From positions 1 to 58,052 of IMG/VR virus record IMGVR_UViG_3300036770_003243: 58,052 bases of DNA; one strand, written 5' to 3'. The notes beneath the pieces were generated by a model, which worked only from the letters and a program-made list of their open reading frames with translations, was not told where the DNA came from and did no database searches. The translations under genes and the position numbers were made by a program. How positions within the stretch are numbered: the stretch's first letter is position 1; each line of letters begins with the position of its first letter. The stretch comes from a virus. Of this stretch, positions 1 through 58,052 are shown piece by piece.

Positions 1-127
1 CTTGCGCCGATCATCGCACTGGACAAGGGCAAAGCGGCAAAGAGCCTCGAGAGCTTCCTTGCACGATTGCGAATCTGGCCGATCCTCAATCGCATCGGGT
101 TCTTGGCCCAGAACGAGCTGGATCCCC
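1..127. repeat. Direct terminal repeat, copy 1 (circular-assembly overlap)
   Basis: The first 127 bases are identical to the last 127 of the window. The large gene at 57476 stays in frame across the join. The simplest reading is a circular molecule cut at an arbitrary point; a linear genome with short terminal redundancy is the alternative. Confidence 0.95.
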
Positions 128-2409
128 AGCAGCTGGACGGCACAAGCCTCCTGCTCGTTGAAGTCGATGCTCTCGTCAAGAAGGCGAAGGCCATGCTCCC
201 GCCCGACGACGCCAAGACTGGAGACCAGTTTCAGGCTGCGCTGGACAAGCTGCCTTCCAAGGTCAAGGCCATCAAGGATGCGGAAGTCGCCCTGATGCGG
301 GCACAGCTTGGCAAGCAAGCCACATTCACGTTGGCCGAGAGCCACATCACGGGTCCGAATGCGAAGCGGATCACGTGGAAGGGTGCCGTCCCCGTGCAGA
401 ACCGCGTCGCGGTAGCGTCGCTGGACACGGGCACTGGCAAGGACACGTGGGAATATCCGATTCCCGACGTCTACCTCATGGACGGCCAGTACTTCCCGTT
501 CTCCCCTACGAGCAACTCCATCAAGAAGGTGGAGCCCTCTGACTGGCGGAACGTGACGTACGTTGCCGAGATCCCGGGGCTTGCCGACTACATCCCCCTC
601 AATTCCTACGACCAGTCTCACGGCAAGACGTCCTTCAACGGCCCCGGGCCAGATTCCAACGGCAAGACCGCAACAAAGCTCGAAGATCTGGGCAACTACA
701 CGTCCGAGAACGATAACGTGGTGTTCGAATCGGGGTCCATCTACGGATCCCCGCTTGCCCCCAAGAGGTCCAAGGTGGCCAACACGTTTCCTGCGGCGGA
801 TGGCGACTACGGCATCATCGAGCAGAACAAGGACATGGAGCCAGCGGCGCTTGAGCGCCTCAATGACCAGAGCATGCGGCTGCACGGCAAGCCCTACAAC
901 GGCATCGCCACCACGGGCGGACCAAACGGCACCCAGCGGTACACGCTGGGGTCAATGATTGCCTACGGACTGTGGCTGGATCCTGAGTGGGGAGGTGGAA
1001 ACCCATTTGATACCAAGTGGGCTTCCGTCGTGGCCGCATCCGTCGCACCGTCCTTGCGCAAGGCGCAGTCGACCTACCGCAAGGCGATCCAAGGCCCTGA
1101 CGGGGAGTGGACCAAGGCCAAGGATGCCAAAGCCCTCGTCATGGGGCTGCTCGACAACATCGCCCCCGTCCCCGTAGTCCCCGTCAAGTGGCAGGCTCTC
1201 GGGATCAAGGCCAAGGTGCTCCAGCCATCCTACGACTGGCAGGGCTGGACGAGCGTGATGATGGGCGATAGCCCTTGGCGCAAGAATCTCCTCGCCCTCC
1301 TCACGCAGCAGAACATGCAAGCGTGGAACCGCAAGTACAACGACCAGCAGCTGCTTGACCTCTACAAGGAGATCATCGACGCCCTCAAGGAGGCTTCGGA
1401 GGCCATGGACTCCAAGAAGTCGACCTACAGCAAGCTGTTCGCATGGACTCCGGGCAAGGGTGCGCCGCTGCCGTACCCGCTGGTCTACCCGATGGCCGAT
1501 GCGCTCGCTTCGGTTGCCAAGGTGGTGGCCGCAGACGCCACCTCCTCCGTGTCGGGGTTGAGCCCGCAGCAGATCACGCTTGTCGAGCTGCGGGCAAGGG
1601 CCAAGGCATCGACGCTGATCGCCATGAAGACGTCGGACATCGCAGCGTCGAGCCAGAGCACGACCGACGACATGATCAAGACGCTCAAGGAACTGGGGAA
1701 CACGCTGTACGGGTGCATGATCGGCCCAGCGCCTGAGGGTACCCCAGACCTCCTTGCCTACTACAAGGACGCCGTGCTGGCGTGCGCAAACAACCCCGCG
1801 CCTGACTCCATGGCGGGCCAGCTGGCGGCGCTTGTCGCGCAGTACGCTGAACTCAAGGCCAAGGCAGATGCGGGGGACGTCGAGGCGCAAGAGAAGCTGG
1901 CGCTACTTGCCGAGAAGATCAACTCCCGCAAGGAGGCGATGGGCGTGATGGTCGCCACCCGCGTATCCCGCCGCAAGCGGGCCACCGACAACACGACGGG
2001 CAAGGGTGGGACGAACGACATGCTCATCCGCAGCGAGAAGGCGATCAACGACTCCCGCCTCGATTCGATCCTCACCGTCACCGTCACTGGCAAGGACGGC
2101 AAGGGCGAGAGCATCGAGATTGTCATCCCCCCGACAAGCGAGGAGAAGGCTGCATCGGATGGTGCAAGCAGCGCCAACGATGCGACCGACGCCAGCATGC
2201 AGAACGGGGCAGCGTACGTCTACGGGGCTGGCGAGGGCCTCAAGATCCTGACGGAGAACTGGAAACTGCCGGTCGACCCGTTGATCTTGGATGACATCAA
2301 CAGCAACGCCAACGAGTCCAAGAAGGTGGTCACTCCAACCGAGAAGAAGGGTGGCGGCCTGCTGCTGCTCCTCTTGCTTGGGGCAGCCGCAGCTGCATCG
2401 CGAAAGTGA
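1..2409 (+). CDS. Large tail-anchored virion protein, C-terminal part (continued from 57476)
   Basis: This is the remaining 802 residues of the gene that starts at 57476; the reading frame is open from base 1. The middle is a mixed Tyr/Trp/Gly-rich region, followed by a helical segment around residues 350-650 of this part. The end is a Gly-rich hinge, a run of seven leucines and alanines forming one membrane helix, and the tail SRK. The bulk should face one side of a membrane with three residues on the other. It is the largest protein of the window and heads the run of tail-anchored proteins, so a vertex, spike or membrane-complex role in a virion is plausible. No known domain recognised. Confidence 0.8.
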   Translation, partial: LAPIIALDKGKAAKSLESFLARLRIWPILNRIGFLAQNELDPQQLDGTSLLLVEVDALVKKAKAMLPPDDAKTGDQFQAALDKLPSKVKAIKDAEVALMRAQLGKQATFTLAESHITGPNAKRITWKGAVPVQNRVAVASLDTGTGKDTWEYPIPDVYLMDGQYFPFSPTSNSIKKVEPSDWRNVTYVAEIPGLADYIPLNSYDQSHGKTSFNGPGPDSNGKTATKLEDLGNYTSENDNVVFESGSIYGSPLAPKRSKVANTFPAADGDYGIIEQNKDMEPAALERLNDQSMRLHGKPYNGIATTGGPNGTQRYTLGSMIAYGLWLDPEWGGGNPFDTKWASVVAASVAPSLRKAQSTYRKAIQGPDGEWTKAKDAKALVMGLLDNIAPVPVVPVKWQALGIKAKVLQPSYDWQGWTSVMMGDSPWRKNLLALLTQQNMQAWNRKYNDQQLLDLYKEIIDALKEASEAMDSKKSTYSKLFAWTPGKGAPLPYPLVYPMADALASVAKVVAADATSSVSGLSPQQITLVELRARAKASTLIAMKTSDIAASSQSTTDDMIKTLKELGNTLYGCMIGPAPEGTPDLLAYYKDAVLACANNPAPDSMAGQLAALVAQYAELKAKADAGDVEAQEKLALLAEKINSRKEAMGVMVATRVSRRKRATDNTTGKGGTNDMLIRSEKAINDSRLDSILTVTVTGKDGKGESIEIVIPPTSEEKAASDGASSANDATDASMQNGAAYVYGAGEGLKILTENWKLPVDPLILDDINSNANESKKVVTPTEKKGGGLLLLLLLGAAAAASRK

Positions 2410-2413
2410 CGGA

Positions 2414-2442
2414 TTGATCAGGGGAGCCAGATAGGCAATAAT
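2414..2442 (+). promoter_or_regulatory. Candidate sigma70-type promoter
   Basis: TTGATC (2414-2419), 17-base spacer, AATAAT (2437-2442). It lies in the gap after the giant membrane protein and just before the stem-loop and leader of the gene at 2513, so it could refresh transcription of the tail-anchored block. Confidence 0.4.
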
Positions 2443-2444
2443 CC

Positions 2445-2512
2445 GAGCAGGATGGCGGGCACATTGCCCACGCCTGCTCCTGTTGAGGCGGCAAGCCCGC
2501 AAAGAGGACGAC
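2445..2512 (+). promoter_or_regulatory. Stem-loop plus conserved leader before gene at 2513
   Basis: GAGCAGG (2445-2451) pairs with CCTGCTC (2473-2479), with an inner GGGC/GCCC. It is followed at 2488-2512 by the leader GCGGCAAGCCCGCAAA plus an AGAGGA ribosome site. Nearly the same leader precedes the capsid-like gene at 47765 (47739-47764) and a looser copy precedes 48486. Shared leaders suggest a common mRNA-stability or translation element. Confidence 0.55.
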
Positions 2513-2914
2513 ATGATGCACCATCGGTACCGGTACATGGCAGGCGTTGACGACTACGACTGGAGCAAGTGGCCTTCGGGGTCATTCCCGTTGACTGAGG
2601 ATCTCAAGGTCAAGGCTGCGGCGATTGCCGACAAGTTCACCAGCGCGGCGGATGCGGACAAGTACATGGCCGAATCCTCCGATCCACTCGCCCTCAAGGT
2701 GGCGGTCCAATACGCGGCCACGGCCAAGAAGGCACCCACCTTCAAGCCGACGTTCACGTCTTCGGCCAGCCAGAGCGCGGCTGTGACGACCATGTACGAC
2801 GTCCCTGCGTCCACGACCCCGCCCCCTCCTCCTGCTGAGAAGGAGAAGAGCGAGACCCCGTGGCTGCTCATCGCTGGTGGCGCTGCCCTGCTGTTCCTGC
2901 TGATGCGCAAGTAG
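2513..2914 (+). CDS. Tail-anchored protein related to N-terminus of the giant virion protein
   Basis: 133 residues; ATG at 2513 (a second ATG follows) chosen for the AGAGGA site just upstream. Residues about 10-80 match the module at the start of the protein encoded from 57476 (DYDWSKW, KAAAIADKF, ADADKYMAESSDPL). A Pro-rich stretch and a charged KEKSE linker precede one C-terminal membrane helix and the tail MRK. The strong leader shared with a capsid-like gene suggests abundant expression. Probable membrane-embedded virion protein; function unknown. Confidence 0.8.
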   Translation: MMHHRYRYMAGVDDYDWSKWPSGSFPLTEDLKVKAAAIADKFTSAADADKYMAESSDPLALKVAVQYAATAKKAPTFKPTFTSSASQSAAVTTMYDVPASTTPPPPPAEKEKSETPWLLIAGGAALLFLLMRK

Positions 2915-2922
2915 GGGGGAAC

Positions 2923-4539
2923 GTGACTCCTGCGCAGGCCGAGCGCGCATTTGCCCGCCTGAGGGCCGCTGTTGCCGCACGCTACCCTGCGGCGCAGGAT
3001 GTCACGTTGCGCCTGCACAAGCGGCACTTCCTGCGCTCTCCCAAGGCACGGGATCTGGCTTGGTACGACCCCACCGACCGCACGGTGAACTTGCTGCACT
3101 CGGCCCTGCGTGGCCCTGCGGGGCGGGTGGAGGGCCTGATCGCCCATGAGCTTGGGCATGCTGCCGATCCCGTGCCAGAGGCCAACTACGCCGAGCGCAG
3201 GGCCGATGCGATGGCCAAGAAGGCGCTGGGAGTCCCCGTCCGGTATGACAAGGACGACGTCCAGAACCTGCGGCAAGGCAGGACACCACGGCCAGCACGG
3301 CTGCCTGAGAACCGCCCAAGAGGAGCTGCCATGAAGCGCAACCCGACCTCCCCCAAGACCGCCCGCAAGCCTGACCCGTGGCTGGTGCGAATCGCAACGG
3401 AAGTGCTCCAATTCCCAACGCTTGAGACTCGCGGGCGGGACTCCCTCGACTTCAAAGAAGTCGCCGTCTGGAATGTAAAACAGGCGCTCGACGGTGCCTA
3501 CCGTCGCGGGTTTGTCAAAGGTGGGGGGATGCTCTCAGGCCCATCTATCCACACCTTCACCGACCCCGTCGCCGTTGCCGCGATTGCGAAGAAGTTCTTC
3601 AACTTCCCCACGCTTGAGACTCACCGAGTGGGAGACCTCGACTTCAAAGAGGTTGCCGTGTGGAACGTCATGCCTGCGCTGGAGGATGCGCATCGTGCGG
3701 GATTCGCAGCCGCCAGAGGCAAGAAGCGCAACCCCACTGCTGCGTACCACCGCACACGCGGGGACGCCAAGCTGGTTCTGGCCGAAGACTCCCTGCGTAC
3801 GGCGAAGGTGCTGCGGCGCAAGGGGGACGCCAGTGGGAGCCACGATGCACTGATACATGCCCACCGCATGGCGGCGCTTGCCGAGTCCGACTTGCTGGAC
3901 GGATCAAGCCCGAAGGCTGCAAAAGCCAAGCAGCTCGCATGGTGGAAGGCATACAGCGCTCTGGCGGCGGACAAGAAGCGCAACCCCAGCAAGGCTGCCA
4001 AGCTCGCCTCGCTGGATCGGCGCATCAAGGCTGCGGAGGAGGCGGGCATCCCCCCGCACTACCTGATGGAGCAGCGCGACCTGCTGGCCAAGAAGGCCAA
4101 GCGAAACCCCGCAGGCAAGGCAAGCCCGCTCAAGGGCACCCGGCTTCCAGAGGCCCATGCGCGGCACGTTGCCGAGGGGCTGCTGGGGCGCATGCACGCA
4201 GACGGGGCCGACACCTTCGCCAAGAAGGTCAAGTGGGTCAAGAAGCACATGCCGCAGATCGATCGCCCCCGCACCTTTGTCGGCTGGGTGACCAAGGGCG
4301 AGCGTGGGCGCGTGGTGCGCAACCCCACCTCTGGCTACGAGGCCAAGCTCAAGGAGGCTGGCGACAACCGCGCCAAGCTGTACCGCTCGCTGGCTGGCAA
4401 GACCAAGGAGCAGCTACTGGCCATGCTGGGCACCTACTATCGATTGCACTCAATGTCGACCAAGAGCAGCAAGACGGATCTCAAGTACGCCATCACCAGC
4501 GCGGCCTACCCCGACCCGCGCCCACCCCGTTCTCGCTAG
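2923..4539 (+). CDS. Modular metallopeptidase-like protein with five RNP motifs
   Basis: 538 residues. GTG at 2923 is preferred because AGGGGGGA lies 3-10 bases upstream, directly after the previous stop. The N-terminal ~110 residues hold a zinc-peptidase HELGH motif, with NYAERRADAMA downstream that could supply the third ligand. The rest is a string of small domains separated by KRNPT, KKRNPT, KKRNPS, AKRNPA and VRNPT. The first modules are two ~48-residue repeats (FPTLETR, LDFKEVAVWNV, ALDGAYRRGF and the second copy FPTLETH) that resemble DUF6900 as I recall it. The next module resembles one in the gene at 52695. Likely virion or assembly protein; whether the peptidase acts on itself or on murein is unknown. 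Confidence 0.75.
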   Translation: MTPAQAERAFARLRAAVAARYPAAQDVTLRLHKRHFLRSPKARDLAWYDPTDRTVNLLHSALRGPAGRVEGLIAHELGHAADPVPEANYAERRADAMAKKALGVPVRYDKDDVQNLRQGRTPRPARLPENRPRGAAMKRNPTSPKTARKPDPWLVRIATEVLQFPTLETRGRDSLDFKEVAVWNVKQALDGAYRRGFVKGGGMLSGPSIHTFTDPVAVAAIAKKFFNFPTLETHRVGDLDFKEVAVWNVMPALEDAHRAGFAAARGKKRNPTAAYHRTRGDAKLVLAEDSLRTAKVLRRKGDASGSHDALIHAHRMAALAESDLLDGSSPKAAKAKQLAWWKAYSALAADKKRNPSKAAKLASLDRRIKAAEEAGIPPHYLMEQRDLLAKKAKRNPAGKASPLKGTRLPEAHARHVAEGLLGRMHADGADTFAKKVKWVKKHMPQIDRPRTFVGWVTKGERGRVVRNPTSGYEAKLKEAGDNRAKLYRSLAGKTKEQLLAMLGTYYRLHSMSTKSSKTDLKYAITSAAYPDPRPPRSR

Positions 4540-4595
4540 ACGACAATCAGCATTTGCAATAAATTTAGGGAGGGGCGATCCCCTTGGAGATAACC

Positions 4596-5366
4596 ATGCA
4601 CCTGACTGAGCAAGACAAGAAGGCGGCCAAGGATGGCTTCAAGTACGTGGTCGTCCGTGGCGGCAAGCGCGTCGCCTACACCACCACCGTGGCCGAGGGC
4701 AAGCGTGAGTGCGGCAAGACCGGTCGGGTCGTATCGATCGCTGGCATGACCTACGCTGCGCAGAACCCCGCCGCCAAGGCCAAGCGCCGCAACCCAGCGA
4801 CCTTCGGTGACCTGTCGATCGGTCAGGAGTTCGACTTTGTGTCGGGCACTTCCTATGACTCGTTCTACGATCGCTGCGTCAAGACTGGTGCGCGAACCTA
4901 CAAGCCAATCGAGGGGAAGCTGAAGGGCCATTCTCTGAAGGTCGGCAGCATCAAGGCTAAAGTCTATCATGTCGGCGGCGTGCGCAACCCCACATCGCGG
5001 ACGGAGGTACTGGCCAAGCAGTGGTACTACCTGACGGACGGCAATGCGCTCGTCCCTGTGGCACGCACCACCCACTTGCAGGCACTCAAGAAGGCCAGAG
5101 ACCTCGTCGAGAAGGACGTTGAGCTTCGGGGGATGCGCCTTGTGTCCGCGACGCAAGTCGCCAAGGACAAGACCCGCAACCCCAGCAGAGGTGCTGCCGA
5201 GGGTTCGGTAGAGAAGTTCATCAACGCCTCTGGCCAGACTGGCTGGCTGGTCTACGACCGCCACGGTCGCCGCGTTGGCTTCTATGCGAACAAGGCGCTC
5301 GCGCTTGAGGTGCTTGCCTCTGCCAACAGCAAGCGCCGCAACCCCGCCAAGCGGAGGCGTGCATGA
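4596..5366 (+). CDS. Basic modular protein with four RNP motifs
   Basis: 256 residues; ATG at 4596 follows GGAGA with a 5-base gap, so the in-frame TTG at 4584 is not needed. Three small domains of roughly 60-70 residues are separated by KRRNPA, VRNPT and TRNPS, and the protein ends KRRNPAKRRRA. The last domain (SVEKFINASGQTGWLVYDR) looks like a short beta-rich module. Overlaps the next gene by ATGA. Strongly basic ends suggest contact with DNA or a lipid surface. No enzyme motif seen. Confidence 0.7.
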   Translation: MHLTEQDKKAAKDGFKYVVVRGGKRVAYTTTVAEGKRECGKTGRVVSIAGMTYAAQNPAAKAKRRNPATFGDLSIGQEFDFVSGTSYDSFYDRCVKTGARTYKPIEGKLKGHSLKVGSIKAKVYHVGGVRNPTSRTEVLAKQWYYLTDGNALVPVARTTHLQALKKARDLVEKDVELRGMRLVSATQVAKDKTRNPSRGAAEGSVEKFINASGQTGWLVYDRHGRRVGFYANKALALEVLASANSKRRNPAKRRRA

Positions 5367-5692
5367 TGACGCAGTACCCGTACGGAATCGGAGGACGCCA
5401 CTTCGCGGGGCCAGAAGGCCCGCCTGCGGCGTTGACCGACCCGCTGGCCCAGATGATCTCGGACAAGATCAACAATGCCCTGCAAGGTGGCCCCAAGGGC
5501 TCGGAGCAGAACAAGGCGCAGGTCGAGTTCTTCAGCGACGTCTTGAGCTTGACGGGCCAGAAGTTTGTCGCCAGCGACAAGGGCAAGAAGGCAATCGATG
5601 ATGCCACGACAAAGGCCGTCTATGGCATCCTCGTCCCCTTGTCGTTGGCTGCCTTTGTGGCAGGATACCTGCTGGGCAGCCGCAAGGGGTGA
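5363..5692 (+). CDS. Small tail-anchored protein
   Basis: 109 residues, two adjacent ATGs (5363, 5366), translationally coupled to the upstream gene by a 4-base overlap. A Gly/Pro-rich N-terminus and a helical middle lead to one membrane helix (GILVPLSLAAFVAGYLLG) and the basic tail SRKG. Member of the tail-anchored set of the structural block; specific role unknown. Confidence 0.75.
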   Translation: MMTQYPYGIGGRHFAGPEGPPAALTDPLAQMISDKINNALQGGPKGSEQNKAQVEFFSDVLSLTGQKFVASDKGKKAIDDATTKAVYGILVPLSLAAFVAGYLLGSRKG

Positions 5693-5695
5693 TCC

Positions 5696-6265
5696 ATGAT
5701 GGTCGGGCACGGCACAATCAGCGCAAAGGCCCACGGCAGGGCCATGGGAGGCCCCAGCCTCGCGGGCGCTGACTTGGCCACGCTCCAGACCTTGCGCCAG
5801 AAGTACGGCGACGGGCCGCACAGCGGCATCAACGAGATCTCGGACATCATGTCCACGCTGGTCTACCCGCTGTTCACCGACAAGGACTGGCAGTACTGCA
5901 CGATCAACATGTGGCTCAACGGCGTCCCCAGCGAGGACGACCTGTCGTGGAAGGCCAAGTTCGGCTCCGAGATGCTCACGCTTGAGGAGCAATGTGGCGA
6001 CCACTCGTTCCTCAACCAGTACGATGCCGCCTTCGATGACTTCGCCGACAAGGGCGCGCCCAAGGAAGTCATCGATTGGCTGCGCCAGAAGGGCAAGACT
6101 ACCTACGAGAAGAAGATCAAGCTGACCGAGAAGGAAGGCGCAGAGGCCGTCAAGAAGGGCGTCGAGGCCGCAAAGAAGTCGGTCAACCCGTTCGAGAACC
6201 CGTGGGTGGTCGGCGGCATCGCCGCTGCCGTCGTCCTGCTGTTGCTGATCAAAACCAAGAAGTGA
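5696..6265 (+). CDS. Tail-anchored protein, unknown function
   Basis: 189 residues, ATG ATG start after AAGGGGTG. The soluble part is mixed alpha/beta-like and contains Cys and Trp residues. A Lys-rich amphipathic stretch (KKGVEAAKKSVNPFENP) leads into one membrane helix and the tail KTKK. The NP-containing linker just before the helix recalls the RNP motifs of neighbours. Probable virion membrane protein. Confidence 0.75.
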   Translation: MMVGHGTISAKAHGRAMGGPSLAGADLATLQTLRQKYGDGPHSGINEISDIMSTLVYPLFTDKDWQYCTINMWLNGVPSEDDLSWKAKFGSEMLTLEEQCGDHSFLNQYDAAFDDFADKGAPKEVIDWLRQKGKTTYEKKIKLTEKEGAEAVKKGVEAAKKSVNPFENPWVVGGIAAAVVLLLLIKTKK

Positions 6266-6272
6266 GGCTCCC

Positions 6273-6998
6273 ATGATGACTTGCGAGACGTGCAGCGGAT
6301 CGATCCCCGCCTACAAGACCTACACCCAGAAGGGCTACTACGATCCGCCGTTCCGCATCTCGGGGATGAGCGGCGCGATCGAGCAGACGGGCAAGTACAT
6401 GTGGCCCATTGAGGATCTGGACTCCTTCCCGTACGTGCAGTGGGTCGGCCCCGTCAAGATCCGCAGCAAGCCAGAACTCAAGAGCGAGCACATCATCGGC
6501 GACATCGACCAGAAGCGCGTCTACAAGGTGCTCGACTCCGCCCGCGAGAACTTCCCAGACTGGAAGTCGATGAAGGTTGGCGACTTCGAGACCTTCTACC
6601 TCCTGATCGGCGATGCCGAGACCGACGAGCAGATCGGCTGGGCCATCCCGCAAGAGTCCTACAAGTACGCTGACGACGGCTTTGTAGCCATGCAGTTCGG
6701 CGTGCGAGTGAACGGCGTCGCAGGGCTCAGCGCCGATAATCGCAAGAAGTATGAGAAGCTGCTTGCCGATGCCAAAGCGGCCTACGAGAAGCTCAAGGCT
6801 TCTGGCGGCGGTGGAGGCGGCGGTAAAGGCGGTGGTGGCGGTGGAGGCGGCAGTGGCGGCGGTGGGGGGGACAAGCCCCCGACCACGGTCAGCGACACCA
6901 AGAAGGAAGCCGACAAGAAGACCAGCAAGGGTGCCGGGTCCGGCGTCCTGCTTGCCTTGGCGCTTGGCGTCGGCGCTTACTTCATGAGCAAGAACTGA
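6273..6998 (+). CDS. Tail-anchored SH3-like protein, paralogue 1
   Basis: 241 residues, ATG after GTGAGG. Begins MMTCETCSGSIPAYKTYT and shares most of its first 170 residues with the next gene, so the two arose by tandem duplication. The middle (VKIRSKPELKS, then RVYKVLD) resembles bacterial SH3-type repeats, which often bind murein; this is a pattern judgement. A linker almost entirely of glycine (about residues 177-200) precedes a charged stretch, one membrane helix and the tail SKN. Likely displayed from the virion membrane. Confidence 0.75.
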   Translation: MMTCETCSGSIPAYKTYTQKGYYDPPFRISGMSGAIEQTGKYMWPIEDLDSFPYVQWVGPVKIRSKPELKSEHIIGDIDQKRVYKVLDSARENFPDWKSMKVGDFETFYLLIGDAETDEQIGWAIPQESYKYADDGFVAMQFGVRVNGVAGLSADNRKKYEKLLADAKAAYEKLKASGGGGGGGKGGGGGGGGSGGGGGDKPPTTVSDTKKEADKKTSKGAGSGVLLALALGVGAYFMSKN

Positions 6999-7023
6999 TG
7001 TAGCGGACCAAGCGAGGTGGATC

Positions 7024-7698
7024 ATGATGACAAGCGAGACGTGCAGCGGTTCAATCCCTGCCTACAAGACCTACACCCAGAAGGGCTACTACGATCCGCC
7101 GTTCCGCATCTCGGGGCTGAGCGGCGCTATTGAGCAGACGGGCAAGTACCCGTGGGCCATTCCCGCCGACTACCCGTACGCGCAGTGGGTCGCCCCCGTC
7201 AAGATCCGCAGCAAGCCAGAGCTCAAGAGCGACCTCGTCATCGGCGACATCGACAAGAAGCGCGTCTACAAGATCCTCGCCACGGCCCGTGAGCACTTCC
7301 CAGACTGGAAGTCGATGAAAGGCGGCGACTTCGAGAGCTACTACGCCCTGATCGGCGATGCAGTGACTGGGGAGCAGGTCGGCTGGGCTATCTTGATGGA
7401 GGGCTACAAGACCTCCAGCACGGACGAGACAGGCGTCATCATGAATTTCGGAATCCGCCTCGCTTCCGATGTCCCCCTCAATGATGAGCAGTTCAAGACC
7501 TACGGAACCCAGCTCCTCGAGGCCAAGGGGGTCTACGACAAGCTCAAGGCCAAGCCTGCATCTAGCGACCAGAGCGCCACCAAGATCCCTGAGCCCCCGC
7601 CCGTCGCCAAGAAGAGCAGTGGGGGCATGGGAGTCGCACTGCTTGTCGCATTGGCAGCTGGCGTCGGAACCTATTTCTTGGCCAAGAAGGGAGCCTGA
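7024..7698 (+). CDS. Tail-anchored SH3-like protein, paralogue 2
   Basis: 224 residues, ATG ATG start after GGTGGATC. Same N-terminus (MMTSETCSGSIPAYKTYT) and same SH3-like core as the gene before it. The Gly-rich linker is replaced by KPASSDQSATKIPEPPP, followed by one membrane helix and the tail KKGA. Retention of fold and anchor with an exchanged linker suggests the head domain is held at a defined distance from the membrane. Confidence 0.75.
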   Translation: MMTSETCSGSIPAYKTYTQKGYYDPPFRISGLSGAIEQTGKYPWAIPADYPYAQWVAPVKIRSKPELKSDLVIGDIDKKRVYKILATAREHFPDWKSMKGGDFESYYALIGDAVTGEQVGWAILMEGYKTSSTDETGVIMNFGIRLASDVPLNDEQFKTYGTQLLEAKGVYDKLKAKPASSDQSATKIPEPPPVAKKSSGGMGVALLVALAAGVGTYFLAKKGA

Positions 7699-7699
7699 T

Positions 7700-7894
7700 A
7701 TGATGACCAACGAGACCTGCGGGGGATCCGTATCCCCCGTTCCGAACTACAACGGCTACATCACGCCAGTCCACTCGACCGCAGGCATTGTGGGCGGCAA
7801 GCCAGAGAGCGACGGCGCAATGGCAAAGCTGCTGCTGCTGGGCGTCGGCGTGCTGGCCCTGTACTATCTGTTCCACAAGCGCAAGCGCGCCTAG
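7700..7894 (+). CDS. Very small tail-anchored protein sharing the TCxGS start
   Basis: 64 residues; ATG at 7700 or 7703. Begins MMTNETCGGSVSPVPNYNGY, matching only the first dozen residues of the two preceding paralogues, then goes almost directly to a Leu-rich membrane helix and the tail HKRKRA. It looks like a minimal member of the same family, perhaps derived by deletion of the SH3-like core. Confidence 0.65.
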   Translation: MMTNETCGGSVSPVPNYNGYITPVHSTAGIVGGKPESDGAMAKLLLLGVGVLALYYLFHKRKRA

Positions 7895-7907
7895 TCAGGA
7901 GGAAGCC

Positions 7908-8027
7908 ATGGAAGGCCAGTTCAACGGGTACGTCCCAGCCAAGTACAAGGTGCCGCTCACCATCGGCGGCATCGTGATCTTGGGCGCGCTGGGCTACCTC
8001 GCCTACAAGTACATCAAGGTCAAATGA
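7908..8027 (+). CDS. 39-residue single-helix membrane protein
   Basis: ATG at 7908 after a near-perfect AGGAGG site. One central helix (LTIGGIVILGALGYLAYKYI) and the tail KVK make up most of the protein. Its stop overlaps the next start (ATGA). Tiny one-helix proteins are typical minor components of phage internal membranes; a holin-like role is also possible. Confidence 0.65.
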   Translation: MEGQFNGYVPAKYKVPLTIGGIVILGALGYLAYKYIKVK

Positions 8028-8350
8028 CCCCCGTGGACAAGTCCCAGCAGGAGCGATTCCTGCGGGAGATTGTCCCCGCAGCGGCCTCCATTTGCCCTGA
8101 ATATGGGCTGGACCCCAAGCGGTGCATCATGGAGGGCGCGATGGCGTCTTCCTGCGGGCGATTCACCATAGGGTGGAACTGGTGGAACCTGCAAGGAGCG
8201 GGTGACGCTGGCTTCTACACGCTGGTCGTACCCGTCCGCAACGGCAACAGCAAGACGGGTGGGTGGGGCAGCATTGAGCAGAAAGTAGCCAAGTTCAGCA
8301 CTCCCTACGCGGCGGTCAAGGCTTGGTGCATGGCGCAGGGAGGACGGTGA
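8024..8350 (+). CDS. Degenerate glucosaminidase-like (GH73-like) protein
   Basis: 108 residues, coupled to both neighbours. The run FLREIVPAAASICPEYGLDP, then IMEGAMASSCGRF, then NWWNLQG follows the layout of FlgJ/GH73 domains, whose core reads roughly QAALESGWG with a catalytic Glu. Here the aligned Glu position is Ala and the domain is short. It may bind murein rather than cut it. The family call rests on this pattern alone. Confidence 0.5.
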   Translation: MTPVDKSQQERFLREIVPAAASICPEYGLDPKRCIMEGAMASSCGRFTIGWNWWNLQGAGDAGFYTLVVPVRNGNSKTGGWGSIEQKVAKFSTPYAAVKAWCMAQGGR

Positions 8351-8919
8351 TGCTGGCAATACGGGGTACGCAAAAGGTTCCGCTGACGTGGCAGTACGTC
8401 ACGCTCAAGAATCCGCTTGAGGTTACCGACCCGGGCAACGTCGCATCCAAGATGACGATCCCCGCTGGCACGGTGATCCGCCTCTACACGGGCGTCGTCG
8501 GCTATGCCAACGACGACAAGAGCAACCCGATCAAGACGCCCAACAGCAAGGGCTTCAGCCTGATCGAGACGTTGCCCGATAGCAAGTCGCTGTTCTGGAA
8601 CTACTACAAGGACGAGCCGCAGTACTACGGCCTGCTCCAGTCGCAAGACTACGCCAAGCTGGAGCCTGCGCGACTTGAGCACTTGTGGATGGTCCAGTTC
8701 CCGAAGTCGGATGGCAAATACAAGGACACCCTCGTCTCGCAGGCGATGGCGGACTACTACGACAAGCTCAACAGCGGCGTTGCGATCCCCAAGCCCGACG
8801 AGGCATCCAGCAAGGACGAGGAGAAGGATGGCGAGGGGGGCAGCTACATCCTCCCTGCGCTGGTCATCGGCGCGCTTGCGGGATTCGCCCTGTACCAAGC
8901 GGCCAAGGGCAAGCGATGA
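8350..8919 (+). CDS. Tail-anchored protein, unknown function
   Basis: 189 residues; ATG at 8350 overlaps the previous stop (TGATG). The soluble part has a beta-rich start (VPLTWQYVTLKNP, then MTIPAGTVIRLYTGV), suggesting an SH3-like or small-barrel domain. An acidic linker (SSKDEEKDGEGG) precedes one membrane helix and the tail KGKR. Part of the tail-anchored series. Confidence 0.7.
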   Translation: MLAIRGTQKVPLTWQYVTLKNPLEVTDPGNVASKMTIPAGTVIRLYTGVVGYANDDKSNPIKTPNSKGFSLIETLPDSKSLFWNYYKDEPQYYGLLQSQDYAKLEPARLEHLWMVQFPKSDGKYKDTLVSQAMADYYDKLNSGVAIPKPDEASSKDEEKDGEGGSYILPALVIGALAGFALYQAAKGKR

Positions 8920-9542
8920 AAGTCCTGATCTACGGCCACAGCCAAGCCCAGCCCACCGGCATGGGCGACGACATGGTCAAGGCTCTGGGCAAGCTCAAGG
9001 TCGGCGTCAAGCGTGTGGGCATACAAGGCAAGAACGACGGCCAGCTGCTCAAGCTCCTGCCCGACCGTGTGGGGGACATCAGCGGCTACGACAAGGTGCT
9101 GCTCTACGGGTACGGCAACGATTCGACCAAGGAGCAGACCCAGAAGCTGGTGCAGTACTTGGGGCCGCAGCGCACGATCCTGATCATCCCGCCGATCAAC
9201 CTTGACCGCGTTGTCGAGGGGACTACCCCAGAGGCGCGGCTTGAGCGGCAGAAGCAGCGCGTGGTTGAACTCAAGGCACTGCTGGGCATCCCGGTCTACG
9301 GCATCTGGGGCTACAAGAAGGACTTCAAGAGCGACATCATCCACATGCGCCCGGGATCGCAGGCTGGGGCGGCGCTTGTGCCCTACCTGCTGGCCGAGCT
9401 TGGCTTGCAGACGCCCCCTCCAGACGTGCAAGAGGGATCGGCCTTGGGATCCGTCCTGCTTGTAGCTGGCGCGGCGCTGGTGGGCTTCATGCTTGCCCGC
9501 CGCAACCGCGCCCGCCCTCCATTGGCAAGGATGCGCGACTAG
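8916..9542 (+). CDS. Tail-anchored SGNH-hydrolase-like protein
   Basis: 208 residues; ATG overlaps the previous stop by 4 bases. Starts MKVLIYGHSQAQPTG, where an SGNH hydrolase would have GDS; the Ser is kept and Asp is replaced by His. Later SDIIHMRPGSQAGA resembles block V, with a His close after an Asp. A membrane helix (SVLLVAGAALVGFML) and an Arg-rich tail end the protein. It may be a second, more divergent version of the canonical SGNH protein at 22965. Activity uncertain. Last gene before the terminator. Confidence 0.6.
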   Translation: MKVLIYGHSQAQPTGMGDDMVKALGKLKVGVKRVGIQGKNDGQLLKLLPDRVGDISGYDKVLLYGYGNDSTKEQTQKLVQYLGPQRTILIIPPINLDRVVEGTTPEARLERQKQRVVELKALLGIPVYGIWGYKKDFKSDIIHMRPGSQAGAALVPYLLAELGLQTPPPDVQEGSALGSVLLVAGAALVGFMLARRNRARPPLARMRD

Positions 9543-9553
9543 CCCGAAAGCAA

Positions 9554-9583
9554 AGCCCCCGCAAGGCGTACCCTGCGGGGGCT
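9554..9583. terminator. Intrinsic terminator between converging blocks
   Basis: AGCCCCCGCA (9554-9563) pairs perfectly with TGCGGGGGCT (9574-9583) around a 10-base loop. On the - strand it is followed by TTTGCTTT, so it best ends the - strand operon arriving from the right, and may also stop the + strand late transcript. Confidence 0.75.
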
Positions 9584-9603
9584 GGGGAGTCGATTCGCCC
9601 TGC

Positions 9604-10041
9604 TCAGCTGAAGCGGCATCGCCCCCGGATCACTTCGAGCAGTGTGTCGGTGTCGGCCTCTTCGATGATCTCCATGGCGACGTCGCTATTTCCCTCGATG
9701 TACGACCGCACCAGCTCGTCCTTGTACTCGTCGCCGATGTAGTCAAAGAGGGCCTCGCTATCGAACTCTCCGAGCACCGTGTCCCTGTCGTAGTAGTCGA
9801 GCGCATCGTTGAGGTCTACTTGGTCGAGCACCAAGGGGGTCGGCAGCTCGGCTATGAACTTCCCGATCACTGGGTTGGCGAGATCCAGCTTGTCCTCGCG
9901 GACCATCAAGGTCAGGTTCTCGATCGCCTTGATCGGATCGTCGCTCACCAGCCCGCGCCGGATGATCTCCGACTTGAGCTGCTCGTCGGTCAGGGTTGTC
10001 AGCACCGCGTTGGCAATCGCCGCCATCATGTTCGCGTCCAT
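9604..10041 (-). CDS. Acidic helical protein, unknown function
   Basis: 145 residues; ATG at 10041 chosen for the AGGAGG site upstream, with a strong promoter about 55 bases away. The N-terminal half (LTDEQLKSEIIRRG) and the acidic C-terminal half (LNDALDYYDRDTVLGEF, LFDYIGDEY) read as short helical repeats. No known family. As the promoter-proximal gene of its own unit it is probably expressed early. Confidence 0.65.
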   Translation of the reverse strand: MDANMMAAIANAVLTTLTDEQLKSEIIRRGLVSDDPIKAIENLTLMVREDKLDLANPVIGKFIAELPTPLVLDQVDLNDALDYYDRDTVLGEFDSEALFDYIGDEYKDELVRSYIEGNSDVAMEIIEEADTDTLLEVIRGRCRFS

Positions 10042-10093
10042 CTTGTCCTCCTTGTCCTTGTCCGTTGTAGGCCAGCACCGCGCTGGTGAGAAC

Positions 10094-10122
10094 ATCATAG
10101 CAGGTTCTTTATCGCTTGTCAA
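10094..10122 (-). promoter_or_regulatory. Strong repeated promoter, copy A
   Basis: On the - strand TTGACA (10117-10122), 17 bases, TATGAT (10094-10099). The spacer resembles those of copies B, C and D. Downstream the leader carries the inverted repeat CCAGC-ACCGC-GCTGG, then a GGACAAGGAGGACAAG ribosome site before the ATG at 10041. Confidence 0.85.
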
Positions 10123-10336
10123 GTCTTAGCTTTGCTTGCAGATATTCGATCGTGCTGTACATCGTACCGCCGCAATTGCACCAGTCGTACCAAGTGGGGC
10201 AATCCTCAGGGGATCCGTGCTCGCCGTTGTAGCACTCGCGCCAGAAGTCGATCTCCTCTTCTGGGGGCATGCACTCTTGGCACCTCTCTTGGCGGTCTAG
10301 CCATGTGTCGCAGATCCTGCTCGGGTGAGGCGTCAC
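10109..10336 (-). CDS. Small Cys-rich protein
   Basis: 75 residues; GTG at 10336 overlaps the upstream stop (GTGA) and is preceded by AAGGAGG, so the longer ATG form is not needed. Contains RCQECM, an acidic middle and WCNCGG. The paired cysteines suggest a zinc knuckle. Its end overlaps the -35 box of promoter copy A. First of a series of tiny zinc-ribbon-like proteins running to 12064. Confidence 0.6.
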   Translation of the reverse strand: MTPHPSRICDTWLDRQERCQECMPPEEEIDFWRECYNGEHGSPEDCPTWYDWCNCGGTMYSTIEYLQAKLRLDKR

Positions 10337-10704
10337 GGCGCGGCCTCCTTGCCCTCGTAGGGCGTCCCGCAATGCAGGCACACCGATCGCCCGCTGTCAT
10401 ACGCGACAACCGTACGAGGGTCGGCGCGCTGGTATTCTTCGAACGCATGCCGGGCATCCAGCGCCAGCTCCTGCGCGGCTGGTCCCAGCCGGGCAATCCT
10501 TGCCAGCGCCTGCATGATTGCCGACGCAGCCACCTGCTTGTCCCCGCGCTTGGAGTAGCTCGCGCAGACCTTGTGCTGCTCCGCCCACGTCTGCACATGG
10601 ATGGAGAAGTCCTTGGCGCTCAGGGGCAGCTTGATTGGCTCGCGTTTGCCGCAGGCTTTGCACCACATATCGCTGCCCTGCACCACCACATGATCCGTGT
10701 TCAT
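10333..10704 (-). CDS. Zinc-ribbon-like protein
   Basis: 123 residues; ATG at 10704 after GAGGAGGTG. Two separated CxxC pairs, WCKACGK near the N-terminus and CLHCGTPY near the C-terminus, flank a helical core. They could bind one metal ion if the ends meet. Coupled by ATGA and GTGA to both neighbours. Function unknown. Confidence 0.6.
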   Translation of the reverse strand: MNTDHVVVQGSDMWCKACGKREPIKLPLSAKDFSIHVQTWAEQHKVCASYSKRGDKQVAASAIMQALARIARLGPAAQELALDARHAFEEYQRADPRTVVAYDSGRSVCLHCGTPYEGKEAAP

Positions 10705-10934
10705 GCCCCCACCTCCTCGATCAGGTACTTGAGCGTCGCACTGGCATCCAGCAGCGCACGCAGCTTGTCTTGCCCGTGTCCGATCAGCAATGCGCCGTGG
10801 CGCAAGCGTGTCGTGCCGTCGAGGTAGTGGATCTTCTCCCCCATCAGCACTACCCATCGCTCCGACGACCCGCAGCAGTCGCACTCGAACGGCTCCAAGT
10901 CGTCGCGGACGACCTCAATCGCAAGTCCTTTCAT
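10701..10934 (-). CDS. Small CxCC protein
   Basis: 77 residues; ATG at 10934 with AGGAGGCC upstream. FECDCCGSSERWVVLMGEK is a single Cys knuckle in a short alpha/beta protein. Overlaps both neighbours by four bases. Unknown role. Confidence 0.55.
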   Translation of the reverse strand: MKGLAIEVVRDDLEPFECDCCGSSERWVVLMGEKIHYLDGTTRLRHGALLIGHGQDKLRALLDASATLKYLIEEVGA

Positions 10935-11176
10935 TTGGCCTCCTTGCGTCTTGCCTTGCAGGCTGGGCACCAGTCCAGCCTCACGCCGTCTTTGTGCCAT
11001 ACGCTCCACCCCGGCGCGGGCTTGCGGTCGAGGAACCACGCCGCAGGTGCGCCGATGCCTCGCTGGCTGTACACCGTCCGTCGCAAGCCGCAGCCGTCGC
11101 AGACGATGCACGGCTCGGTCGGTTCCACGCGCAGGATAGCAGCCATTCTTCCAGCGATACCTGCCCGATAACTCAT
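10931..11176 (-). CDS. Zinc-ribbon-like protein
   Basis: 81 residues; ATG at 11176, coupled by ATGA. CIVCDGCGLRR and WCPACKARRKEAK form two CxxC pairs around a Trp-rich loop, as expected for a zinc ribbon. Unknown role. Confidence 0.6.
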   Translation of the reverse strand: MSYRAGIAGRMAAILRVEPTEPCIVCDGCGLRRTVYSQRGIGAPAAWFLDRKPAPGWSVWHKDGVRLDWCPACKARRKEAK

Positions 11177-11619
11177 GGCTCGGCCTCCAGCCCCGCCACG
11201 CGGCGGGCTTCCTTGCGTCTGGCATTGAGAGCTGCCGTCCCGCAGTCGCACGGGCCTCCGTCCCACATTGGCGCGCAGCCACTGTTGTGTGTGGCCTCCG
11301 GCCACGCAGCGATGGCGGCACTCAGCTCAGCGATCTTCTCGTCTCGCGGGTCTGGCTTGGGCACTTGGCCGTCATGGCAGTAGTCGCACCAGTGGTCGTA
11401 GACCTCCGCGCCCATGTGGTAGACGCGGCAACCGTAGTCCGTGTCGCGGCAGCACTTGCCCTTGCACTCAGGGCAGGCGTTCGCCCGGAATGCGCAGTCC
11501 TCGTTCCACTTGTCCATCCACCACTTCTGCACCACCAGCATCGGTGCCACCGCGAGCTTTTGCTCGATCGCCCACCGTTCGCAGTCGGGTGCCTTGCACT
11601 TGGGGCAGTGTTCGGTCAT
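11173..11619 (-). CDS. Multi-Cys zinc-binding protein
   Basis: 148 residues; ATG at 11619 after AAGGAGGAG. Contains EHCPKCKAPDCERW, CPECKGKCC, CDYCHD and CDCG, enough for two or three zinc sites. The CPECKGKCC stretch recalls DnaJ-type central zinc repeats, though no J domain is present. Unknown role. Confidence 0.6.
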   Translation of the reverse strand: MTEHCPKCKAPDCERWAIEQKLAVAPMLVVQKWWMDKWNEDCAFRANACPECKGKCCRDTDYGCRVYHMGAEVYDHWCDYCHDGQVPKPDPRDEKIAELSAAIAAWPEATHNSGCAPMWDGGPCDCGTAALNARRKEARRVAGLEAEP

Positions 11620-11861
11620 GGCTCCTCCTTGCCGCAGGGCGTCCCGCATACATGCTCGCTCTCGCACTTGTTGCACCAGTGCTCCCAGCCGCAGTCGCAG
11701 TCACCATCAGCCAGCCCGACAAGCCGCCGTGCGGCCTCTCGCGCCTCCTTGACCTCAGCGTGACCGCAGTCGCACGGGCAGTCGGCGCGGATATTGCACC
11801 ACTGGTCATGGATCGACGCGGGCCAAGTCTCAAGGGCTTTCCTCAGTTCTGGATCGGTCAT
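11616..11861 (-). CDS. Small Cys-rich protein
   Basis: 81 residues, start at 11861 overlapping the upstream stop. Pattern CPCDCGH, then CDCGWEHWCNKCESEHVCGTPCG. The CDCG element is shared with the C-terminus of the next gene, suggesting descent from a common module. Unknown function. Confidence 0.6.
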   Translation of the reverse strand: MTDPELRKALETWPASIHDQWCNIRADCPCDCGHAEVKEAREAARRLVGLADGDCDCGWEHWCNKCESEHVCGTPCGKEEP

Positions 11862-12064
11862 GGCTTCACCTCCCGCACCCAGTAGCCCAGATGCTCCAGC
11901 GCGGCGACCAGCGCCTCGCGGTCGTCCTCAAGCTGCTTCTGGCGATTAGGCAGGTTGAGTCGCTCGGCCTCTGCGATCAGCTTGTCCGACGCCTCAACGC
12001 CCGCGTACAAGTTCGACGCCACCCACTCTTGGCGAACCTTGGCGATCTCACTCCAGTGCTTCAT
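11858..12064 (-). CDS. Small helical protein
   Basis: 68 residues; ATG at 12064 with GGAG upstream. Predicted helices (MKHWSEIAKVRQEWVASN, then AEAERLNLPNRQKQLEDDRE) suggest a short coiled coil. Lacks the cysteines of its neighbours. Unknown role. Confidence 0.55.
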   Translation of the reverse strand: MKHWSEIAKVRQEWVASNLYAGVEASDKLIAEAERLNLPNRQKQLEDDREALVAALEHLGYWVREVKP

Positions 12065-12426
12065 GACTCCTCCGTGTTGTGATGGTAGCCTTGCCGCAGC
12101 CACTGCCCGAACGTCAGCCCGTGGGCGTCCCGCGTGTCCATCCACTTGCGGTATCGCCGTGCTGCCGCTGTTTTTGACGGCGCAGGCGGGGCCTGCTTGA
12201 TTGCCTGCCTCCGGCCTTCGTCAGTCACGCGGTACATCGTCCAGCCACCGCTGCACAGGTACGGCTCCACCAGCCCCGCATCGGCAAGCGACTGCACGTC
12301 AGGCATGGCATCTGGACCGGGGTCGTAGTGGTTGCGATACTCGGTCTTTCCGATCAGCCGTCCGTAGTCGTCCCGACCCAGCGCATGACATAGGATGTGG
12401 ATCTGTCCGCTGCTCAATGTGATCAC
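12061..12426 (-). CDS. Probable winged-helix-like small protein
   Basis: 121 residues; GTG at 12426 overlaps the upstream stop (GTGA). The region SLADAGLVEPYL, then MYRVTDEGRRQA has the helix-then-wing look of small DNA-binding winged-helix domains. A basic tail follows (AARRYRKWMDTRD). Could be a regulator of the - strand operon. Low certainty on function. Confidence 0.5.
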   Translation of the reverse strand: MITLSSGQIHILCHALGRDDYGRLIGKTEYRNHYDPGPDAMPDVQSLADAGLVEPYLCSGGWTMYRVTDEGRRQAIKQAPPAPSKTAAARRYRKWMDTRDAHGLTFGQWLRQGYHHNTEES

Positions 12427-12647
12427 GGCACCCCCCTCGGCGGTACGCACCGCCAGTCGCCCCACTCGCGCCACTCGCGGCACTCCAGCTGCTGCTTGCA
12501 CTTGCCGTTGGGCAGGCAGGAGTGGTGCAGCGTTCCTGCCTGATCCCCCCCTTGCCAGATGGCCCAGAGCAGCACCAGCAGGATTGCGGCACACACGCCC
12601 AAGAACACGGCCAAGTCGCCGCCGTCCCAGCGCAGGCCCCCGGTCAT
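12423..12647 (-). CDS. Small membrane protein with Cys-rich tail
   Basis: 74 residues; ATG at 12647. One helix near the N-terminus (LAVFLGVCAAILLVLLWAIW), then a soluble end with three or four cysteines (SCLPNGKCKQQLECREW, CVPP) that could form disulfides outside the cytoplasm. Unknown role. Confidence 0.6.
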   Translation of the reverse strand: MTGGLRWDGGDLAVFLGVCAAILLVLLWAIWQGGDQAGTLHHSCLPNGKCKQQLECREWREWGDWRCVPPRGVP

Positions 12648-12934
12648 GGCTCCTCCTTGCCGTAGTGCTCGTCGTCCATCAGATCCTCGACCCTCGAATG
12701 GATCCGATCCAGATCCCGCCGCAAGCGCAAGACGGCGTCCTTGACGCCCTCAAGGTCGCGGGGGATGTCCAACCCGTCCTCGCCCGCTTGCGGGGCTTGT
12801 GCGCGGGCCTGTGCGATGCGCCTGCCCACCTCCTTGGCGTACTCGGTGCGCCACTTGGCAGCCCCCAGCGTCCAGCCCACATACCCCGCTGCCGTGACAG
12901 ACAACGACATCCAGAACGCGACGTCCCAATACAT
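12644..12934 (-). CDS. Membrane protein with C-terminal coiled coil
   Basis: 96 residues; ATG at 12934. An N-terminal membrane helix (VAFWMSLSVTAAGYVGWTLG) is followed by a charged heptad-like region (LEGVKDAVLRLRRDLDRIHS). This topology resembles inner-membrane spanin subunits and small lysis regulators. No partner gene is obvious next to it. Confidence 0.55.
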   Translation of the reverse strand: MYWDVAFWMSLSVTAAGYVGWTLGAAKWRTEYAKEVGRRIAQARAQAPQAGEDGLDIPRDLEGVKDAVLRLRRDLDRIHSRVEDLMDDEHYGKEEP

Positions 12935-12935
12935 C

Positions 12936-13805
12936 TCACACCCCCAATGCGGACTTGATCCGCTCCAGTTGCGACTTGAGCGCATCGCGCTCGGTTTCCA
13001 GCTCCCGCACCTTTGCCTCCAGCACCCCCGTCCGCGCCGCGACAAGGGCCTCGGCGGCGCGAATCAAGCCGTCCAGCGCGACATCCACAACGGCGGGTGC
13101 GGGGGGTTCAATGACCAGCGGGACAGTGACCGCTGGGTCAGTAACGATCTGGCTGTCCGTCTTGGCCTTGATCAGATTCCTGCTCTCGGCGATCCGTTCG
13201 ATCTCGGCGACCTCGTCCATCGTCCAGACCCGGACGTTGAGCTTGCGGTGGAACCGCTTGCCTGCCCGGTCGACGGGCACGAGGCGGTCGTCGCGCATCT
13301 CGGGGCGCTTGACCACCGCATCGGCCAGCTGGTTGAACGTCGCGCAGTTCATCGGCAGGAGCTGGCGGATCTGCGACCAGTCCAGCCACAAGGGGTGCTG
13401 CGCTACGCTCTCTACGCTCAAGTCGTCGTGGTTGACCTCCAGCACCGCTGGCGCGACCGCCGCTGGTGCGTGGGCTTGTGCCGTGTCCATGTCCTTGTCC
13501 TCCTTGGGCGTGTAGCCCATCCTCTCCAGCCAGAGCACCGTCCGGTTGAGGTGCTTGCTCACGACCTCGCACCGCACCCCAGCCCGCCACGCCAGCGACT
13601 TTGCCCGCTCGCTCACCATGTGGCTGCACGTGCCGCTGACCACCAGTACGACTTCGACTCCCTTGGGCAGCACGTCTGGCATGCCCTTGTAGCCATCGTC
13701 GGCGCAGCATGTGTAGGCGACGTCTATCCCCATGCGGTTGCGCAGGGCCTTGGCCCAGTTCCCGCGCATCTGGGCGTTGTAGCCGCCAAAGACCATCGCC
13801 CTCAT
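12936..13805 (-). CDS. DUF2325-like domain protein with coiled-coil tail
   Basis: 289 residues; ATG at 13805 after GGGGGAG. Residues 1-100 look like a Rossmann-type DUF2325 domain (MVFGGYN, EVVLVVSGTCSHMVSERAK, then CEVVSKHLNR). The middle (FNQLADAVVKRPEMRDDRL, FHRKLNVRVWTMDEVAEIER) resembles a DNA-binding helical module. The C-terminus is a leucine-rich coiled coil (LEAKVRELETERDALKSQLE), so it probably oligomerises. Role unknown; regulatory or DNA-organising is plausible. Confidence 0.6.
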   Translation of the reverse strand: MRAMVFGGYNAQMRGNWAKALRNRMGIDVAYTCCADDGYKGMPDVLPKGVEVVLVVSGTCSHMVSERAKSLAWRAGVRCEVVSKHLNRTVLWLERMGYTPKEDKDMDTAQAHAPAAVAPAVLEVNHDDLSVESVAQHPLWLDWSQIRQLLPMNCATFNQLADAVVKRPEMRDDRLVPVDRAGKRFHRKLNVRVWTMDEVAEIERIAESRNLIKAKTDSQIVTDPAVTVPLVIEPPAPAVVDVALDGLIRAAEALVAARTGVLEAKVRELETERDALKSQLERIKSALGV

Positions 13806-14143
13806 GGGGACTCCCCCACGGCCTTGGCCGTTGCTTCTATGACGGCGGCGCTCTTGGCGATGCTGTGGCGCGCCTCGTCTAGGTCCATCGCCACCTCCCA
13901 GAGCGCCTCCCGCATGGCGTCCTTGAGCGTCACCCCCATCCTGCACTCGCTGATGGACGTCAGCCCGTCCTCGTACATGACATCCACCGTCCACTTTGCG
14001 GGCAATGTGGCGTCGTAAGTGATGGAGACCCGCAAGTTGTCGTCCAGATCGAACTCGGCCACTGCCCCCGCTGCGTAGTAGAGGGCGCTCTTGTAGTGCT
14101 GGGGCAGGAGCGCCTTCAGCTCGTCCATTGGTGCGCCCATCAT
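13802..14143 (-). CDS. Small alpha/beta protein, unknown
   Basis: 113 residues; ATG at 14143 or 14140, overlapping the upstream stop. Helix, then beta strands (NLRVSITYDATLPAKWTVDV), then two helices (LKDAMREALWEVAMDLDEA). No recognised family; this could be a small DNA mimic or inhibitor, but nothing proves it. Confidence 0.55.
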   Translation of the reverse strand: MMGAPMDELKALLPQHYKSALYYAAGAVAEFDLDDNLRVSITYDATLPAKWTVDVMYEDGLTSISECRMGVTLKDAMREALWEVAMDLDEARHSIAKSAAVIEATAKAVGESP

Positions 14144-14586
14144 GCCGCCCCCTTGAGGATCTCGGCCTTGGCGGCTTCGACCTTGAGGGTCTTGGGGCGG
14201 CGGTCTGGCCCCCGGTCGATGACGACGTCGACGGTGAGGGGCCTGCCCGGCTTGGAGCGGGACAGGGCGGTGACTGTGCCGTGAACGTACTTGCTGCCGT
14301 CCCAGCACCGGACGGCCATGCCGCGAGTGTGGATGTGCGGCGACGCCTTGGATGGCTCCGTTGCCGCCTTGGGCGCGCCCTCCTTCTTGGCCAGCATCGC
14401 CAGCACCGCAGCTTGGCTGTTCAGGCTGGGCGGGTTGCCCCTATCCGCCAGCGGGTTGATGGCGGTCGCCCACGGAGTGGGGTGCGCCACGGGCGCTTGC
14501 GCCTCTTCGGGCTTGTAGAGGGGGTCCAGTACCTTGAGCACTGTGCGGGCCACTTCAACCAGCAGGCTGCGTGTCATTGCGTCCAT
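14140..14586 (-). CDS. Small protein with SH3-like C-terminal half
   Basis: 148 residues; ATG at 14586 after TAGGAGGACAAG, the same site type as the promoter-proximal genes. Helical start, Pro/Ala linker, then a beta-rich C-terminus (MAVRCWDGSKYVHGTVTAL, TVDVVIDRGPDRR) with the spacing of a small SH3 or Tudor-type barrel. Unknown role. Confidence 0.55.
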   Translation of the reverse strand: MDAMTRSLLVEVARTVLKVLDPLYKPEEAQAPVAHPTPWATAINPLADRGNPPSLNSQAAVLAMLAKKEGAPKAATEPSKASPHIHTRGMAVRCWDGSKYVHGTVTALSRSKPGRPLTVDVVIDRGPDRRPKTLKVEAAKAEILKGAA

Positions 14587-14595
14587 CTTGTCCTC

Positions 14596-14865
14596 CTACA
14601 GGGTGTTCTCGGGAGCCAAGTCTGCCAGAGCCGCGACCATCGTCGGCCCGAAGCCACGGGGGCCGTACGGCTCTCCGTTGCCGTACCTGCGCTCGGCTAC
14701 GAACATGTCGCGGATGCCGAGATTCAACCCGTCCTGCCGCCACGCCTTGACGCCGATAACTGACGGGGATTCCCAGTCTGGCTCCTTCCATGCAAGCAGC
14801 TCGTCGCTTGTGGCTGTGTCGATGTCGTAGTAGCCGTTCTCCGTCACCCACCTGATCGCTTCCAT
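14596..14865 (-). CDS. Small protein driven by repeated promoter B
   Basis: 89 residues; ATG at 14865 after GGACAAGGAGGACAAG. ENGYYDIDTATSDELLAWKE and a Gly/Tyr-rich middle (AERRYGNGEPYGPRGFGPTM). The end (MVAALADLAPE) is typical of short phage proteins of the DUF551/DUF2591 style, but I cannot assign one. First gene of a strongly transcribed unit. Confidence 0.55.
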   Translation of the reverse strand: MEAIRWVTENGYYDIDTATSDELLAWKEPDWESPSVIGVKAWRQDGLNLGIRDMFVAERRYGNGEPYGPRGFGPTMVAALADLAPENTL

Positions 14866-14916
14866 CTTGTCCTCCTTGTCCGTGTCCGTGTCCGCCAGCA
14901 CCGCGCTGGCAGGACC

Positions 14917-14945
14917 ATCATAGCTGATCTGTTATTGCTTGTCAA
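14917..14945 (-). promoter_or_regulatory. Strong repeated promoter, copy B
   Basis: - strand TTGACA (14940-14945), 17 bases, TATGAT (14917-14922). The leader carries GCCAGC-ACCGC-GCTGGC (6-bp arms) and the GGACAAGGAGGACAAG ribosome site before the gene ending at 14596. Confidence 0.88.
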
Positions 14946-14956
14946 GATACCCTGAC

Positions 14957-14995
14957 GCCCGCCCCTCAAGGCCAAGACGGCCAAGAGGAGCGGGC
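14957..14995 (-). terminator. Long stem-loop between genes
   Basis: GCCCGCCCCTCAAGGCC (14957-14973) pairs with GGCCAAGAGGAGCGGGC (14979-14995) with two mismatches and two G-T pairs around a 5-base loop. It lies just after the gene ending at 15003 and before promoter B, so it probably terminates or insulates that unit. No clear T run follows. Confidence 0.6.
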
Positions 14996-15002
14996 GCTTG
15001 GG

Positions 15003-15224
15003 CTACTTGTTGGCGTCCTGCATGTCGTACCAAGCCAGCAGGCACAGGTCCGAGCAGAAGGCTTGCAGGCTGTCTTGGTGCACCCTCCCGCACATGTGGC
15101 AATCCCACACCGGGGCGCTTGTCACGGCCAGCCCCAAGGTGGGGGAGAGGTCCACGTGCGGGCGCTGGGGAGCCTCCTGCGCAGGGGATCCGTAGGTGAC
15201 GATCTTGTCATCGGCCATTTCCAT
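15003..15224 (-). CDS. Small CxxC protein driven by promoter C
   Basis: 73 residues; ATG at 15224 after GGACAAGGAGGACAGG. WDCHMCGRVHQDSLQAFCSD carries CxxC and two further Cys/His residues, a probable zinc knuckle. Monocistronic: promoter C before it, the long stem-loop after it. Unknown role, perhaps an early host-directed protein. Confidence 0.6.
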   Translation of the reverse strand: MEMADDKIVTYGSPAQEAPQRPHVDLSPTLGLAVTSAPVWDCHMCGRVHQDSLQAFCSDLCLLAWYDMQDANK

Positions 15225-15269
15225 CCTGTCCTCCTTGTCCGTGTAGGCCAGCACCAAGCTGGTATGAAC

Positions 15270-15298
15270 AGGATAGCAGGTCTGCTATCGCTTGTCAA
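15270..15298 (-). promoter_or_regulatory. Strong repeated promoter, copy C
   Basis: - strand TTGACA (15293-15298), 17 bases, TATCCT (15270-15275). Leader with CCAGC-ACCAA-GCTGG before the gene ending at 15003. The loop differs from copies A and B while the arms are kept. Confidence 0.85.
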
Positions 15299-15342
15299 GT
15301 TGCGGGAATGGCGCGGACATCGGGGCAGGTCGGGGCCTGTGG

Positions 15343-15933
15343 TCACGCCAACAGCGGGCGCGTCTCCAGCAGCTGCTCCATCGGGAAGTCCTCAGGGCAG
15401 GTGGTGTTGACGAAGTTCCTGTGGCGGAAGAGCGTGAAGTCGCGCTCCGCCCAGCCCTCGTCCCACCTGTTCCGCACGCCGTCTGGGGCCAGCTTGAGCG
15501 CGATGTTGTAACGCCCCGCCAGCCACTGCACCAGCTGCCTTGTGGCCTCGACCTGCGCGGCGGGCCAAGGCGCTCCCGACAGGTGCGTGACATCTATGGC
15601 CACCAGCCACCTGTTGGCGTTGCCGCCTGTGGCCTGCGCGAACCCGTTGTCGGGGGAGTTGTACTCGTAGATGTTGCCCTTCTGGTCGACCTCGTAGTTC
15701 GTGCTCAGCCCCCGCTTTTCGAGCACGTACTGCGTGGACTTGGCGCTCCCGGTCACCGTATGGTGGATCACGATCCCACGGATCTTGTTGCTGCGCTTGG
15801 GGAACTTCATCGAGTTCTTGCGGAAAGTCATCGGCGGGCGGGGGGCCTTTGAGGACGCAGCCGCGCTTGTGGCGAGGAAGAACACAAGCACCCCCGCCCC
15901 TACGGCCAGCGCAAACTTGAGACGGCGATCCAT
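15343..15933 (-). CDS. N-acetylmuramoyl-L-alanine amidase (Amidase_2 type), membrane-anchored
   Basis: 196 residues; ATG at 15933 after GAGGAGGTGTC. An N-terminal hydrophobic segment (LKFALAVGAGVLVFFLA) is a signal anchor or signal peptide, so export does not require a holin. The catalytic domain has the zinc ligands expected of the family: His in VIHHTVTG, and His and Cys in LFRHRNFVNTTCPEDF. It cleaves the amide between N-acetylmuramic acid and L-alanine in murein. Next to a transglycosylase and small membrane proteins it forms a lysis cassette. Confidence 0.85.
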   Translation of the reverse strand: MDRRLKFALAVGAGVLVFFLATSAAASSKAPRPPMTFRKNSMKFPKRSNKIRGIVIHHTVTGSAKSTQYVLEKRGLSTNYEVDQKGNIYEYNSPDNGFAQATGGNANRWLVAIDVTHLSGAPWPAAQVEATRQLVQWLAGRYNIALKLAPDGVRNRWDEGWAERDFTLFRHRNFVNTTCPEDFPMEQLLETRPLLA

Positions 15934-15980
15934 GACACCTCCTCGCCCGATCTTGCCAGTTGAGGGCCAAGGCTGGAAGA

Positions 15981-16412
15981 TCAATCCTCTACACAGCACT
16001 CAGGGCAAGTACGGCAGTGGTCGGCCAAGTACTCCACCGACCAGTGCGCCTCCTTGGCGCGGCGCATCACCTTGACCGAGTAGGCCTTGCCGCACTTGCC
16101 ACTGAGCCCACCATACCCGCACTGGTAGGCCGCAAGGGCACGGGCCATGTCGCCCCTGCTCTTGCCCAGCCAGTAGTGCAGCAAGCGCCGCCCCTCGTTG
16201 CGGGCCACGGCGGGGATGTACAGCAGCGAGGGGTCGTTGCGCACGGGACGGCTTGCCCATCGCGGATCGACCTGCCACAGGCCCATGTACGGGCCGCTCT
16301 TTGCCGTGGGGACGCCCCCGCTCTCGGTGTACTCAAGAGCCCACTCGATGCGGGCGGGGAGCGGGGACTGCTGGTGCATGGCCAGCCAGATTGCAAGGTG
16401 AAGCACGTCCAT
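15981..16412 (-). CDS. Lysozyme-like lytic transglycosylase
   Basis: 143 residues; ATG at 16412 after GGAGGATGA. EWALEYTESGG holds the probable catalytic Glu of SLT-type enzymes, followed by GLWQVDPRW and AYQCGYGGLSGKCGKAY, the usual order in the fold. Cysteines near the C-terminus (CRTCPECC) may add a metal or disulfide knuckle. It cuts the glycan strand of murein, complementing the amidase. No signal peptide is obvious. Confidence 0.75.
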   Translation of the reverse strand: MDVLHLAIWLAMHQQSPLPARIEWALEYTESGGVPTAKSGPYMGLWQVDPRWASRPVRNDPSLLYIPAVARNEGRRLLHYWLGKSRGDMARALAAYQCGYGGLSGKCGKAYSVKVMRRAKEAHWSVEYLADHCRTCPECCVED

Positions 16413-16781
16413 TCATCCTCCGTAGCCGAGTGCAAGGCACAAGCCCGCCGCGCCACACCAGATGTGCCACACGGTGTGGTGCCGATGGTAGTCGCCCTCA
16501 TGGGCCTCGTAGTACCGTTCGATGGCCAAGAGGACGAACAGGACACCCGACAGGGTGTAGTGCCACTGCACCGACTTGGCCGCGAGCCAGCAGTTGGCAG
16601 CAATGCTCGCCCACGCCAGCGCGTGGTCGATGCGGTGGTACCGACGCTCGCCGTGCCAGTGGTAGGCGAACGCAGCCGCTGCGGAGGCTGCATAGAGCAG
16701 CCCCAGCAGCGACCCGCTCGACAGCAGCACCGCAGCCATCGGGAGCAGGCTCCACGATGACCAGATGCACGCCGCCTGCAT
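16413..16781 (-). CDS. Polytopic membrane protein of CREST (ceramidase/PAQR-like) type
   Basis: 122 residues; ATG at 16781 overlaps the upstream stop (TGATG). Four or five membrane helices. Conserved-looking polar residues sit where CREST hydrolases keep theirs: YHWHGERRYHRIDHALAW and HHTVWHIWCGAAG, the latter matching the HxxWH-type motif. CREST members hydrolyse lipid amides or act as receptors. Shorter than typical members (about 200 residues). It could alter host or virion lipids. Family call is by motif only. Confidence 0.5.
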   Translation of the reverse strand: MQAACIWSSWSLLPMAAVLLSSGSLLGLLYAASAAAAFAYHWHGERRYHRIDHALAWASIAANCWLAAKSVQWHYTLSGVLFVLLAIERYYEAHEGDYHRHHTVWHIWCGAAGLCLALGYGG

Positions 16782-16909
16782 CAGGGACTCACCAGCAGGC
16801 AGGAGACAACGATCACCAGCACGCTGCAAGCCGTGAACACGGCGACGGCCATGGTCTTGCAGGTGTTGGCGATCTTCTCAAGCGCGGGGTCGTGGAATTG
16901 GTACCGCAT
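16781..16909 (-). CDS. 42-residue single-helix membrane protein (holin-like)
   Basis: ATG at 16909. Short polar N-terminus, then one helix (MAVAVFTACSVLVIVVSCLL) to the end. Adjacent to amidase, transglycosylase and another membrane protein, so a small holin or pinholin is a reasonable guess. Confidence 0.55.
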   Translation of the reverse strand: MRYQFHDPALEKIANTCKTMAVAVFTACSVLVIVVSCLLVSP

Positions 16910-17304
16910 CACGCCTCCCCGATGGCGCTGTCGCCGTGAAAGCGCCACGTCATGGGCTTGGGATCGCGGCTGTAGGCCGCATTGCCAACCGGGACCAGCG
17001 GGGGGACTTGCACTGGACGGCCTTGGGGATCGGCCATCTGCATCGTGGGGTCCATGATGACCCAGCCGTTGACCCGCCCGTCCTTGCTGCCGACAAGCGA
17101 CTGCGACACCAGAAGCCCCAGCGTGAGCTTGGGCGAGCCGATCATCGTGGGATCCGCCCAAGTGAACTCGACCGCCTCTCCCGGACGGGGCATGCGCACG
17201 GGGGCCTCCCCCTCGATGGCAAACTGCTGCGCGGTGACCCCCTCGGGCTTGCTTGCCGAGCGATCCTTGAGCGCCTTCTCCAGACTCTTGACCTTGCTGC
17301 TCAT
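16909..17304 (-). CDS. Beta-rich protein, unknown
   Basis: 131 residues; ATG at 17304. Lys-rich helical start, then a beta-rich domain (VEFTWADPTMIG, KLTLGLLVSQSLVGS, VNGWVIMDPTMQM). The WADPTMIG and GWVIMDPT phrases suggest a small carbohydrate- or nucleic-acid-binding barrel but I recognise no family. Confidence 0.55.
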   Translation of the reverse strand: MSSKVKSLEKALKDRSASKPEGVTAQQFAIEGEAPVRMPRPGEAVEFTWADPTMIGSPKLTLGLLVSQSLVGSKDGRVNGWVIMDPTMQMADPQGRPVQVPPLVPVGNAAYSRDPKPMTWRFHGDSAIGEA

Positions 17305-17314
17305 GTCCTCTCCT

Positions 17315-17545
17315 CTACTTGCTGGCCTTGTCCAGCAGTTGATTGACCGTCTGCTGCTTGCGGACGGTCGCATAGTTGTCAGCGGCCCATCCGCCTCCAG
17401 TGAAGTGCGTGGCTGGCAGCGCCGCCCCGCTGAAGTAGACGTCCTGCTGCCCCCCGCACTCGCACAGGGGCATGGGGTCCGACATCTTCTTGCTGATCTC
17501 GCAAACCGTGAAGCATTTGCGGCACTTGACGTCGTATCGCGGCAC
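17315..17545 (-). CDS. FmdB-like zinc-ribbon protein
   Basis: 76 residues; ATG at 17545. MPRYDVKCRKCFTVCE, then PLCECGG, then a later TGGGWAADNY match the layout of the FmdB/CxxC_CxxC_SSSS family of small zinc-ribbon putative regulators. Adjacent to the recombinase gene, with a 9-base gap. DNA or RNA binding is likely; target unknown. Confidence 0.7.
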   Translation of the reverse strand: MPRYDVKCRKCFTVCEISKKMSDPMPLCECGGQQDVYFSGAALPATHFTGGGWAADNYATVRKQQTVNQLLDKASK

Positions 17546-17554
17546 TCTTCCCTC

Positions 17555-18529
17555 CTACACCAGCCCCGCTGCCGGGCTGTCCTTGAATAGCTCCTGCTCG
17601 CGGACGTAGCGGTACAGGACTTCGAGCGTCTTGTGGCCCGTCTGCGCTTGGATGCTCTTGATCTGCTTGCCAGCCCTGACGGCACTGGTGACCAGTCCTG
17701 CCCGCAGCGAGTGGCCCGCGAACCGCCCCTCAACGCCCGCCCTTGTCGCACACTTGGCGACGATGTTCGCCAGCTGGCGGTCGGTTATGGCCCACGGGCG
17801 GACGCCCATGCCATCGGGAGTCACGGTGCGGAATACCGGCCCCTCTGTGATTCCCGATGCGGCAATCCATGCGCGGAAGTTGCGGACGGGGCAGGTCTCC
17901 AGACGGGATCCGTAGGGGATGCCAATGGCCCGCCCGCGACCCTCTTGGTCCGTCTTGCTGCGGCGGATTGTCACGCGGAGGCCGTCTGGCACCTCGACTA
18001 CGTCGGCAACCTCAAGCGCAACAATCTCGCTGCGGCGCATGCCCCCGACCCAGCCAAGGGTGAGCAGGCTGCGGTTGCGCAGAGTGCGCAGGCGGTGCTT
18101 GTCCATCGGCTCGGGCAGGAAGTCGACCATCGCCCGCAGGTGGTGCGGCAAGACAGCCTCGACCTGCTCAGGAGCGATGCCGATCTTGCGGCGGATGCCC
18201 TGATAGACCAGCTTCACCGCCCGATCCTCGCGGGGGCTCGGCAAGTTGGCAGTCTCGTATGCCTTGCAGATCGCGCACAAGGCGATGTTCACCGTGCTCG
18301 ACTTGGCCCCGTTGTCGGCCAGCCACGCGAGGTAGATGGCAATCTGGCCTCTTGGGCCATAGGGGTCGAAGTCCCGATCGGCGCAGAACGCCGCCCACTT
18401 GCGCCATGCGCTGGCGTAGGTGACCTTCGTGTTCTTGGCCAGCGCCTCCTCGGCGTAGTTGGCTGCGGATTCAATCTCGGCCAGCGGGGCAAGGATGCCG
18501 TCACTGGTTGCGACAAGCTCAGTCGTCAT
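17555..18529 (-). CDS. Tyrosine recombinase / phage integrase
   Basis: 324 residues; ATG at 18529. The N-terminal ~110 residues are a SAM-like core-binding domain (NTKVTYASAWRKWAAFCADR). The catalytic domain has GGMRRSEIVAL (first Arg), RRSKTDQEG (Lys), GHSLRAGLVTSA (HxxR), TGHKTLEVLYRY (second His and the nucleophilic Tyr). The full catalytic set is present, so it should be active in integrating or resolving the circular genome. No excisionase is recognised nearby. Confidence 0.93.
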   Translation of the reverse strand: MTTELVATSDGILAPLAEIESAANYAEEALAKNTKVTYASAWRKWAAFCADRDFDPYGPRGQIAIYLAWLADNGAKSSTVNIALCAICKAYETANLPSPREDRAVKLVYQGIRRKIGIAPEQVEAVLPHHLRAMVDFLPEPMDKHRLRTLRNRSLLTLGWVGGMRRSEIVALEVADVVEVPDGLRVTIRRSKTDQEGRGRAIGIPYGSRLETCPVRNFRAWIAASGITEGPVFRTVTPDGMGVRPWAITDRQLANIVAKCATRAGVEGRFAGHSLRAGLVTSAVRAGKQIKSIQAQTGHKTLEVLYRYVREQELFKDSPAAGLV

Positions 18530-18689
18530 TTGGCAGGCTCTCGGGTAAGGGGTTGTGGTCCTTGCCCTTGTCCTTGTTCACTTCCTCATCCATGTCACGG
18601 AGGGCATCAAGCCACTCATCAGGGCATCCCTCAGGCGGGCTGCAACGCCAGCACACTTGGAGGGGGAAACCGCACGGGCAGCGTCTCAT
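18519..18689 (-). CDS. Tiny Cys-rich protein overlapping the integrase start
   Basis: 56 residues; ATG at 18689 overlaps the stop of the upstream gene (ATGA) and its end overlaps the integrase start by 11 bases. MRRCPCGFPLQVCWRCSPPEGCP gives five cysteines in two pairs plus one, then an acidic/Lys-rich tail (DMDEEVNKDKGKDHNPL). Position and coupling support it as real; it may tune integrase translation. Confidence 0.6.
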   Translation of the reverse strand: MRRCPCGFPLQVCWRCSPPEGCPDEWLDALRDMDEEVNKDKGKDHNPLPESLPNDD

Positions 18690-18928
18690 GCCTCGACCTC
18701 GCTGCCGTCAGGGCGGCGGACCAGCACGTTCAGGAATCCATCGGGGTCGATAAATACGCGGATCTCGACGCCATTGGCATCAAAGCCCCCCAGCAGTCCG
18801 TACATGCACTCGCCAAGGGCAATCCCGACCGCGTCAGGCTGCTCGCCAGAGTTGAGAAGCTTGATCACCGTCACCATCAAGGCGTCGGTCAAGGCGTGGG
18901 GGTACTGGACGTCCTCTCTCTCGATCAT
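18686..18928 (-). CDS. Small alpha/beta protein
   Basis: 80 residues; ATG at 18928 after AGGAGGTCAAG. Helical first half (ALTDALMVTVIKLLNSG) and a beta hairpin end (EIRVFIDPDGFLNVLVRR). No recognised family. Coupled to the tiny Cys-rich gene downstream. Confidence 0.55.
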   Translation of the reverse strand: MIEREDVQYPHALTDALMVTVIKLLNSGEQPDAVGIALGECMYGLLGGFDANGVEIRVFIDPDGFLNVLVRRPDGSEVEA

Positions 18929-19140
18929 CTTGACCTCCTCCTGATTGCGCCGCAGATGCGGCACTTGCCTGTCACCAGCCACTCATGGTGGCTCCTGCTG
19001 CCGATGCAAGGCACCCGCCTCTTGGCCCGCCACTGCTGCTTGTAGTGGGTGGCGCAGAGGTTGAGCGCCGCTACTTGGAGCCCCCCGCATACCTTGCAGT
19101 GGCCAAGCGGCTCCTCTTGCGGCTTGGGTCCGCGCTTCAT
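18925..19140 (-). CDS. Zinc-finger protein, paralogue of the gene ending at 27123
   Basis: 71 residues; ATG at 19140. Pattern HCKVCGG, LCATHYKQQWRAKRRVPCI, HHEW, KCRICGAIRR. The gene at 27123-27320 has the same order (CWPCYQKDRRTRMVKRRVPECI, YHSYDE, RCKYCGAVR). Two divergent copies in one genome point to a short phage-encoded zinc-finger family with an RRVP core. Confidence 0.65.
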   Translation of the reverse strand: MKRGPKPQEEPLGHCKVCGGLQVAALNLCATHYKQQWRAKRRVPCIGSRSHHEWLVTGKCRICGAIRRRSR

Positions 19141-19439
19141 GCGAGCCCCACAAGGAGTGCCCTGTGGAATCTCCGGCATTCCTCATCCCCGCAACGGTAG
19201 CTCGTCGTCGTGATGTAACGGGACGCCTTCTGGCACTCAAGCGTCAGCACGTCCTTGGCAGCTTCGAGCTGCTCGCTCACGATGACGGCCTCGTCGCTCT
19301 CTTTGCCGTAGAGGAGGACCATCCTTCCCAGCTGGATCTCCAGAATCTGGATGCGCTGGACGAAATCGGGAACCGTCTCCAAGCAGACTTCTACGAGGAG
19401 GTGGTCGAATGCCTTGGCGGTCTCTTGCGTGATGTTCAT
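19137..19439 (-). CDS. Helical protein, unknown
   Basis: 100 residues; ATG at 19439, 3 bases after the methyltransferase stop and overlapping the next gene by ATGA. Mostly helical (AFDHLLVEVCLETVPDFVQR, LEAAKDVLTLECQKASRYI) with CGDEECRRF near the end. No family recognised. Confidence 0.55.
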   Translation of the reverse strand: MNITQETAKAFDHLLVEVCLETVPDFVQRIQILEIQLGRMVLLYGKESDEAVIVSEQLEAAKDVLTLECQKASRYITTTSYRCGDEECRRFHRALLVGLA

Positions 19440-19442
19440 TGC

Positions 19443-20162
19443 CTACCCCAGCAGCGACAGCTGCTCTTTGGCGTCAGAAGGGCGGAACAGTGATGGCTGC
19501 CGCATGACCTTCTCGAGCCGCTCCTTGGCCTTGCCAAAAGTGTCGGGGTCACACTCCCCGCCGATGGCCTTGCGTCCCAGATCATAGGCTGCAACCAGCG
19601 TTGTGCCGTAGCCAGCGCACGGATCGCAGACGAGGTCTCCCTCGCGGCTGTAGTCGGTGACCAGCCGCCGCATCAGCTCCAGCGGCTTTCCGCCGATGTG
19701 GCCCTCGCGGTCGGTGCCGACCTTGTAGAAGCCCGGCAGAGCGCCCCAGCGCTGGTACTCTTGCGACTTGGGGCGGGCGACGATGACGTAGACGGCGCAG
19801 CTTGCGGGGCCATCGCCCGACAGGCGCACGCGGTCTTGGATCACAAGCACGGGGACGAAGGTGTGCCTGCCCGCCTTGCGGTAGGCGTCGATCCACGTCG
19901 CGCTCAGGTCGTAGTCGGTCATCGCCACCATCCAGCCCTTGCAACGGGGCGAGAAGTGCTCAACGAAGTCGTGGACGTCCTGCGGCGACCACGCGGCGTA
20001 GTTGAGCGCCCGCCTGTCGGACCCATCAGGCATCTGCCGCGCCATCGCTGCGGACTGCGTCTCGTGCAGCTTGGCGCTGTACGGTGGGTCGCAGATGACC
20101 GCGTCGACCATCGGCATCTCCGCAAAGACCTCCTGCCAGCGCCCCTGCCTAAGCTCGAACAT
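19443..20162 (-). CDS. DNA methyltransferase (N4/N6 type)
   Basis: 239 residues; ATG at 20162 after GGAGGG. VDAVICDPPYSAK is the catalytic motif IV and LVCDPCAGYGTTLVAA is the AdoMet-binding motif I located C-terminally, an order typical of beta-class enzymes. LPGFYKVGTDREGHIGGKP resembles the motif that introduces motif I. It should methylate adenine or cytosine at an exocyclic nitrogen. No restriction partner nearby, so an orphan, perhaps anti-restriction. First gene after the palindromic control region. Confidence 0.88.
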   Translation of the reverse strand: MFELRQGRWQEVFAEMPMVDAVICDPPYSAKLHETQSAAMARQMPDGSDRRALNYAAWSPQDVHDFVEHFSPRCKGWMVAMTDYDLSATWIDAYRKAGRHTFVPVLVIQDRVRLSGDGPASCAVYVIVARPKSQEYQRWGALPGFYKVGTDREGHIGGKPLELMRRLVTDYSREGDLVCDPCAGYGTTLVAAYDLGRKAIGGECDPDTFGKAKERLEKVMRQPSLFRPSDAKEQLSLLG

Positions 20163-20178
20163 CTTGCCCTCCGAAGTG

Positions 20179-20192
20179 CCCCCTGTAGGGGG
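20179..20192. promoter_or_regulatory. Small G/C hairpin upstream of the methyltransferase
   Basis: CCCCC (20179-20183), TGTA, GGGGG (20188-20192). It lies in the - strand leader just ahead of the methyltransferase ribosome site and could affect its translation. Confidence 0.45.
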
Positions 20193-20199
20193 TCTGAGC

Positions 20200-20227
20200 A
20201 GTTCCGATAATAGAGGCTATCGGAACT
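20200..20227. promoter_or_regulatory. 10-8-10 perfect inverted repeat (operator or recombination-site candidate)
   Basis: AGTTCCGATA (20200-20209), asymmetric 8-base centre ATAGAGGC, TATCGGAACT (20218-20227). Arms around an 8-base spacer are the architecture of tyrosine-recombinase crossover sites. The right arm and centre also overlap the -10 of a - strand promoter, as an operator would. Either role is possible; the integrase gene is 1.7 kb away. Confidence 0.6.
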
Positions 20228-20242
20228 CCCCTGATGCGTCAA
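20214..20242 (-). promoter_or_regulatory. Promoter of the methyltransferase operon
   Basis: - strand TTGACG (20237-20242), 17 bases, TAGCCT (20214-20219). The -10 lies inside the inverted repeat at 20200-20227, implying repression by whatever binds the repeat. Confidence 0.5.
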
Positions 20243-20314
20243 GGGGGTTTAGTTTGCAAGTTGAGATTGCGAACAAGCCAAGCCCCCACGTGCCCGCACA
20301 AGGCGCGTTCTCGC

Positions 20315-20344
20315 TTGCAGGCGGGGGTAGGGTGCCCCTAAGAT
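20315..20344 (+). promoter_or_regulatory. Candidate promoter of the DUF5824 operon
   Basis: TTGCAG (20315-20320), 18 bases, TAAGAT (20339-20344), just before the SD-overlapping hairpin and the ATG at 20369. Confidence 0.45.
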
Positions 20345-20345
20345 T

Positions 20346-20360
20346 CCCCCCATAGGGGGG
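20346..20360 (+). promoter_or_regulatory. Hairpin that includes the ribosome site of the gene at 20369
   Basis: CCCCCC (20346-20351), ATA, GGGGGG (20355-20360). The right arm is the purine-rich ribosome-binding stretch continuing into AGA, 8 bases before the ATG. Folding would hide it, so translation may be conditional or low. Confidence 0.5.
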
Positions 20361-20368
20361 AGAACGGC

Positions 20369-20767
20369 ATGTCAACGATCCCTGAGCGGTACTTGGCGGG
20401 CTTTGAGGGGGCGGCGCGGCAGCGGCGGATTCGCGAGATACAACGCGAACGGCGGCTGGCAACCTACCAGCCCCTGCCCAGCGACAAGGGGGTCAAGACC
20501 CGGCGGAGCAAGTGGTCGGCCCGCTTCGAGCGCAAGTACGGCGAGCGCCCAAGGGGCATCTCGGACGTTGCAAGGCTGACAGGGGTTGACCGCCGCATCT
20601 TGAAGCAGGTCTACGATCGGGGACTGGCGGCTTGGTCGAGTGGAGGGCACCGCCCGGGGGCCTCGCAGCATGCGTGGGCCATGGCGCGAGTGCAATCGTT
20701 CGTCCTCAGGGGGCCTACGTCCCACGGCCCTGATAGGATTCTGGCCTTGCAGGCGGGGCTGGTGTGA
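20369..20767 (+). CDS. DUF5824-like protein
   Basis: 132 residues. The run LPSDKGVKTRRSKWSARFER, then VARLTGVDRRILKQVYDRGLAAW, then HRPGASQHAWAMARV matches my memory of DUF5824, a short family seen in phages and large eukaryotic dsDNA viruses. Function unknown; its basic start and helical body suggest nucleic-acid contact. First gene of the short + strand block, with its ribosome site in a hairpin. Confidence 0.7.
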   Translation: MSTIPERYLAGFEGAARQRRIREIQRERRLATYQPLPSDKGVKTRRSKWSARFERKYGERPRGISDVARLTGVDRRILKQVYDRGLAAWSSGGHRPGASQHAWAMARVQSFVLRGPTSHGPDRILALQAGLV

Positions 20768-20799
20768 CGCTACCCTGCGGATCAAGCTAGGAGGGGTCG

Positions 20800-21309
20800 A
20801 TGTTTGGCTTGAATGGCGTAGAGGAAGATCTGGAATCTCAAGGAAAGGCGGCTCTCAACGATGCCGCGAAGATCCAAGAGGAGCAGCTCAAGGAGTTGGA
20901 GAAGAGCAAGGACGTGCTCAAGACGGCGTTCGATGCGTTGACGATCGAGAACAAGGTCCAGATCGTGGCGGACTTCTTGGCCGAGCAGCGCAAAGACCCC
21001 CGAATCGCCAAACCGGACGACCCCAAGTGGGCAGCCACGACGTACGAAAAGCTGCTGGAGGACGCCAAGAAGAACCCCATGTGGTTCGGAGTCCTTGAAC
21101 TCGGTGCCTACCGGGACGAGCCTGCGGGGGCTGTTGGTCCCCGATTCGCTGCGTACGTGCAGAAGCGTTTGGATGGCAAGATCGGAAAGATGGTGCAGCC
21201 AACAGTCCGGCAACCCATCGAGAAGGAGCCCAAGTCTTCGGGGCCGTCTCCCCTCCTGATCATCGGCGGCGCGCTCCTGTTGCTGCTGCTCTTGCGCAAG
21301 AAGGACTGA
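20800..21309 (+). CDS. Tail-anchored helical protein
   Basis: 169 residues; ATG after AGGAGGGGTCG. The first 70 residues are a charged coiled coil (QEEQLKELEKSKDVLKTAFD). A Pro/Lys linker precedes one Leu-rich helix (PLLIIGGALLLLLLLR) and the tail KKD. Same anchor design as the structural-block proteins although located 11 kb from them, so it may also be a virion component or act in membrane steps of lysis. Confidence 0.7.
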   Translation: MFGLNGVEEDLESQGKAALNDAAKIQEEQLKELEKSKDVLKTAFDALTIENKVQIVADFLAEQRKDPRIAKPDDPKWAATTYEKLLEDAKKNPMWFGVLELGAYRDEPAGAVGPRFAAYVQKRLDGKIGKMVQPTVRQPIEKEPKSSGPSPLLIIGGALLLLLLLRKKD

Positions 21310-21310
21310 C

Positions 21311-21958
21311 ATGTCCACCGCCGCCGAGTACAACGCAGCGCAAGCAGCTGCTGGACGTCTCACCGATGCCATGCTCGCTGCCGCCAAGGCCAAGGGGGGC
21401 ATCGCAGCCGTCCAGAGCTGGGCGGGCCTCGTAGCAGACGGCAAAGCAGGCCCCAAGACGCAGGCGGTCTTGCAGGCACTGGTGGACGGACGCACGCCAA
21501 TCCCTACGGGGCGTGGCGGCGTCGAGCGGGTCTACGGCAAGTTCGACTACACAGAGGCCGAAGGCGGGCGCATCAAGATCGAAGCCAAGTGGGCAAGCGA
21601 GAACATCATCCAGTGCAGGCTCCACACTGGCAGGAGCGTCCAGCTCCACCGCGCAGTCGCTGCCGAGTTCGCCCGCTTGTTCGAGGCAGCATGCAAGGCG
21701 TCGGGGTACACGCCATCCAGCGTGCAGACCTTTGTCCCCCGGCACACCCTCTGGGACAAAGCCAAGCCATTGAGCCTGCATAGCTGGGGAATCGCCATCG
21801 ACTTTGACCCCGGTTCGAATCCGATGGGCGGCAAGAACAGCAAGCTCCGCACCCCTGAGGGGCAGGCTTTCGTCAAGGTGTTCACCGATGCGGGATGGAC
21901 ATGGGGCGGGAGCTGGGGGATGCGCGACGACATGCACTTCCAGAGGGCGCACACATAG
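21311..21958 (+). CDS. M15-family D,D-/L,D-peptidase with murein-binding domain
   Basis: 215 residues. The N-terminus (VQSWAGLVADGKAGPKTQAV) looks like a peptidoglycan-binding domain. The C-terminal half is a VanY/M15 zinc peptidase: SLHSWGIAIDFDPGSN (His and Asp ligands) and RDDMHFQ (final His). It cleaves murein peptides and is a likely endolysin. The last 26 coding bases are repeated downstream at 22303-22328, flanking the next gene. Confidence 0.85.
   Translation: MSTAAEYNAAQAAAGRLTDAMLAAAKAKGGIAAVQSWAGLVADGKAGPKTQAVLQALVDGRTPIPTGRGGVERVYGKFDYTEAEGGRIKIEAKWASENIIQCRLHTGRSVQLHRAVAAEFARLFEAACKASGYTPSSVQTFVPRHTLWDKAKPLSLHSWGIAIDFDPGSNPMGGKNSKLRTPEGQAFVKVFTDAGWTWGGSWGMRDDMHFQRAHT
21926..21951 (+). 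repeat. 26-bp direct repeat, copy 1 (inside M15 gene end)
   Basis: Begins GACGACATGCACTTCC and encodes the DDMHFQRA end of the M15 peptidase. The identical sequence lies at 22303-22328, beyond the next small gene. Confidence 0.9.
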
Positions 21959-21967
21959 GAGAGCAAT

Positions 21968-22273
21968 GTGGGAAAGTCATCTGTAAACATCGTGGTCTGG
22001 TACAGCGAGCGGTCGCGAAGCAAGCGTTCGGTCAAGGTGTACATGTCGAAGAACGACAGGTACTACTTCCCTGAGACTTTTGGTGACAATCTCAAACCTG
22101 AGACTGCACTGAACAAGGCCGTGGAACTTGCAGATAAATACGCAAAGTCTCGTGTGGTAAGTCGCGTCACTGTTGAATACCTGAACAAGAAGGTACTGTC
22201 CTTGCGTTGCAAGCCGCGCAGCACCCCCCGCTATGAAGTCACCTTGAACAAACTCGATCAAGTCGAGTTGTGA
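21968..22273 (+). CDS. Low-GC inserted small basic protein
   Basis: 101 residues; GTG start after GGAGAGCAAT. Basic and beta-rich (VNIVVWYSERSRSKRSVKVY, SRVTVEYLNKKVLSLRCK). The gene uses visibly more A/T (near 50 percent GC by eye) than its neighbours and sits between two 26-bp direct repeats, so it looks like a recent insertion (moron). No family recognised; it interrupts an otherwise tight lysis-type cassette. Confidence 0.6.
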   Translation: MGKSSVNIVVWYSERSRSKRSVKVYMSKNDRYYFPETFGDNLKPETALNKAVELADKYAKSRVVSRVTVEYLNKKVLSLRCKPRSTPRYEVTLNKLDQVEL

Positions 22274-22302
22274 AATGAAACACCTGCCTGTGCATCGCTG
22301 AT

Positions 22303-22328
22303 GACGACATGCACTTCCAGAGGGCGCA
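22303..22328 (+). repeat. 26-bp direct repeat, copy 2
   Basis: Identical to 21926-21951 but not within the M15 gene. Its final CAGAGGGCGC supplies the ribosome site of the lipoprotein gene starting at 22328, consistent with an ancestral arrangement in which the peptidase and lipoprotein genes overlapped directly. Confidence 0.9.
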
Positions 22329-22531
22329 TGAGGCGCAAGTTCACTCCACGGGCCATGGCCCTCTTCGTGATGGCCATGTCGACGGGATGCTCGGCCACGC
22401 GGTGCAAGACGCTGGCAATCGATATCCTGCCCACAGACAAGCCCAAGCCTGCGGGCAAGGTCGAGATCCGTTGCGACGGCAAGCCCATCGTGCAAGCCGT
22501 GGCTGACGAAGTGAAAGCGGGGGACAAGTGA
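22328..22531 (+). CDS. Small lipoprotein (possible outer-membrane spanin)
   Basis: 67 residues; ATG at 22328. Basic n-region (MRRKFTPR), hydrophobic stretch and lipobox MSTGC at residues 17-21 predict signal peptidase II processing. Adjacent to an M15 endolysin-like gene and a two-helix membrane protein, so an o-spanin-type role is plausible, though no dedicated i-spanin is next to it. Confidence 0.65.
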   Translation: MRRKFTPRAMALFVMAMSTGCSATRCKTLAIDILPTDKPKPAGKVEIRCDGKPIVQAVADEVKAGDK

Positions 22532-22758
22532 TCGAGCAGGCCCGCGCAAATTGGATCACTTGGGAGCAGCGAATCAACCTGCTGGCCGCCATCGATGCGG
22601 TCATCTCGGCCCGCGTTGCAACCTACTACGGGCACTCGATCAGCCCTGCCATCACCGCCGAACTGGCCAAGCTGGCGCTCGATCAGGTGGAGGCGTACCT
22701 CGCCAAGCCAGTCCAAGTGCAGGCCGACACTGTGACCATCACCGACCACAGGGGGTAG
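22528..22758 (+). CDS. Small helical protein, unknown
   Basis: 76 residues; GTG start overlapping the lipoprotein stop (GTGA). Helical (ARANWITWEQRINLLAAIDA, ITAELAKLALDQVEAYLAKP) with a short beta-type tail. No family recognised; part of the lysis-like cassette by position. Confidence 0.55.
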   Translation: MIEQARANWITWEQRINLLAAIDAVISARVATYYGHSISPAITAELAKLALDQVEAYLAKPVQVQADTVTITDHRG

Positions 22759-22759
22759 C

Positions 22760-22957
22760 ATGAATCTGCCAGCCAAGGCGCCCAAGCCAGCCCACCTCTC
22801 AGTCACAATCTGGGGGCTGGTGTCCGTTGCCGTGGGCATTGCCCTCAGGATTGCCGTCGCCAACGGGGTCAAGCTCGCTGGGGCGGAGGATGAGATCCCC
22901 GCACTGCTTGAGGGCATCGGCGTGCTGATCGCAGGGTACGGACGCATCCGCAAGTAG
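22760..22957 (+). CDS. Two-helix membrane protein, holin-like
   Basis: 65 residues. Two hydrophobic segments (VTIWGLVSVAVGIALRIAVA and IPALLEGIGVLIAGYGRI) with a short loop between and a basic end, as in many class II holins. Follows the M15 peptidase and lipoprotein genes. Confidence 0.6.
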   Translation: MNLPAKAPKPAHLSVTIWGLVSVAVGIALRIAVANGVKLAGAEDEIPALLEGIGVLIAGYGRIRK

Positions 22958-22964
22958 GAGCCTC

Positions 22965-23618
22965 ATGCCAAGCGCGGTCATCATTGGCGACAGCCACGTG
23001 GACGACTGGTCGCCGTTCGGAACCCGTCTCGCCAAGAACCTCAAGGCCGCCGGGTACGATGTGACCAAGCTCGGAGTCGGTGCAACCAGCACGGGCTCAT
23101 GGGCATACGGCAAGGCATGCCGTCCGAACAAGTCCAAGTGCGTAGACGTCGAGACGGATGTCCCCAAGGGCGCGGACGTCCTGCTGATCAGCCTCGGGAC
23201 CAACGACGCAGCCAACGCCCAAGCAGCCAAGTCGGACAGAGCCGCAGCCGCTGCCAAGACGACGGCGCGGATAAAGGCCATGGCCGAGAAGTACGAGGCC
23301 AAGCGCACCATCTGGATCCTGCCCCCGTGGCAGCGGGGCAACGTCAAGCACTACACGCAGGAGGCGATGGACTTCCTCTACGAGGTGGCGCAAGACGCGG
23401 GGGTGGAGCTGTTCGACAGCCGCGCCGCCACAGAGGCGCTGGTCAAGGGTGGCAGTGGCGACGGCGTCCACCTGCTCGGCAAGGGCGCTTCCGCTTGGGC
23501 CGACGCAGTTGCGGCTCAGGTCAAGGGAGAGGCCAAGGTGGCGGATGCGGGGTTCCCCATCTGGCCGATCCTGATAGCCGTTGTCGCCGGTGTAGTGCTG
23601 GCACGCCGCAAGGGCTAG
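22965..23618 (+). CDS. Tail-anchored SGNH/GDSL-family hydrolase
   Basis: 217 residues; ATG after AGGAGCCTC. Canonical blocks: GDSHVDDW (nucleophile Ser), GVGATSTGSW (Gly), ISLGTNDA (Asn) and SGDGVHLLGKGA (Asp/His pair). Such enzymes deacylate or de-esterify carbohydrates and lipids. A C-terminal membrane helix (PIWPILIAVVAGVVLA) and tail RRKG anchor it, as in the virion-type proteins. It may trim host surface or murein esters during entry or lysis. Confidence 0.82.
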   Translation: MPSAVIIGDSHVDDWSPFGTRLAKNLKAAGYDVTKLGVGATSTGSWAYGKACRPNKSKCVDVETDVPKGADVLLISLGTNDAANAQAAKSDRAAAAAKTTARIKAMAEKYEAKRTIWILPPWQRGNVKHYTQEAMDFLYEVAQDAGVELFDSRAATEALVKGGSGDGVHLLGKGASAWADAVAAQVKGEAKVADAGFPIWPILIAVVAGVVLARRKG

Positions 23619-23899
23619 GACTGCCCGCTCCAACGCCTGCCGAGATAGTTGCCGATGGCAAACGCTGCAAAGTCGGCGGCTTTGTTGGACAGAGGCTCGA
23701 TCTCCCGCTTGCGCAACAGGCCCGACCGCTGCGAGAACAGCAGGCTGTAGATGATGTCGGTGGTGAGTGCGATGCCAAGGGCGCGGAGCATGGTCACCTC
23801 GGCCAGTCCCGTGGCAAGGCCTGAGCTGAAGTGGATCACGGTCCAAGGATCGAGGACGGCGTAGTCATCGGGGTGCTTGGCGTAGAGCTTGACGTTCAT
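23615..23899 (-). CDS. Small membrane protein
   Basis: 94 residues; ATG at 23899. DPWTVIHFSSGLATGLAEV and ALGIALTTDIIYSLLF form two hydrophobic helices, followed by a polar helix and the end GNYLGRRWSGQS. The DPWxxxHFxxG phrase recurs in small phage and bacterial membrane proteins of unknown role. Converges with the SGNH gene with a 4-base overlap. Confidence 0.6.
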   Translation of the reverse strand: MNVKLYAKHPDDYAVLDPWTVIHFSSGLATGLAEVTMLRALGIALTTDIIYSLLFSQRSGLLRKREIEPLSNKAADFAAFAIGNYLGRRWSGQS

Positions 23900-24321
23900 G
23901 GTACCCCGTAAGTGCGGCAGCGGTGCGCCCACGCCAGCACAGTGAGTTCGACCACAGCGGCCCCCGCCAGTGCGTTGCGCCAGATGTGCTCCCGCTCTCC
24001 AGCCAAGTGCAGCGACCCCGCGATGACCGCTGATCTGGCCAAGTAGGTGGCGGCAATGGCCAGCGGGTTGGCGCTCACGGCTGCACGGGCGGACGGGACG
24101 TCACCCGTCAAGAGCACCGAGCCGATGACACCGGCCTCGACGCCGACCGATCCGACGATGGACTTCTTGAGCAGCGACTCGCGCTCTCCCGCCAGATACA
24201 TGCCAAGGGCAAGCAGGCCAGCACGGCTGGCGGTCCACGCCGCACTCCCCACGACGCCCTCGGCCTTGCCTTGCAGGAGCGCGGCGGCATGCCGGCCAGT
24301 CGGGAAGTCGCAGGGTCTCAT
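23896..24321 (-). CDS. Membrane protein with internal duplication
   Basis: 141 residues; ATG at 24321. The sequence YLAGERESLLKKSIVGSVGV and the later HLAGEREHIWRNALAGAAVV show a ~60-residue repeat, each with one membrane helix after LAGERE. Possible membrane pore or scaffold; unknown. Coupled with both neighbours. Confidence 0.6.
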   Translation of the reverse strand: MRPCDFPTGRHAAALLQGKAEGVVGSAAWTASRAGLLALGMYLAGERESLLKKSIVGSVGVEAGVIGSVLLTGDVPSARAAVSANPLAIAATYLARSAVIAGSLHLAGEREHIWRNALAGAAVVELTVLAWAHRCRTYGVP

Positions 24322-24563
24322 ACGCCACCGAACGGGGGTGGGGGCGGAGGCTCGCGATGGAGACCCCAAGATGCCAACAAGGCATCCACCTCATCGGGCA
24401 AGCAGTATCCGTACTGGATCGCGTCCTCAGGCACCCACTCGCCCCACGATGCACCAATGTAGCCAGCGGGCTGGTCTGTTGCGTCCAGCACAGGTACGTC
24501 TGCCACATCGCATGGGGGGGCGTAAGCGTCGGTGGTCGAGCGGTGGAACACGGTCAAGTTCAT
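24318..24563 (-). CDS. Small acidic protein with poly-Pro end
   Basis: 81 residues; ATG at 24563 overlapping the stop of the lectin-like gene. YIGASWGEWVPEDAIQYGYC, then HREPPPPPPFGGV. Its position right after the receptor-type protein suggests a chaperone or cap for it, but no family is recognised. Confidence 0.5.
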   Translation of the reverse strand: MNLTVFHRSTTDAYAPPCDVADVPVLDATDQPAGYIGASWGEWVPEDAIQYGYCLPDEVDALLASWGLHREPPPPPPFGGV

Positions 24564-25336
24564 GCAATCCCCGCACGTTGCGAGAGAAGGATCGACAAAT
24601 CGAACGCCTGCCTTGCTGCGGACGCCCCGCGCAGGACAAGGACAGACGACAGCCACCCATTGACGGCGAACGCCGCGCCGTTATTGCGGGAGCCAATGTA
24701 GTTCTGCAAGCTGCCAAACGTGCCGGTGTTGTTCGCTGTCGACCACGGGGTGAGGGTAACGCTCACCCCGTTCTGGTACGAGGCCAGCTCGGAGACTGCG
24801 GGGGCGGCTTTGTCGAAGATGGATGCGTTGCACAGCCAACGGTTCTGAGCGGAAGCCTGCGATGCGCCTGAGTACCCCGCATTTCCCTGCAACGCCAAGC
24901 CTGCCTCGGTGGATCGCCCGTACACCACGAATCCCTGCTGGGTGTAGTTGAAGTCGGTGGACCGCTCGAACAGATTCTTGTTTGTGGAATCAGTCAACCA
25001 CCTGACGGTGTAAACCGACACCGCTTGGTCGTTCCACGTCGTCGACGGAGTCACTAGGCAATCGTTGACCCCGTCAAACTGCATCGACGGGATGTTATCC
25101 TTGGATGCGTGCAGCGGCTGCTTGCTGGACAGGGCCTGTGTGGCGTTGGCTGATCCGATCAAGTCCGACCAAGCCCCCACTGCGGTTCCGTAGGGGACTG
25201 GGTTGGATGCGGCATCCAGCCACAGGAGGATCAAGGGGGAGAAGTACCAGCGGATCTGCCCCCCAGCAAACGTGGACCGCTGCTGGCGGGGGGCGAATCG
25301 GTTGGCCGTCCGTGCTTGTCTGGCCTGCAAGATCAT
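24560..25336 (-). CDS. LamG/concanavalin-like lectin domain protein (probable receptor-binding spike)
   Basis: 258 residues. LILLWLDAASNPVPYGTAV, then WSDLIGSANATQ, then MQFDGVNDCLVTPS, with an end pattern NGWLSSVLVLRG, follows the LamG-like jelly-roll found in phage tail and spike proteins (W-L-D-A, W-x-D, F-D-G-x-N-D). Expected to bind glycans on the host surface. With the adjacent 121-residue protein it could form the spike. It is transcribed opposite to, and far from, the capsid genes, which suits an exchangeable host-range module. Confidence 0.7.
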   Translation of the reverse strand: MILQARQARTANRFAPRQQRSTFAGGQIRWYFSPLILLWLDAASNPVPYGTAVGAWSDLIGSANATQALSSKQPLHASKDNIPSMQFDGVNDCLVTPSTTWNDQAVSVYTVRWLTDSTNKNLFERSTDFNYTQQGFVVYGRSTEAGLALQGNAGYSGASQASAQNRWLCNASIFDKAAPAVSELASYQNGVSVTLTPWSTANNTGTFGSLQNYIGSRNNGAAFAVNGWLSSVLVLRGASAARQAFDLSILLSQRAGIA

Positions 25337-25343
25337 GACGGCC

Positions 25344-25709
25344 TCAGTAGGTGACGCCTTGGATCAGGATGCCCGCGCTCACGCCCGCACCAACGGGGCT
25401 CAGGACGCGGCAGAAGATGCGGCTGACACCGCGCATCTCAAGCTGGAAGAACCCACCGCCGTTGACGGTGAGCACGGTCGTCTGCGGGACGTCTGTGTAG
25501 AGGAACCACGTGTTGGGCACGGAATTGTAGACGTAGAACAACACGTCGAAACTGGTACCGCCAGACAGCCCCACCCACGCATTGATGAATCGCAGCTGCT
25601 GGGTATCGAAGCCGATCGTGCCGGGGTTGGCCGCGCCGATGGGCGATCCATTGTCCGCTACGAGCGGGCCTACGCTTCCGAGCGTCGTAACCTTGGGGCC
25701 AAATGACAT
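25344..25709 (-). CDS. Beta-rich structural protein, probable spike base
   Basis: 121 residues; ATG at 25709. Continuous beta pattern (FDTQQLRFINAWVGLSGGTS, VLFYVYNSVPNTWFLYTD, RIFCRVLSPVGAGVSAG). Resembles in style the + strand minor protein at 50983. Its place before the LamG-like gene suggests it links the receptor-binding domain to the capsid vertex. Confidence 0.55.
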   Translation of the reverse strand: MSFGPKVTTLGSVGPLVADNGSPIGAANPGTIGFDTQQLRFINAWVGLSGGTSFDVLFYVYNSVPNTWFLYTDVPQTTVLTVNGGGFFQLEMRGVSRIFCRVLSPVGAGVSAGILIQGVTY

Positions 25710-25712
25710 CTG

Positions 25713-25907
25713 CTACCTCAGGGCGATTGCGTACAAGGCGCATCCACGATGGTAGGCCACCCACGTGGCCTCGTTCCAGTAGTATCGATCCCCAGCCTCA
25801 ATCTGGCAACGGCATTCACGGCAGATCATGGCAAAATGCGAGGATCGCTTCTCCCACTTGGTGCCGTCTTGCTCCAGAACCTCAAGAGTGCCGTCCGTCT
25901 TTACCAT
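25713..25907 (-). CDS. Small zinc-finger-like protein
   Basis: 64 residues; ATG at 25907, overlapping the end of the methyltransferase gene by 7 bases. MICRECRCQIEAGDRYYWN, then YHRGCALYA: a C-x2-C plus H-x3-C pattern like small treble-clef or LIM-type fingers. Unknown role. Confidence 0.6.
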   Translation of the reverse strand: MVKTDGTLEVLEQDGTKWEKRSSHFAMICRECRCQIEAGDRYYWNEATWVAYHRGCALYAIALR

Positions 25908-27109
25908 AGCGTCCCCTGTTTGGGCGAGATCTTGGCGTCCTTGACCTTGCCATCTTGGACAATGATGCGCCGCTTGCGGGCGGCTTCGATGCGGCTGCGG
26001 GCGATGTCGATGTGCAATGGCTCAAGCTCAAGGCCGACGAAGTGGAACCCCTCCAGCACCGCCGCGATGCCCGTGCTTCCCGATCCCATGAAGGGGTCGA
26101 GTACAGTCCCCCCTTGGGGGCACAAGAGGCGGCAAAGGTACCGCATCAGGTCCACGGGCTTGACGGTGGGGTGTACGTTGGCGCGGCCTTCCATCGGCTT
26201 GTTCTTGAAGTCCAGCAGGTTAGTGGCCGTGGCCTCCTTGCGCGGCATGTCCTCCAGACCCGCCTCGCGCTCCCAGACGGGGGCCTTGGCGGTGTAGAAG
26301 AACCGGGATGGTTGGTCCTCGCATGCCTCGTCCAGAGCGATAGCGGCTTCATCATCCAGCAGGACGTTGGCGGGCCAGCGGCCAGTCTTGAACCCCGTCT
26401 GCACTCGCCCCGTGTTTGGCGCGGCCATGGCCACGTTGACCGACTTGACCGTGCCGTCGCTACGGGTACAGAGCATCTCGTCGTCCCCGATGCGGCAGGC
26501 GTCGATGTTCATGGCCCCCGTCCCCCATCGCAGGACGTTCTTGGCGACATTGCCATCGATGGGCTTGCGGGCGAGCACCGCAGGCTCGACCGCTGGCTTG
26601 AGAGCCGTGCCCCAGCCGTCCCACTTGCGGGCGTCCTCCGTGGCGGGCTCAGTGACCGTGACGACCGTCTGCCCCGCGCCACCGACTGGGAACCCGCTTG
26701 GAGTGCCGTAGTTTGCCGCCCCGTTGTAGGTGCCGATCACCTTGCGCTCCGCGCCCGCCGCCTTGTCGATGGCCTTGCTGATGTCGAGGCTCTTCGGGAA
26801 CCCACTGCCGTACATCCACATGATGCAGTCGCGGATCTCAAACCCGGCGTCCTCGATGGCCACGGCCATGCGGTGGTAGCTGCGGGTCGCCCCGAATGCC
26901 GCCAAGTGCCCCCCGGGCTTGAGCACCCTGTACACTTGACGCCACAGATCCACGCTGTAGGCGATCCCCGTTGAGTCCCACTTGCGGCCCATGAACCCGA
27001 TCTCGTACGGGGGGTCGCAAACCACCGCGTCAATCGAGCAGTCAGCCATGTGCGGCAGGAGATCCAGATTGTTGCCGCAACGCAGATCGATCTTGAGTTC
27101 CGTGTCCAT
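25901..27109 (-). CDS. DNA methyltransferase, DPPY type, with long insert
   Basis: 402 residues; ATG at 27109 after AAGGAGGGGG. Motif IV is AVVCDPPYEIGFMGRKWD; HPTVKPVDLMRYLCRL and VLDPFMGSGSTGIAAV give the C-terminal AdoMet-binding part. Between them lies a ~200-residue target-recognition region with several Cys. Similar architectures methylate adenine N6 or cytosine N4. No cognate endonuclease is seen. Probably protects phage DNA or regulates genes. Confidence 0.9.
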   Translation of the reverse strand: MDTELKIDLRCGNNLDLLPHMADCSIDAVVCDPPYEIGFMGRKWDSTGIAYSVDLWRQVYRVLKPGGHLAAFGATRSYHRMAVAIEDAGFEIRDCIMWMYGSGFPKSLDISKAIDKAAGAERKVIGTYNGAANYGTPSGFPVGGAGQTVVTVTEPATEDARKWDGWGTALKPAVEPAVLARKPIDGNVAKNVLRWGTGAMNIDACRIGDDEMLCTRSDGTVKSVNVAMAAPNTGRVQTGFKTGRWPANVLLDDEAAIALDEACEDQPSRFFYTAKAPVWEREAGLEDMPRKEATATNLLDFKNKPMEGRANVHPTVKPVDLMRYLCRLLCPQGGTVLDPFMGSGSTGIAAVLEGFHFVGLELEPLHIDIARSRIEAARKRRIIVQDGKVKDAKISPKQGTLW

Positions 27110-27122
27110 GTCCCCCTCCTTG

Positions 27123-27320
27123 TCAGAAGATGCGGACGGCCCCGCAGTACTTGCACCTGTCGATCTCATCGTAGCTGTGGTAGCGCCGCCCATTGATGCA
27201 TTCAGGCACCCGCCGCTTGACCATGCGGGTGCGGCGGTCCTTCTGGTAGCACGGCCAGCACAGGCCCTTGGCGGCAATGTCGCTGTGCGGGTTCTTGCAG
27301 GACGGGTTGGTGCAAGTCAC
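27123..27320 (-). CDS. Zinc-finger protein, paralogue of the gene at 18925
   Basis: 65 residues; GTG at 27320 overlaps the upstream stop. CTNPSCKNPHSDIAAKGLCWPC, then KRRVPECINGRRYHSYDE, then CKYCGAVRIF. Same order of cysteines and RRVP core as the 71-residue protein at 18925-19140. Lies directly upstream of a methyltransferase gene, 13 bases apart. Confidence 0.62.
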   Translation of the reverse strand: MTCTNPSCKNPHSDIAAKGLCWPCYQKDRRTRMVKRRVPECINGRRYHSYDEIDRCKYCGAVRIF

Positions 27321-27556
27321 TGTGCCCCCCCGTTCGGATCCTCTGGGATGAACATGCCCGGCCATCCAGAGGCGTTGCCCAGCATGATCTCGACCTTGTC
27401 GAGGGCCTCTTGGGCGTTGCGGTAGCCCGCCTTGGCGCGGAGAAAGTGCTGGATGTCCCCCTCCTGCCGCGAGTTCTCGGACTGCTCAAGCTCCCAGAGC
27501 CATCGATCCCTGCACTCGTCCAGCAGCTTCTGCAATGCGATCAAGTCCTCGACCAT
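27317..27556 (-). CDS. Small coiled-coil protein
   Basis: 79 residues. LIALQKLLDECRDRWLWELE and AGYRNAQEALDKVEIMLGN form two helices, probably an antiparallel hairpin. GTGA coupling to the zinc-finger gene. Unknown. Confidence 0.55.
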   Translation of the reverse strand: MVEDLIALQKLLDECRDRWLWELEQSENSRQEGDIQHFLRAKAGYRNAQEALDKVEIMLGNASGWPGMFIPEDPNGGAQ

Positions 27557-27583
27557 TGGATCCTCCTTGCCCCTTACGCCGAA

Positions 27584-27609
27584 GCCTGCGGGGGTCTCCC
27601 CCCGCAGGC
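27584..27609. terminator. Strong stem-loop, probable terminator
   Basis: GCCTGCGGGGG (27584-27594) pairs perfectly with CCCCCGCAGGC (27599-27609) around a 4-base loop, in the gap downstream of the DUF932-like gene. It likely ends the unit driven by promoter D. Confidence 0.7.
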
Positions 27610-27637
27610 CCGGACTTTGCCTTGCGGCCCCGCGCCG

Positions 27638-28429
27638 CTAGTCAATCTCAAGCGTAGGGCGGTCGGCCAGCAGCCGCTCCCCCGCATCTGTCAGGCGCGG
27701 CACCCCGCCGCGAGCCCGCTCAAGCTCGGCCTCCATAAAGCCGTTCACGTCGGTCAGACGGTCGATCATCAGGTTGGCAGCGCCGCGCTTGCAGCCCTCG
27801 GTGAAGGCTTGGTACACGCCAAAGAGGCTGCGGCCAAAGCCGTGGAGATCCTCCTCCCACGCGTCCATGGCCAGCGTCACTTGCTGCGGCTTGATCACGT
27901 CGTGGCCCAAGGCGCGGCCCATGATCTCGTAGCCCCGATCGAGGTCTACCGGGTACTGCCGCATCTGCCGCCACATCTCGGACAGCGACTTGGAGGCAAC
28001 CACCCCGCCCTGCACCGCGCCGTCGCAAAGGTCGCGGATGTCGCGCAGCACGTTCTTTGTGTGCTTGCGCTGCACGTGCAGGGCGTCGCCGCGCAGGGCG
28101 AGGTTATCGCATACGAGCACCCTCGCGCCGCCGACGTAGGCAACCTTGAGGGTCTTGTCGTAGGAGTTGCGCCCCGCGATGGTGAAGCCCTGATCCTCCC
28201 CTGTGTCGTAGGTGAGGGCAAAGAAGAATTGGGCACCGTCCTTGTTGAGGCCGTATTGCTCGCTGCGCAGCTTGTACCCCAAGCGGTAGTCCACGATCTC
28301 CTTGGCCAAGTCAACCACGTCGCCGTGCGCGATCGGCTGGTAGCTGCTGGTCGCCTCTGGCTTCCAGACCAAGTCTACCTGCTCGCGGGTCACCATCTCG
28401 CCACCACAGTGCAGAATCATCCCTTGCAT
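27638..28429 (-). CDS. DUF932-like phage/plasmid protein
   Basis: 263 residues; ATG at 28429 after AGGAGGATACG. YDKTLKVAYVGGARVLVCDN, then LALRGDALHVQRKHTKNVLR and the later DLHGFGRSLFGVYQAFTEG fit the DUF932 family carried by many plasmids and phages (role unknown, often beside anti-restriction genes). Transcribed alone from promoter D and closed by a strong stem-loop, so probably an abundant early protein. Confidence 0.75.
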   Translation of the reverse strand: MQGMILHCGGEMVTREQVDLVWKPEATSSYQPIAHGDVVDLAKEIVDYRLGYKLRSEQYGLNKDGAQFFFALTYDTGEDQGFTIAGRNSYDKTLKVAYVGGARVLVCDNLALRGDALHVQRKHTKNVLRDIRDLCDGAVQGGVVASKSLSEMWRQMRQYPVDLDRGYEIMGRALGHDVIKPQQVTLAMDAWEEDLHGFGRSLFGVYQAFTEGCKRGAANLMIDRLTDVNGFMEAELERARGGVPRLTDAGERLLADRPTLEID

Positions 28430-28506
28430 CGTATCCTCCTTGAGTCCTTGTCCGTGTCCTTGTCCGTCTACCCGCCGCCGGGGCACCGTGCCCCAGCGAC
28501 AGGTAG

Positions 28507-28535
28507 AGCATAGCAGTTCTGAAGTTTCTTGTCAA
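28507..28535 (-). promoter_or_regulatory. Strong repeated promoter, copy D
   Basis: - strand TTGACA (28530-28535), 17 bases, TATGCT (28507-28512). The leader has GGGGC-ACCGT-GCCCC in place of the CCAGC arms of the other copies, then a GGACAAGGACAC-like run before the ribosome site. Different arm sequence with conserved pairing suggests the leader hairpin matters as structure. Confidence 0.82.
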
Positions 28536-28702
28536 GCCCCCATGGCGACAACGCTGGCAAGGGCCAGCGCGCTCCCCAAGAGCAGCAGCGCCCACTCACA
28601 GGCCGTCTCGACGCGCTCGCGCACGATCCGATCGCGCTCGCAGGCTGGGCAGGCAAAGGGGGCGGGGGTGTTGCGGCGGTTCTGCTGGCAAAGGTGCTGC
28701 AT
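28532..28702 (-). CDS. Small Cys-containing membrane protein
   Basis: 56 residues; ATG at 28702 preferred for AAGAGGA upstream. FACPACERDRIVRERVETAC is followed by one helix (WALLLLGSALALASVVAM) at the C-terminus. Zinc knuckle on the cytoplasmic side likely. Its stop lies within the -35 region of promoter D. Confidence 0.6.
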   Translation of the reverse strand: MQHLCQQNRRNTPAPFACPACERDRIVRERVETACEWALLLLGSALALASVVAMGA

Positions 28703-28745
28703 CGGTTCCTCTTGCAATCTCGCCGCTTCCTTGCGGCGTGAGGCA

Positions 28746-28773
28746 ATCGTAGCACGATCGGAAGTGCTGTCAA
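28746..28773 (-). promoter_or_regulatory. Candidate promoter for the gene at 28532
   Basis: - strand TTGACA (28768-28773), 16 bases, TACGAT (28746-28751). It diverges from the + strand candidate at 28787. Confidence 0.55.
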
Positions 28774-28786
28774 GAATTCTGCACTG

Positions 28787-28814
28787 TTGCGAATTTCGCG
28801 GACGGCGTTAGGAT
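28787..28814 (+). promoter_or_regulatory. Candidate promoter for the lipoprotein gene
   Basis: TTGCGA (28787-28792), 16 bases, TAGGAT (28809-28814), 18 bases before the ATG at 28832. Confidence 0.45.
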
Positions 28815-28831
28815 CAGGGGCGGAGGTTCTC

Positions 28832-29014
28832 ATGCGTTGCTTCGCCGTTGCCTGTGTCCTGCTCATGTCCTGTTCCAAGGCCAGCGCGCCTGAGGCTTCC
28901 GCTGACGCGGGCAGCGTGGTTGAGGCGGGGGAAACAGCCACGCTGCCTGCGGACGCTACCGCAGCGGCACCCGCCGAAGATGTGACCCTCGCCCAAGACT
29001 CCACCGGGGTCTAG
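28832..29014 (+). CDS. Short lipoprotein
   Basis: 60 residues; ATG at 28832 after GGAGGTTCTC. MRCFAVACVLLMSCSKAS has a compact signal with lipobox LMSC; the mature part is Ala/Glu/Asp-rich and disordered. Immediately followed by a coiled-coil tail-anchored protein, so the two could act as a spanin-like pair or as envelope decoration. Confidence 0.65.
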   Translation: MRCFAVACVLLMSCSKASAPEASADAGSVVEAGETATLPADATAAAPAEDVTLAQDSTGV

Positions 29015-29386
29015 ATGGCCACGTCGCCCGCCCGCCGCCCCAAGGAATCACAGGCGGGGCCACCAGACGGTTGGCAATCTTGGGGCCAGCACGTCTTGAG
29101 CGAGCTTGAGCGCTTGTCGCATGCCGTCGAGTCCGTCCGCGAGCAGGTTGCCGAGATCCGCCAAGACGGACGCGTGGCCCAGCACACCAGCGAGATCGAG
29201 GATCTCAAGGTGTGGCGCAAGGCGCACGACGAGGTAGCCACCCCCAGCCAGCTGGGCAAAGCACTTGACAAGATTGACGACCTGCGCACCACCCAGATCA
29301 AAGCCTACACCCTGATGGCGGTCGGCCAAGTCCTCCTGACCGCGCTTGGGGGTATCGTCCTCTGGTGGCTCAAGAAGGCTGGCTAG
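29015..29386 (+). CDS. Coiled-coil tail-anchored protein (XhlA-like)
   Basis: 123 residues, starting one base after the lipoprotein stop. ELERLSHAVESVREQVAEIR is a coiled coil and ALDKIDDLRTTQIKAYTLMA leads into one helix (VGQVLLTALGGIVLWWL) with the tail KKAG. The layout is that of XhlA/hemolysin-type lysis accessory proteins. Overlaps the convergent ATPase gene end by four bases. Confidence 0.65.
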   Translation: MATSPARRPKESQAGPPDGWQSWGQHVLSELERLSHAVESVREQVAEIRQDGRVAQHTSEIEDLKVWRKAHDEVATPSQLGKALDKIDDLRTTQIKAYTLMAVGQVLLTALGGIVLWWLKKAG

Positions 29387-31848
29387 TAGTAGTAGGTTGG
29401 ATCTTCCTGCACCCGCCCAAACATCCACGATGACAGCCGCTCCTTCTCCCACTTGCTTCGGCGCGTGCTGTCGGTGAGGTCGAACCACAGGAACCCGTTC
29501 CAGTTCCCGCCGCCGTGATGGGCCTTGACCGCCCCAGACAGCGACTCGAAGTAACTGCCCGGGACGGCGTTGCGGTTGCTTTCCAGAACATAGAACCTGC
29601 GGGGGGATGCCCCCTCCGTGCCCTTGCCGTTGGCCACCATGACCGTCAGCCCGTCGCGGCGCAGCACCGTGCCGATGGGTGGGATGCGCGGATCCACGCC
29701 CCCCTCCTTGGCCTGCCGTTGCGGAGCTGCGCGGAGCGTAGTGCGCCCCTCGCCGCCCTTGCCGCGAGTAGCGCGGGGGACAGGCTCGGACGCGCCCTTC
29801 TTGGCGGCGGCAAGTACCGATGGCAGCTTGTCGCCCAGCTGGGAGATCATGCACGTCAGCCCGGACGAGAAGTGCTCGTCGTGGCCGCTGATCCCGTAGA
29901 GGCCGTGGACGCACTCATGGACTGCCCGCGCCGTGATGATGGCCTGATGCCGTGGGATCGTCGCATCCAGCGGGATCACGTCGGGCGAGTCGGGGCGCAA
30001 GTTGACCATGCTCTTGGGGATCAACAGCTCCTCTTTTCGCAGCTCGCCTGAGTCCACGAACGGGTTGATGCAGTAGCTCCGGGCACCGCTGACCGTCTTG
30101 CTCCAGTCCGCGTAGGCAAGGGTTCCCTCGGAGAATACGAATCCCACGCAGAACTTCTCCTCGTACTGCCCAAGGATCGCGTAAATGCGGCGCAGTGCCT
30201 CCGTCCAAGCGCGGAGCAGACGGATCTGCTGCTCGCCCATGGTCTCGGGACGCCACTCAGGACCGGGCGACCAGTCCGAGAACTCGTTGGTCAAGCGCAG
30301 CGGTGGACGCCATAGCGCCAGATTCACCACGGAGGCCATGGCCGCTCCGCCCCCCTTGGCTGCCTCCTCGACCATCTCCCTGACCAGATCGGGCGGCGTA
30401 TCTTGGACGGCGGCGGGAGTGGCGATATCGGGGGCCTGCTGGGTGGCCCGCTCCTTCATGATGCTCTGGATCGCGGAGGAGACCTTGTCGGCCTTGTCCT
30501 GCTCCAGCTTGCGCTGCTCGGCCTTGGAGTCGGGCTGGCGGCGCTCGGCCATGCGCTCGTACTCGTACTGCGCATCCCACGCGGCGTTCATGGCGCGCCT
30601 CAAGCCGGCATCCATCTCCACACCAGCGGCCTCGCCTGAGCCCTCGAACTCCTCGTCGAACGCCTCCTCGCGGAATGTGCTGGAGACGTCCTTGGCCAGC
30701 CGCGTCTTGAACTTCTCCCACCACTCGCCGGGCGACCACGTGAAGCTGTCGCGGGTGTTGGTCAGCAGGCGCTTGGTGTCGCCTGTGATCTGCACAAAGA
30801 GCGTGCCCGGGACAATGCCCGCCTCGATCCACATCAGCTGCCCGCCTGCGCGGATCACGGTGCTCCCTGAGGAGTCGTTGGAGGCTGGCGGGGCCAAGTA
30901 CAGCTCGATGCCGGGGTAGCTTGCCTTCTCAGGGAACTTCTTGGCGGTGGGGGGGATCGATACGTTGGGGGCAAACTGCTCGCCGTTGACGATGATGAGC
31001 TTGCCCGGCAGCTCGCACTTGACGACGTAGCTGATGATGTCGGGAGGGCACGGCAGGCCCTTGTTGCCGCCCAGCTGGCGGGTGAGCCCAGCCTCCTGCA
31101 TGTATTCGTGCAGCTCGTTGGTCCCACGGATGTACAGGGACGTGCCGTGGCCCTGCTTTTCGATCTTGGCGATGAACGGCTTGGCGTCGGCGTAGGGCAG
31201 GAACTCGGATTCTGGCTTGGATGGCGAGATGTCCGTCCAGTGCGGGGGCACCCCACCCTTCTGGCGGGCGTACTTGACCTCGTGGCACTTGCCGTCGCGC
31301 CAGTAGTCCCACACCTCGCCGCTGCCGATCACGACCAGTGTCTTGCCGCCACGCTGCTTGGTGACGATGATGAAGTGGTCCCACGGAAAGGTGAGGAGCT
31401 TCTTGGCCTCGCCAAAGCCACCGACTGCCCAGATCGGCTTCTCGCTCATGCCGGGGACCATGAGCTTGTTGAGCAGGATGTCCTCGGTCATGCCCTTGCC
31501 GTCATCGACAGCACTGACGTCGTTATCGCCGCAAGTGAACTCGATCTTGGTGGCTCCAGCATCGAAGCTGTTCTGGATCGCCTCACGCGCCCAAGCCTGT
31601 GGAGGGTGCTTGTACCCGTCCGTCAGGGCGGGCTTCATGCGCTCCTTGCGGGATGGCGGCGCTTGCGATGCGTTGCGCTTGAGCGTGCCCGGCGCAGGCC
31701 GTCCGTGCGGCGGGCCATCGGCGGGGAGGCGCATAGGCAGGTGCAGGCTCTTGCCGTAGCGGGCCTCAAGCGCACGGGCCTCTTCCAGCGTCTCGGTCAA
31801 GTACTCGTCGCCGTTGGGGAGGCGGACGTGGAAGTTGTACCTTGGCAT
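29383..31848 (-). CDS. GHKL ATPase fused to HExxH metallopeptidase-like region
   Basis: 821 residues. Residues ~85-200 are a GHKL (Hsp90/MutL/MORC-type) ATPase: AREAIQNSFDAGAT (N box with the Mg-binding Glu/Asn), VDDGKGM (G1) and VGGFGEAKKLL (G2). A transducer-like region and a charged helical stretch follow. Near residue 660, ARAVHECVHGLYGISGHDEHF gives an HExxH zinc motif with further His/Asp/Glu. The end (PPIGTVLRRDGLTVMVAN, then GNWNGFLWFDL) looks like small beta modules. Residue ~58 shows KRNA, a near-RNP. Immediately downstream of topoisomerase. Role unknown: DNA clamp, conflict or processing protein. Confidence 0.72.
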   Translation of the reverse strand: MPRYNFHVRLPNGDEYLTETLEEARALEARYGKSLHLPMRLPADGPPHGRPAPGTLKRNASQAPPSRKERMKPALTDGYKHPPQAWAREAIQNSFDAGATKIEFTCGDNDVSAVDDGKGMTEDILLNKLMVPGMSEKPIWAVGGFGEAKKLLTFPWDHFIIVTKQRGGKTLVVIGSGEVWDYWRDGKCHEVKYARQKGGVPPHWTDISPSKPESEFLPYADAKPFIAKIEKQGHGTSLYIRGTNELHEYMQEAGLTRQLGGNKGLPCPPDIISYVVKCELPGKLIIVNGEQFAPNVSIPPTAKKFPEKASYPGIELYLAPPASNDSSGSTVIRAGGQLMWIEAGIVPGTLFVQITGDTKRLLTNTRDSFTWSPGEWWEKFKTRLAKDVSSTFREEAFDEEFEGSGEAAGVEMDAGLRRAMNAAWDAQYEYERMAERRQPDSKAEQRKLEQDKADKVSSAIQSIMKERATQQAPDIATPAAVQDTPPDLVREMVEEAAKGGGAAMASVVNLALWRPPLRLTNEFSDWSPGPEWRPETMGEQQIRLLRAWTEALRRIYAILGQYEEKFCVGFVFSEGTLAYADWSKTVSGARSYCINPFVDSGELRKEELLIPKSMVNLRPDSPDVIPLDATIPRHQAIITARAVHECVHGLYGISGHDEHFSSGLTCMISQLGDKLPSVLAAAKKGASEPVPRATRGKGGEGRTTLRAAPQRQAKEGGVDPRIPPIGTVLRRDGLTVMVANGKGTEGASPRRFYVLESNRNAVPGSYFESLSGAVKAHHGGGNWNGFLWFDLTDSTRRSKWEKERLSSWMFGRVQEDPTYYY

Positions 31849-31854
31849 CTTGCC

Positions 31855-32631
31855 TCACGATGAGAACGACTGGAGCACGGTCCCCGTCTCAAGATACAAC
31901 GGCTCGATTCCTTGGACAAGATACTGCTTTCGAAGCACGCTTGTCGTGTGCCCCAATTTGGCGGCGACGATGCCCAGCGCTGCCATGAACTCGGCCTTGA
32001 GCGTGCGCTGCACGTCGCGGGGCTTGAGCGTGTCGAGGCGGGGGCCTGCGCGGCGGATGGAGGCAAGCTCACGCTGCATCTCGGTGTTTGCGCCAAATGT
32101 GCGCAGATCCTTGGCACTCACCTCAAAGGCATCAAGGTACCGATTCACCGCGCTGGCTGACACTGGCAGGAGGCGGGTGTGCTGGCCACGGCAGGTCCGC
32201 TTGCGCTCGGCCAATGCACGCACCAGCGTGGGGTTGGTGATTGTCTTGGTCTGGTGGACGCCGCTCTTGCCGATGTAGTCGATCACTGCGCGGCTGGCCT
32301 TGAGGTCGATGTGGCGGCATTCCCACCCAGTCACGCCAAAGTGGCCGAGCTTCGCAGATGAGCTGTTGCCCGGGCGCTCGTAGGTATCGAGGATCAGGCC
32401 AACAGCAAGGGCAGTCACATCGCCATTCTTGACGTCACGCATGACTGCGGCGCGGAGCGCTCGCTCCTTGGCTTTGAGAGCCTCAATGCGCTGCGCCTTC
32501 TTGGCGTGCCGCTTGGCGACGTCCTCAGGACTGTACCGGTACTGCCAGTTCCCGCTTGGGAACAGCACCTTCTCGGTGTAGGGGTTGCGGACGAGGCGTC
32601 TTCGAAGCCTCCGAAGTGGTCTGCCCGCCAT
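31855..32631 (-). CDS. DNA topoisomerase IB (bacterial/poxvirus type)
   Basis: 258 residues; ATG at 32631 chosen for AGGGAG upstream. GNWQYRYSPEDVAKRHAKKA and ALAVGLILDTYERPGN match the N-terminal half of bacterial TopIB; HFGVTGWECRHIDL, YIGKSGVHQTK (Lys), SAKDLRTFGAN (Arg) and LGHTTSVLRKQYL (nucleophilic Tyr) match the catalytic half. It relaxes both supercoil signs without ATP. The N-terminus carries an RNP motif (RRLVRNPYTEK). Rare in phages; it could relieve strain of circular-genome replication or packaging. Confidence 0.88.
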   Translation of the reverse strand: MAGRPLRRLRRRLVRNPYTEKVLFPSGNWQYRYSPEDVAKRHAKKAQRIEALKAKERALRAAVMRDVKNGDVTALAVGLILDTYERPGNSSSAKLGHFGVTGWECRHIDLKASRAVIDYIGKSGVHQTKTITNPTLVRALAERKRTCRGQHTRLLPVSASAVNRYLDAFEVSAKDLRTFGANTEMQRELASIRRAGPRLDTLKPRDVQRTLKAEFMAALGIVAAKLGHTTSVLRKQYLVQGIEPLYLETGTVLQSFSS

Positions 32632-32632
32632 G

Positions 32633-33343
32633 TCACACTCCCTGCACCAGCAGCTCAAGCTCGGCCACTGGCACTGTGCCACTGTCGGTTGGCGTGGCCT
32701 GATACTCGGAGTCCTTGCCAGCGTCCAGCGTCCTCACGACCTGACTGCCGTACAAGCGCACCTTCCACACGTCGCGGACGCCCCCCAGATCCTCGGCCAG
32801 ACCGATCGCCCGATCCAGTGATCGGGTGAGGAACACGCCCGCAGGCAGCTCCATCTTGCGCAGCAGGCGCTTGCGGTCGCGCACAGGGCGGGCCGTGTAG
32901 AGGGTCAGCAGCTTGCTTGCCTGCCGCGCCGTCGAATTGGGCGACTGCAATTCCTGCACCAGCGTGAAGTAGTCCGAATCGGCATCGGCATCTTGGCCAA
33001 AGAATCCCCGCTCTCCGTACTCCAGCAGGTCTTCGGGGTGCCTGATGTCGGAGGCGAACACTGTGAAGTCCAGATTGCCGTGTCCCACCTTGACAGTGAC
33101 GCTGTTGAGGAACGTCTCCGAATACGGGGAGTCGCTAAACTCGGGGACCAGCGTCACCTTGGACCCACGCCATGCTGGGCCAGCGCGGTCAACTGCCTGC
33201 TCGACTGCATCCGCTACAAGCAGCACTCCGGGCTGTGCCCTCTCGGCCACAAGGTCGAGCGAGTCCCGCGAGAATCTACGGCCTGCGTCCCGCGCAAACC
33301 TGTCCCACTGCGTCGTCGTGATGCCGTTGCGGCGCTTGCGCAT
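32633..33343 (-). CDS. Unknown protein with ADP-ribosyltransferase-like end
   Basis: 236 residues; start at 33343. The N-terminal half (WDRFARDAGRRFSRDSLDLV) is helical and resembles regions of phage head proteins. The C-terminal part, GVFLTRSLDRAIGLAEDLGG, then DVWKVRLYGSQVV, recalls the strand order of viral ADP-ribosyltransferase-type domains, but the key Arg-Ser-Glu triad is not evident to me. Between topoisomerase and a DNA-related gene. Low certainty. Confidence 0.5.
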   Translation of the reverse strand: MRKRRNGITTTQWDRFARDAGRRFSRDSLDLVAERAQPGVLLVADAVEQAVDRAGPAWRGSKVTLVPEFSDSPYSETFLNSVTVKVGHGNLDFTVFASDIRHPEDLLEYGERGFFGQDADADSDYFTLVQELQSPNSTARQASKLLTLYTARPVRDRKRLLRKMELPAGVFLTRSLDRAIGLAEDLGGVRDVWKVRLYGSQVVRTLDAGKDSEYQATPTDSGTVPVAELELLVQGV

Positions 33344-33658
33344 CTACTCCCCCAAGCCGCGCAGGATGCGCTCGCACCAGTCACGTCCGGGATCCCCACC
33401 CCATGCGAGCCACGCCTGCCACCCCTTGCTGTCGGTACCCCAGCGGGGGCTCCGCCCGTCTACCGCGTGTCGCTGGAAGTACGAGCGCATGCGCTTGAGC
33501 GTATTTACGCTCACTGGCTGGCGGTTGGCCAGCTGTGCAGCGCGGCGCAAGCCCACGGGCGTGCAGCAGCGGTTGCTTGGCGGTTGCTTCGCACGCAGCT
33601 CCAGCCCCTTGCGGGCGGCAGCGGCGACAGCGGGGGGCGGGGTGAATGTCAGAGACAT
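33344..33658 (-). CDS. Small phage protein with WxAWxxWGGD motif
   Basis: 104 residues; ATG at 33658 (a GTG lies one codon before). SVNTLKRMRSYFQRHAVDG, then SKGWQAWLAWGGDPGRDW is a module I have seen repeatedly in tailed-phage genomes near head or replication genes, with no known function. Coupled to its neighbours by overlap. Confidence 0.6.
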   Translation of the reverse strand: MSLTFTPPPAVAAAARKGLELRAKQPPSNRCCTPVGLRRAAQLANRQPVSVNTLKRMRSYFQRHAVDGRSPRWGTDSKGWQAWLAWGGDPGRDWCERILRGLGE

Positions 33659-34044
33659 CACAGGCCAATGGAGGACAGATTGAACGCCTTGATGGCCTTG
33701 TCGAGCTTGGCCAGTGCAGCGTTGGCCTCTGCCTTGGTGCCGTCCATGGTCTCCAGCTTGACGTAGGCGAAAGTCGCGTACGCGGAGAGGCCCACGCTTG
33801 GCGCGGGGAACGGATGGGGCTTCTTGCCCAGTTCGATTGCCGCAGCAGCCTTCTTGGCCTCGTCGGCAAGTACAAGGGCTGCAAGCGCGTGCGCCACGGC
33901 CTCCATGATCCGCTCGTCCTCAGCGGGGATGCCTTTGCCCTTGCGGGACTTCTCGGTAGTGACGTGGGCGTACGCCTCCCAAATCCCGTCGTAGTCCGAG
34001 TGCTCTTCTACCTTGCTGGCGATCTGGATTCCCAATGTGGTCAT
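33658..34044 (-). CDS. Helical protein, unknown
   Basis: 128 residues; ATG at 34044 after AAGGAGACAGCC. Helical, Ala/Lys-rich (AEDERIMEAVAHALAALVLA, KAEANAALAKLDKAIKAF). Lies between DNA polymerase and a short phage module in the replication block. No family recognised. Confidence 0.55.
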   Translation of the reverse strand: MTTLGIQIASKVEEHSDYDGIWEAYAHVTTEKSRKGKGIPAEDERIMEAVAHALAALVLADEAKKAAAAIELGKKPHPFPAPSVGLSAYATFAYVKLETMDGTKAEANAALAKLDKAIKAFNLSSIGL

Positions 34045-34108
34045 GGCTGTCTCCTTGCGAAAAGCACGCTCGCAAACGTCTAGCACACTTCCGCTCTGGA
34101 TTCTAGGC

Positions 34109-35920
34109 TCAACCTTCCCACACGACCAGCCTGCCGCTCTGGTCGCGCAGGGTCTTGGCCTTCTTGCTCCAGCGGCTCATGAGCGTGGGGTCAGCACCAA
34201 GGCGCAAGTCGGGCATCCACGGCTCGGATGCCTCCCTCATCACGGTAGCAAGCCTGTCCGCAGCTTCGGGGGCGACGTCCCGCCGCGACTCAAGCAGGAT
34301 CTCGTCGTGGACGAAGGCTGCAACCCGCGAGCCGCGCAGTGCCGTGTTGCTACCCAGCGCCCCGTAGCACTCGACCGACACCCGCCAGAGCGCCTCCTTG
34401 GCAACCTTGGCCAAGAGCGACTGGAAGTAGTGGTTCGCGCCGCTGGTGTACTCGCACCCACCCCGGACGAATCCCGTCAGTGGATGCGTGATCTTGAACA
34501 CGCCGCCGCGTGTCGCGGCCTTGAGGGTCACGAAGTACCTGTCCATCTCGGGGTACAGCGACAGCCACATGTTGCGGCATTCAGTGGCCCTCTCCAAGCT
34601 CGTCTCGATGCCGAAGCCTCGCAGGTACGCTTGCAGCGTCTTGGGGGCGAGGCCCCCCGGGATGCCGAAATTCAGCGCCTTTGCGAGCTGGCGTGCCTCC
34701 GTAGCGGCGGTGTCGCCTGCCTTGTAAGCTGCGACCGTGTCGGCATACGACCACCCCAGCAGCATCGCAGCGGTGTTGAGGTGCAAATCCTGCCCGGCCA
34801 TGATGGCGTCCGCCATCGCCGAACGTCCAAACAGACGCAGCAGAATTTGGGCAAGGCACACAAGTTCGGCTCCCGCGTAGTCCGCACTGCAAAACACGTT
34901 TCCCGTGTACGGCACGAAGCACTCCCGCACCCCGCCCTTGCGCGGCAGCTGCTGGATGTTCGGCTCGCTGCACGACACCCGATCCGACTTGAGGATCGCC
35001 GTATACCGGGGGTGGATCACGCTCCCAGCGCCACGCTTGAGCACGGGGATGAACGCGGATTGCAATTTGCTCGCGGTCGCGCTCTCTGCCAATGCAACCA
35101 GCGCGGGGTGGCGGCACTTGGCAAGCGTGTCGGCGTCCGTCTTGGGCTTGCCCGTGGCAGTCTTCGGGCTGTCAGGGCCAAGCTCTGCCTCGACCAAGGA
35201 CGCCACCAGCGCCATGTTCTTCGATCCATCGCCCCGCAAGATGCGGTGTTCCCGCAGGATCATGTCCTGCTGGGCGACATCATCCCGCAACGATCGCTCA
35301 AGAGCGGCAACGGCAACAGGGTCGCATCGCATGCCCCACGCGCTCGATAGGTGGAGTGCCCACGCTGCGCGGGACTCGAACTCGTCCGTTGGCTGCCTTC
35401 CGACCTTGTGCCAGAGGAGCGCCGTGTAGGTGACGTCCAGCTCGGCGTACCGTGAAGCAGCCGCTGGCCACTTGTCTACGGGGACACTGGTCAGCTCGCG
35501 GTACCGCAAGCGCCACGCATCGGCACCGTGCTTGCCCTCCACGTCCACTCCCAGCAGGCGCTTGCAGCAATCCGCCAGCGAGTACCCGTCCGCCACGCTG
35601 TCGTTGGCGACGTCCGCAAGACGGCAAGCGAGCATCGTATCGAGGATCCTGCCCTCGCTGTACGCCTGCCAGATCAGCTCACGCAGGGACGGGTACCACT
35701 GCGCAAGAACCGCCATGTCGAAGGCCACATTATGGCCGACAACGCCACCCGTCAGAACCCCAGCCATCTCACCTACAAGGCGGGGATCCGACCACAAGCG
35801 CAAGGTCACGGCATCGGGAGTACGCACATCCGCCCACGCCACGCTCACGGGATGAGGGGCGAGCTGGCTTGGCGCGATGAGCCAAGTTTCAAGATCAATG
35901 GCACGCCAGACCAACGGCAT
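34109..35920 (-). CDS. Family A DNA polymerase with 3'-5' exonuclease
   Basis: 603 residues; ATG at 35920 after GGAGTGGTC. Exonuclease motifs: AIDLETW (Exo I), VGHNVAFDMAVL (Exo II), AELDVTYTALL (Exo III). Polymerase motifs: SADYAGAELVCLAQ (A), RQLAKALNFGIPGG (B) and FVHDEILLE (C). Motif B has PGG where Pol I has YG, a variant known in phage enzymes. There is no 5' nuclease domain. It is expected to copy the phage genome together with the ssDNA-binding, helicase and nuclease genes upstream. Confidence 0.93.
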   Translation of the reverse strand: MPLVWRAIDLETWLIAPSQLAPHPVSVAWADVRTPDAVTLRLWSDPRLVGEMAGVLTGGVVGHNVAFDMAVLAQWYPSLRELIWQAYSEGRILDTMLACRLADVANDSVADGYSLADCCKRLLGVDVEGKHGADAWRLRYRELTSVPVDKWPAAASRYAELDVTYTALLWHKVGRQPTDEFESRAAWALHLSSAWGMRCDPVAVAALERSLRDDVAQQDMILREHRILRGDGSKNMALVASLVEAELGPDSPKTATGKPKTDADTLAKCRHPALVALAESATASKLQSAFIPVLKRGAGSVIHPRYTAILKSDRVSCSEPNIQQLPRKGGVRECFVPYTGNVFCSADYAGAELVCLAQILLRLFGRSAMADAIMAGQDLHLNTAAMLLGWSYADTVAAYKAGDTAATEARQLAKALNFGIPGGLAPKTLQAYLRGFGIETSLERATECRNMWLSLYPEMDRYFVTLKAATRGGVFKITHPLTGFVRGGCEYTSGANHYFQSLLAKVAKEALWRVSVECYGALGSNTALRGSRVAAFVHDEILLESRRDVAPEAADRLATVMREASEPWMPDLRLGADPTLMSRWSKKAKTLRDQSGRLVVWEG

Positions 35921-35944
35921 GACCACTCCATGTGGGGGGAAGTA

Positions 35945-35992
35945 CCCCGCCACCGCATAGGGTGCTTGGAAAACCTAGAGGCGGTGGCGGGG
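35945..35992. terminator. 12-bp inverted repeat between polymerase and ssDNA-binding genes
   Basis: CCCCGCCACCGC (35945-35956) pairs perfectly with GCGGTGGCGGGG (35981-35992) across a 24-base loop. It sits between the stop of the ssDNA-binding-like gene and the start of the polymerase gene, so it probably attenuates transcription, giving less polymerase than ssDNA-binding protein. Confidence 0.65.
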
Positions 35993-36023
35993 TTCCTGTG
36001 CCGGCACCCTGCCGTCACGCGGA

Positions 36024-36464
36024 TCAGGCTGCGGCAGCAGTGGTGGTCACGCTGTCCCAGCGGATCTTGGTGAAGTCGTTGCCGCCCTTGGTCTTGATCG
36101 TGAAGGCGTTTGCCTTGATCTTCACGCCAGCTGCGGGCTGCTCGGGGCCGACGAGCTTGAGCATCGTGGCCTCATCGATCTGCTCCTCGTCGCAGTCCAG
36201 CACGGCGCTCGCGAACGCCTTGCAGTTGCTAAGCGACGTCTCGCCGTGGTCCATGTCGACCAGCCACGACACCAGATCCCCAGCCTTGAACTCGGGGGCG
36301 GTGGTGCTCATCACGTCAAACTCGGCCACGAAGAACTGCTGGCCGCGCTTCTTCTTGCTGTCCACCAGCGACATCGAGCGGATGACCAGCTCGTACTGTC
36401 CCGGCGTCAGGTAGGGGGCGTTCTGGTAGACCCGGGTCTTCTCGATACCTGCAAAAGCGCTCAT
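36024..36464 (-). CDS. Probable ssDNA-binding protein (phage DUF669-like)
   Basis: 146 residues; ATG at 36464 after AGGAGGAATC. APYLTPGQYELVIRSMSLVD, then QQFFVAEFDVMSTTAPEFKA, then VKIKANAFTIKTKGGNDFTK is the five-strand pattern of small OB-fold phage proteins often annotated DUF669 beside polymerase and helicase genes. The end is Thr/Ala-rich rather than acidic. Role inferred from fold style and neighbours. Confidence 0.65.
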   Translation of the reverse strand: MSAFAGIEKTRVYQNAPYLTPGQYELVIRSMSLVDSKKKRGQQFFVAEFDVMSTTAPEFKAGDLVSWLVDMDHGETSLSNCKAFASAVLDCDEEQIDEATMLKLVGPEQPAAGVKIKANAFTIKTKGGNDFTKIRWDSVTTTAAAA

Positions 36465-36481
36465 GATTCCTCCTTGTCCTC

Positions 36482-38224
36482 TTACTTGTCGATGTGGCAG
36501 GCCAGAAGCAGCTTCTGGGCTTGCCCGGTGGTGTGCTGCAAGTATTCCGCATCCCGCTGGGCACTGGTCAGCGCCTCACGGAACGCGGGGGTGTGGGCCA
36601 GCACGCTTACCCACACCTCATCCTCCTGCTGCCCCGGACGGTGCGTCCGCCCGATCAGCTGCTCCCACTCCAGCCCACTCGGGCTTGGCGAGAGCACAAG
36701 GTTCTGCGACCAAGCCTGCAAGTTCAGGCCCGTACCGTGGCTCCTCCAAGACAGGCAGACCGTCTTGGCGTCCTTGGGAACGGGCTTGCTCGGCCTGATG
36801 ACGTCCATCCCGCGCCGCGCAAGCGCATCGGCCACTGCGTCGTCCGAGTACCAGACCAGCCATGGCGAGGGCGATGATAGCACAGGTGCCAATGCTGCGT
36901 CAAGCACGCGCTCAGTGAGCCAGACCGCTTCCACGGGTGGCGTCGGTCGATCCTTGACCTTGCGCCACTCCTCCCATGCCCTGTGGATCGATGCCCTCTG
37001 CCCCGCCGCATGCTCCCGCGAGATGCGGTTGTAGACGAGCAGCGGGCTGTCGTAGCCCTCGACGGCGTGATGATCCAGCTGGGAGCGGACATGCCTTGCC
37101 CACGCCGCCCTTGCCTCCAGCCACTCGCGGTCTGGGACGCCGTTGGGCCAGACCCAGCGGTACCAGAACCCCATCGAGATCTGCCGCAAGATCCGCCACT
37201 CGTCGACGGGTGACTCAAGAGGTTCACCGTCAGGGCGGCACTTGGTCCGCTCCACCTGCGCTACCGTCTGCGCGATCACGTCGGGCACCGCTACCCGAAT
37301 CCGCTCGACGTAGAGCGACGCACCAAAGCTCGACTGCGCGGTGGTGACCACCCCCTTGGCGCTGGAGATGCGCGCATGGAAGGCATCCCTGAGGCCCTCC
37401 TTGCGCTCGGCTGTCGTAGCGGCAAGGATCGTGGCAGGCTGCTTGCCTGCCCACTTCCACAGCGGCTCGCACCAGACCAGATCCGCAGCGCCTCCCCTGC
37501 CGTCAGAATCGATGCAAGCCGACCAGTGGTCGAGCGCTGCATTGCCTTGCGGGTATCCCGGGCGGGGGACGGGTGAGCCATCCCGCAGCGCCCACTCGGA
37601 CAGGTGTGCGAAGTCCTTGATCGACTTGGCGGTCAGGGTGCCGCTCATGGCGACAAACTTGATATCAGGGTTCTCGGACAGGAATCGCGCCACCCGCTTC
37701 GTCCGTGCTGCCGTGTGGCGCTTGAGGCAGTGCGCCTCATCGGCCACCAGCACCACCTTGGCGGGGTCGCATCCGTCGATGAGCCTGCGCAGCAGGTCCG
37801 TGGCGTCGGGGCGGCTCAGCATCGAGTACGGCACGATCTCCGTCCGTGGGATGCGGAAGTGCGAGTCGACCTTGGCCAGCGACTGGTAGACCTGATCGAC
37901 CGTGCGTGGGGGCGTGAGCACGATGGCCCGCTGCGCGCCAAGCGCAGCGCCCGCCAGCAGGGCGATGAAGGTCTTGCCGTGGCCTACGCCGATCGGAAAC
38001 AGCCCCCCACCCGCCGCTGCAATCGCCCCAAGGGCCTCGAGCTGGATGGGCCGAAGGTCCAGCCCAGCCCGCTTGAAGACCTGCTGGCAATCCCAAGGAC
38101 GGACCTGCGCCCGGGGGAGTTCGATGATGCGCTCGATCTCCGAGCGCTGCGCCGCCTTGGGCTTGGCCTCTTGCGGCTGGCGCATGTCCACCCGCCGTGC
38201 GGCGAGGCGATCCCACATGTTCAT
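36482..38224 (-). CDS. SF2 helicase, SNF2-like
   Basis: 580 residues. FPIGVGHGKTFIALLAG (Walker A), VLVADEAHCLK (DEAH box), FVAMSGTLTAKSI (motif III), SHGTGLNLQAWSQNLVLS and LIGRTHRPGQQEDEV (motifs V and VI). The GRTHRPGQ form is typical of SNF2-type enzymes used by phages in recombination or replication-fork remodelling. Coupled in the replication block to the RecB-like nuclease upstream and the ssDNA-binding-like gene downstream. Confidence 0.88.
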   Translation of the reverse strand: MNMWDRLAARRVDMRQPQEAKPKAAQRSEIERIIELPRAQVRPWDCQQVFKRAGLDLRPIQLEALGAIAAAGGGLFPIGVGHGKTFIALLAGAALGAQRAIVLTPPRTVDQVYQSLAKVDSHFRIPRTEIVPYSMLSRPDATDLLRRLIDGCDPAKVVLVADEAHCLKRHTAARTKRVARFLSENPDIKFVAMSGTLTAKSIKDFAHLSEWALRDGSPVPRPGYPQGNAALDHWSACIDSDGRGGAADLVWCEPLWKWAGKQPATILAATTAERKEGLRDAFHARISSAKGVVTTAQSSFGASLYVERIRVAVPDVIAQTVAQVERTKCRPDGEPLESPVDEWRILRQISMGFWYRWVWPNGVPDREWLEARAAWARHVRSQLDHHAVEGYDSPLLVYNRISREHAAGQRASIHRAWEEWRKVKDRPTPPVEAVWLTERVLDAALAPVLSSPSPWLVWYSDDAVADALARRGMDVIRPSKPVPKDAKTVCLSWRSHGTGLNLQAWSQNLVLSPSPSGLEWEQLIGRTHRPGQQEDEVWVSVLAHTPAFREALTSAQRDAEYLQHTTGQAQKLLLACHIDK

Positions 38225-38236
38225 CGCACCACCTCC

Positions 38237-39529
38237 CTACCCGATCCGCATCACGATCCGATCGTAAAGGGGGCGCAGGATCTCCAGCGCCACGTCACTG
38301 GCGGGCAGGCGGGGGTCGACCACCAGCACTGGGGGCACTCCAGCCTTGGCCTTGTGGCTGATGAGAGCACCGAGCGCAGTCTTGCCCTTGCCGTACTCGG
38401 CCTGAGCGTAGTAGTCCACGCCCATGGCTTGAGCGGCCTCGGTGACCAGCGGGGCAATCCACTGGTCAAGGAGCACGAAGTTCTCGTTTACCGGCAAGCA
38501 GCCGACGTACAGGGTCGGCATCGCGAACGGGTCGTTGATCTTGCTGCTGTCCTTGGTCGGGGGCTGCGGCAGCACGTCCGCGAACGTGTCGACTGGGGGG
38601 AACGATGTATCAGGCTTGCTCCCAAACAGATCCTGCTGCGGCTCCGCTTGAGGCGCGGGCTCTGCTACAGGCACGGGGGCGTGGCTTGCAACCTGCGGGG
38701 GGTTGATCGCGCCCGCATCTGTCACGCCTTGCGTCTGCTTCTTCTTGGCCAGAATCTCCATCACGTCCACGGCTTCCTCCTTCTTGTCCGCTTCCATTGC
38801 GCTCCAGACGCTCCTGCCCAGCAGCGCCTTGCAACGCGCCACGTGCGGGCACCCGCCGTACGCCTTGCACGGCGACGGGTCTGGGCCTTCCATCGCGCCC
38901 CGCACCCTTGCGGGGTCGCGCTCTTGGGCATTGATGGCAATCTTGGCCACCTTGCCCTTGATCTTGTCATACGCTGCCGTCAGCTCGACGGGCATGAACT
39001 TCGCTTGGACCGTGCGGGCATCTGGGCTGCCCTTGGTCTGGTAGACGATGTGGCGGAATGCGAGGCTGTTGACGCGCAGCATCCCCTGCTTGAACGCCCA
39101 CGTGCAGTAGACGACGGCCTGTGGATCGGCTGCAAGCTCGGCAGGCGTCTTGACCCAGCGCAGGCTGCTCATGAACTTGTGGTCGATCACTACTGACTGC
39201 TCAGGCGCAATCAAGTCGATCCTGCCGATGATGGGCAGGTCGGCACCCTCCAGCCGCATGTCAGTCTCGACCTTGAGGGGGGTGTCCTGCGGCACAAACC
39301 GCCAGCCAGCCATCGCCACCTTGACCGCTTCGGGATCGTCTGGCCAAGCGCCCGTCAGGATGCGGTGCTCGACCGCCGCATGACCACGCGTGCCGAACGC
39401 CGCCCCAGCGTTGGTGGGCACCTCGATACCGCCCACCTTCTCCAGCCAGTGCTTGCGCTCGCACATGTCGAACGTCTTGAGCTGGCTGGGGCTGACGTGA
39501 GCCAGCGGCAGGTACTTGTAGCCGTCCAT
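38237..39529 (-). CDS. RecB-like PD-(D/E)XK exonuclease
   Basis: 430 residues; ATG at 39529 after GAGGAGAAGGAC. HVSPSQLKTFDMCERKHWLE and GTRGHAAVEHRI (His of the RecB-type motif), then GRIDLIAPEQSVVIDHKFM (Asp and Asp-x-Lys catalytic pair) and QAVVYCTWAF. CPHVARCKALLG may help an iron-sulfur or zinc cluster as in Cas4/AddB. The last ~150 residues hold an extra region of unknown role. Promoter-proximal gene of the leftward replication unit. Confidence 0.85.
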   Translation of the reverse strand: MDGYKYLPLAHVSPSQLKTFDMCERKHWLEKVGGIEVPTNAGAAFGTRGHAAVEHRILTGAWPDDPEAVKVAMAGWRFVPQDTPLKVETDMRLEGADLPIIGRIDLIAPEQSVVIDHKFMSSLRWVKTPAELAADPQAVVYCTWAFKQGMLRVNSLAFRHIVYQTKGSPDARTVQAKFMPVELTAAYDKIKGKVAKIAINAQERDPARVRGAMEGPDPSPCKAYGGCPHVARCKALLGRSVWSAMEADKKEEAVDVMEILAKKKQTQGVTDAGAINPPQVASHAPVPVAEPAPQAEPQQDLFGSKPDTSFPPVDTFADVLPQPPTKDSSKINDPFAMPTLYVGCLPVNENFVLLDQWIAPLVTEAAQAMGVDYYAQAEYGKGKTALGALISHKAKAGVPPVLVVDPRLPASDVALEILRPLYDRIVMRIG

Positions 39530-39551
39530 GTCCTTCTCCTCGTCCGCGCAG

Positions 39552-39580
39552 ATCCTAGCACCCGGCGCACGACTTGTCTA
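39552..39580 (-). promoter_or_regulatory. Leftward promoter of the replication block
   Basis: - strand TAGACA (39575-39580), 17 bases, TAGGAT (39552-39557), serving the nuclease-helicase-ssDNA-binding-polymerase unit. Confidence 0.6.
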
Positions 39581-39593
39581 GTGCTAGTTGACA
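39575..39593. promoter_or_regulatory. Operator-like site between divergent -35 boxes
   Basis: The 19 bases from one -35 to the other contain CTAG-TG-CTAG with flanking TGTC and GACA. One bound dimer would cover both -35 elements. The Cro-like protein encoded at 39634 is the natural candidate. Confidence 0.5.
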
Positions 39594-39616
39594 GCCTTCG
39601 CGGCTTGGGCTAGGTT
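39588..39616 (+). promoter_or_regulatory. Rightward promoter of the regulator-primase unit
   Basis: TTGACA (39588-39593), 17 bases, TAGGTT (39611-39616), then GCAGGAGG and the ATG at 39634. Confidence 0.65.
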
Positions 39617-39633
39617 GCCCGCAGGAGGACACG

Positions 39634-39870
39634 ATGGACCATCAAGTGCGCACGTTCGCGGTCTGGCTCAAGGGGTCGGGGCTATCTGCTCAAGACCTTG
39701 CTGAAGCTCTAGGTGTGTCAAGGGCCGCGATTTACAAGTGGATCGGCGGCGAGTGCCTACCGAGCGCTGCCACCCTGATCAAGCTGGAGGCGATCTCCCA
39801 AGGCAAGATCACGGCGCGGTCTTTCGCACGGCAGTCCGTGCAAGGGGGCGAGAATGGCGGTGAAGATTAG
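39634..39870 (+). CDS. Cro/CI-family helix-turn-helix regulator
   Basis: 78 residues. FAVWLKGSGLSAQDLAEALG, then VSRAAIYKWIGGECLPSAAT is a classic HTH-XRE domain occupying residues 8-60; a short polar tail follows. Too small for a CI-type cleavage domain, so Cro-like. It overlaps the primase start and sits on the divergent promoter at 39552-39616, so it probably sets the balance of replication-gene transcription in both directions. Confidence 0.82.
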   Translation: MDHQVRTFAVWLKGSGLSAQDLAEALGVSRAAIYKWIGGECLPSAATLIKLEAISQGKITARSFARQSVQGGENGGED

Positions 39871-42115
39871 CGTCTGGGTTGACAAGTTCGTCGTCGGCTG
39901 GAGCGGCGATGGGGGAGCGCCCCCTCAAGTCCACCCCGTGATGCCGATTGCAGAAGCGATGGCGGCAGAGTACGGCAGCGACGCACACTTCGTGCCGTAC
40001 CGACTGCGGCATGACAGCGGAGTCGACCTGCCCGATTGCCCGCGCCTCAAGGTAGACAGCCTTGGGCACTTGCGGGACTACGGGGTGGGGCTGGTGTTTG
40101 ACTGCGCAGTCGCCGACATCGACCACGCCGACACCCATGCGGGCAGGACGCCTGAGCCCCCGCAGGAGTGGCGTGACAAAGTCTGGAAGATGGCCTTGGA
40201 GGCGTGCCCGGGTTGCCTCGCCTACGAGACGCGGAGCGGCATGCGCGTCGTGGTGGCATTGCCTGAGAGCATGCAAGTCGGACCATGGCAGGCTTGGTGC
40301 AAGAGGTTCCGCCAGTACCTGCGGGATCAAGGCCTGCCTGTAGACGAGATCCAAGCGTGGGCGCAGCCCTACCGCCTGCCGTTCGTCGATCGGGACGGCC
40401 AGCCGCAACGACGGCGGGCCGAGATCCGTGAGCCAGCTGTGTTTGAGATTCCACGGCAGCAGCAAGACCAGCCGCAGGCCATGGGCGACGGCATCGATCC
40501 ACGACAGCCTTTCAGGCTACCGCGCAGGATCCCCGAAGGGCAGCGGCATCATACCCTCGTCCGCTACGCGGCGCAGTTGCGGTGGCAAGGCCTCGACCAC
40601 GACGCCATCTTGGGCCAGATCCACGAGGTCAACCGCAACAGGTGCCGCCCCGCAGCGCCCGATACCGAGATCGCCGAGATCGCACGGTGGGCCTCTGTGC
40701 AAGAGGACGGCCAGCAAGCGCGGCAGGCCGCTGCTGGCCGCGAACGTCCAGCCGACGCCGACCCTGAGGACGGGGACGAAGAGCCGTTCCTGCTGGGGGA
40801 TCACACCGAGATCGCCAAGCGGGTGGCCGAGCACTTCACCAAGGGATCTCCCGTGCAGATGGTCGCGGATCTGGGCAAGATCTGGAGGTACGACCCTCAA
40901 ATGGGCTACTGGCGGGAAGTGGCCGAGCATGAGCTGAGCAAGCTGATCCACAGCTACAGCGGGATCGATGTCCGCAATATCGGCCCGCAAGGCAACGTGC
41001 TCTGGCGGCCCATGCGGATCAACGACTCGACGGTGGTAGGGGCCATCAAGAGCCTGCACCGCCTGCTTGCAGTGCCCGGGTTCTTTGCCAGCGCACCCGC
41101 AGGCATCGCATTCAAGGACTGCTGGGTGCAAGTGACGGCGGATGGCGTCGCCAAGCTGCCCCACGACCCGTCGCAGAAGGCCATGAGCGGCTACGACTTC
41201 GGATGGACCGACGAGACCCCCGACGTCTGGCTGACCATGCTTGCCGACTACTGGGGCCACAAGGAAAACCACCTCGAGAACGTCACCCTGCTCAACGAAT
41301 TCCTCGGCGCTTCGCTATGCGGCATCGCCCCCAAGTTCCAGCAGGCGCTGGGCCTTGTCGGCAAGGGCAGCAACGGCAAGAGCCAGATCCTGCGCGTGGC
41401 GACGGGGCTGTTCCCAGATGGCACGGTGACCAGCGTGTCGCCCCAGATGTTCGGGGTGGAGACGTACCGCGCCATGTTGGCTGCCAGCCGCTTGAATGTA
41501 GTGGGTGAATTGCCCGAAAAGCGCATCAAGCAAGAGGCGGCGGCATCGATCAAGGCTTTGATCAGCGGCGACGAGATTGTGGCCCGTCATCTCCGCGAAA
41601 ACCCGTTCAAATTTAGACCCCTCGCGGGGCACGTGGTGGCATGCAATGCCCTGCCAGACGTCGAGGACGACAGCGACGGCTTCTACAGGCGGTTCATCCT
41701 GCTGATGTTCGACCGCATGTTCAGCCCGCATGGTGGCACTTCGGAGCTTGGCGACGAGGTGCTGGCCATCGACAAGGCGAGGATCGTCTGCTACGCCCTG
41801 CGATGCGTCCCCACCCTGATCAAGAGGGGCAAGTACAAGGTTCCCAAGGAGTCGGTCGACGAGGTCACCGCGTGGCGCAACGGCCAAGACGAGGTCGCGT
41901 TGTTCCTAAGTGATCGCACCGAGCCTTGCGAGCCCGTCCGTGGGAACGGGACAGACGGCGAGTCGCTCTACATGGCCTACGCCGTGTGGGCTCCCCAGAA
42001 CGGCTACGAGCAGATGAACAAGAACAGGTTCCTCAACGCCGTTGACAAGCGTGCGAAGCGGTTCTACGATAACGGCGTGCAGCGGCGCATGTATCCTGTC
42101 ACGCTGACCCGCTGA
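39854..42115 (+). CDS. Primase-helicase (viral primase fold plus SF3/D5-type helicase)
   Basis: 753 residues. The N-terminal ~230 residues resemble an archaeo-eukaryotic primase (VFDCAVADIDHADTHAG acidic pair; GMRVVVALPES; AWAQPYRLPFVDRDG). HTLVRYAAQLRWQGLDHDAI, then AEIARWA is a PriCT-type linker. The C-terminal ATPase has GLVGKGSNGKSQIL (Walker A), RLNVVGELPEKRIKQEAA, ISGDEIVARHLRENPFKFRP and VVACNALPDVEDDSDGFYRR. It should unwind and prime the origin. A structured noncoding tract follows it. Confidence 0.9.
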   Translation: MAVKISVWVDKFVVGWSGDGGAPPQVHPVMPIAEAMAAEYGSDAHFVPYRLRHDSGVDLPDCPRLKVDSLGHLRDYGVGLVFDCAVADIDHADTHAGRTPEPPQEWRDKVWKMALEACPGCLAYETRSGMRVVVALPESMQVGPWQAWCKRFRQYLRDQGLPVDEIQAWAQPYRLPFVDRDGQPQRRRAEIREPAVFEIPRQQQDQPQAMGDGIDPRQPFRLPRRIPEGQRHHTLVRYAAQLRWQGLDHDAILGQIHEVNRNRCRPAAPDTEIAEIARWASVQEDGQQARQAAAGRERPADADPEDGDEEPFLLGDHTEIAKRVAEHFTKGSPVQMVADLGKIWRYDPQMGYWREVAEHELSKLIHSYSGIDVRNIGPQGNVLWRPMRINDSTVVGAIKSLHRLLAVPGFFASAPAGIAFKDCWVQVTADGVAKLPHDPSQKAMSGYDFGWTDETPDVWLTMLADYWGHKENHLENVTLLNEFLGASLCGIAPKFQQALGLVGKGSNGKSQILRVATGLFPDGTVTSVSPQMFGVETYRAMLAASRLNVVGELPEKRIKQEAAASIKALISGDEIVARHLRENPFKFRPLAGHVVACNALPDVEDDSDGFYRRFILLMFDRMFSPHGGTSELGDEVLAIDKARIVCYALRCVPTLIKRGKYKVPKESVDEVTAWRNGQDEVALFLSDRTEPCEPVRGNGTDGESLYMAYAVWAPQNGYEQMNKNRFLNAVDKRAKRFYDNGVQRRMYPVTLTR

Positions 42116-42453
42116 CCCCCGAATCAAGCCCAGTCAACCGAATCGGCACCCAGAACCCCGCTTGGACCCGCGAGGCCAAGACGGGTACGCTGGCTCTAAC
42201 GTCGGGCACTAAGATTCCCCAAGACGTTGAAACTGCAAAGCAACGTCGACTATGACGGGAATTTCACCCAGTATGTATATGAATCAGTGGAACTCGTTAC
42301 ATGTCAAACACAGGTCAAGCATGACTTTCCTTATTCATACACGGCTGACCTGAAATTCCCATCTTAGCATCTTACCTCAAAGGGTGCCGGTACTTGCCTT
42401 GATTTACCCCCCATCATAGGATCCGTCGTACCCGTCATAGCTGGAGGCATGAA
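42116..42453. other. Structured AT-richer noncoding tract (origin, att site or ncRNA candidate)
   Basis: The only gap over 300 bases. It is markedly richer in A/T than the rest. It contains a hairpin GACGTTG (42223-42229)/CAACGTC (42241-42247), a long-range pair GGGAATTTCA (42257-42266)/TGAAATTCCC (42351-42360), and nested TATGAAT (42278-42284)/ATTCATA (42333-42339) and CAGGTCA (42311-42317)/TGACCTG (42346-42352). No open frame of useful size. Directly after the primase-helicase, so an origin is the first guess. Confidence 0.6.
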
Positions 42454-42969
42454 ATGCGCAACGAGGAGCACGATATTCAAGCAAGGACGGTAGGTTACCT
42501 GCGTTCTGCGGGGGTGCGGTTCTTTGCCGTGCCCAACGGGGGCCTGCGCGACAAACGCACGGCGTGCCGCTTGTGGCAGCAGGGCGTCGAGGCTGGCGTG
42601 CCCGACTTGGTCATCATCGACCCACCGCCCGCGCTCAAGGGCTTCGTCGGCACGGTCATCGAGGTCAAGGCCCGCAAGGGAAGGCTGGACGCCGTGCAGG
42701 CCAGATGGCTGGAGGACTTCGCCATGCGCGGCTGGCTTGCGAGGTGCGTCCACGGCAAGGAGGCGCTCTTGGCGCTGCTGTGCGAGCTTGGCTATCTGGA
42801 CAAGGACAAGGTCACGCAGCGCGAGGGCGGAGCATCCTGCGCATCAGGCGGCGGCAGTAGCGCTCCGTCTCGTCTAGCGGAAGCCCCTGAGCGTGCCGCT
42901 GCCGCTCGTAGTCGTGCCACTGGCGCTCGACGGGCGCAGCCCAAGATGGCGCGGGGCGGGGCGGCGTAG
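42454..42969 (+). CDS. VRR-NUC domain nuclease
   Basis: 171 residues; ATG after GGAGGC. EHDIQARTVGYLRSAG (conserved Glu), FFAVPNGGLRDKR, GVEAGVPDLVIIDPPP (Asp) and GTVIEVKARKGRLDAVQ (Glu-x-Lys) are the VRR-NUC active site. The domain ends near residue 120. The remaining ~50 residues are low-complexity and overlap 158 bases of the convergent helicase gene, so the tail may be unimportant. Such phage nucleases are thought to act on branched DNA. Confidence 0.88.
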   Translation: MRNEEHDIQARTVGYLRSAGVRFFAVPNGGLRDKRTACRLWQQGVEAGVPDLVIIDPPPALKGFVGTVIEVKARKGRLDAVQARWLEDFAMRGWLARCVHGKEALLALLCELGYLDKDKVTQREGGASCASGGGSSAPSRLAEAPERAAAARSRATGARRAQPKMARGGAA

Positions 42970-44182
42970 CCTTGCTGCTGGCCCGCTCCACGCGGGCGTT
43001 GCGCGCTGGGTTGGCCGTTGCCTTGGGCACGGGTGCTCGGAAGCATGCGGGGCACAGGTTGCGGTCCTGCTCGATGACCGTGCCGCACGCCATGCAGGTC
43101 TTGTGCCCGCGCTCAAGCGATACCCCTCCGCTGTACCAGTCCCTGTCGGCGTCCACCCGGTCGTGCCGCTGGGTGTTGGCACCGTGGTCGAGCAGGATCA
43201 GGTCGCGCTTGCCCTTGGCTGGGCGCAAGCCGCGCCCCACTTGCTGGAGGAATCGCGACAGGCTGGCCGTGGCCGTGAGCAGCTGGACGCACGACACCTC
43301 GATGCAATCCAGACCCTCGACAAAGAGCGAGCAGTTGAAGAGCACGTCGATCTGCCCCCTGCGCAAGCGATCGAGTGCCGCCTCGCGCTGGGACTTGGGC
43401 GTGTTGCCGTCGACGTGCTCGGCCTTGATGCCACGGGCGCGGTATGCCGCGACGAGCTTCTGGCTGGACTCGATGCCGGGCGTGAAGGCGATGGTCTTGC
43501 GGCCCTTGGCGTACTGGATCCACCACTCTGGGGCCTCACTCACTACCGCATCGGCGCTGTATGCCCGATCGAGCTGCTCTTGGTCGAAGTCCCCCCGCCG
43601 CTGGCGGATGGCACGCAGGTCGGGCATGTGGGCATTCACCGTCCGGCATGGCACCAAGAATCCCTGCCGCTGGAGGCTCTTGATGCTGGGTCCGCACAGC
43701 AGCGCGGGCCACAGGCTGGCGAGCGACTTGCCGTCAAGGCGCACGGGCGTGGCGGTCAGGCCGATCACAGGGCACTGCCAGACCTCCAAGACCCTGCGGT
43801 GCTGCTCGATCAGCTTGTGCGCCTCGTCAACGAAGATCAGGTCGGGCTTCCAGTTGCCGAACATGTGCCCAGTCAGCCGCCTCGACAGGGTCTGGCTCAT
43901 GGCAAGCAGGCAGTCGACGTTGTCGAGGGGGAACTTCTGCCCCGCAGCCAGCACCCTGTGCGGCACCTTGGCGCGGTTGAGGGCAGAGCTGGTCTGGTGC
44001 AGGATCTCGTCGCTGGGCACCACGTAGAGGATGCGCTTGGCGTTGGACCTTGCCACAAGCTCGCTGGCGATTTGCGTCTTGCCGCCACCCGTTGGCAGCT
44101 GGACGATCAGCCGCCGATGCCCGCCTGCGAACATCTTGGTTATCTCGTAGACGAGGGCGGTCTGGTAGGGGCGCGCTGGCAT
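42812..44182 (-). CDS. XPB/Ssl2-type SF2 helicase with C-terminal zinc ribbon
   Basis: 456 residues; ATG at 44182 after GGAGGAACCC. VQLPTGGGKTQIASEL (Walker A), LIFVDEAHKL (DEAH), VIGLTATPVR (III), LFVEGLDCIEVSC (V), FLQQVGRGLRPAKGKRD (VI). Then CMACGTVIEQDRNLCPAC forms a zinc ribbon. Similar enzymes in phages assist replication or recombination. Its C-terminal coding end overlaps the VRR-NUC gene on the other strand. Confidence 0.87.
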   Translation of the reverse strand: MPARPYQTALVYEITKMFAGGHRRLIVQLPTGGGKTQIASELVARSNAKRILYVVPSDEILHQTSSALNRAKVPHRVLAAGQKFPLDNVDCLLAMSQTLSRRLTGHMFGNWKPDLIFVDEAHKLIEQHRRVLEVWQCPVIGLTATPVRLDGKSLASLWPALLCGPSIKSLQRQGFLVPCRTVNAHMPDLRAIRQRRGDFDQEQLDRAYSADAVVSEAPEWWIQYAKGRKTIAFTPGIESSQKLVAAYRARGIKAEHVDGNTPKSQREAALDRLRRGQIDVLFNCSLFVEGLDCIEVSCVQLLTATASLSRFLQQVGRGLRPAKGKRDLILLDHGANTQRHDRVDADRDWYSGGVSLERGHKTCMACGTVIEQDRNLCPACFRAPVPKATANPARNARVERASSKATPPRPAPSWAAPVERQWHDYERQRHAQGLPLDETERYCRRLMRRMLRPRAA

Positions 44183-44217
44183 GGGTTCCTCCGTTGACAC
44201 CGATTGCCTGTTTTGCC

Positions 44218-44245
44218 ATTCTAGCCCGCGACATGGCAGATTCAA
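44218..44245 (-). promoter_or_regulatory. Candidate promoter of the XPB-type helicase
   Basis: - strand TTGAAT (44240-44245), 16 bases, TAGAAT (44218-44223). A weaker + strand match (TTGACA 44194-44199, 17 bases, CATTCT 44217-44222) overlaps it and could start the late operon. Confidence 0.45.
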
Positions 44246-44261
44246 ACCCAAGGAGCAGGAC

Positions 44262-45416
44262 ATGGCCACGAAGAAGGTAAACCCCGCGAACCCTTTGCCC
44301 ATTGACCCTCAAGCCCTGCCTGACGATGGCACCCCCGTCACGTTCAGCCAGACCTTCGCCAAGCACGTCGGCTCGGGCAAGGTGGACGACGAGCGCCTCC
44401 CCACAGCGGACGACTTCGAAGACGCGGAGTGGGAGATCCGCCGCCAGACCCCTGACGGCTGGGAGTTTGTCGAGCGAGTCGAGAACGGCATGCCCCTCGA
44501 CAACGAGCTTCGTGAAGACTACGGCCCGGGCAAGTACGAGCTGACCCCGATCGATCCCCGCACGGGCAGGCTTGTCAAGCAGGTGCGCAAGGTCCGCCTG
44601 ATCTCGGCCACCATCACGCCGACTGCATCCGTCCTGCCGTTCCCCGGCGGACGGGAAGAGCCGTACTACCCTCCGATGCCCGCCGCAACCGAAGAGGTCC
44701 CCGCGTGGATGCGATGGCAGATGCAGCAGGCAGCGGAGGAGCGCGCCGAGCAGCGCCGCCGCGCCGAAGAGGCGCTTGCAAGGCAGAAGGAGTTCGAGGA
44801 GAAGCTCGCCCTCCGCGAGTTCGAGCGGCAGGAGCGCGAGGAGCGCGAGCGCAAGCGGCGCGACGACATGGCTGCCGAAGAGGCGCGCCGCCGCGACGAG
44901 CGGTTCGGCCAGCTGCTATCGGCAGGACTTGGCTTGGCACAAGCGTTCTTCACTGGCCAGAACCGCAACCAGCAGCCGCAGAAGGACGTCAACGAAGTCC
45001 TGCTGCGCGAGCTGATGGAGGAGCGCCGATCGCGCACCCCTCAAGCCAACGGCATGCGCGACAGCCTCGAGTTGCTGATGGTGCTGGACAAGCTGGCCGA
45101 GAGCCGCGCTGCGCGGGACAGCCGCCCCTCGCGTGACGATGACGACGACGACGACGACTCGATGAAGCAGTTGCTCGTAGGAATGCTGCCTGCCATGCTG
45201 GGGCGTGGGGGTGGAGGCGGCGGAGCGCCGCAGCTTCCAGATGCCATGGTCGACCAGATGATCGAGCAGGCGTTCCAGAACCCCGCAGTGATCGAGAAGG
45301 TCGCCATGCGCAACCCCAACGGCATCGCAGGCGCGTTCATGCGAGCCATCAAGGCCAACCCCGCTCTGGAGAAGGCCGTGCTGGAAGCTGTAGAGGGCTC
45401 CAGCGAAGAAGATTGA
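44262..45416 (+). CDS. Charged coiled-coil protein, first gene of the late block (scaffold candidate)
   Basis: 384 residues; ATG at 44262 after AAGGAGCAGGAC. The N-terminal ~130 residues are polar and partly beta-like (TPDGWEFVERVENGMPLDNE). Residues ~145-225 are a long Glu/Arg/Lys coiled coil (EERAEQRRRAEEALARQKEF). A poly-Asp run and a Gly-rich hinge precede a helical end with VAMRNPNGIAGAFM. Strong charge, coiled coil and position before the capsid genes suggest a scaffold or assembly factor. No homologue recognised. Confidence 0.6.
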   Translation: MATKKVNPANPLPIDPQALPDDGTPVTFSQTFAKHVGSGKVDDERLPTADDFEDAEWEIRRQTPDGWEFVERVENGMPLDNELREDYGPGKYELTPIDPRTGRLVKQVRKVRLISATITPTASVLPFPGGREEPYYPPMPAATEEVPAWMRWQMQQAAEERAEQRRRAEEALARQKEFEEKLALREFERQEREERERKRRDDMAAEEARRRDERFGQLLSAGLGLAQAFFTGQNRNQQPQKDVNEVLLRELMEERRSRTPQANGMRDSLELLMVLDKLAESRAARDSRPSRDDDDDDDDSMKQLLVGMLPAMLGRGGGGGGAPQLPDAMVDQMIEQAFQNPAVIEKVAMRNPNGIAGAFMRAIKANPALEKAVLEAVEGSSEED

Positions 45417-45423
45417 GGCAGCC

Positions 45424-46068
45424 ATGGCTGAGTACGCAGAAGTCGCAACACGCACCAAGCACGAAGGGGCGCTCGATAAGGCGATCCTGATGAGCGAGAT
45501 CGCGGACTCGATGGTCACAGACCGCGAGTTCAGCGAGTTCGTGATGCGCAAGGTGGCGGGTGCGGGCAACGCGGCTGATGCGCAGGTCATGGAGTGGGCC
45601 AAGTTCGTCGAGTCCCTGCCCTACCGCCGCGAGAGCGGCGAGGTCTACCGCAGCTGGCAGTCCTGCGTAGGGTATCCCAATGGGCAGCCTGCGGGCGGTG
45701 ACTGCGACGATCTCACGATCCTGCTCGTCGCGGGATGCCGTAGCCTTGGCCTGCAATCGATGGTCGAGATCCTCAAGGACTCGGATGGGTGGGGCTTCCA
45801 CGTGAGGGCACGCGTCGGCCTCCCCCCGCATCGGCCCACCTATTGGGCCGTCGTGGATCCCGTATGGCGAAGCGAGCGCGAGTGGGCAATGGACGGAAAG
45901 CCGCTAGAGCAGAGCCCGTTGTACCAGAATTCACAGATGCAGCCCCAAGTACAGGGGCAATCGTACTTCATCACCCCCAGCAGCCCGTTCTCGAAGCCGA
46001 GCTTCTTGACCCACCTGTTGACGTTGTCGGCAGGAGTGGGGATCGGGATGTGGTTGAGGCGGAAGTAG
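45424..46068 (+). CDS. Tail-anchored transglutaminase-fold (cysteine peptidase-like) protein
   Basis: 214 residues. GGDCDDLTILLVAGCRSLGL carries the probable catalytic Cys; GWGFHVRARVGLP the His; YWAVVDPVWRSE the Asp. This Cys-His-Asp order and spacing is that of transglutaminase-like domains, many of which are peptidases. The C-terminus is a membrane helix (LTHLLTLSAGVGIGMWLR) with tail RK. Upstream of the capsid genes and anchored in the membrane, it could process virion proteins or crosslink or cleave murein at entry. Confidence 0.75.
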   Translation: MAEYAEVATRTKHEGALDKAILMSEIADSMVTDREFSEFVMRKVAGAGNAADAQVMEWAKFVESLPYRRESGEVYRSWQSCVGYPNGQPAGGDCDDLTILLVAGCRSLGLQSMVEILKDSDGWGFHVRARVGLPPHRPTYWAVVDPVWRSEREWAMDGKPLEQSPLYQNSQMQPQVQGQSYFITPSSPFSKPSFLTHLLTLSAGVGIGMWLRRK

Positions 46069-46151
46069 TCGGGTTCTTTGAGGACGTGTTTCAAGACATC
46101 GCACGCTTTGCCGTGCGGCAGACCCTGAAAGGGGTGCGGAGGATACGGTGA
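46050..46151 (+). CDS. Possible tiny helical ORF
   Basis: 33 residues from a GTG at 46050 with AGGAGTGGGG upstream: VVEAEVVGFFEDVFQDIARF and a basic end. It overlaps the preceding gene end by 19 bases and the next GTG start by 4 bases. It would fill an otherwise unusual 79-base gap in a tight operon. Could be only a leader. Confidence 0.35.
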   Translation: MVEAEVVGFFEDVFQDIARFAVRQTLKGVRRIR

Positions 46152-46906
46152 GCGACTTCCAGCGGCTTGCAGATGCGCTTCGGGCCAAGGCCCGCAACGA
46201 GATCACCACGCAGATCAACGGCCTCCTGCCGTCCCAGCTGCGCGTCAACCCCACCGACTTGGACGAGGACGACGGTGACGATGGTGAAGATGGGGACGAT
46301 GACGACGATGACGATGACGACGAGGGGACATCCCTGTGCTTTGAGTACCCCGACGCCGATCGCAACCTCGCCTCCGCCGCCGCTGCTTGGCGTGCCCTTG
46401 GCAGCGAGGGCGACGTGGTGGCGACCTACAAGGACGGGCGGGCGTACTTCGGAAGCGTAGAGGATCTGGAGGACTACAACGACGGCAACGATCTGGACCC
46501 CGACGAGTGGGAGGTCTACGAGGACGCCGACGAGATCATGGGTCTGGACTACGATCGGAGCGCCCTGTCCCGTGTCCTGCGCCTCGCAGAGGAGCATGAG
46601 GGCGCGTACGAGGAGGCGAAGCGCCAGTACGAGCAATTCCACTGGGGCGACCGCAGCACTACGACCACGATCAAGGAAATTCCCGGCATCGACGGCCCAG
46701 TGGTGGCCCTTGGCGTAGCTCGGAGGATCGAGTACGGCAGCAAGAAGGACGGAAAGTGGGAGGAGTACTACCACCTGTTCGGTGAGGAGTCCGACACGTT
46801 CCCGACCATCTACGCGGCTGGAACCCCCGATCAGAACGGGCATTATCGGACGCTGGTCATCCACGGCGGTGGCATGCACGTCGAAGATCGCGGCGTCGTG
46901 GATTGA
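46148..46906 (+). CDS. Highly acidic protein, unknown
   Basis: 252 residues; GTG start. After a helical start (FQRLADALRAKARNEITTQI) comes an Asp-rich run of about 20 acidic residues near position 40-60, then an alpha/beta domain (VVATYKDGRAYFGSVEDLED, RRIEYGSKKDGKWEEYYHLF, HYRTLVIHGGGMHVEDRG). The acidic run may bind the basic RNP proteins next door. Function unknown. Confidence 0.6.
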   Translation: MSDFQRLADALRAKARNEITTQINGLLPSQLRVNPTDLDEDDGDDGEDGDDDDDDDDDEGTSLCFEYPDADRNLASAAAAWRALGSEGDVVATYKDGRAYFGSVEDLEDYNDGNDLDPDEWEVYEDADEIMGLDYDRSALSRVLRLAEEHEGAYEEAKRQYEQFHWGDRSTTTTIKEIPGIDGPVVALGVARRIEYGSKKDGKWEEYYHLFGEESDTFPTIYAAGTPDQNGHYRTLVIHGGGMHVEDRGVVD

Positions 46907-47027
46907 TCGATCGGCAGCGAGAGAAGGCACATTTGACACTTGATTCGCTTTTGACTTGCCCCCTAGCCTTCAGCGAGCGGGGGCGGATGTCGTCACCCCG
47001 ACAATTCTACCTTCTCAGAGGTCTACG

Positions 47028-47678
47028 ATGATCAAGCGTCTGAAGCACCGCCGTACCAGCGGCACCCTCGTCGCCAACCCGCGTCGCAAGAAGCGCAGTG
47101 GGGCCAAGCGTGGAAAGCGCCGCAGCCTGCGCGCCCTGTTCGCCAACCCCCGCCGTCGCAAGAAGCGCAAAAACCCCTACCATGGGATCAAGAGCAGCGC
47201 CAAGCGTCACCGCAACCCCAGCCGCCGTCGCAAGCACCGCAACCCGGGTCTGGAGATCGGCGGCGTGGATCTGGTGAGCGTTGGCGTCGGCTCGGTCGCC
47301 GCCATCGCGCTGGGTTCGGTCGGTCAGGGCATCTTCGACAAGTACCTCGCCAAGAGCTTCTCGGACAGCCCGATCGCCAAGGCCATGCCGAGCCTGATCG
47401 TTGCTGGCGCGGCCTTCGCGGCGCACAAGTACATCGCCAACCCCAAGGTCAAGAGCATCGCCAAGGTCACTCTGGTGCTCTCGATCTTCAAGGCCATCGA
47501 TGACTCGGCGGGCGACAAGATCCGCGACACCGTCAAGGACGTCCTGCCGGGTTCGACCAGCGGCTCGTACCTGCCCGCTCTGCGTGGCTACACCAGCGGG
47601 GCCTACATGGACTCGACTGGCGGCGCGTTCATGTCGACCAACGGCATCCTCCCGGGTGCGGGCCTGTACGGCCTGTAG
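47028..47678 (+). CDS. Basic RNP-motif membrane protein preceding the capsid genes
   Basis: 216 residues; ATG at 47028. The first 75 residues are almost a protamine: repeated K/R clusters with NPRRKKR twice, RKNPY, HRNPS and HRNPG. Two or three hydrophobic stretches follow (LVSVGVGSVAAIALGSVGQG, MPSLIVAGAAFAAHKYIA, SIAKVTLVLSIFKAI), then a Gly/Ser/Thr-rich end. It could bind genome DNA on the inner face of the virion membrane, linking DNA to lipid. Confidence 0.7.
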   Translation: MIKRLKHRRTSGTLVANPRRKKRSGAKRGKRRSLRALFANPRRRKKRKNPYHGIKSSAKRHRNPSRRRKHRNPGLEIGGVDLVSVGVGSVAAIALGSVGQGIFDKYLAKSFSDSPIAKAMPSLIVAGAAFAAHKYIANPKVKSIAKVTLVLSIFKAIDDSAGDKIRDTVKDVLPGSTSGSYLPALRGYTSGAYMDSTGGAFMSTNGILPGAGLYGL

Positions 47679-47691
47679 GCAAACAAGGGAA

Positions 47692-47723
47692 AGGGGGGGT
47701 GGCGAACTGACGCTGCCCCCCCT
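47692..47723 (+). promoter_or_regulatory. G7/C7 stem-loop before capsid-like gene 1
   Basis: A plus seven G (47692-47699) pairs with seven C plus T (47716-47723), with extra inner pairing. It lies in the gap before the leader of the gene at 47765. Likely an RNA 3' end or stability element that allows separate capsid mRNA levels. Confidence 0.65.
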
Positions 47724-47738
47724 ACCTTGACAAACAAC

Positions 47739-47764
47739 GCGGCAAGCCCGCAAAAGGAACGACA
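47739..47764 (+). promoter_or_regulatory. Conserved leader (copy 2) of capsid-like gene 1
   Basis: GCGGCAAGCCCGCAAAAGGA is shared with the leader at 2488-2512; a looser form lies at 48458-48485 before the second capsid-like gene. It contains GCGG/CCGC arms and the ribosome site. Confidence 0.6.
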
Positions 47765-48457
47765 ATGGCACAGACGATCTTTGAACAGCTCGCTCCGTAT
47801 GCGGGCATGACCGTGGTCCCCGGTGTGACCGTGGGGCGGCTGAATTACGCGAACCAACAGGACAGCTTCTCGGATGCGGCGTTCTCGACCACCCTGCAAG
47901 TGGTCAACGCCAACACCGAACTCCAGTTCTTCACCTCGGCCATCGCCGAGACTGGTCAGGGATGGTCGACTGGCCTCTCGCTGACCCAGACGAACTCGAA
48001 GTTCTCGAAAGGACAGCCCCCGGCCAACCAGTGCCTCGTATCGACCCACCTCGGCGTTGCGCTGTACGTCACCAACGATCTCAGCCCCGCTGGATCGCAG
48101 GACATCACGCTCCTCTCGGTGCGTGACACCTTCTCGATCCTGCAAAACTTCAGCTGGGATTTGCAGATCGGTCGCGGCATCACCCGTACGATCGGCTCGC
48201 TGCTGGAGTACCCGGCGGTGGGTGGTGCGTGGTCGACCACCAGCACGACGGGCGGCAACGGATCGGCCCAGAACGGCGTCCCCGCTTGCCACACGGTCAA
48301 GCTGCCGATCCCGATCATCTTCCCGCCCTTGGTCAACGTGGGCCTGACGGCGAAGTGTGGCAACGCCTTCAGCTTGCAGGATGTCTCCGCGCAGGCGAAC
48401 ACCAACATCGTCGTCCGGTTGACTCTGGGCGGCTTCCTCATGACCATGCCGGTCTAA
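47765..48457 (+). CDS. Probable major capsid protein 1 (single-jelly-roll-like)
   Basis: 230 residues. Beta-rich throughout with few charges. Opens FEQLAPYAGMTVVPGVTVGR and ends GGFLMTMPV. The next gene shares this opening (LQPYSKMTVVPGVTVGD), the middle (SWDLQIGRGITRTIGSLLEY versus SWEYQVGDGIIRNVGALAGY), the LPIPIIF/LPIPFMF phrase and the end LTMPV, so they are paralogues. Two related single-barrel capsid proteins are the hallmark of P23-77-type tailless membrane phages; fold inferred, not tested. The strong leader and flanking hairpins fit a most-abundant protein. Confidence 0.7.
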   Translation: MAQTIFEQLAPYAGMTVVPGVTVGRLNYANQQDSFSDAAFSTTLQVVNANTELQFFTSAIAETGQGWSTGLSLTQTNSKFSKGQPPANQCLVSTHLGVALYVTNDLSPAGSQDITLLSVRDTFSILQNFSWDLQIGRGITRTIGSLLEYPAVGGAWSTTSTTGGNGSAQNGVPACHTVKLPIPIIFPPLVNVGLTAKCGNAFSLQDVSAQANTNIVVRLTLGGFLMTMPV

Positions 48458-48485
48458 GCGGCTGCAACGCCAAAAGGAGAGCAAA

Positions 48486-49271
48486 ATGGCTATCAAGAAC
48501 GAGCAGTTCCTCAAGGAATTGCAGCCCTACAGCAAGATGACGGTGGTCCCCGGTGTGACAGTCGGCGACCTGAACTTCGCCTCTGCTCAGAGCGCGTACA
48601 GCACCACGTACATCGCTCCGCAAGCCAACGACCAGTTCGCTGCCAACCGCGAGGCGGATCTCTTCCAAGCCGCGATCGGCGACAACGGTCAGGGTCTGGC
48701 CTCGGGTCAGGTCATGAGCCGCGCCCAGACCAACTGGCTGGACACCGCTGGTCGTCTGCCGGCCAACGAAGTGTTCTTGGGAATCCGCTGCCTCGTGAGC
48801 GTCTACAAGCACACGAACGCCCCGTTTGCGACCCTCGCCAACGGCGCTTCGTTTGCCAACGTGACGACCACGTTCAGCAAGCAGATGCCGATCACGAACG
48901 TCGCGGCTGTGTTTGCGATCATCAACGGCTTCAGCTGGGAGTACCAAGTCGGTGACGGCATCATCCGTAACGTCGGCGCTCTTGCGGGTTATCCGCAGGG
49001 CGGCGGCGTGTGGTCGTCCCCCGTCGCTGCCTTTACCACCGCAGAGGCTGCGCAGAACGGCTACCCCTGCCCGACCGTCGCCAAGGAGCTGCCGATCCCG
49101 TTTATGTTCCTCCCGAACATCAACACCCGGGTCAAGGTCAAGAGCGGCTCGCAGATCAACGTGCCCGCTGGCACGTTCAACCTCGGCGCTGGTGGCGCGG
49201 AGCCCGTTGTGGCGGACTTCCTCGCGATTCGGATGACCTTCCAAGGCTACAAGCTGACCATGCCGGTCTAA
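48486..49271 (+). CDS. Probable major capsid protein 2 (paralogue of the previous)
   Basis: 261 residues; ATG after AAAAGGAGAGC. Same scaffold as the preceding protein, about 30 residues longer because of insertions around residues 95-140 and 215-230 (INVPAGTFNLGAGGAEPV). Such insertions could build a second barrel edge or a surface turret, as in large/small capsid protein pairs. Followed by a second G7/C7 stem-loop. Confidence 0.7.
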   Translation: MAIKNEQFLKELQPYSKMTVVPGVTVGDLNFASAQSAYSTTYIAPQANDQFAANREADLFQAAIGDNGQGLASGQVMSRAQTNWLDTAGRLPANEVFLGIRCLVSVYKHTNAPFATLANGASFANVTTTFSKQMPITNVAAVFAIINGFSWEYQVGDGIIRNVGALAGYPQGGGVWSSPVAAFTTAEAAQNGYPCPTVAKELPIPFMFLPNINTRVKVKSGSQINVPAGTFNLGAGGAEPVVADFLAIRMTFQGYKLTMPV

Positions 49272-49308
49272 TCGGTCTGGTCACCCGCCCCGAAGGCGTG
49301 TAGAGTTC

Positions 49309-49349
49309 AAGGGGGGGTGCGGCGGACAAGTGTCCCTGCGCCCCCCCTT
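49309..49349 (+). promoter_or_regulatory. G7/C7 stem-loop after capsid-like gene 2
   Basis: AA plus seven G and TGC (49309-49320) pairs with GCG-type bases, seven C and TT (49338-49349). With the hairpin at 47692 it brackets the two capsid-like genes, marking them as a separately stabilised or terminated segment. Confidence 0.65.
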
Positions 49350-49369
49350 GGCACAAGAGGAGCGATCTC

Positions 49370-49900
49370 ATGGCAGGCTACATCGATCCAGTGTTCTCGT
49401 CTTGGGCGACTCCTCTTGGCGAGGCGTACACCCGATGGATCTTCGCAGACAAGCAGAGCAATCCCTACTACGACCAGCCCGACAAGTGGCCGCAAGCGGG
49501 GCAGGTGGTCTTTGCCGACCGCTCGCTCAACTTCTTGGCCGTGGCCAACGGCGCACAATCGACCCTGCCGCTCAACCTCGGCGGCGGCAAGAATGTCATC
49601 GTGTTCAGCCGCGTCTGCATCGTGTTCCCCACGACGCCTGCTGCTCCGAACACTGTCGTCCTGCCAAACCAGATCAGCGCCTACACCACGGTCCAGCAGG
49701 AGCGTCAGGACGGCTTGATCGAGATCGAGAGCACCCCGATCGTCAACACCTTCGGGTTTGGCTGGTCGCAGCACTCGTTCCCTTGCCCCGAAAAGTGGCA
49801 AGGCAACCAGCAGCGCTCGCTCACGATCACGAACAACACCGGCAGCGTCGTGGACATCAAGTTCAGCTGGAAGATCGCATACCTCAACACGGGTCGCTAA
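49370..49900 (+). CDS. Minor capsid/penton-like protein 1
   Basis: 176 residues; ATG after AGAGGAGCGATCTC. Beta-rich: YTRWIFADKQSNPYYDQPDK, LNLGGGKNVIVFSRVCIVFP, VNTFGFGWSQHSFPCPEKW, KFSWKIAYLNTG. Clearly paralogous to the next gene. One-barrel size suggests penton, vertex or minor capsid subunits; it is also possible that this pair, not the preceding one, forms the main shell. Confidence 0.65.
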   Translation: MAGYIDPVFSSWATPLGEAYTRWIFADKQSNPYYDQPDKWPQAGQVVFADRSLNFLAVANGAQSTLPLNLGGGKNVIVFSRVCIVFPTTPAAPNTVVLPNQISAYTTVQQERQDGLIEIESTPIVNTFGFGWSQHSFPCPEKWQGNQQRSLTITNNTGSVVDIKFSWKIAYLNTGR

Positions 49901-49922
49901 CCCGACCCTCACGGAGGCGATC

Positions 49923-50453
49923 ATGCGTTGGGTTGACCCCGCATTCGCGCAGTACCCTCTAGCTGAGCGGTACACTGGCTGGATCTACGGCGATCCGCAG
50001 AGCAATCGCGTCTACTACGACCAGCCAGACAAGTGGCCAGATTCGGGGTACGTCGCATTTCAGGATCGTGAGATCACAACCGTCCTCACGAACTCGAAGC
50101 TGACCGATACGGTCGCCTTCAACCTGACTGGCGGCAAGAACTGCGTGGTCTTCGCCCGGTATGCGATCGCTTCCTTTGTGGGTGACTCCATCACCCAGAA
50201 GCTGCCTACGCAGCTCGGGGCATACGTCTCGTTCCAGCAGCGGCTGGTCGAGGGGTACCTTGAAGTGCAGGACACATCCCTGATCAATGTGTTCGGATTT
50301 GGCTGGAAGCCCCACATCTTCCCCGCTCCGATCACGTGGAACGACAAGCTGCGTCGCACCTTCACGGTCACTATCCCATCAGTCCTCGTCCAGCGTGACA
50401 ATCTCCAGATCACGCTTGGGTGGAAGGTTGCCTACCTCAACACGGGTGCATGA
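49923..50453 (+). CDS. Minor capsid/penton-like protein 2 (paralogue)
   Basis: 176 residues; ATG at 49923 after ACGGAGGCGATC. Shares with its neighbour YTGWIYGDPQSNRVYYDQPD, FNLTGGKNCVVFARYAI, INVFGFGWKPHIFPAP and WKVAYLNTG. The second tandem duplication in the capsid region. Pairs of duplicated shell proteins suggest a heteromeric lattice. Confidence 0.65.
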   Translation: MRWVDPAFAQYPLAERYTGWIYGDPQSNRVYYDQPDKWPDSGYVAFQDREITTVLTNSKLTDTVAFNLTGGKNCVVFARYAIASFVGDSITQKLPTQLGAYVSFQQRLVEGYLEVQDTSLINVFGFGWKPHIFPAPITWNDKLRRTFTVTIPSVLVQRDNLQITLGWKVAYLNTGA

Positions 50454-50464
50454 CGGAGGCCAAG

Positions 50465-50983
50465 ATGCGGGCGCTTGTCCAAGAGACGACGCAAAACTAC
50501 AGCCTGCCGATCGGAGCGGATAATTCGGTCTATGTCGGCATCAAGGACGTCCGCCCGCGCTTGGAGGGGTTTGAATCGGCCTTGCGCGGTGCGGCGCTGT
50601 CCGCCCAGCTGGCCGATCGGGCGCAGTTCGTGTTCCTCATCCGCCCTCTTGCCGCCGATCAAGCGACTGCCCTGCTGGCACTCACCCAGATCGAGGCATA
50701 CCTCACGATCCAGACGTTGCCACTCTTGGGGGGTGACGAGTGGAGCGCGGCGGGTAACGTCGGCACGTCCTACCCGTACATCGAGACCGACGTGACTGGG
50801 CAGCTGGTGCTGTTCCGTGGGCGTCTGGTCTACGACGTGCAGGCATTTGGCGTCTGCCGCGCCACCTTGCGGCTGGTCAACAGGGCTGCTGCTGCCCAGA
50901 GCGTGCTGATCACGACGCAGATCTTTGCGGACGTGCGGCTCCCGCAATGGGAGCGCGAGCGTCTTGGGCTTGAGGAGGCGTGA
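50465..50983 (+). CDS. Beta-rich minor structural protein
   Basis: 172 residues; ATG at 50465 preferred because ACGGAGG lies 5 bases upstream; ATG at 50450 overlapping the previous stop is the alternative. Pattern: SVYVGIKDVRPRLEGFESAL, RAQFVFLIRPLAADQATALL, RGRLVYDVQAFGVCRATLRL, VLITTQIFADVRLPQW. No family recognised; probably capsid-associated. Confidence 0.6.
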   Translation: MRALVQETTQNYSLPIGADNSVYVGIKDVRPRLEGFESALRGAALSAQLADRAQFVFLIRPLAADQATALLALTQIEAYLTIQTLPLLGGDEWSAAGNVGTSYPYIETDVTGQLVLFRGRLVYDVQAFGVCRATLRLVNRAAAAQSVLITTQIFADVRLPQWERERLGLEEA

Positions 50984-51360
50984 TGAACGTATTCGGCCAA
51001 GAAGTGCGCACTCCGTTGGTCATCGAGGCAAGCGGGACAGCGGTGGCCCTGCCGGGCTTGGGTGCTACTACCGCCGTCATCACCAACATCGCATCGATCC
51101 ACGCCAAAGTGATCGACGTGATCTTGGTCGCAACGGTGGACATCGAGCACATCTACCTGCACCACTTCGCCGCTGCACGGCAGCTGACGTACCAAGTGCA
51201 GATCCACGGCAACCTGACTGCGGGAACGACGCTCGGGATCCGCTACGGTGACAACTCGGGCGTCGCCGATCCAGTGGGCCAAGAGTACGCCATCGTCATC
51301 ACCACCAAGAACAGCGCGGGCAACGGCACCTGCACGGTCTGGACGGCAGCGAGGTCTTGA
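50983..51360 (+). CDS. Small beta-sandwich-like minor structural protein
   Basis: 125 residues; ATG at 50983 after GAGGAGGCG. Continuous beta pattern (TPLVIEASGTAVALPGLGAT, RQLTYQVQIHGNLTAGTTLG, AIVITTKNSAGNGTCTVW). Similar style to the 121-residue protein at 25344, which precedes the LamG-like gene, so both may be spike-base or vertex components. Confidence 0.6.
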   Translation: MNVFGQEVRTPLVIEASGTAVALPGLGATTAVITNIASIHAKVIDVILVATVDIEHIYLHHFAAARQLTYQVQIHGNLTAGTTLGIRYGDNSGVADPVGQEYAIVITTKNSAGNGTCTVWTAARS

Positions 51361-51716
51361 TGAAGCTGGGCACGATTCTGGTCATCGGTGCCGTAGCTTA
51401 TGCCGTCCTCAAGGCAAGCAATCCGCGCTGGTACGAGGATCTGATGCTCCGTGGCTACGCCAAGGATCAAGTCCCGCCGAGCCAGCTGACACCGGATCAG
51501 CAACGGAATCTCCAGATTGCAAGTGCGGCATCGGCTGCGGTAGGATTGCCGATAGGCTGGATCTTGGAGATTGCAGTCAAGGTCGACCCCAAGGATCTAC
51601 CCGTGATCGCAAAGCGCATCGCCGAGAAGGTCAAGCAGATGGGTCCGCCTGATGGTACGTCGGAGGATGCGCTGGCGGCATACAAGGCCAAGGCGCTCGC
51701 TGCGTCGGGGGTGTAG
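51360..51716 (+). CDS. Membrane protein with N-terminal helix
   Basis: 118 residues; ATG at 51360 (a TTG precedes it). One N-terminal helix (LGTILVIGAVAYAVLKA), a polar loop with NPRWYEDL, a hydrophobic middle (ASAASAAVGLPIGWILEIAV) and an amphipathic Lys-rich end. Probable virion membrane component. Confidence 0.65.
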   Translation: MKLGTILVIGAVAYAVLKASNPRWYEDLMLRGYAKDQVPPSQLTPDQQRNLQIASAASAAVGLPIGWILEIAVKVDPKDLPVIAKRIAEKVKQMGPPDGTSEDALAAYKAKALAASGV

Positions 51717-51717
51717 C

Positions 51718-52695
51718 ATGATGGTCAACAAGAACTCGGCGGTCCACTTCTACGGTCGCCGCCCCCATCTCGCTGGAGAGCTGGGAGCGCACTACGCGGG
51801 GTACGAACCCCCGCCGCGCTCCCCGCACCATCTGGCTGGCCCCCTCAAGTCCGCAGGGCAGCTGTACATGCCGGGGTCGCAAGGGACCGCTGCGGTCGGC
51901 GGGATTCTTGACCAGTTTGTCACCAAGGGCATGACCGTCCTCAAGACGGCGTTCCCCGTGCTCGGCAATGCGCTGTCCTTTGTCGGAGACATTGCGAAAT
52001 TCGTCTTGGAGCCGATGGGCAACTTGATGGAGTCGATGGTCTTCGGCGCGGCAACCTATCTGGAGCTGCCGCAAGCAGAAGCCGTGATCAAGGACATGCA
52101 AGACAACTGGTCATCCTATGCCAAGGACGCCTTCATGGACTTCCTCTACGCCTTCTACAGGCGAGTGGGGTCAACGGGCAAGACGGTGGTGGACCTCAAG
52201 GAAGGCCGCGATCCCATCTTGCAGGGCGCGATGGGTGGTGCCCTTGACATGATGGGCATCGGACGCAACTCCAACCGCGTGGCAAACCGCATCTATACCA
52301 AGGCAATCGCTGCGGGGGCAAAGGACTGGCAGGCAGCTGCCGCCGTCTGCTACGGCCTGCTCAAGGGCCTCCAGATCAAGGGATTCCCGTCTGGATTCAA
52401 GCTCAACGTCAAGGGTGTCGACGTCCTGACCGTGACTGGCTCCGATACGAGCAAGGCCATGTGGGTACTGGGCAACGACTTCGACCTCCTGTACTTCGCC
52501 AAGCTGGGACCGAAGTCCTCAGAATGGCACTCACTGGCGTGGGTCGAGAAGCAGTACAAGAGCAAGAGCGGCGGTGTGATGGGTGGGGGAGCTGATACCG
52601 TCAGGACGCCCCCAGCCGCCAAGACAAGTGGCGGTGGGTTGTTCCCCCTGCTGGCGGTCGCTGGCGCTGCGATTCTTGCAATGAGGGGGAAGTGA
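51718..52695 (+). CDS. Tail-anchored protein with internal membrane-active region
   Basis: 325 residues; ATG at 51718 or 51721. Residues ~60-115 are long hydrophobic/amphipathic helices (FVTKGMTVLKTAFPVLGNAL, SFVGDIAKFVLEPMGNLMES). A soluble domain follows (VANRIYTKAIAAGAKDWQAA, FKLNVKGVDVLTVTG). The end has a Pro/Gly linker, one helix (LFPLLAVAGAAILAM) and tail RGK. Two membrane-contact regions would allow bridging or fusion during genome delivery. Confidence 0.65.
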   Translation: MMVNKNSAVHFYGRRPHLAGELGAHYAGYEPPPRSPHHLAGPLKSAGQLYMPGSQGTAAVGGILDQFVTKGMTVLKTAFPVLGNALSFVGDIAKFVLEPMGNLMESMVFGAATYLELPQAEAVIKDMQDNWSSYAKDAFMDFLYAFYRRVGSTGKTVVDLKEGRDPILQGAMGGALDMMGIGRNSNRVANRIYTKAIAAGAKDWQAAAAVCYGLLKGLQIKGFPSGFKLNVKGVDVLTVTGSDTSKAMWVLGNDFDLLYFAKLGPKSSEWHSLAWVEKQYKSKSGGVMGGGADTVRTPPAAKTSGGGLFPLLAVAGAAILAMRGK

Positions 52696-53735
52696 TGGCC
52701 AAGAAGCGCAATGGATCAGGATGTGGATGCGGCGGCATGTGCAAGAACCCGGGGTGTGCCACCAAGCGGCGGCGCAACCCGACTGCCTCTGAGCACGCCA
52801 AGAGGGGTGCGTACCAGTACGGAAGAGCCGAGAAGTCGCTCAAGAAGGGCGATACCTATGGTGCAGCTGCGCTCGCCCACATCGCCGAGTCGAACTTCTT
52901 GGACGGAAACGACTTCGAGGGGGTCCAGTTTGCCCATGATCTGGCCAAGCAGGCCGAGCGTGCATCAAGGGCAGTCCGCAACCCCGTCAAGAACTACGGC
53001 AGCAAGAAGCGCAACCCCACCGTCCACGCCGCCAGCGAGGACTACAAGCTGGGGCTGTTCCAAGGCGCTGCCGAGCGCGGGATGCAACCCCCGCCCAAGG
53101 GCACCAGCTACGACCTGCGGCGCGGCTACGCTGACGGGGCCAAGGTCGCCAAGGCACTGCCGTCCGCACGCTCGGAGGCATTGGGTGTCTACAAGGCCAC
53201 AGGCAACCAGCTGCGGGCCGCTGACGTGCTCTACGACAACGCCAAGGGCGGCGCATCGACGGTGCGCAACCCCCGTGCAGCCAAGTCGCCCGCTACGGCG
53301 AGGGCGTATGTGACCAAGATCCGATCGATTGCGCATCAGGCAGGGATCTCGGATCGGGACGCCCATTGGGCACTTCACTACCCCGAAGCGGCGCAGAGCA
53401 AGCACCCCGCGCAGGCAAGGATCGGCAAGCTGTTCCTTCAAGCCAAGGAGAAGGGGCTGGGCAACGCCGTCATGGCCAAGTTCGAAAAGCGGATCGGGTT
53501 GCTGGCCAACCCCCGCAATCGCAAGAACCCCATGACCGCCGCCGAGCGCAAGCATTGCGCTCACGAGCGTAGCGAGGAGCGGGCGTTTGCATCACTGCTG
53601 GCCAAGATGCCCATCGGGCAGACGGCAACCCTTAGCGGCCACCGCGTCCGCAAGCTGTCCAAGGGCTATGTGGTCATCGATGGCATCCGCCTGAGCGACA
53701 AGCAGGCAGCTGCCAAGATCCACCGGGGGAAGTGA
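52695..53735 (+). CDS. Modular RNP-motif protein with Cys-rich start
   Basis: 346 residues; ATG overlaps the previous stop. Starts MAKKRNGSGCGCGGMCKNPG, then domains separated by RRRNPT, AVRNPV, KKRNPT, TVRNPR, ANPRNRKNPM. Module 1 (AAALAHIAESNFLDGNDF) resembles one in the protein at 2923. The fourth (ARAYVTKIRSIAHQAGISDR, QARIGKLFLQAKEKGL, KFEKRIGLLANP) recurs at the end of the next-but-one gene. The last domain is a small beta module. Likely assembly or genome-associated virion protein. Confidence 0.7.
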   Translation: MAKKRNGSGCGCGGMCKNPGCATKRRRNPTASEHAKRGAYQYGRAEKSLKKGDTYGAAALAHIAESNFLDGNDFEGVQFAHDLAKQAERASRAVRNPVKNYGSKKRNPTVHAASEDYKLGLFQGAAERGMQPPPKGTSYDLRRGYADGAKVAKALPSARSEALGVYKATGNQLRAADVLYDNAKGGASTVRNPRAAKSPATARAYVTKIRSIAHQAGISDRDAHWALHYPEAAQSKHPAQARIGKLFLQAKEKGLGNAVMAKFEKRIGLLANPRNRKNPMTAAERKHCAHERSEERAFASLLAKMPIGQTATLSGHRVRKLSKGYVVIDGIRLSDKQAAAKIHRGK

Positions 53736-54325
53736 TGCCCCGCCGCAACCCACCCAGCCCGTTGACCATAGGCATCGCGGTGGGTGCGGGCATCCTTGCC
53801 TACTTCCTTGTGCGATCCAAGACGGCATCGGCCCAAGATGCGGATGGCGCTCCGTACCAGCCCGTCCAGTACCCACCCAACTCGCCTGAGCTGATTGCGC
53901 TGCTGCAAGAGGCCGCAAAGGCTGCCAACTTGCCCGTCGAGTGGGCATCGATGCCCGCTACCCACACCCTGATCAACAGGGAGAGTGGTGGATGGATCGG
54001 CATCCCCAACTACACGATTCCCGGGGCCAAGGACAAGGCCACGTGGCCCGACACGGTCGCCAAGCTGCGAGCGGGCAAGTCCCCCCCCGGCAAATCGGAT
54101 GCAGCGGGCTTGGGGCAAATGCAGCCCAGCAACATGCGCGCATTCGCGCCCAGCGGGATCAAGGGATACGGAGTGCCGATCGAGGAGGCCATTGGCTTCC
54201 TCAAGTACGTCCACAGCCGATACGGCGATCCGCAGACTGCGCTGAGCATGCACGGCAAGCTGGGGGTCTACGTCAACACCCGCACAGGCAAGAATCAGGA
54301 AAAGAAGTTCAAGGAAGGCTACTAG
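53735..54325 (+). CDS. Membrane-anchored lysozyme-like transglycosylase (virion entry enzyme)
   Basis: 196 residues; ATG at 53735. Begins MPRRNPPSPLTIGIAVGAGI, an RNP motif directly before an N-terminal membrane helix. The catalytic domain has THTLINRESGGWIG (probable catalytic Glu), AAGLGQMQPSNMRAFAPSGI and IEEAIGFLKYVHSRYGDPQT, close to the soluble transglycosylase family used by phages for murein entry. Position among structural genes fits a virion-borne enzyme. Confidence 0.8.
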   Translation: MPRRNPPSPLTIGIAVGAGILAYFLVRSKTASAQDADGAPYQPVQYPPNSPELIALLQEAAKAANLPVEWASMPATHTLINRESGGWIGIPNYTIPGAKDKATWPDTVAKLRAGKSPPGKSDAAGLGQMQPSNMRAFAPSGIKGYGVPIEEAIGFLKYVHSRYGDPQTALSMHGKLGVYVNTRTGKNQEKKFKEGY

Positions 54326-54334
54326 GAGGGCATC

Positions 54335-55000
54335 ATGGCCAAGCTGGTCGGGAAGACGGCCACTGTGAGGTTGGGTGACGGAAGCTACCTCATGGAGACG
54401 GGAGGGGTGCTCTTCAAAATACGGCAAGATGCCGATGTACTGCGCGATGACGAGGATCGCTGGTTCGTTGAAGCGTACAGCCGACGAATGCTCGATGCAG
54501 TGGGGGCCAACCGTGCAGTTCCGTTCAGCGTGTCATTTCCCACCTCTTGGGCAACCAAGCAAGAGGCAATCGAGGCTGCACGATACGCGATCCACCACCG
54601 CAAGAAGTACGGTCTTTCCAAGGAAAGAGCGGCAGCGGTAGATCGGCGGTACTTGACCGATGACGGCTGGGAAATAAGCGAAAACATGAATCGCTATCAC
54701 AGCGAGATGGGAGACCTCGAGTACTACCGCATGGTGGGGCGAATGGATGTTCGCAGATCGCCAGCGAGGGCTTATGTGGACGAGATCCTATCGATCGCGC
54801 AAAAGGCGGGGCTCTCGGATGACCAAGCCCGTCGGGCAATGCAATTCCCCTATGTGGCGCAGGGCAAGTCCGCCGCGCAGGCAAAGATCGGCAAGCTGTT
54901 CATTCAAGCCGAAAATGAGTTCCTGCACAATGACGTCTTGACCGAGTTTGAGAAGCGGGTCAGGTTGCTGGCCAAACCCCGCAAGCGCAAGATCCACTGA
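54335..55000 (+). CDS. Protein sharing a module with the RNP protein at 52695
   Basis: 221 residues; ATG after AGGAGGGCATC. The first 150 residues are unique (DGSYLMETGGVLFKIRQDAD, DRWFVEAYSRRM). Residues ~150-221 (ARAYVDEILSIAQKAGLSDD, QAKIGKLFIQAENEFL, EFEKRVRLLAKPRKRKIH) align with a module of the protein at 52695. There the copy ends ANPRNRKNP; here the N-P is changed to K-P and no RNP motif remains, suggesting a terminal copy released from selection for the motif. Confidence 0.65.
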   Translation: MAKLVGKTATVRLGDGSYLMETGGVLFKIRQDADVLRDDEDRWFVEAYSRRMLDAVGANRAVPFSVSFPTSWATKQEAIEAARYAIHHRKKYGLSKERAAAVDRRYLTDDGWEISENMNRYHSEMGDLEYYRMVGRMDVRRSPARAYVDEILSIAQKAGLSDDQARRAMQFPYVAQGKSAAQAKIGKLFIQAENEFLHNDVLTEFEKRVRLLAKPRKRKIH

Positions 55001-55040
55001 GGCGGCATAGGCCATAAAGGCCAAAGAGCAGAGGTACCAG

Positions 55041-57467
55041 ATGGCCAAGAAGGCAAAACCCCCGATCCGCAAGAGGCTGACCGGCACCGCTACGGGCATT
55101 CTTGAAGGTCCGTACACGACCAAGGGCGCGCTGGGCGACAAGCTGCCACGGATCCATGAGCAGATCTGGTTCGACCCACAGACGAAGTCGGTCGTCCTTG
55201 GCGACAAGCGCACCCTCTTCGACGTCAAGCCTTCCCCCACCAAGAAGCTGGAGGAGTCCGCAACGGCCAAGCGCCGTCGCGAATTGACCGCCCGCGCCGC
55301 CGAGATCCAGCTCAAGATCAACAAGAACGAGCAGCTGGCCGATGTCGCCCGCACCCAGCAAGAGGCGCGGACACTCAAGCGGGAAGCATCCGAGATGAAG
55401 GCCAAGCTGGCCGAAGTCGTTGCGGAACTGGATAGGGTCAAGACCTCCACCGACAAGGTGGACTCGCTTGCGCAGGAGCAGGCTGCCGTAGTCCGCCAGC
55501 CGTCTTCTGGAGCGTTGCAGGTCCAGATGGAGTACGACCGCAAGAGCGACAAGGTGCGGCTCTACTTCATCGGATCCAAGGTCGACCCGAATACCAAGCA
55601 GCCGATCGATTGCCCACCCAAAAGCCGCCTGTGCTACGCGGTGGCCCCGTCCGTCCGCGCAGCGCTCGACCCCTACGTGGAGCCCGGCACCAAGAACAGC
55701 GGTGAGATGGGGTATTGGGCCGTCTCGTCGTGGGACTACCCTGAGGTGGTCAAGAAGCTGGCCATGCTCCCCAACGTCGTCCTGCGCGGCGCTCCTGAGC
55801 TGGATCTGGACAAGCGATTCAAGACTCTGGACAAGCGGGCAAAGGACGTCTCCAAGGGAAGCATCAACTTTGGCGAGAAGCCCCCGCGAGTGGGCAGCTA
55901 CAAGGATGGCACGCCCGCTCCGTTCCAAGAGGAGGGCGTCCGCTTCTTGATGAGCCGTGATCAGGCCATCTTGGCCGACGACATGGGTCTCGGCAAGACC
56001 TACCAAGCGATCATCGCCGCGCACAACGCAGTCCCCAAGAGCCAGCAGATCCTGATCATCTGCCCCGCAGCGATGGTGGGATCTTGGGCGCGGGACATCA
56101 GCGTGTTCATGCCCAGCGCTGCCGTGTCCATCCTCAACACGGCATCGTTCAACAAGGGCGATGCGCCATCGGAGCGCCCAGAGAAGGCGCGCTTCCTGAT
56201 CACGTCCTACCAAGGCGCGACCAGCCTCACCGGCAAGGCCAAGGTGGCCAACCTGCTGCTCGACCGCCGCTGGGGGCTTGTCATCTTGGACGAGGCCCAC
56301 CGCCTCAAGCACTTCAACACCCTGCTGCACCGCTTCATCGACAAGATCAAGGCCGATCGGTTCTGGTTCCTCACTGGCACACCGATGGCCAACCACGTGG
56401 TCGACTACTACGGCCTGCTCAAGCTGGCCAAGCACCCTGCGGGAAGGCGGCTGGACGAGTTCCGCAAGAAGTACCTGCCCCGCGAGATCAAGTCGGGCAA
56501 GGCCACCGTCTCCGTCGACCGCAAGCCCCTGCTGGCCCTTGGGCAAGCCCTGACGGGCTTCGTCCTGCGCCGTACCAAGGAGGAGGTGCTGAGCCGCGAC
56601 CTGCCCAAGAAGGTGGGCGGCATTGCCCAAGCCCCCGCTGGTTTCATCGAGGCCACGCTGCCTCGTGAGGTACTGGCGGACATCGCGGAGACCGTCGAGG
56701 AGGGCGGCAACCGCGAGAAGGTGCGCCACGCCCTTGCGGTCGCCAAGGCACCCACCACGTGGGAGATCGCCGAGAACATGATCGATGCGGGCGACAAGGT
56801 GGTGCTGTTCACTACCTACACCGACGTCCTGCATGGGTTCGCCGAGCTTTGCCAGCACAAGAAGGTACTCTACATCGTGATCAGCGGCGAGGTCAGCACG
56901 GTGGGCAAGAGCGCCCAAGTCAACCTGTTCCAAGGTGAGCCGCTAAGTGACCAAGAGGAGAAGTGGGCCAAGAATAACCTTGGCCAGTGGTGGCTCAACC
57001 TCGTCCGCTACGTCCCCACCGATGAGTGGAACAAGGCGGATCTGGCCGAGGCGCGCAAGCGGTTCGGCAAGGACGAGGCCGAGTGGCCGCACAAGATCCA
57101 AGTGGTGCTCGCGCAGATGGTCGCCGCCTCCGAGGGCGTGACGCTCACGCAGGCCGACACCCTGCTCTTCAACGATCTGGACTACATGCCCAGCCGTCAC
57201 CAGCAGGCCGAGGACCGTATCTACCGCTTGAGCAAGGGCGGCAAGCTGCCTCACAATTCGGTCTACATCGGCTACGTCTACGCAAACGACCCGATGGGTA
57301 TCGACCAGAACATCCTCCTCAACCTGAAGTCCAAGATGGCCGACATCAATGACGTCTATCGCGGAACCGGCAAGGACACTGAGGGTGCGGCGGAAAAGAC
57401 CCGCTCGACGTACTTGAAGGATGTTGCCAGTATCACGCCTGCACGCCGCAAGGCCCGTCGCCGCTAG
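55041..57467 (+). CDS. SNF2-family ATPase/translocase inside the structural operon
   Basis: 808 residues; ATG at 55041. The N-terminal ~280 residues include a charged coiled coil and a domain with VRLYFIGSKVDPNTKQ and YVEPGTKNSG. The motor has ILADDMGLGKTYQAI (Walker A), VILDEAHRLKHF (DEAH), WFLTGTPMANHV (III), SEGVTLTQADTLLFNDLDYM (V) and QQAEDRIYRLSKGGKLP (VI), close to HARP/SMARCAL1-type enzymes. It lies between virion genes, far from the replication block. With no FtsK/HerA or terminase gene visible it is a candidate packaging motor; a role in DNA repair is the simpler alternative. Confidence 0.85.
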   Translation: MAKKAKPPIRKRLTGTATGILEGPYTTKGALGDKLPRIHEQIWFDPQTKSVVLGDKRTLFDVKPSPTKKLEESATAKRRRELTARAAEIQLKINKNEQLADVARTQQEARTLKREASEMKAKLAEVVAELDRVKTSTDKVDSLAQEQAAVVRQPSSGALQVQMEYDRKSDKVRLYFIGSKVDPNTKQPIDCPPKSRLCYAVAPSVRAALDPYVEPGTKNSGEMGYWAVSSWDYPEVVKKLAMLPNVVLRGAPELDLDKRFKTLDKRAKDVSKGSINFGEKPPRVGSYKDGTPAPFQEEGVRFLMSRDQAILADDMGLGKTYQAIIAAHNAVPKSQQILIICPAAMVGSWARDISVFMPSAAVSILNTASFNKGDAPSERPEKARFLITSYQGATSLTGKAKVANLLLDRRWGLVILDEAHRLKHFNTLLHRFIDKIKADRFWFLTGTPMANHVVDYYGLLKLAKHPAGRRLDEFRKKYLPREIKSGKATVSVDRKPLLALGQALTGFVLRRTKEEVLSRDLPKKVGGIAQAPAGFIEATLPREVLADIAETVEEGGNREKVRHALAVAKAPTTWEIAENMIDAGDKVVLFTTYTDVLHGFAELCQHKKVLYIVISGEVSTVGKSAQVNLFQGEPLSDQEEKWAKNNLGQWWLNLVRYVPTDEWNKADLAEARKRFGKDEAEWPHKIQVVLAQMVAASEGVTLTQADTLLFNDLDYMPSRHQQAEDRIYRLSKGGKLPHNSVYIGYVYANDPMGIDQNILLNLKSKMADINDVYRGTGKDTEGAAEKTRSTYLKDVASITPARRKARRR

Positions 57468-57475
57468 GGGGAAAC

Positions 57476-58052
57476 ATGCTGATCTACAATCCGGGAGAGC
57501 GCCTGCAATCTTCGGGGTTCATCGCCGGTGTCGCGGACTACGACTGGGACAAGTGGGAGGGCGCGCCCATCACGGATGCGGACAAGGCCAAGGCCGCCGG
57601 CATCGCTGACGGGTTCAAGTCGCAGGCTGACGCTGACAAGTACATGGCCGAGTCCAGCGACCCCTTGAAGATCAAATTCTTGGTCCAGTACGCAGTGACG
57701 GCCAAGAAGAAGCCCGCATTCCAGACCACCTTCACGTCGTCCGCGCAGCTCGATGCATCGGCGGTCAACGTCCTCCTGCCCAAGGGCGGCATGACGGTGC
57801 TGAACGCTCCTGAGACCCTGCCCCAGCAGAAGAGCAAGGCTGCCAACGACATCCTCGCGTCCTTGATGACGGATAGCGTCAAGAAGGCGATCCCACTCAA
57901 CGCCCTCAACACCTACATCGGCGAGCTTGCGCCGATCATCGCACTGGACAAGGGCAAAGCGGCAAAGAGCCTCGAGAGCTTCCTTGCACGATTGCGAATC
58001 TGGCCGATCCTCAATCGCATCGGGTTCTTGGCCCAGAACGAGCTGGATCCCC
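57476..58052 (+). CDS. Large tail-anchored virion protein, N-terminal part (continues at 1)
   Basis: ATG start preceded by a GGGGGAAA ribosome site 8 bases after the stop of the SNF2 gene. The frame runs off the window end and continues at base 1, giving a 952-residue protein. Residues about 20-85 (DYDWDKW, then ADADKYMAESSDPL, then QYAVTAKK) are clearly related to the whole soluble part of the small membrane protein at 2513, so the family has a shared N-terminal module. No enzymatic motif is visible. Position inside the structural operon suggests a virion component. I do not recognise the family. Confidence 0.85.
   Translation, partial: MLIYNPGERLQSSGFIAGVADYDWDKWEGAPITDADKAKAAGIADGFKSQADADKYMAESSDPLKIKFLVQYAVTAKKKPAFQTTFTSSAQLDASAVNVLLPKGGMTVLNAPETLPQQKSKAANDILASLMTDSVKKAIPLNALNTYIGELAPIIALDKGKAAKSLESFLARLRIWPILNRIGFLAQNELDP
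57926..58052. repeat. Direct terminal repeat, copy 2
   Basis: Exact copy of bases 1-127. Joining the copies gives a unique circle of 57,925 bp and restores one open frame of about 952 codons (57476 to the end, then 1 to 2409). Confidence 0.95.

Follow-up and report, generated by a model that had tools for sequence, protein, structure and literature searches.

A recurrent R-N-P motif at protein starts and module joints of an uncultured phage lineage: a possible sorting tag

The modular protein encoded at 52692–53735 of the window (the whole stretch of DNA that was analysed, 58,052 bases) is punctuated by the tripeptide Arg-Asn-Pro (RNP), which recurs in other proteins of the same genome, and this raises the question of what the motif does. 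The first-pass annotation had read the motifs as signals for cleavage, sorting or packaging in proteins built much like polyproteins, with motifs lying between small domains and some modules shuffled between proteins. We called 85 genes in the window with a codon-usage model. Since a direct repeat of 127 bases is present at both ends (1–127 = 57926–58052), the window probably represents a complete genome in circular form, in which the gene at 67–2409 runs across the circle joint, continuing from 57476. Scans of IMG/VR gave a single syntenic relative, IMGVR_UViG_3300006917_000003 (G001; 58,644 bases, circular, terminal repeat of 123 bases), and further members of the lineage were found neither in the genome scans nor in the searches of phage and plasmid records. 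The lineage comparison rests on two genomes only, and for that reason the window and the relative do not count as many independent tests.

The focal protein, its motifs and its downstream neighbours are as follows.

52692–53735, plus strand: focal modular protein of 347 residues, with KRNG, a Cys-rich knuckle with KNP, four RNP, ANP and a second KNP
52773–52781, plus strand: RNP of the 52692 protein, RRRNPTA
52977–52985, plus strand: RNP of the 52692 protein, AVRNPVK
53010–53018, plus strand: RNP of the 52692 protein, KKRNPTV
53265–53273, plus strand: RNP of the 52692 protein, TVRNPRA, six residues ahead of the module common to the 54335 protein
53735–54325, plus strand: lysozyme/transglycosylase-like enzyme, starting MPRRNP (RNP at 53744–53752), then a transmembrane helix
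54335–55000, plus strand: protein with a module common to the 52692 protein but without RNP

The tally for the 52692 protein was thus four RNP, two KNP, one ANP and one KRNG, and the motif counts given earlier for this genome proved right within one or two variants when checked by translation. The middle module matches the 54335 protein (55.6% identity over 81 residues), and a match to the 2923 protein (E = 4e-4) likewise bears out the shuffling of modules between proteins. The C-terminal module shows 57% identity to G_3676 of the relative, starting at the ANP/LNP joint. The slot of the transglycosylase-like enzyme is occupied in the relative by an N-acetylmuramidase (PF11860) in which a hydrophobic segment comes after the initial MKRNP; no significant similarity was found between the two enzymes. 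The knuckle CGCxGxCxNPxC (52704–52781), lying between KRNG and RRNPT, is kept in both genomes (gene 3676 in G001) and may bind zinc.

When the motif count was compared with per-protein residue shuffles, we observed 17 RNP in the window against 1.66 expected (P = 4e-12; maximum in 300 shuffles, 7), and the count rises to 18 with MAGRPLRR taken as the start of the topoisomerase. RNP was the most enriched of all tripeptides, far above what composition predicts. The wider pattern [RK]NP was found 23 times against 3.5 expected, and [KRVTQ][RK]NP[TSA] 11 times against 0.19. In the relative, RNP was again the top tripeptide (23 observed, 1.6 expected, P = 4e-19). Ten control sequence sets, comprising PRD1, P23-77, SH1, two tailed phages and metagenomic stretches, gave 8 RNP when pooled, with 6.8 expected; a general trait of phage proteins or of high GC was therefore rejected as the source of the excess. 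The huge phage LR745208 has TopIB and a DUF6900-like match in common with the window, yet RNP is not enriched in it. Among aligned [RKQA]NP, the NP was kept in 13 of 17 cases compared with a dipeptide background of 40% in the same proteins. By our count, 16–18 of the 23 RNP of the relative sit in segments that cannot be aligned to the window, which argues that the motif is kept or re-acquired during module turnover. No description of an RNP-type motif was found in the literature searched, mostly freely available papers, in agreement with the earlier view that no such phage system had been described.

Two further modular proteins carry the motif in high number.

2923–4539, plus strand: modular protein of 538 residues, an M48-like domain (2923 to about 3330) followed by RNP-delimited modules including DUF6900; five RNP
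3337–3345, plus strand: RNP 1 of the 2923 protein, MKRNPTS, just past the end point of the relative's protease gene; ATG two codons upstream
3727–3735, plus strand: RNP 2, KKRNPTA, opening the module common to the 52692 protein
3979–3987, plus strand: RNP 3, KKRNPSK, with an RKNPG counterpart in G_10652 of the relative (weak alignment)
4102–4110, plus strand: RNP 4, AKRNPAG, aligned with KQNPG opening the same module in G_10652
4318–4326, plus strand: RNP 5, VVRNPTS, closing the module opened at motif 4
4596–5366, plus strand: modular protein of 256 residues; four RNP and one QNP, spacings 65, 64 and 54 residues
4761–4796, plus strand: QNP...RNP pair closing module 1 of the 4596 protein, aligned with QNPSASMVGFQRNP in the relative
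4983–4991, plus strand: RNP of the 4596 protein, GVRNPTS
5175–5183, plus strand: RNP of the 4596 protein, KTRNPSR
5337–5345, plus strand: C-terminal RNP of the 4596 protein, KRRNPAK

The DUF6900 assignment of the 2923 protein comes from Pfam PF21841, matched in two stretches (E = 2e-27). Its HELGH...ERRAD domain is 51% identical to the free-standing G_8579 of the relative, for which the Peptidase_M48 match was above the cut-off; the metalloprotease-like domain, which opens a larger protein in the window, thus has its own gene in the relative, directly upstream of the genes for two motif-rich proteins. The RNP-bearing part of the 2923 protein opens with an internal Met (MKRNPTS). The N-terminal module of the 4596 protein is 51% identical to G_9022 of the relative, and the identity stops at the QNP...RNP pair. 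In G_9022, a linker of approximately 40 bp, NP[ST]A[SH]MVGFQRNP, occurs three times between unrelated modules, its DNA almost unchanged from copy to copy, and here too an internal Met stands ahead of RNP. Such internal Met residues, together with modules that one genome fuses and the other encodes apart, would fit a fusion of tagged genes at their tagged starts.

To place the motif relative to the modules, boundaries were defined as the ends of partial homologies between proteins. Thirteen of 15 such breakpoints lay within 10 residues of [RKAQL]NP, with 3.5 expected and none of 20,000 random placements reaching 13, in a test that is slightly favoured because the motif itself lengthens alignments. 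The position of motifs between small domains therefore held for most joints. One detail departed from the earlier description: the single RNP of the 44262 protein is not at a module joint but in the C-terminal region, which aligns without interruption to the relative. Pfam domains fall between motifs: the TopIB core spans residues 39–235, the zeta toxin domain residues 48–210 with RNP at 4, 261 and 265, the GNAT domain residues 188–227 with RNP at 111, and the muramidase domain residues 59–209 with RNP at 3. Most copies are internal, between modules, and [RK]NP is found in the first 12 residues in 8 of 54 cases (2.2 expected). The tagged starts are MKRNP, MPRRNP, MRLRNP, MKQRNP and MAGRRNP, and at these the motif does not separate two products, as every motif of a polyprotein should. 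The motif surroundings are basic (+2.1 per 16 residues, compared with +0.85), and the mean flank identity between motif sites is 0.30–0.32. Tandem repetition of one domain was rejected, as an all-against-all comparison of 54 segments gave few related pairs, mostly orthologous or already noted. A recurring mini-domain ahead of RNP (G_40050, 4596 of the window and G_9022), suspected by eye, is not put forward, since the comparison gave no better than E = 0.008.

The remaining carriers and variants discussed here are listed below.

29383–31848, minus strand: GHKL-ATPase-like protein (HATPase_c_3, E = 5e-5, just below the cut-off); KRNA variant at 31672–31680 after a small N-terminal segment, excluded from the RNP count
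31855–32631, minus strand: topoisomerase IB (PF01028, E = 6e-17); RNP at 32581–32589 (LVRNPYT), with the catalytic core following some 20 residues later
32633–33343, minus strand: protein starting MRKRRNG; tag variant at 33326–33334, excluded from the RNP count
44262–45416, plus strand: coiled-coil-rich, putatively late protein; RNP at 45309–45317 (AMRNPNG) and KKVNPAN near the N-terminus
47028–47678, plus strand: protein with a very basic N-terminal tail holding five [ARK]NP, then hydrophobic segments; directly upstream of a capsid-like pair
47211–47219 and 47238–47246: RNP of the 47028 protein; 47169–47177: KNP; 47073–47081 and 47142–47150: ANP

Both NP positions of the 44262 protein are kept in the relative (68% identity), as are all five tail NP of the 47028 protein, whose whole-protein tally is two RNP, one KNP and three ANP. 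The topoisomerase of the window is a protein of 257 residues, and its counterpart in the relative forms the end of an RNP-studded protein of 594 residues (G_34989); VRNPY precedes the TopIB domain there too, and the 68% identity begins at the motif. The carriers have unrelated folds, namely topoisomerase IB, a zeta-toxin-like kinase, a GNAT acetyltransferase, two cell-wall hydrolases, GP88 and DUF6900. Replication and DNA-processing proteins contained no RNP in 4,940 residues in the window (P = 0.004) and none in 3,634 residues in the relative (P = 0.011). Proteins with a C-terminal transmembrane helix, 15 in the window and 9 in the relative, were likewise free of RNP, a result within chance for their size.

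The window encodes a PolA-type polymerase, a D5-like primase/helicase, SF2 and SNF2 helicases, a PD-(D/E)XK nuclease, topoisomerase IB, an M15 peptidase, DUF5824 and several cell-wall hydrolases. In about 15 proteins (for example 67–2409, 2513–2914, 5363–8919, 20800–21309, 22965–23618 and 51718–52695) a single C-terminal transmembrane helix is followed by Lys/Arg, and this predicted set suggests that the phage has a membrane inside the particle and many virion proteins anchored by their C-termini. Terminase, portal, HK97 capsid and tail genes, the marks of tailed phages (Caudoviricetes), were not found among the 30 window proteins scanned against PHROGs, the same scan giving incidental weak tape-measure matches. 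A simple pattern search of the P-loop-bearing genes revealed no FtsK/HerA packaging ATPase of the kind that goes with membrane-containing icosahedral phages (Varidnaviria), although a divergent one could escape it, and no gp21-like protease (the T4 prohead-protease class) was among the families matched in the PHROGs/Pfam scan, which covered part of the genome. The genes of the putative virion region are given here.

45424–46068: transglutaminase-like protein (cysteine peptidase fold, weak match) with a C-terminal transmembrane helix; adjoins the capsid-like genes
47765–49271: adjacent pair of paralogous beta-rich proteins, 47765/48486, kept in the relative
49370–50453: second such pair, 49370/49923, kept in the relative

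By position and weak folds, the two pairs are likely to be the capsid genes. They are approximately 61–68% identical between the window and the relative, and no known relatives outside the lineage were found by sequence in the searches made. The AlphaFold models of the capsid-like proteins had pLDDT of 42 and 52, and the jelly-roll capsid matches were weak, none reaching E < 0.001 in PDB; assignment of a virion class from the capsid fold was dropped, these models being too poor to classify. The transglutaminase-like protein, 63% identical in the relative, is a candidate for a cell-wall enzyme or a second protease.

Taken from the sequences, the chances seem to us about even that [KRV]-[RK]-N-P-[TSA] serves as a short linear tag for sorting, which would most likely load soluble proteins into the virion. 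The modular design of the earlier proposal was supported, as was selection on the motif, and of the functions offered, sorting or packaging fits best, since the motif is found on single-domain starts and on unrelated folds and avoids the replication and the C-terminally anchored proteins. A short, exposed motif in one or several copies on unrelated proteins, better conserved than its surroundings, bears the marks of a linear binding motif. In this reading, the tag would stand in exposed stretches, at the extreme N-terminus or in the joints of small domains, and would be read by one common partner, most likely part of the assembling virion (the capsid lattice, a scaffold or the packaged DNA), so that soluble proteins of unrelated function would be carried into the particle. 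The virion is the simplest common destination, because RNP is missing from replication proteins but present on cell-wall enzymes and on the products of genes near the likely capsid genes. Proteins with a C-terminal transmembrane helix would use the membrane instead and need no RNP. The modules may have begun as separate tagged genes that were later joined or swapped at the tag, and fusions would carry several copies for this reason. One point against a sorting tag is the 54335 protein, which has a module of the 52692 protein yet no RNP.

The possibility that the motif is a DNA-level element, a recombination or packaging site CGCAACCC incidentally read as RNP, was considered because the motif DNA is nearly always CGC-AAC-CCN, with CGC as the Arg codon in 17 of 18 and 21 of 23 motifs, compared with 51–52% elsewhere in the same proteins. 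However, Arg before Asn outside RNP is also CGC in 81–82% of cases, which is not significantly different (Fisher P = 0.16), the Asn and Pro codons vary, and CGCAACCC in the window is nearly confined to one strand and to the reading frame (16 to 1). Thus, selection acts on the protein, and a DNA-level signal, tested in this way and rejected, is hardly credible. At the protein level, RNP might reflect flexible basic N/P-rich linkers spread by module duplication and recombination and devoid of any recognition function; the threefold near-identical linker of G_9022 shows that linkers get copied, and A-N-P and Q-N-P variants occur. We consider such a linker habit improbable, since RNP as such is enriched ten- to fourteen-fold over composition, the flanks of the carriers are dissimilar, and RNP is present at N-termini, where nothing is linked. 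Binding of RNP in a basic stretch to the packaged genome, with the carriers riding in on DNA, could explain part of the pattern because the flanks are basic; the 47028 protein with five NP in an arginine/lysine-rich tail and the DNA-binding topoisomerase IB would fit. Against this, V is the second commonest residue at −1, basic neighbours are few in GGVRNPTS, WGIERNPAE and STVRNPRA, the N-P is strictly kept where basic residues vary, and the replication enzymes, which need DNA binding most, lack RNP; nucleic-acid binding as the role of the motif is therefore improbable as well.

Proteolytic processing, in which a phage protease, with the M48-like HELGH domain as the candidate, would cut multi-module polyproteins at R-N-P or close to it, ranks behind a sorting tag and appears rather unlikely. 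Cleavage would make fused and separate modules equivalent, and there are indeed modules that are joined in one genome but encoded apart in the other, as seen for the protease domain with its RNP modules and for TopIB; the domain at 33344 also occurs alone or in fusion. The M48-like domain, with HELGH and ERRAD conserved, is fused before or encoded upstream of RNP modules, which keeps cleavage a lead, and the weakly matched transglutaminase-like protein adjoins the capsid-like genes. On the other side, the motif is often located at residues 2–8, too early for a cut to release anything; for at least six RNP the start lies within residues 3–6, and a cut there frees almost nothing. The motif is also present on single-domain enzymes, the residue at −1 varies (R, V, K, Q, H), and small HExxH proteins are frequent in phages.

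A sorting tag would have its parallels in known systems. Encapsulin cargo-loading peptides are short peptides that recruit unrelated cargo to a shell; the concept is alike, but encapsulins are not phages, the peptide is another one, and the shell partner of RNP is only putative. In phage T4, the capsid-targeting sequence (CTS) on the internal proteins IPI–IPIII and Alt is a short, mostly N-terminal tag that carries proteins into the head and is the sole feature common to a varied, rapidly changing group of soluble proteins (PMC3012670; PMC7411985), and its existence makes a tag-loading system feasible. RNP, too, is a short tag common to otherwise unrelated soluble proteins. However, the T4 tag is a propeptide of approximately 10–20 residues that is removed by gp21, whereas the RNP core has three residues and is found in domain joints as well, with as many as five copies in one protein; no tailed-phage head genes were recognised among the window proteins scanned, the two tags are not homologous, and the RNP carriers are putative virion proteins. 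In the giant phage SPN3US, a cleavage motif is common to several head and ejection proteins, with eight propeptides all cut after a T4 gp21-like motif (PMC7411985). The window likewise has a phage peptidase candidate, but no prohead protease of that class was found in the part of the genome scanned and many RNP are too N-terminal to release a domain.

If RNP is a loading signal, sequence alone would predict what uncultured phages of this kind carry into the cell (a topoisomerase, a kinase, an acetyltransferase, cell-wall enzymes), and the motif would be among the smallest protein-sorting tags known in phages. More tentatively, and with less confidence than in the tag itself, we propose that a tail-less phage lineage may use three residues as a universal address code, which would admit proteins to the virion whatever their function and would give an open, evolvable cargo hold that is delivered at infection; as each module would bring its own code, modules and whole enzymes could be freely swapped, fused and split. 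If RNP is instead a cleavage site, it would represent a polyprotein strategy undescribed for phages in the papers found. The motif also offers a way into a lineage for whose capsid and packaging genes the searches made gave no match to a known family. Among the other genes, the DUF5824 protein at 20369–20767 (Pfam E = 3e-32) is 75% identical to the copy of the relative and belongs to a family that occurs in giant viruses and other viruses.
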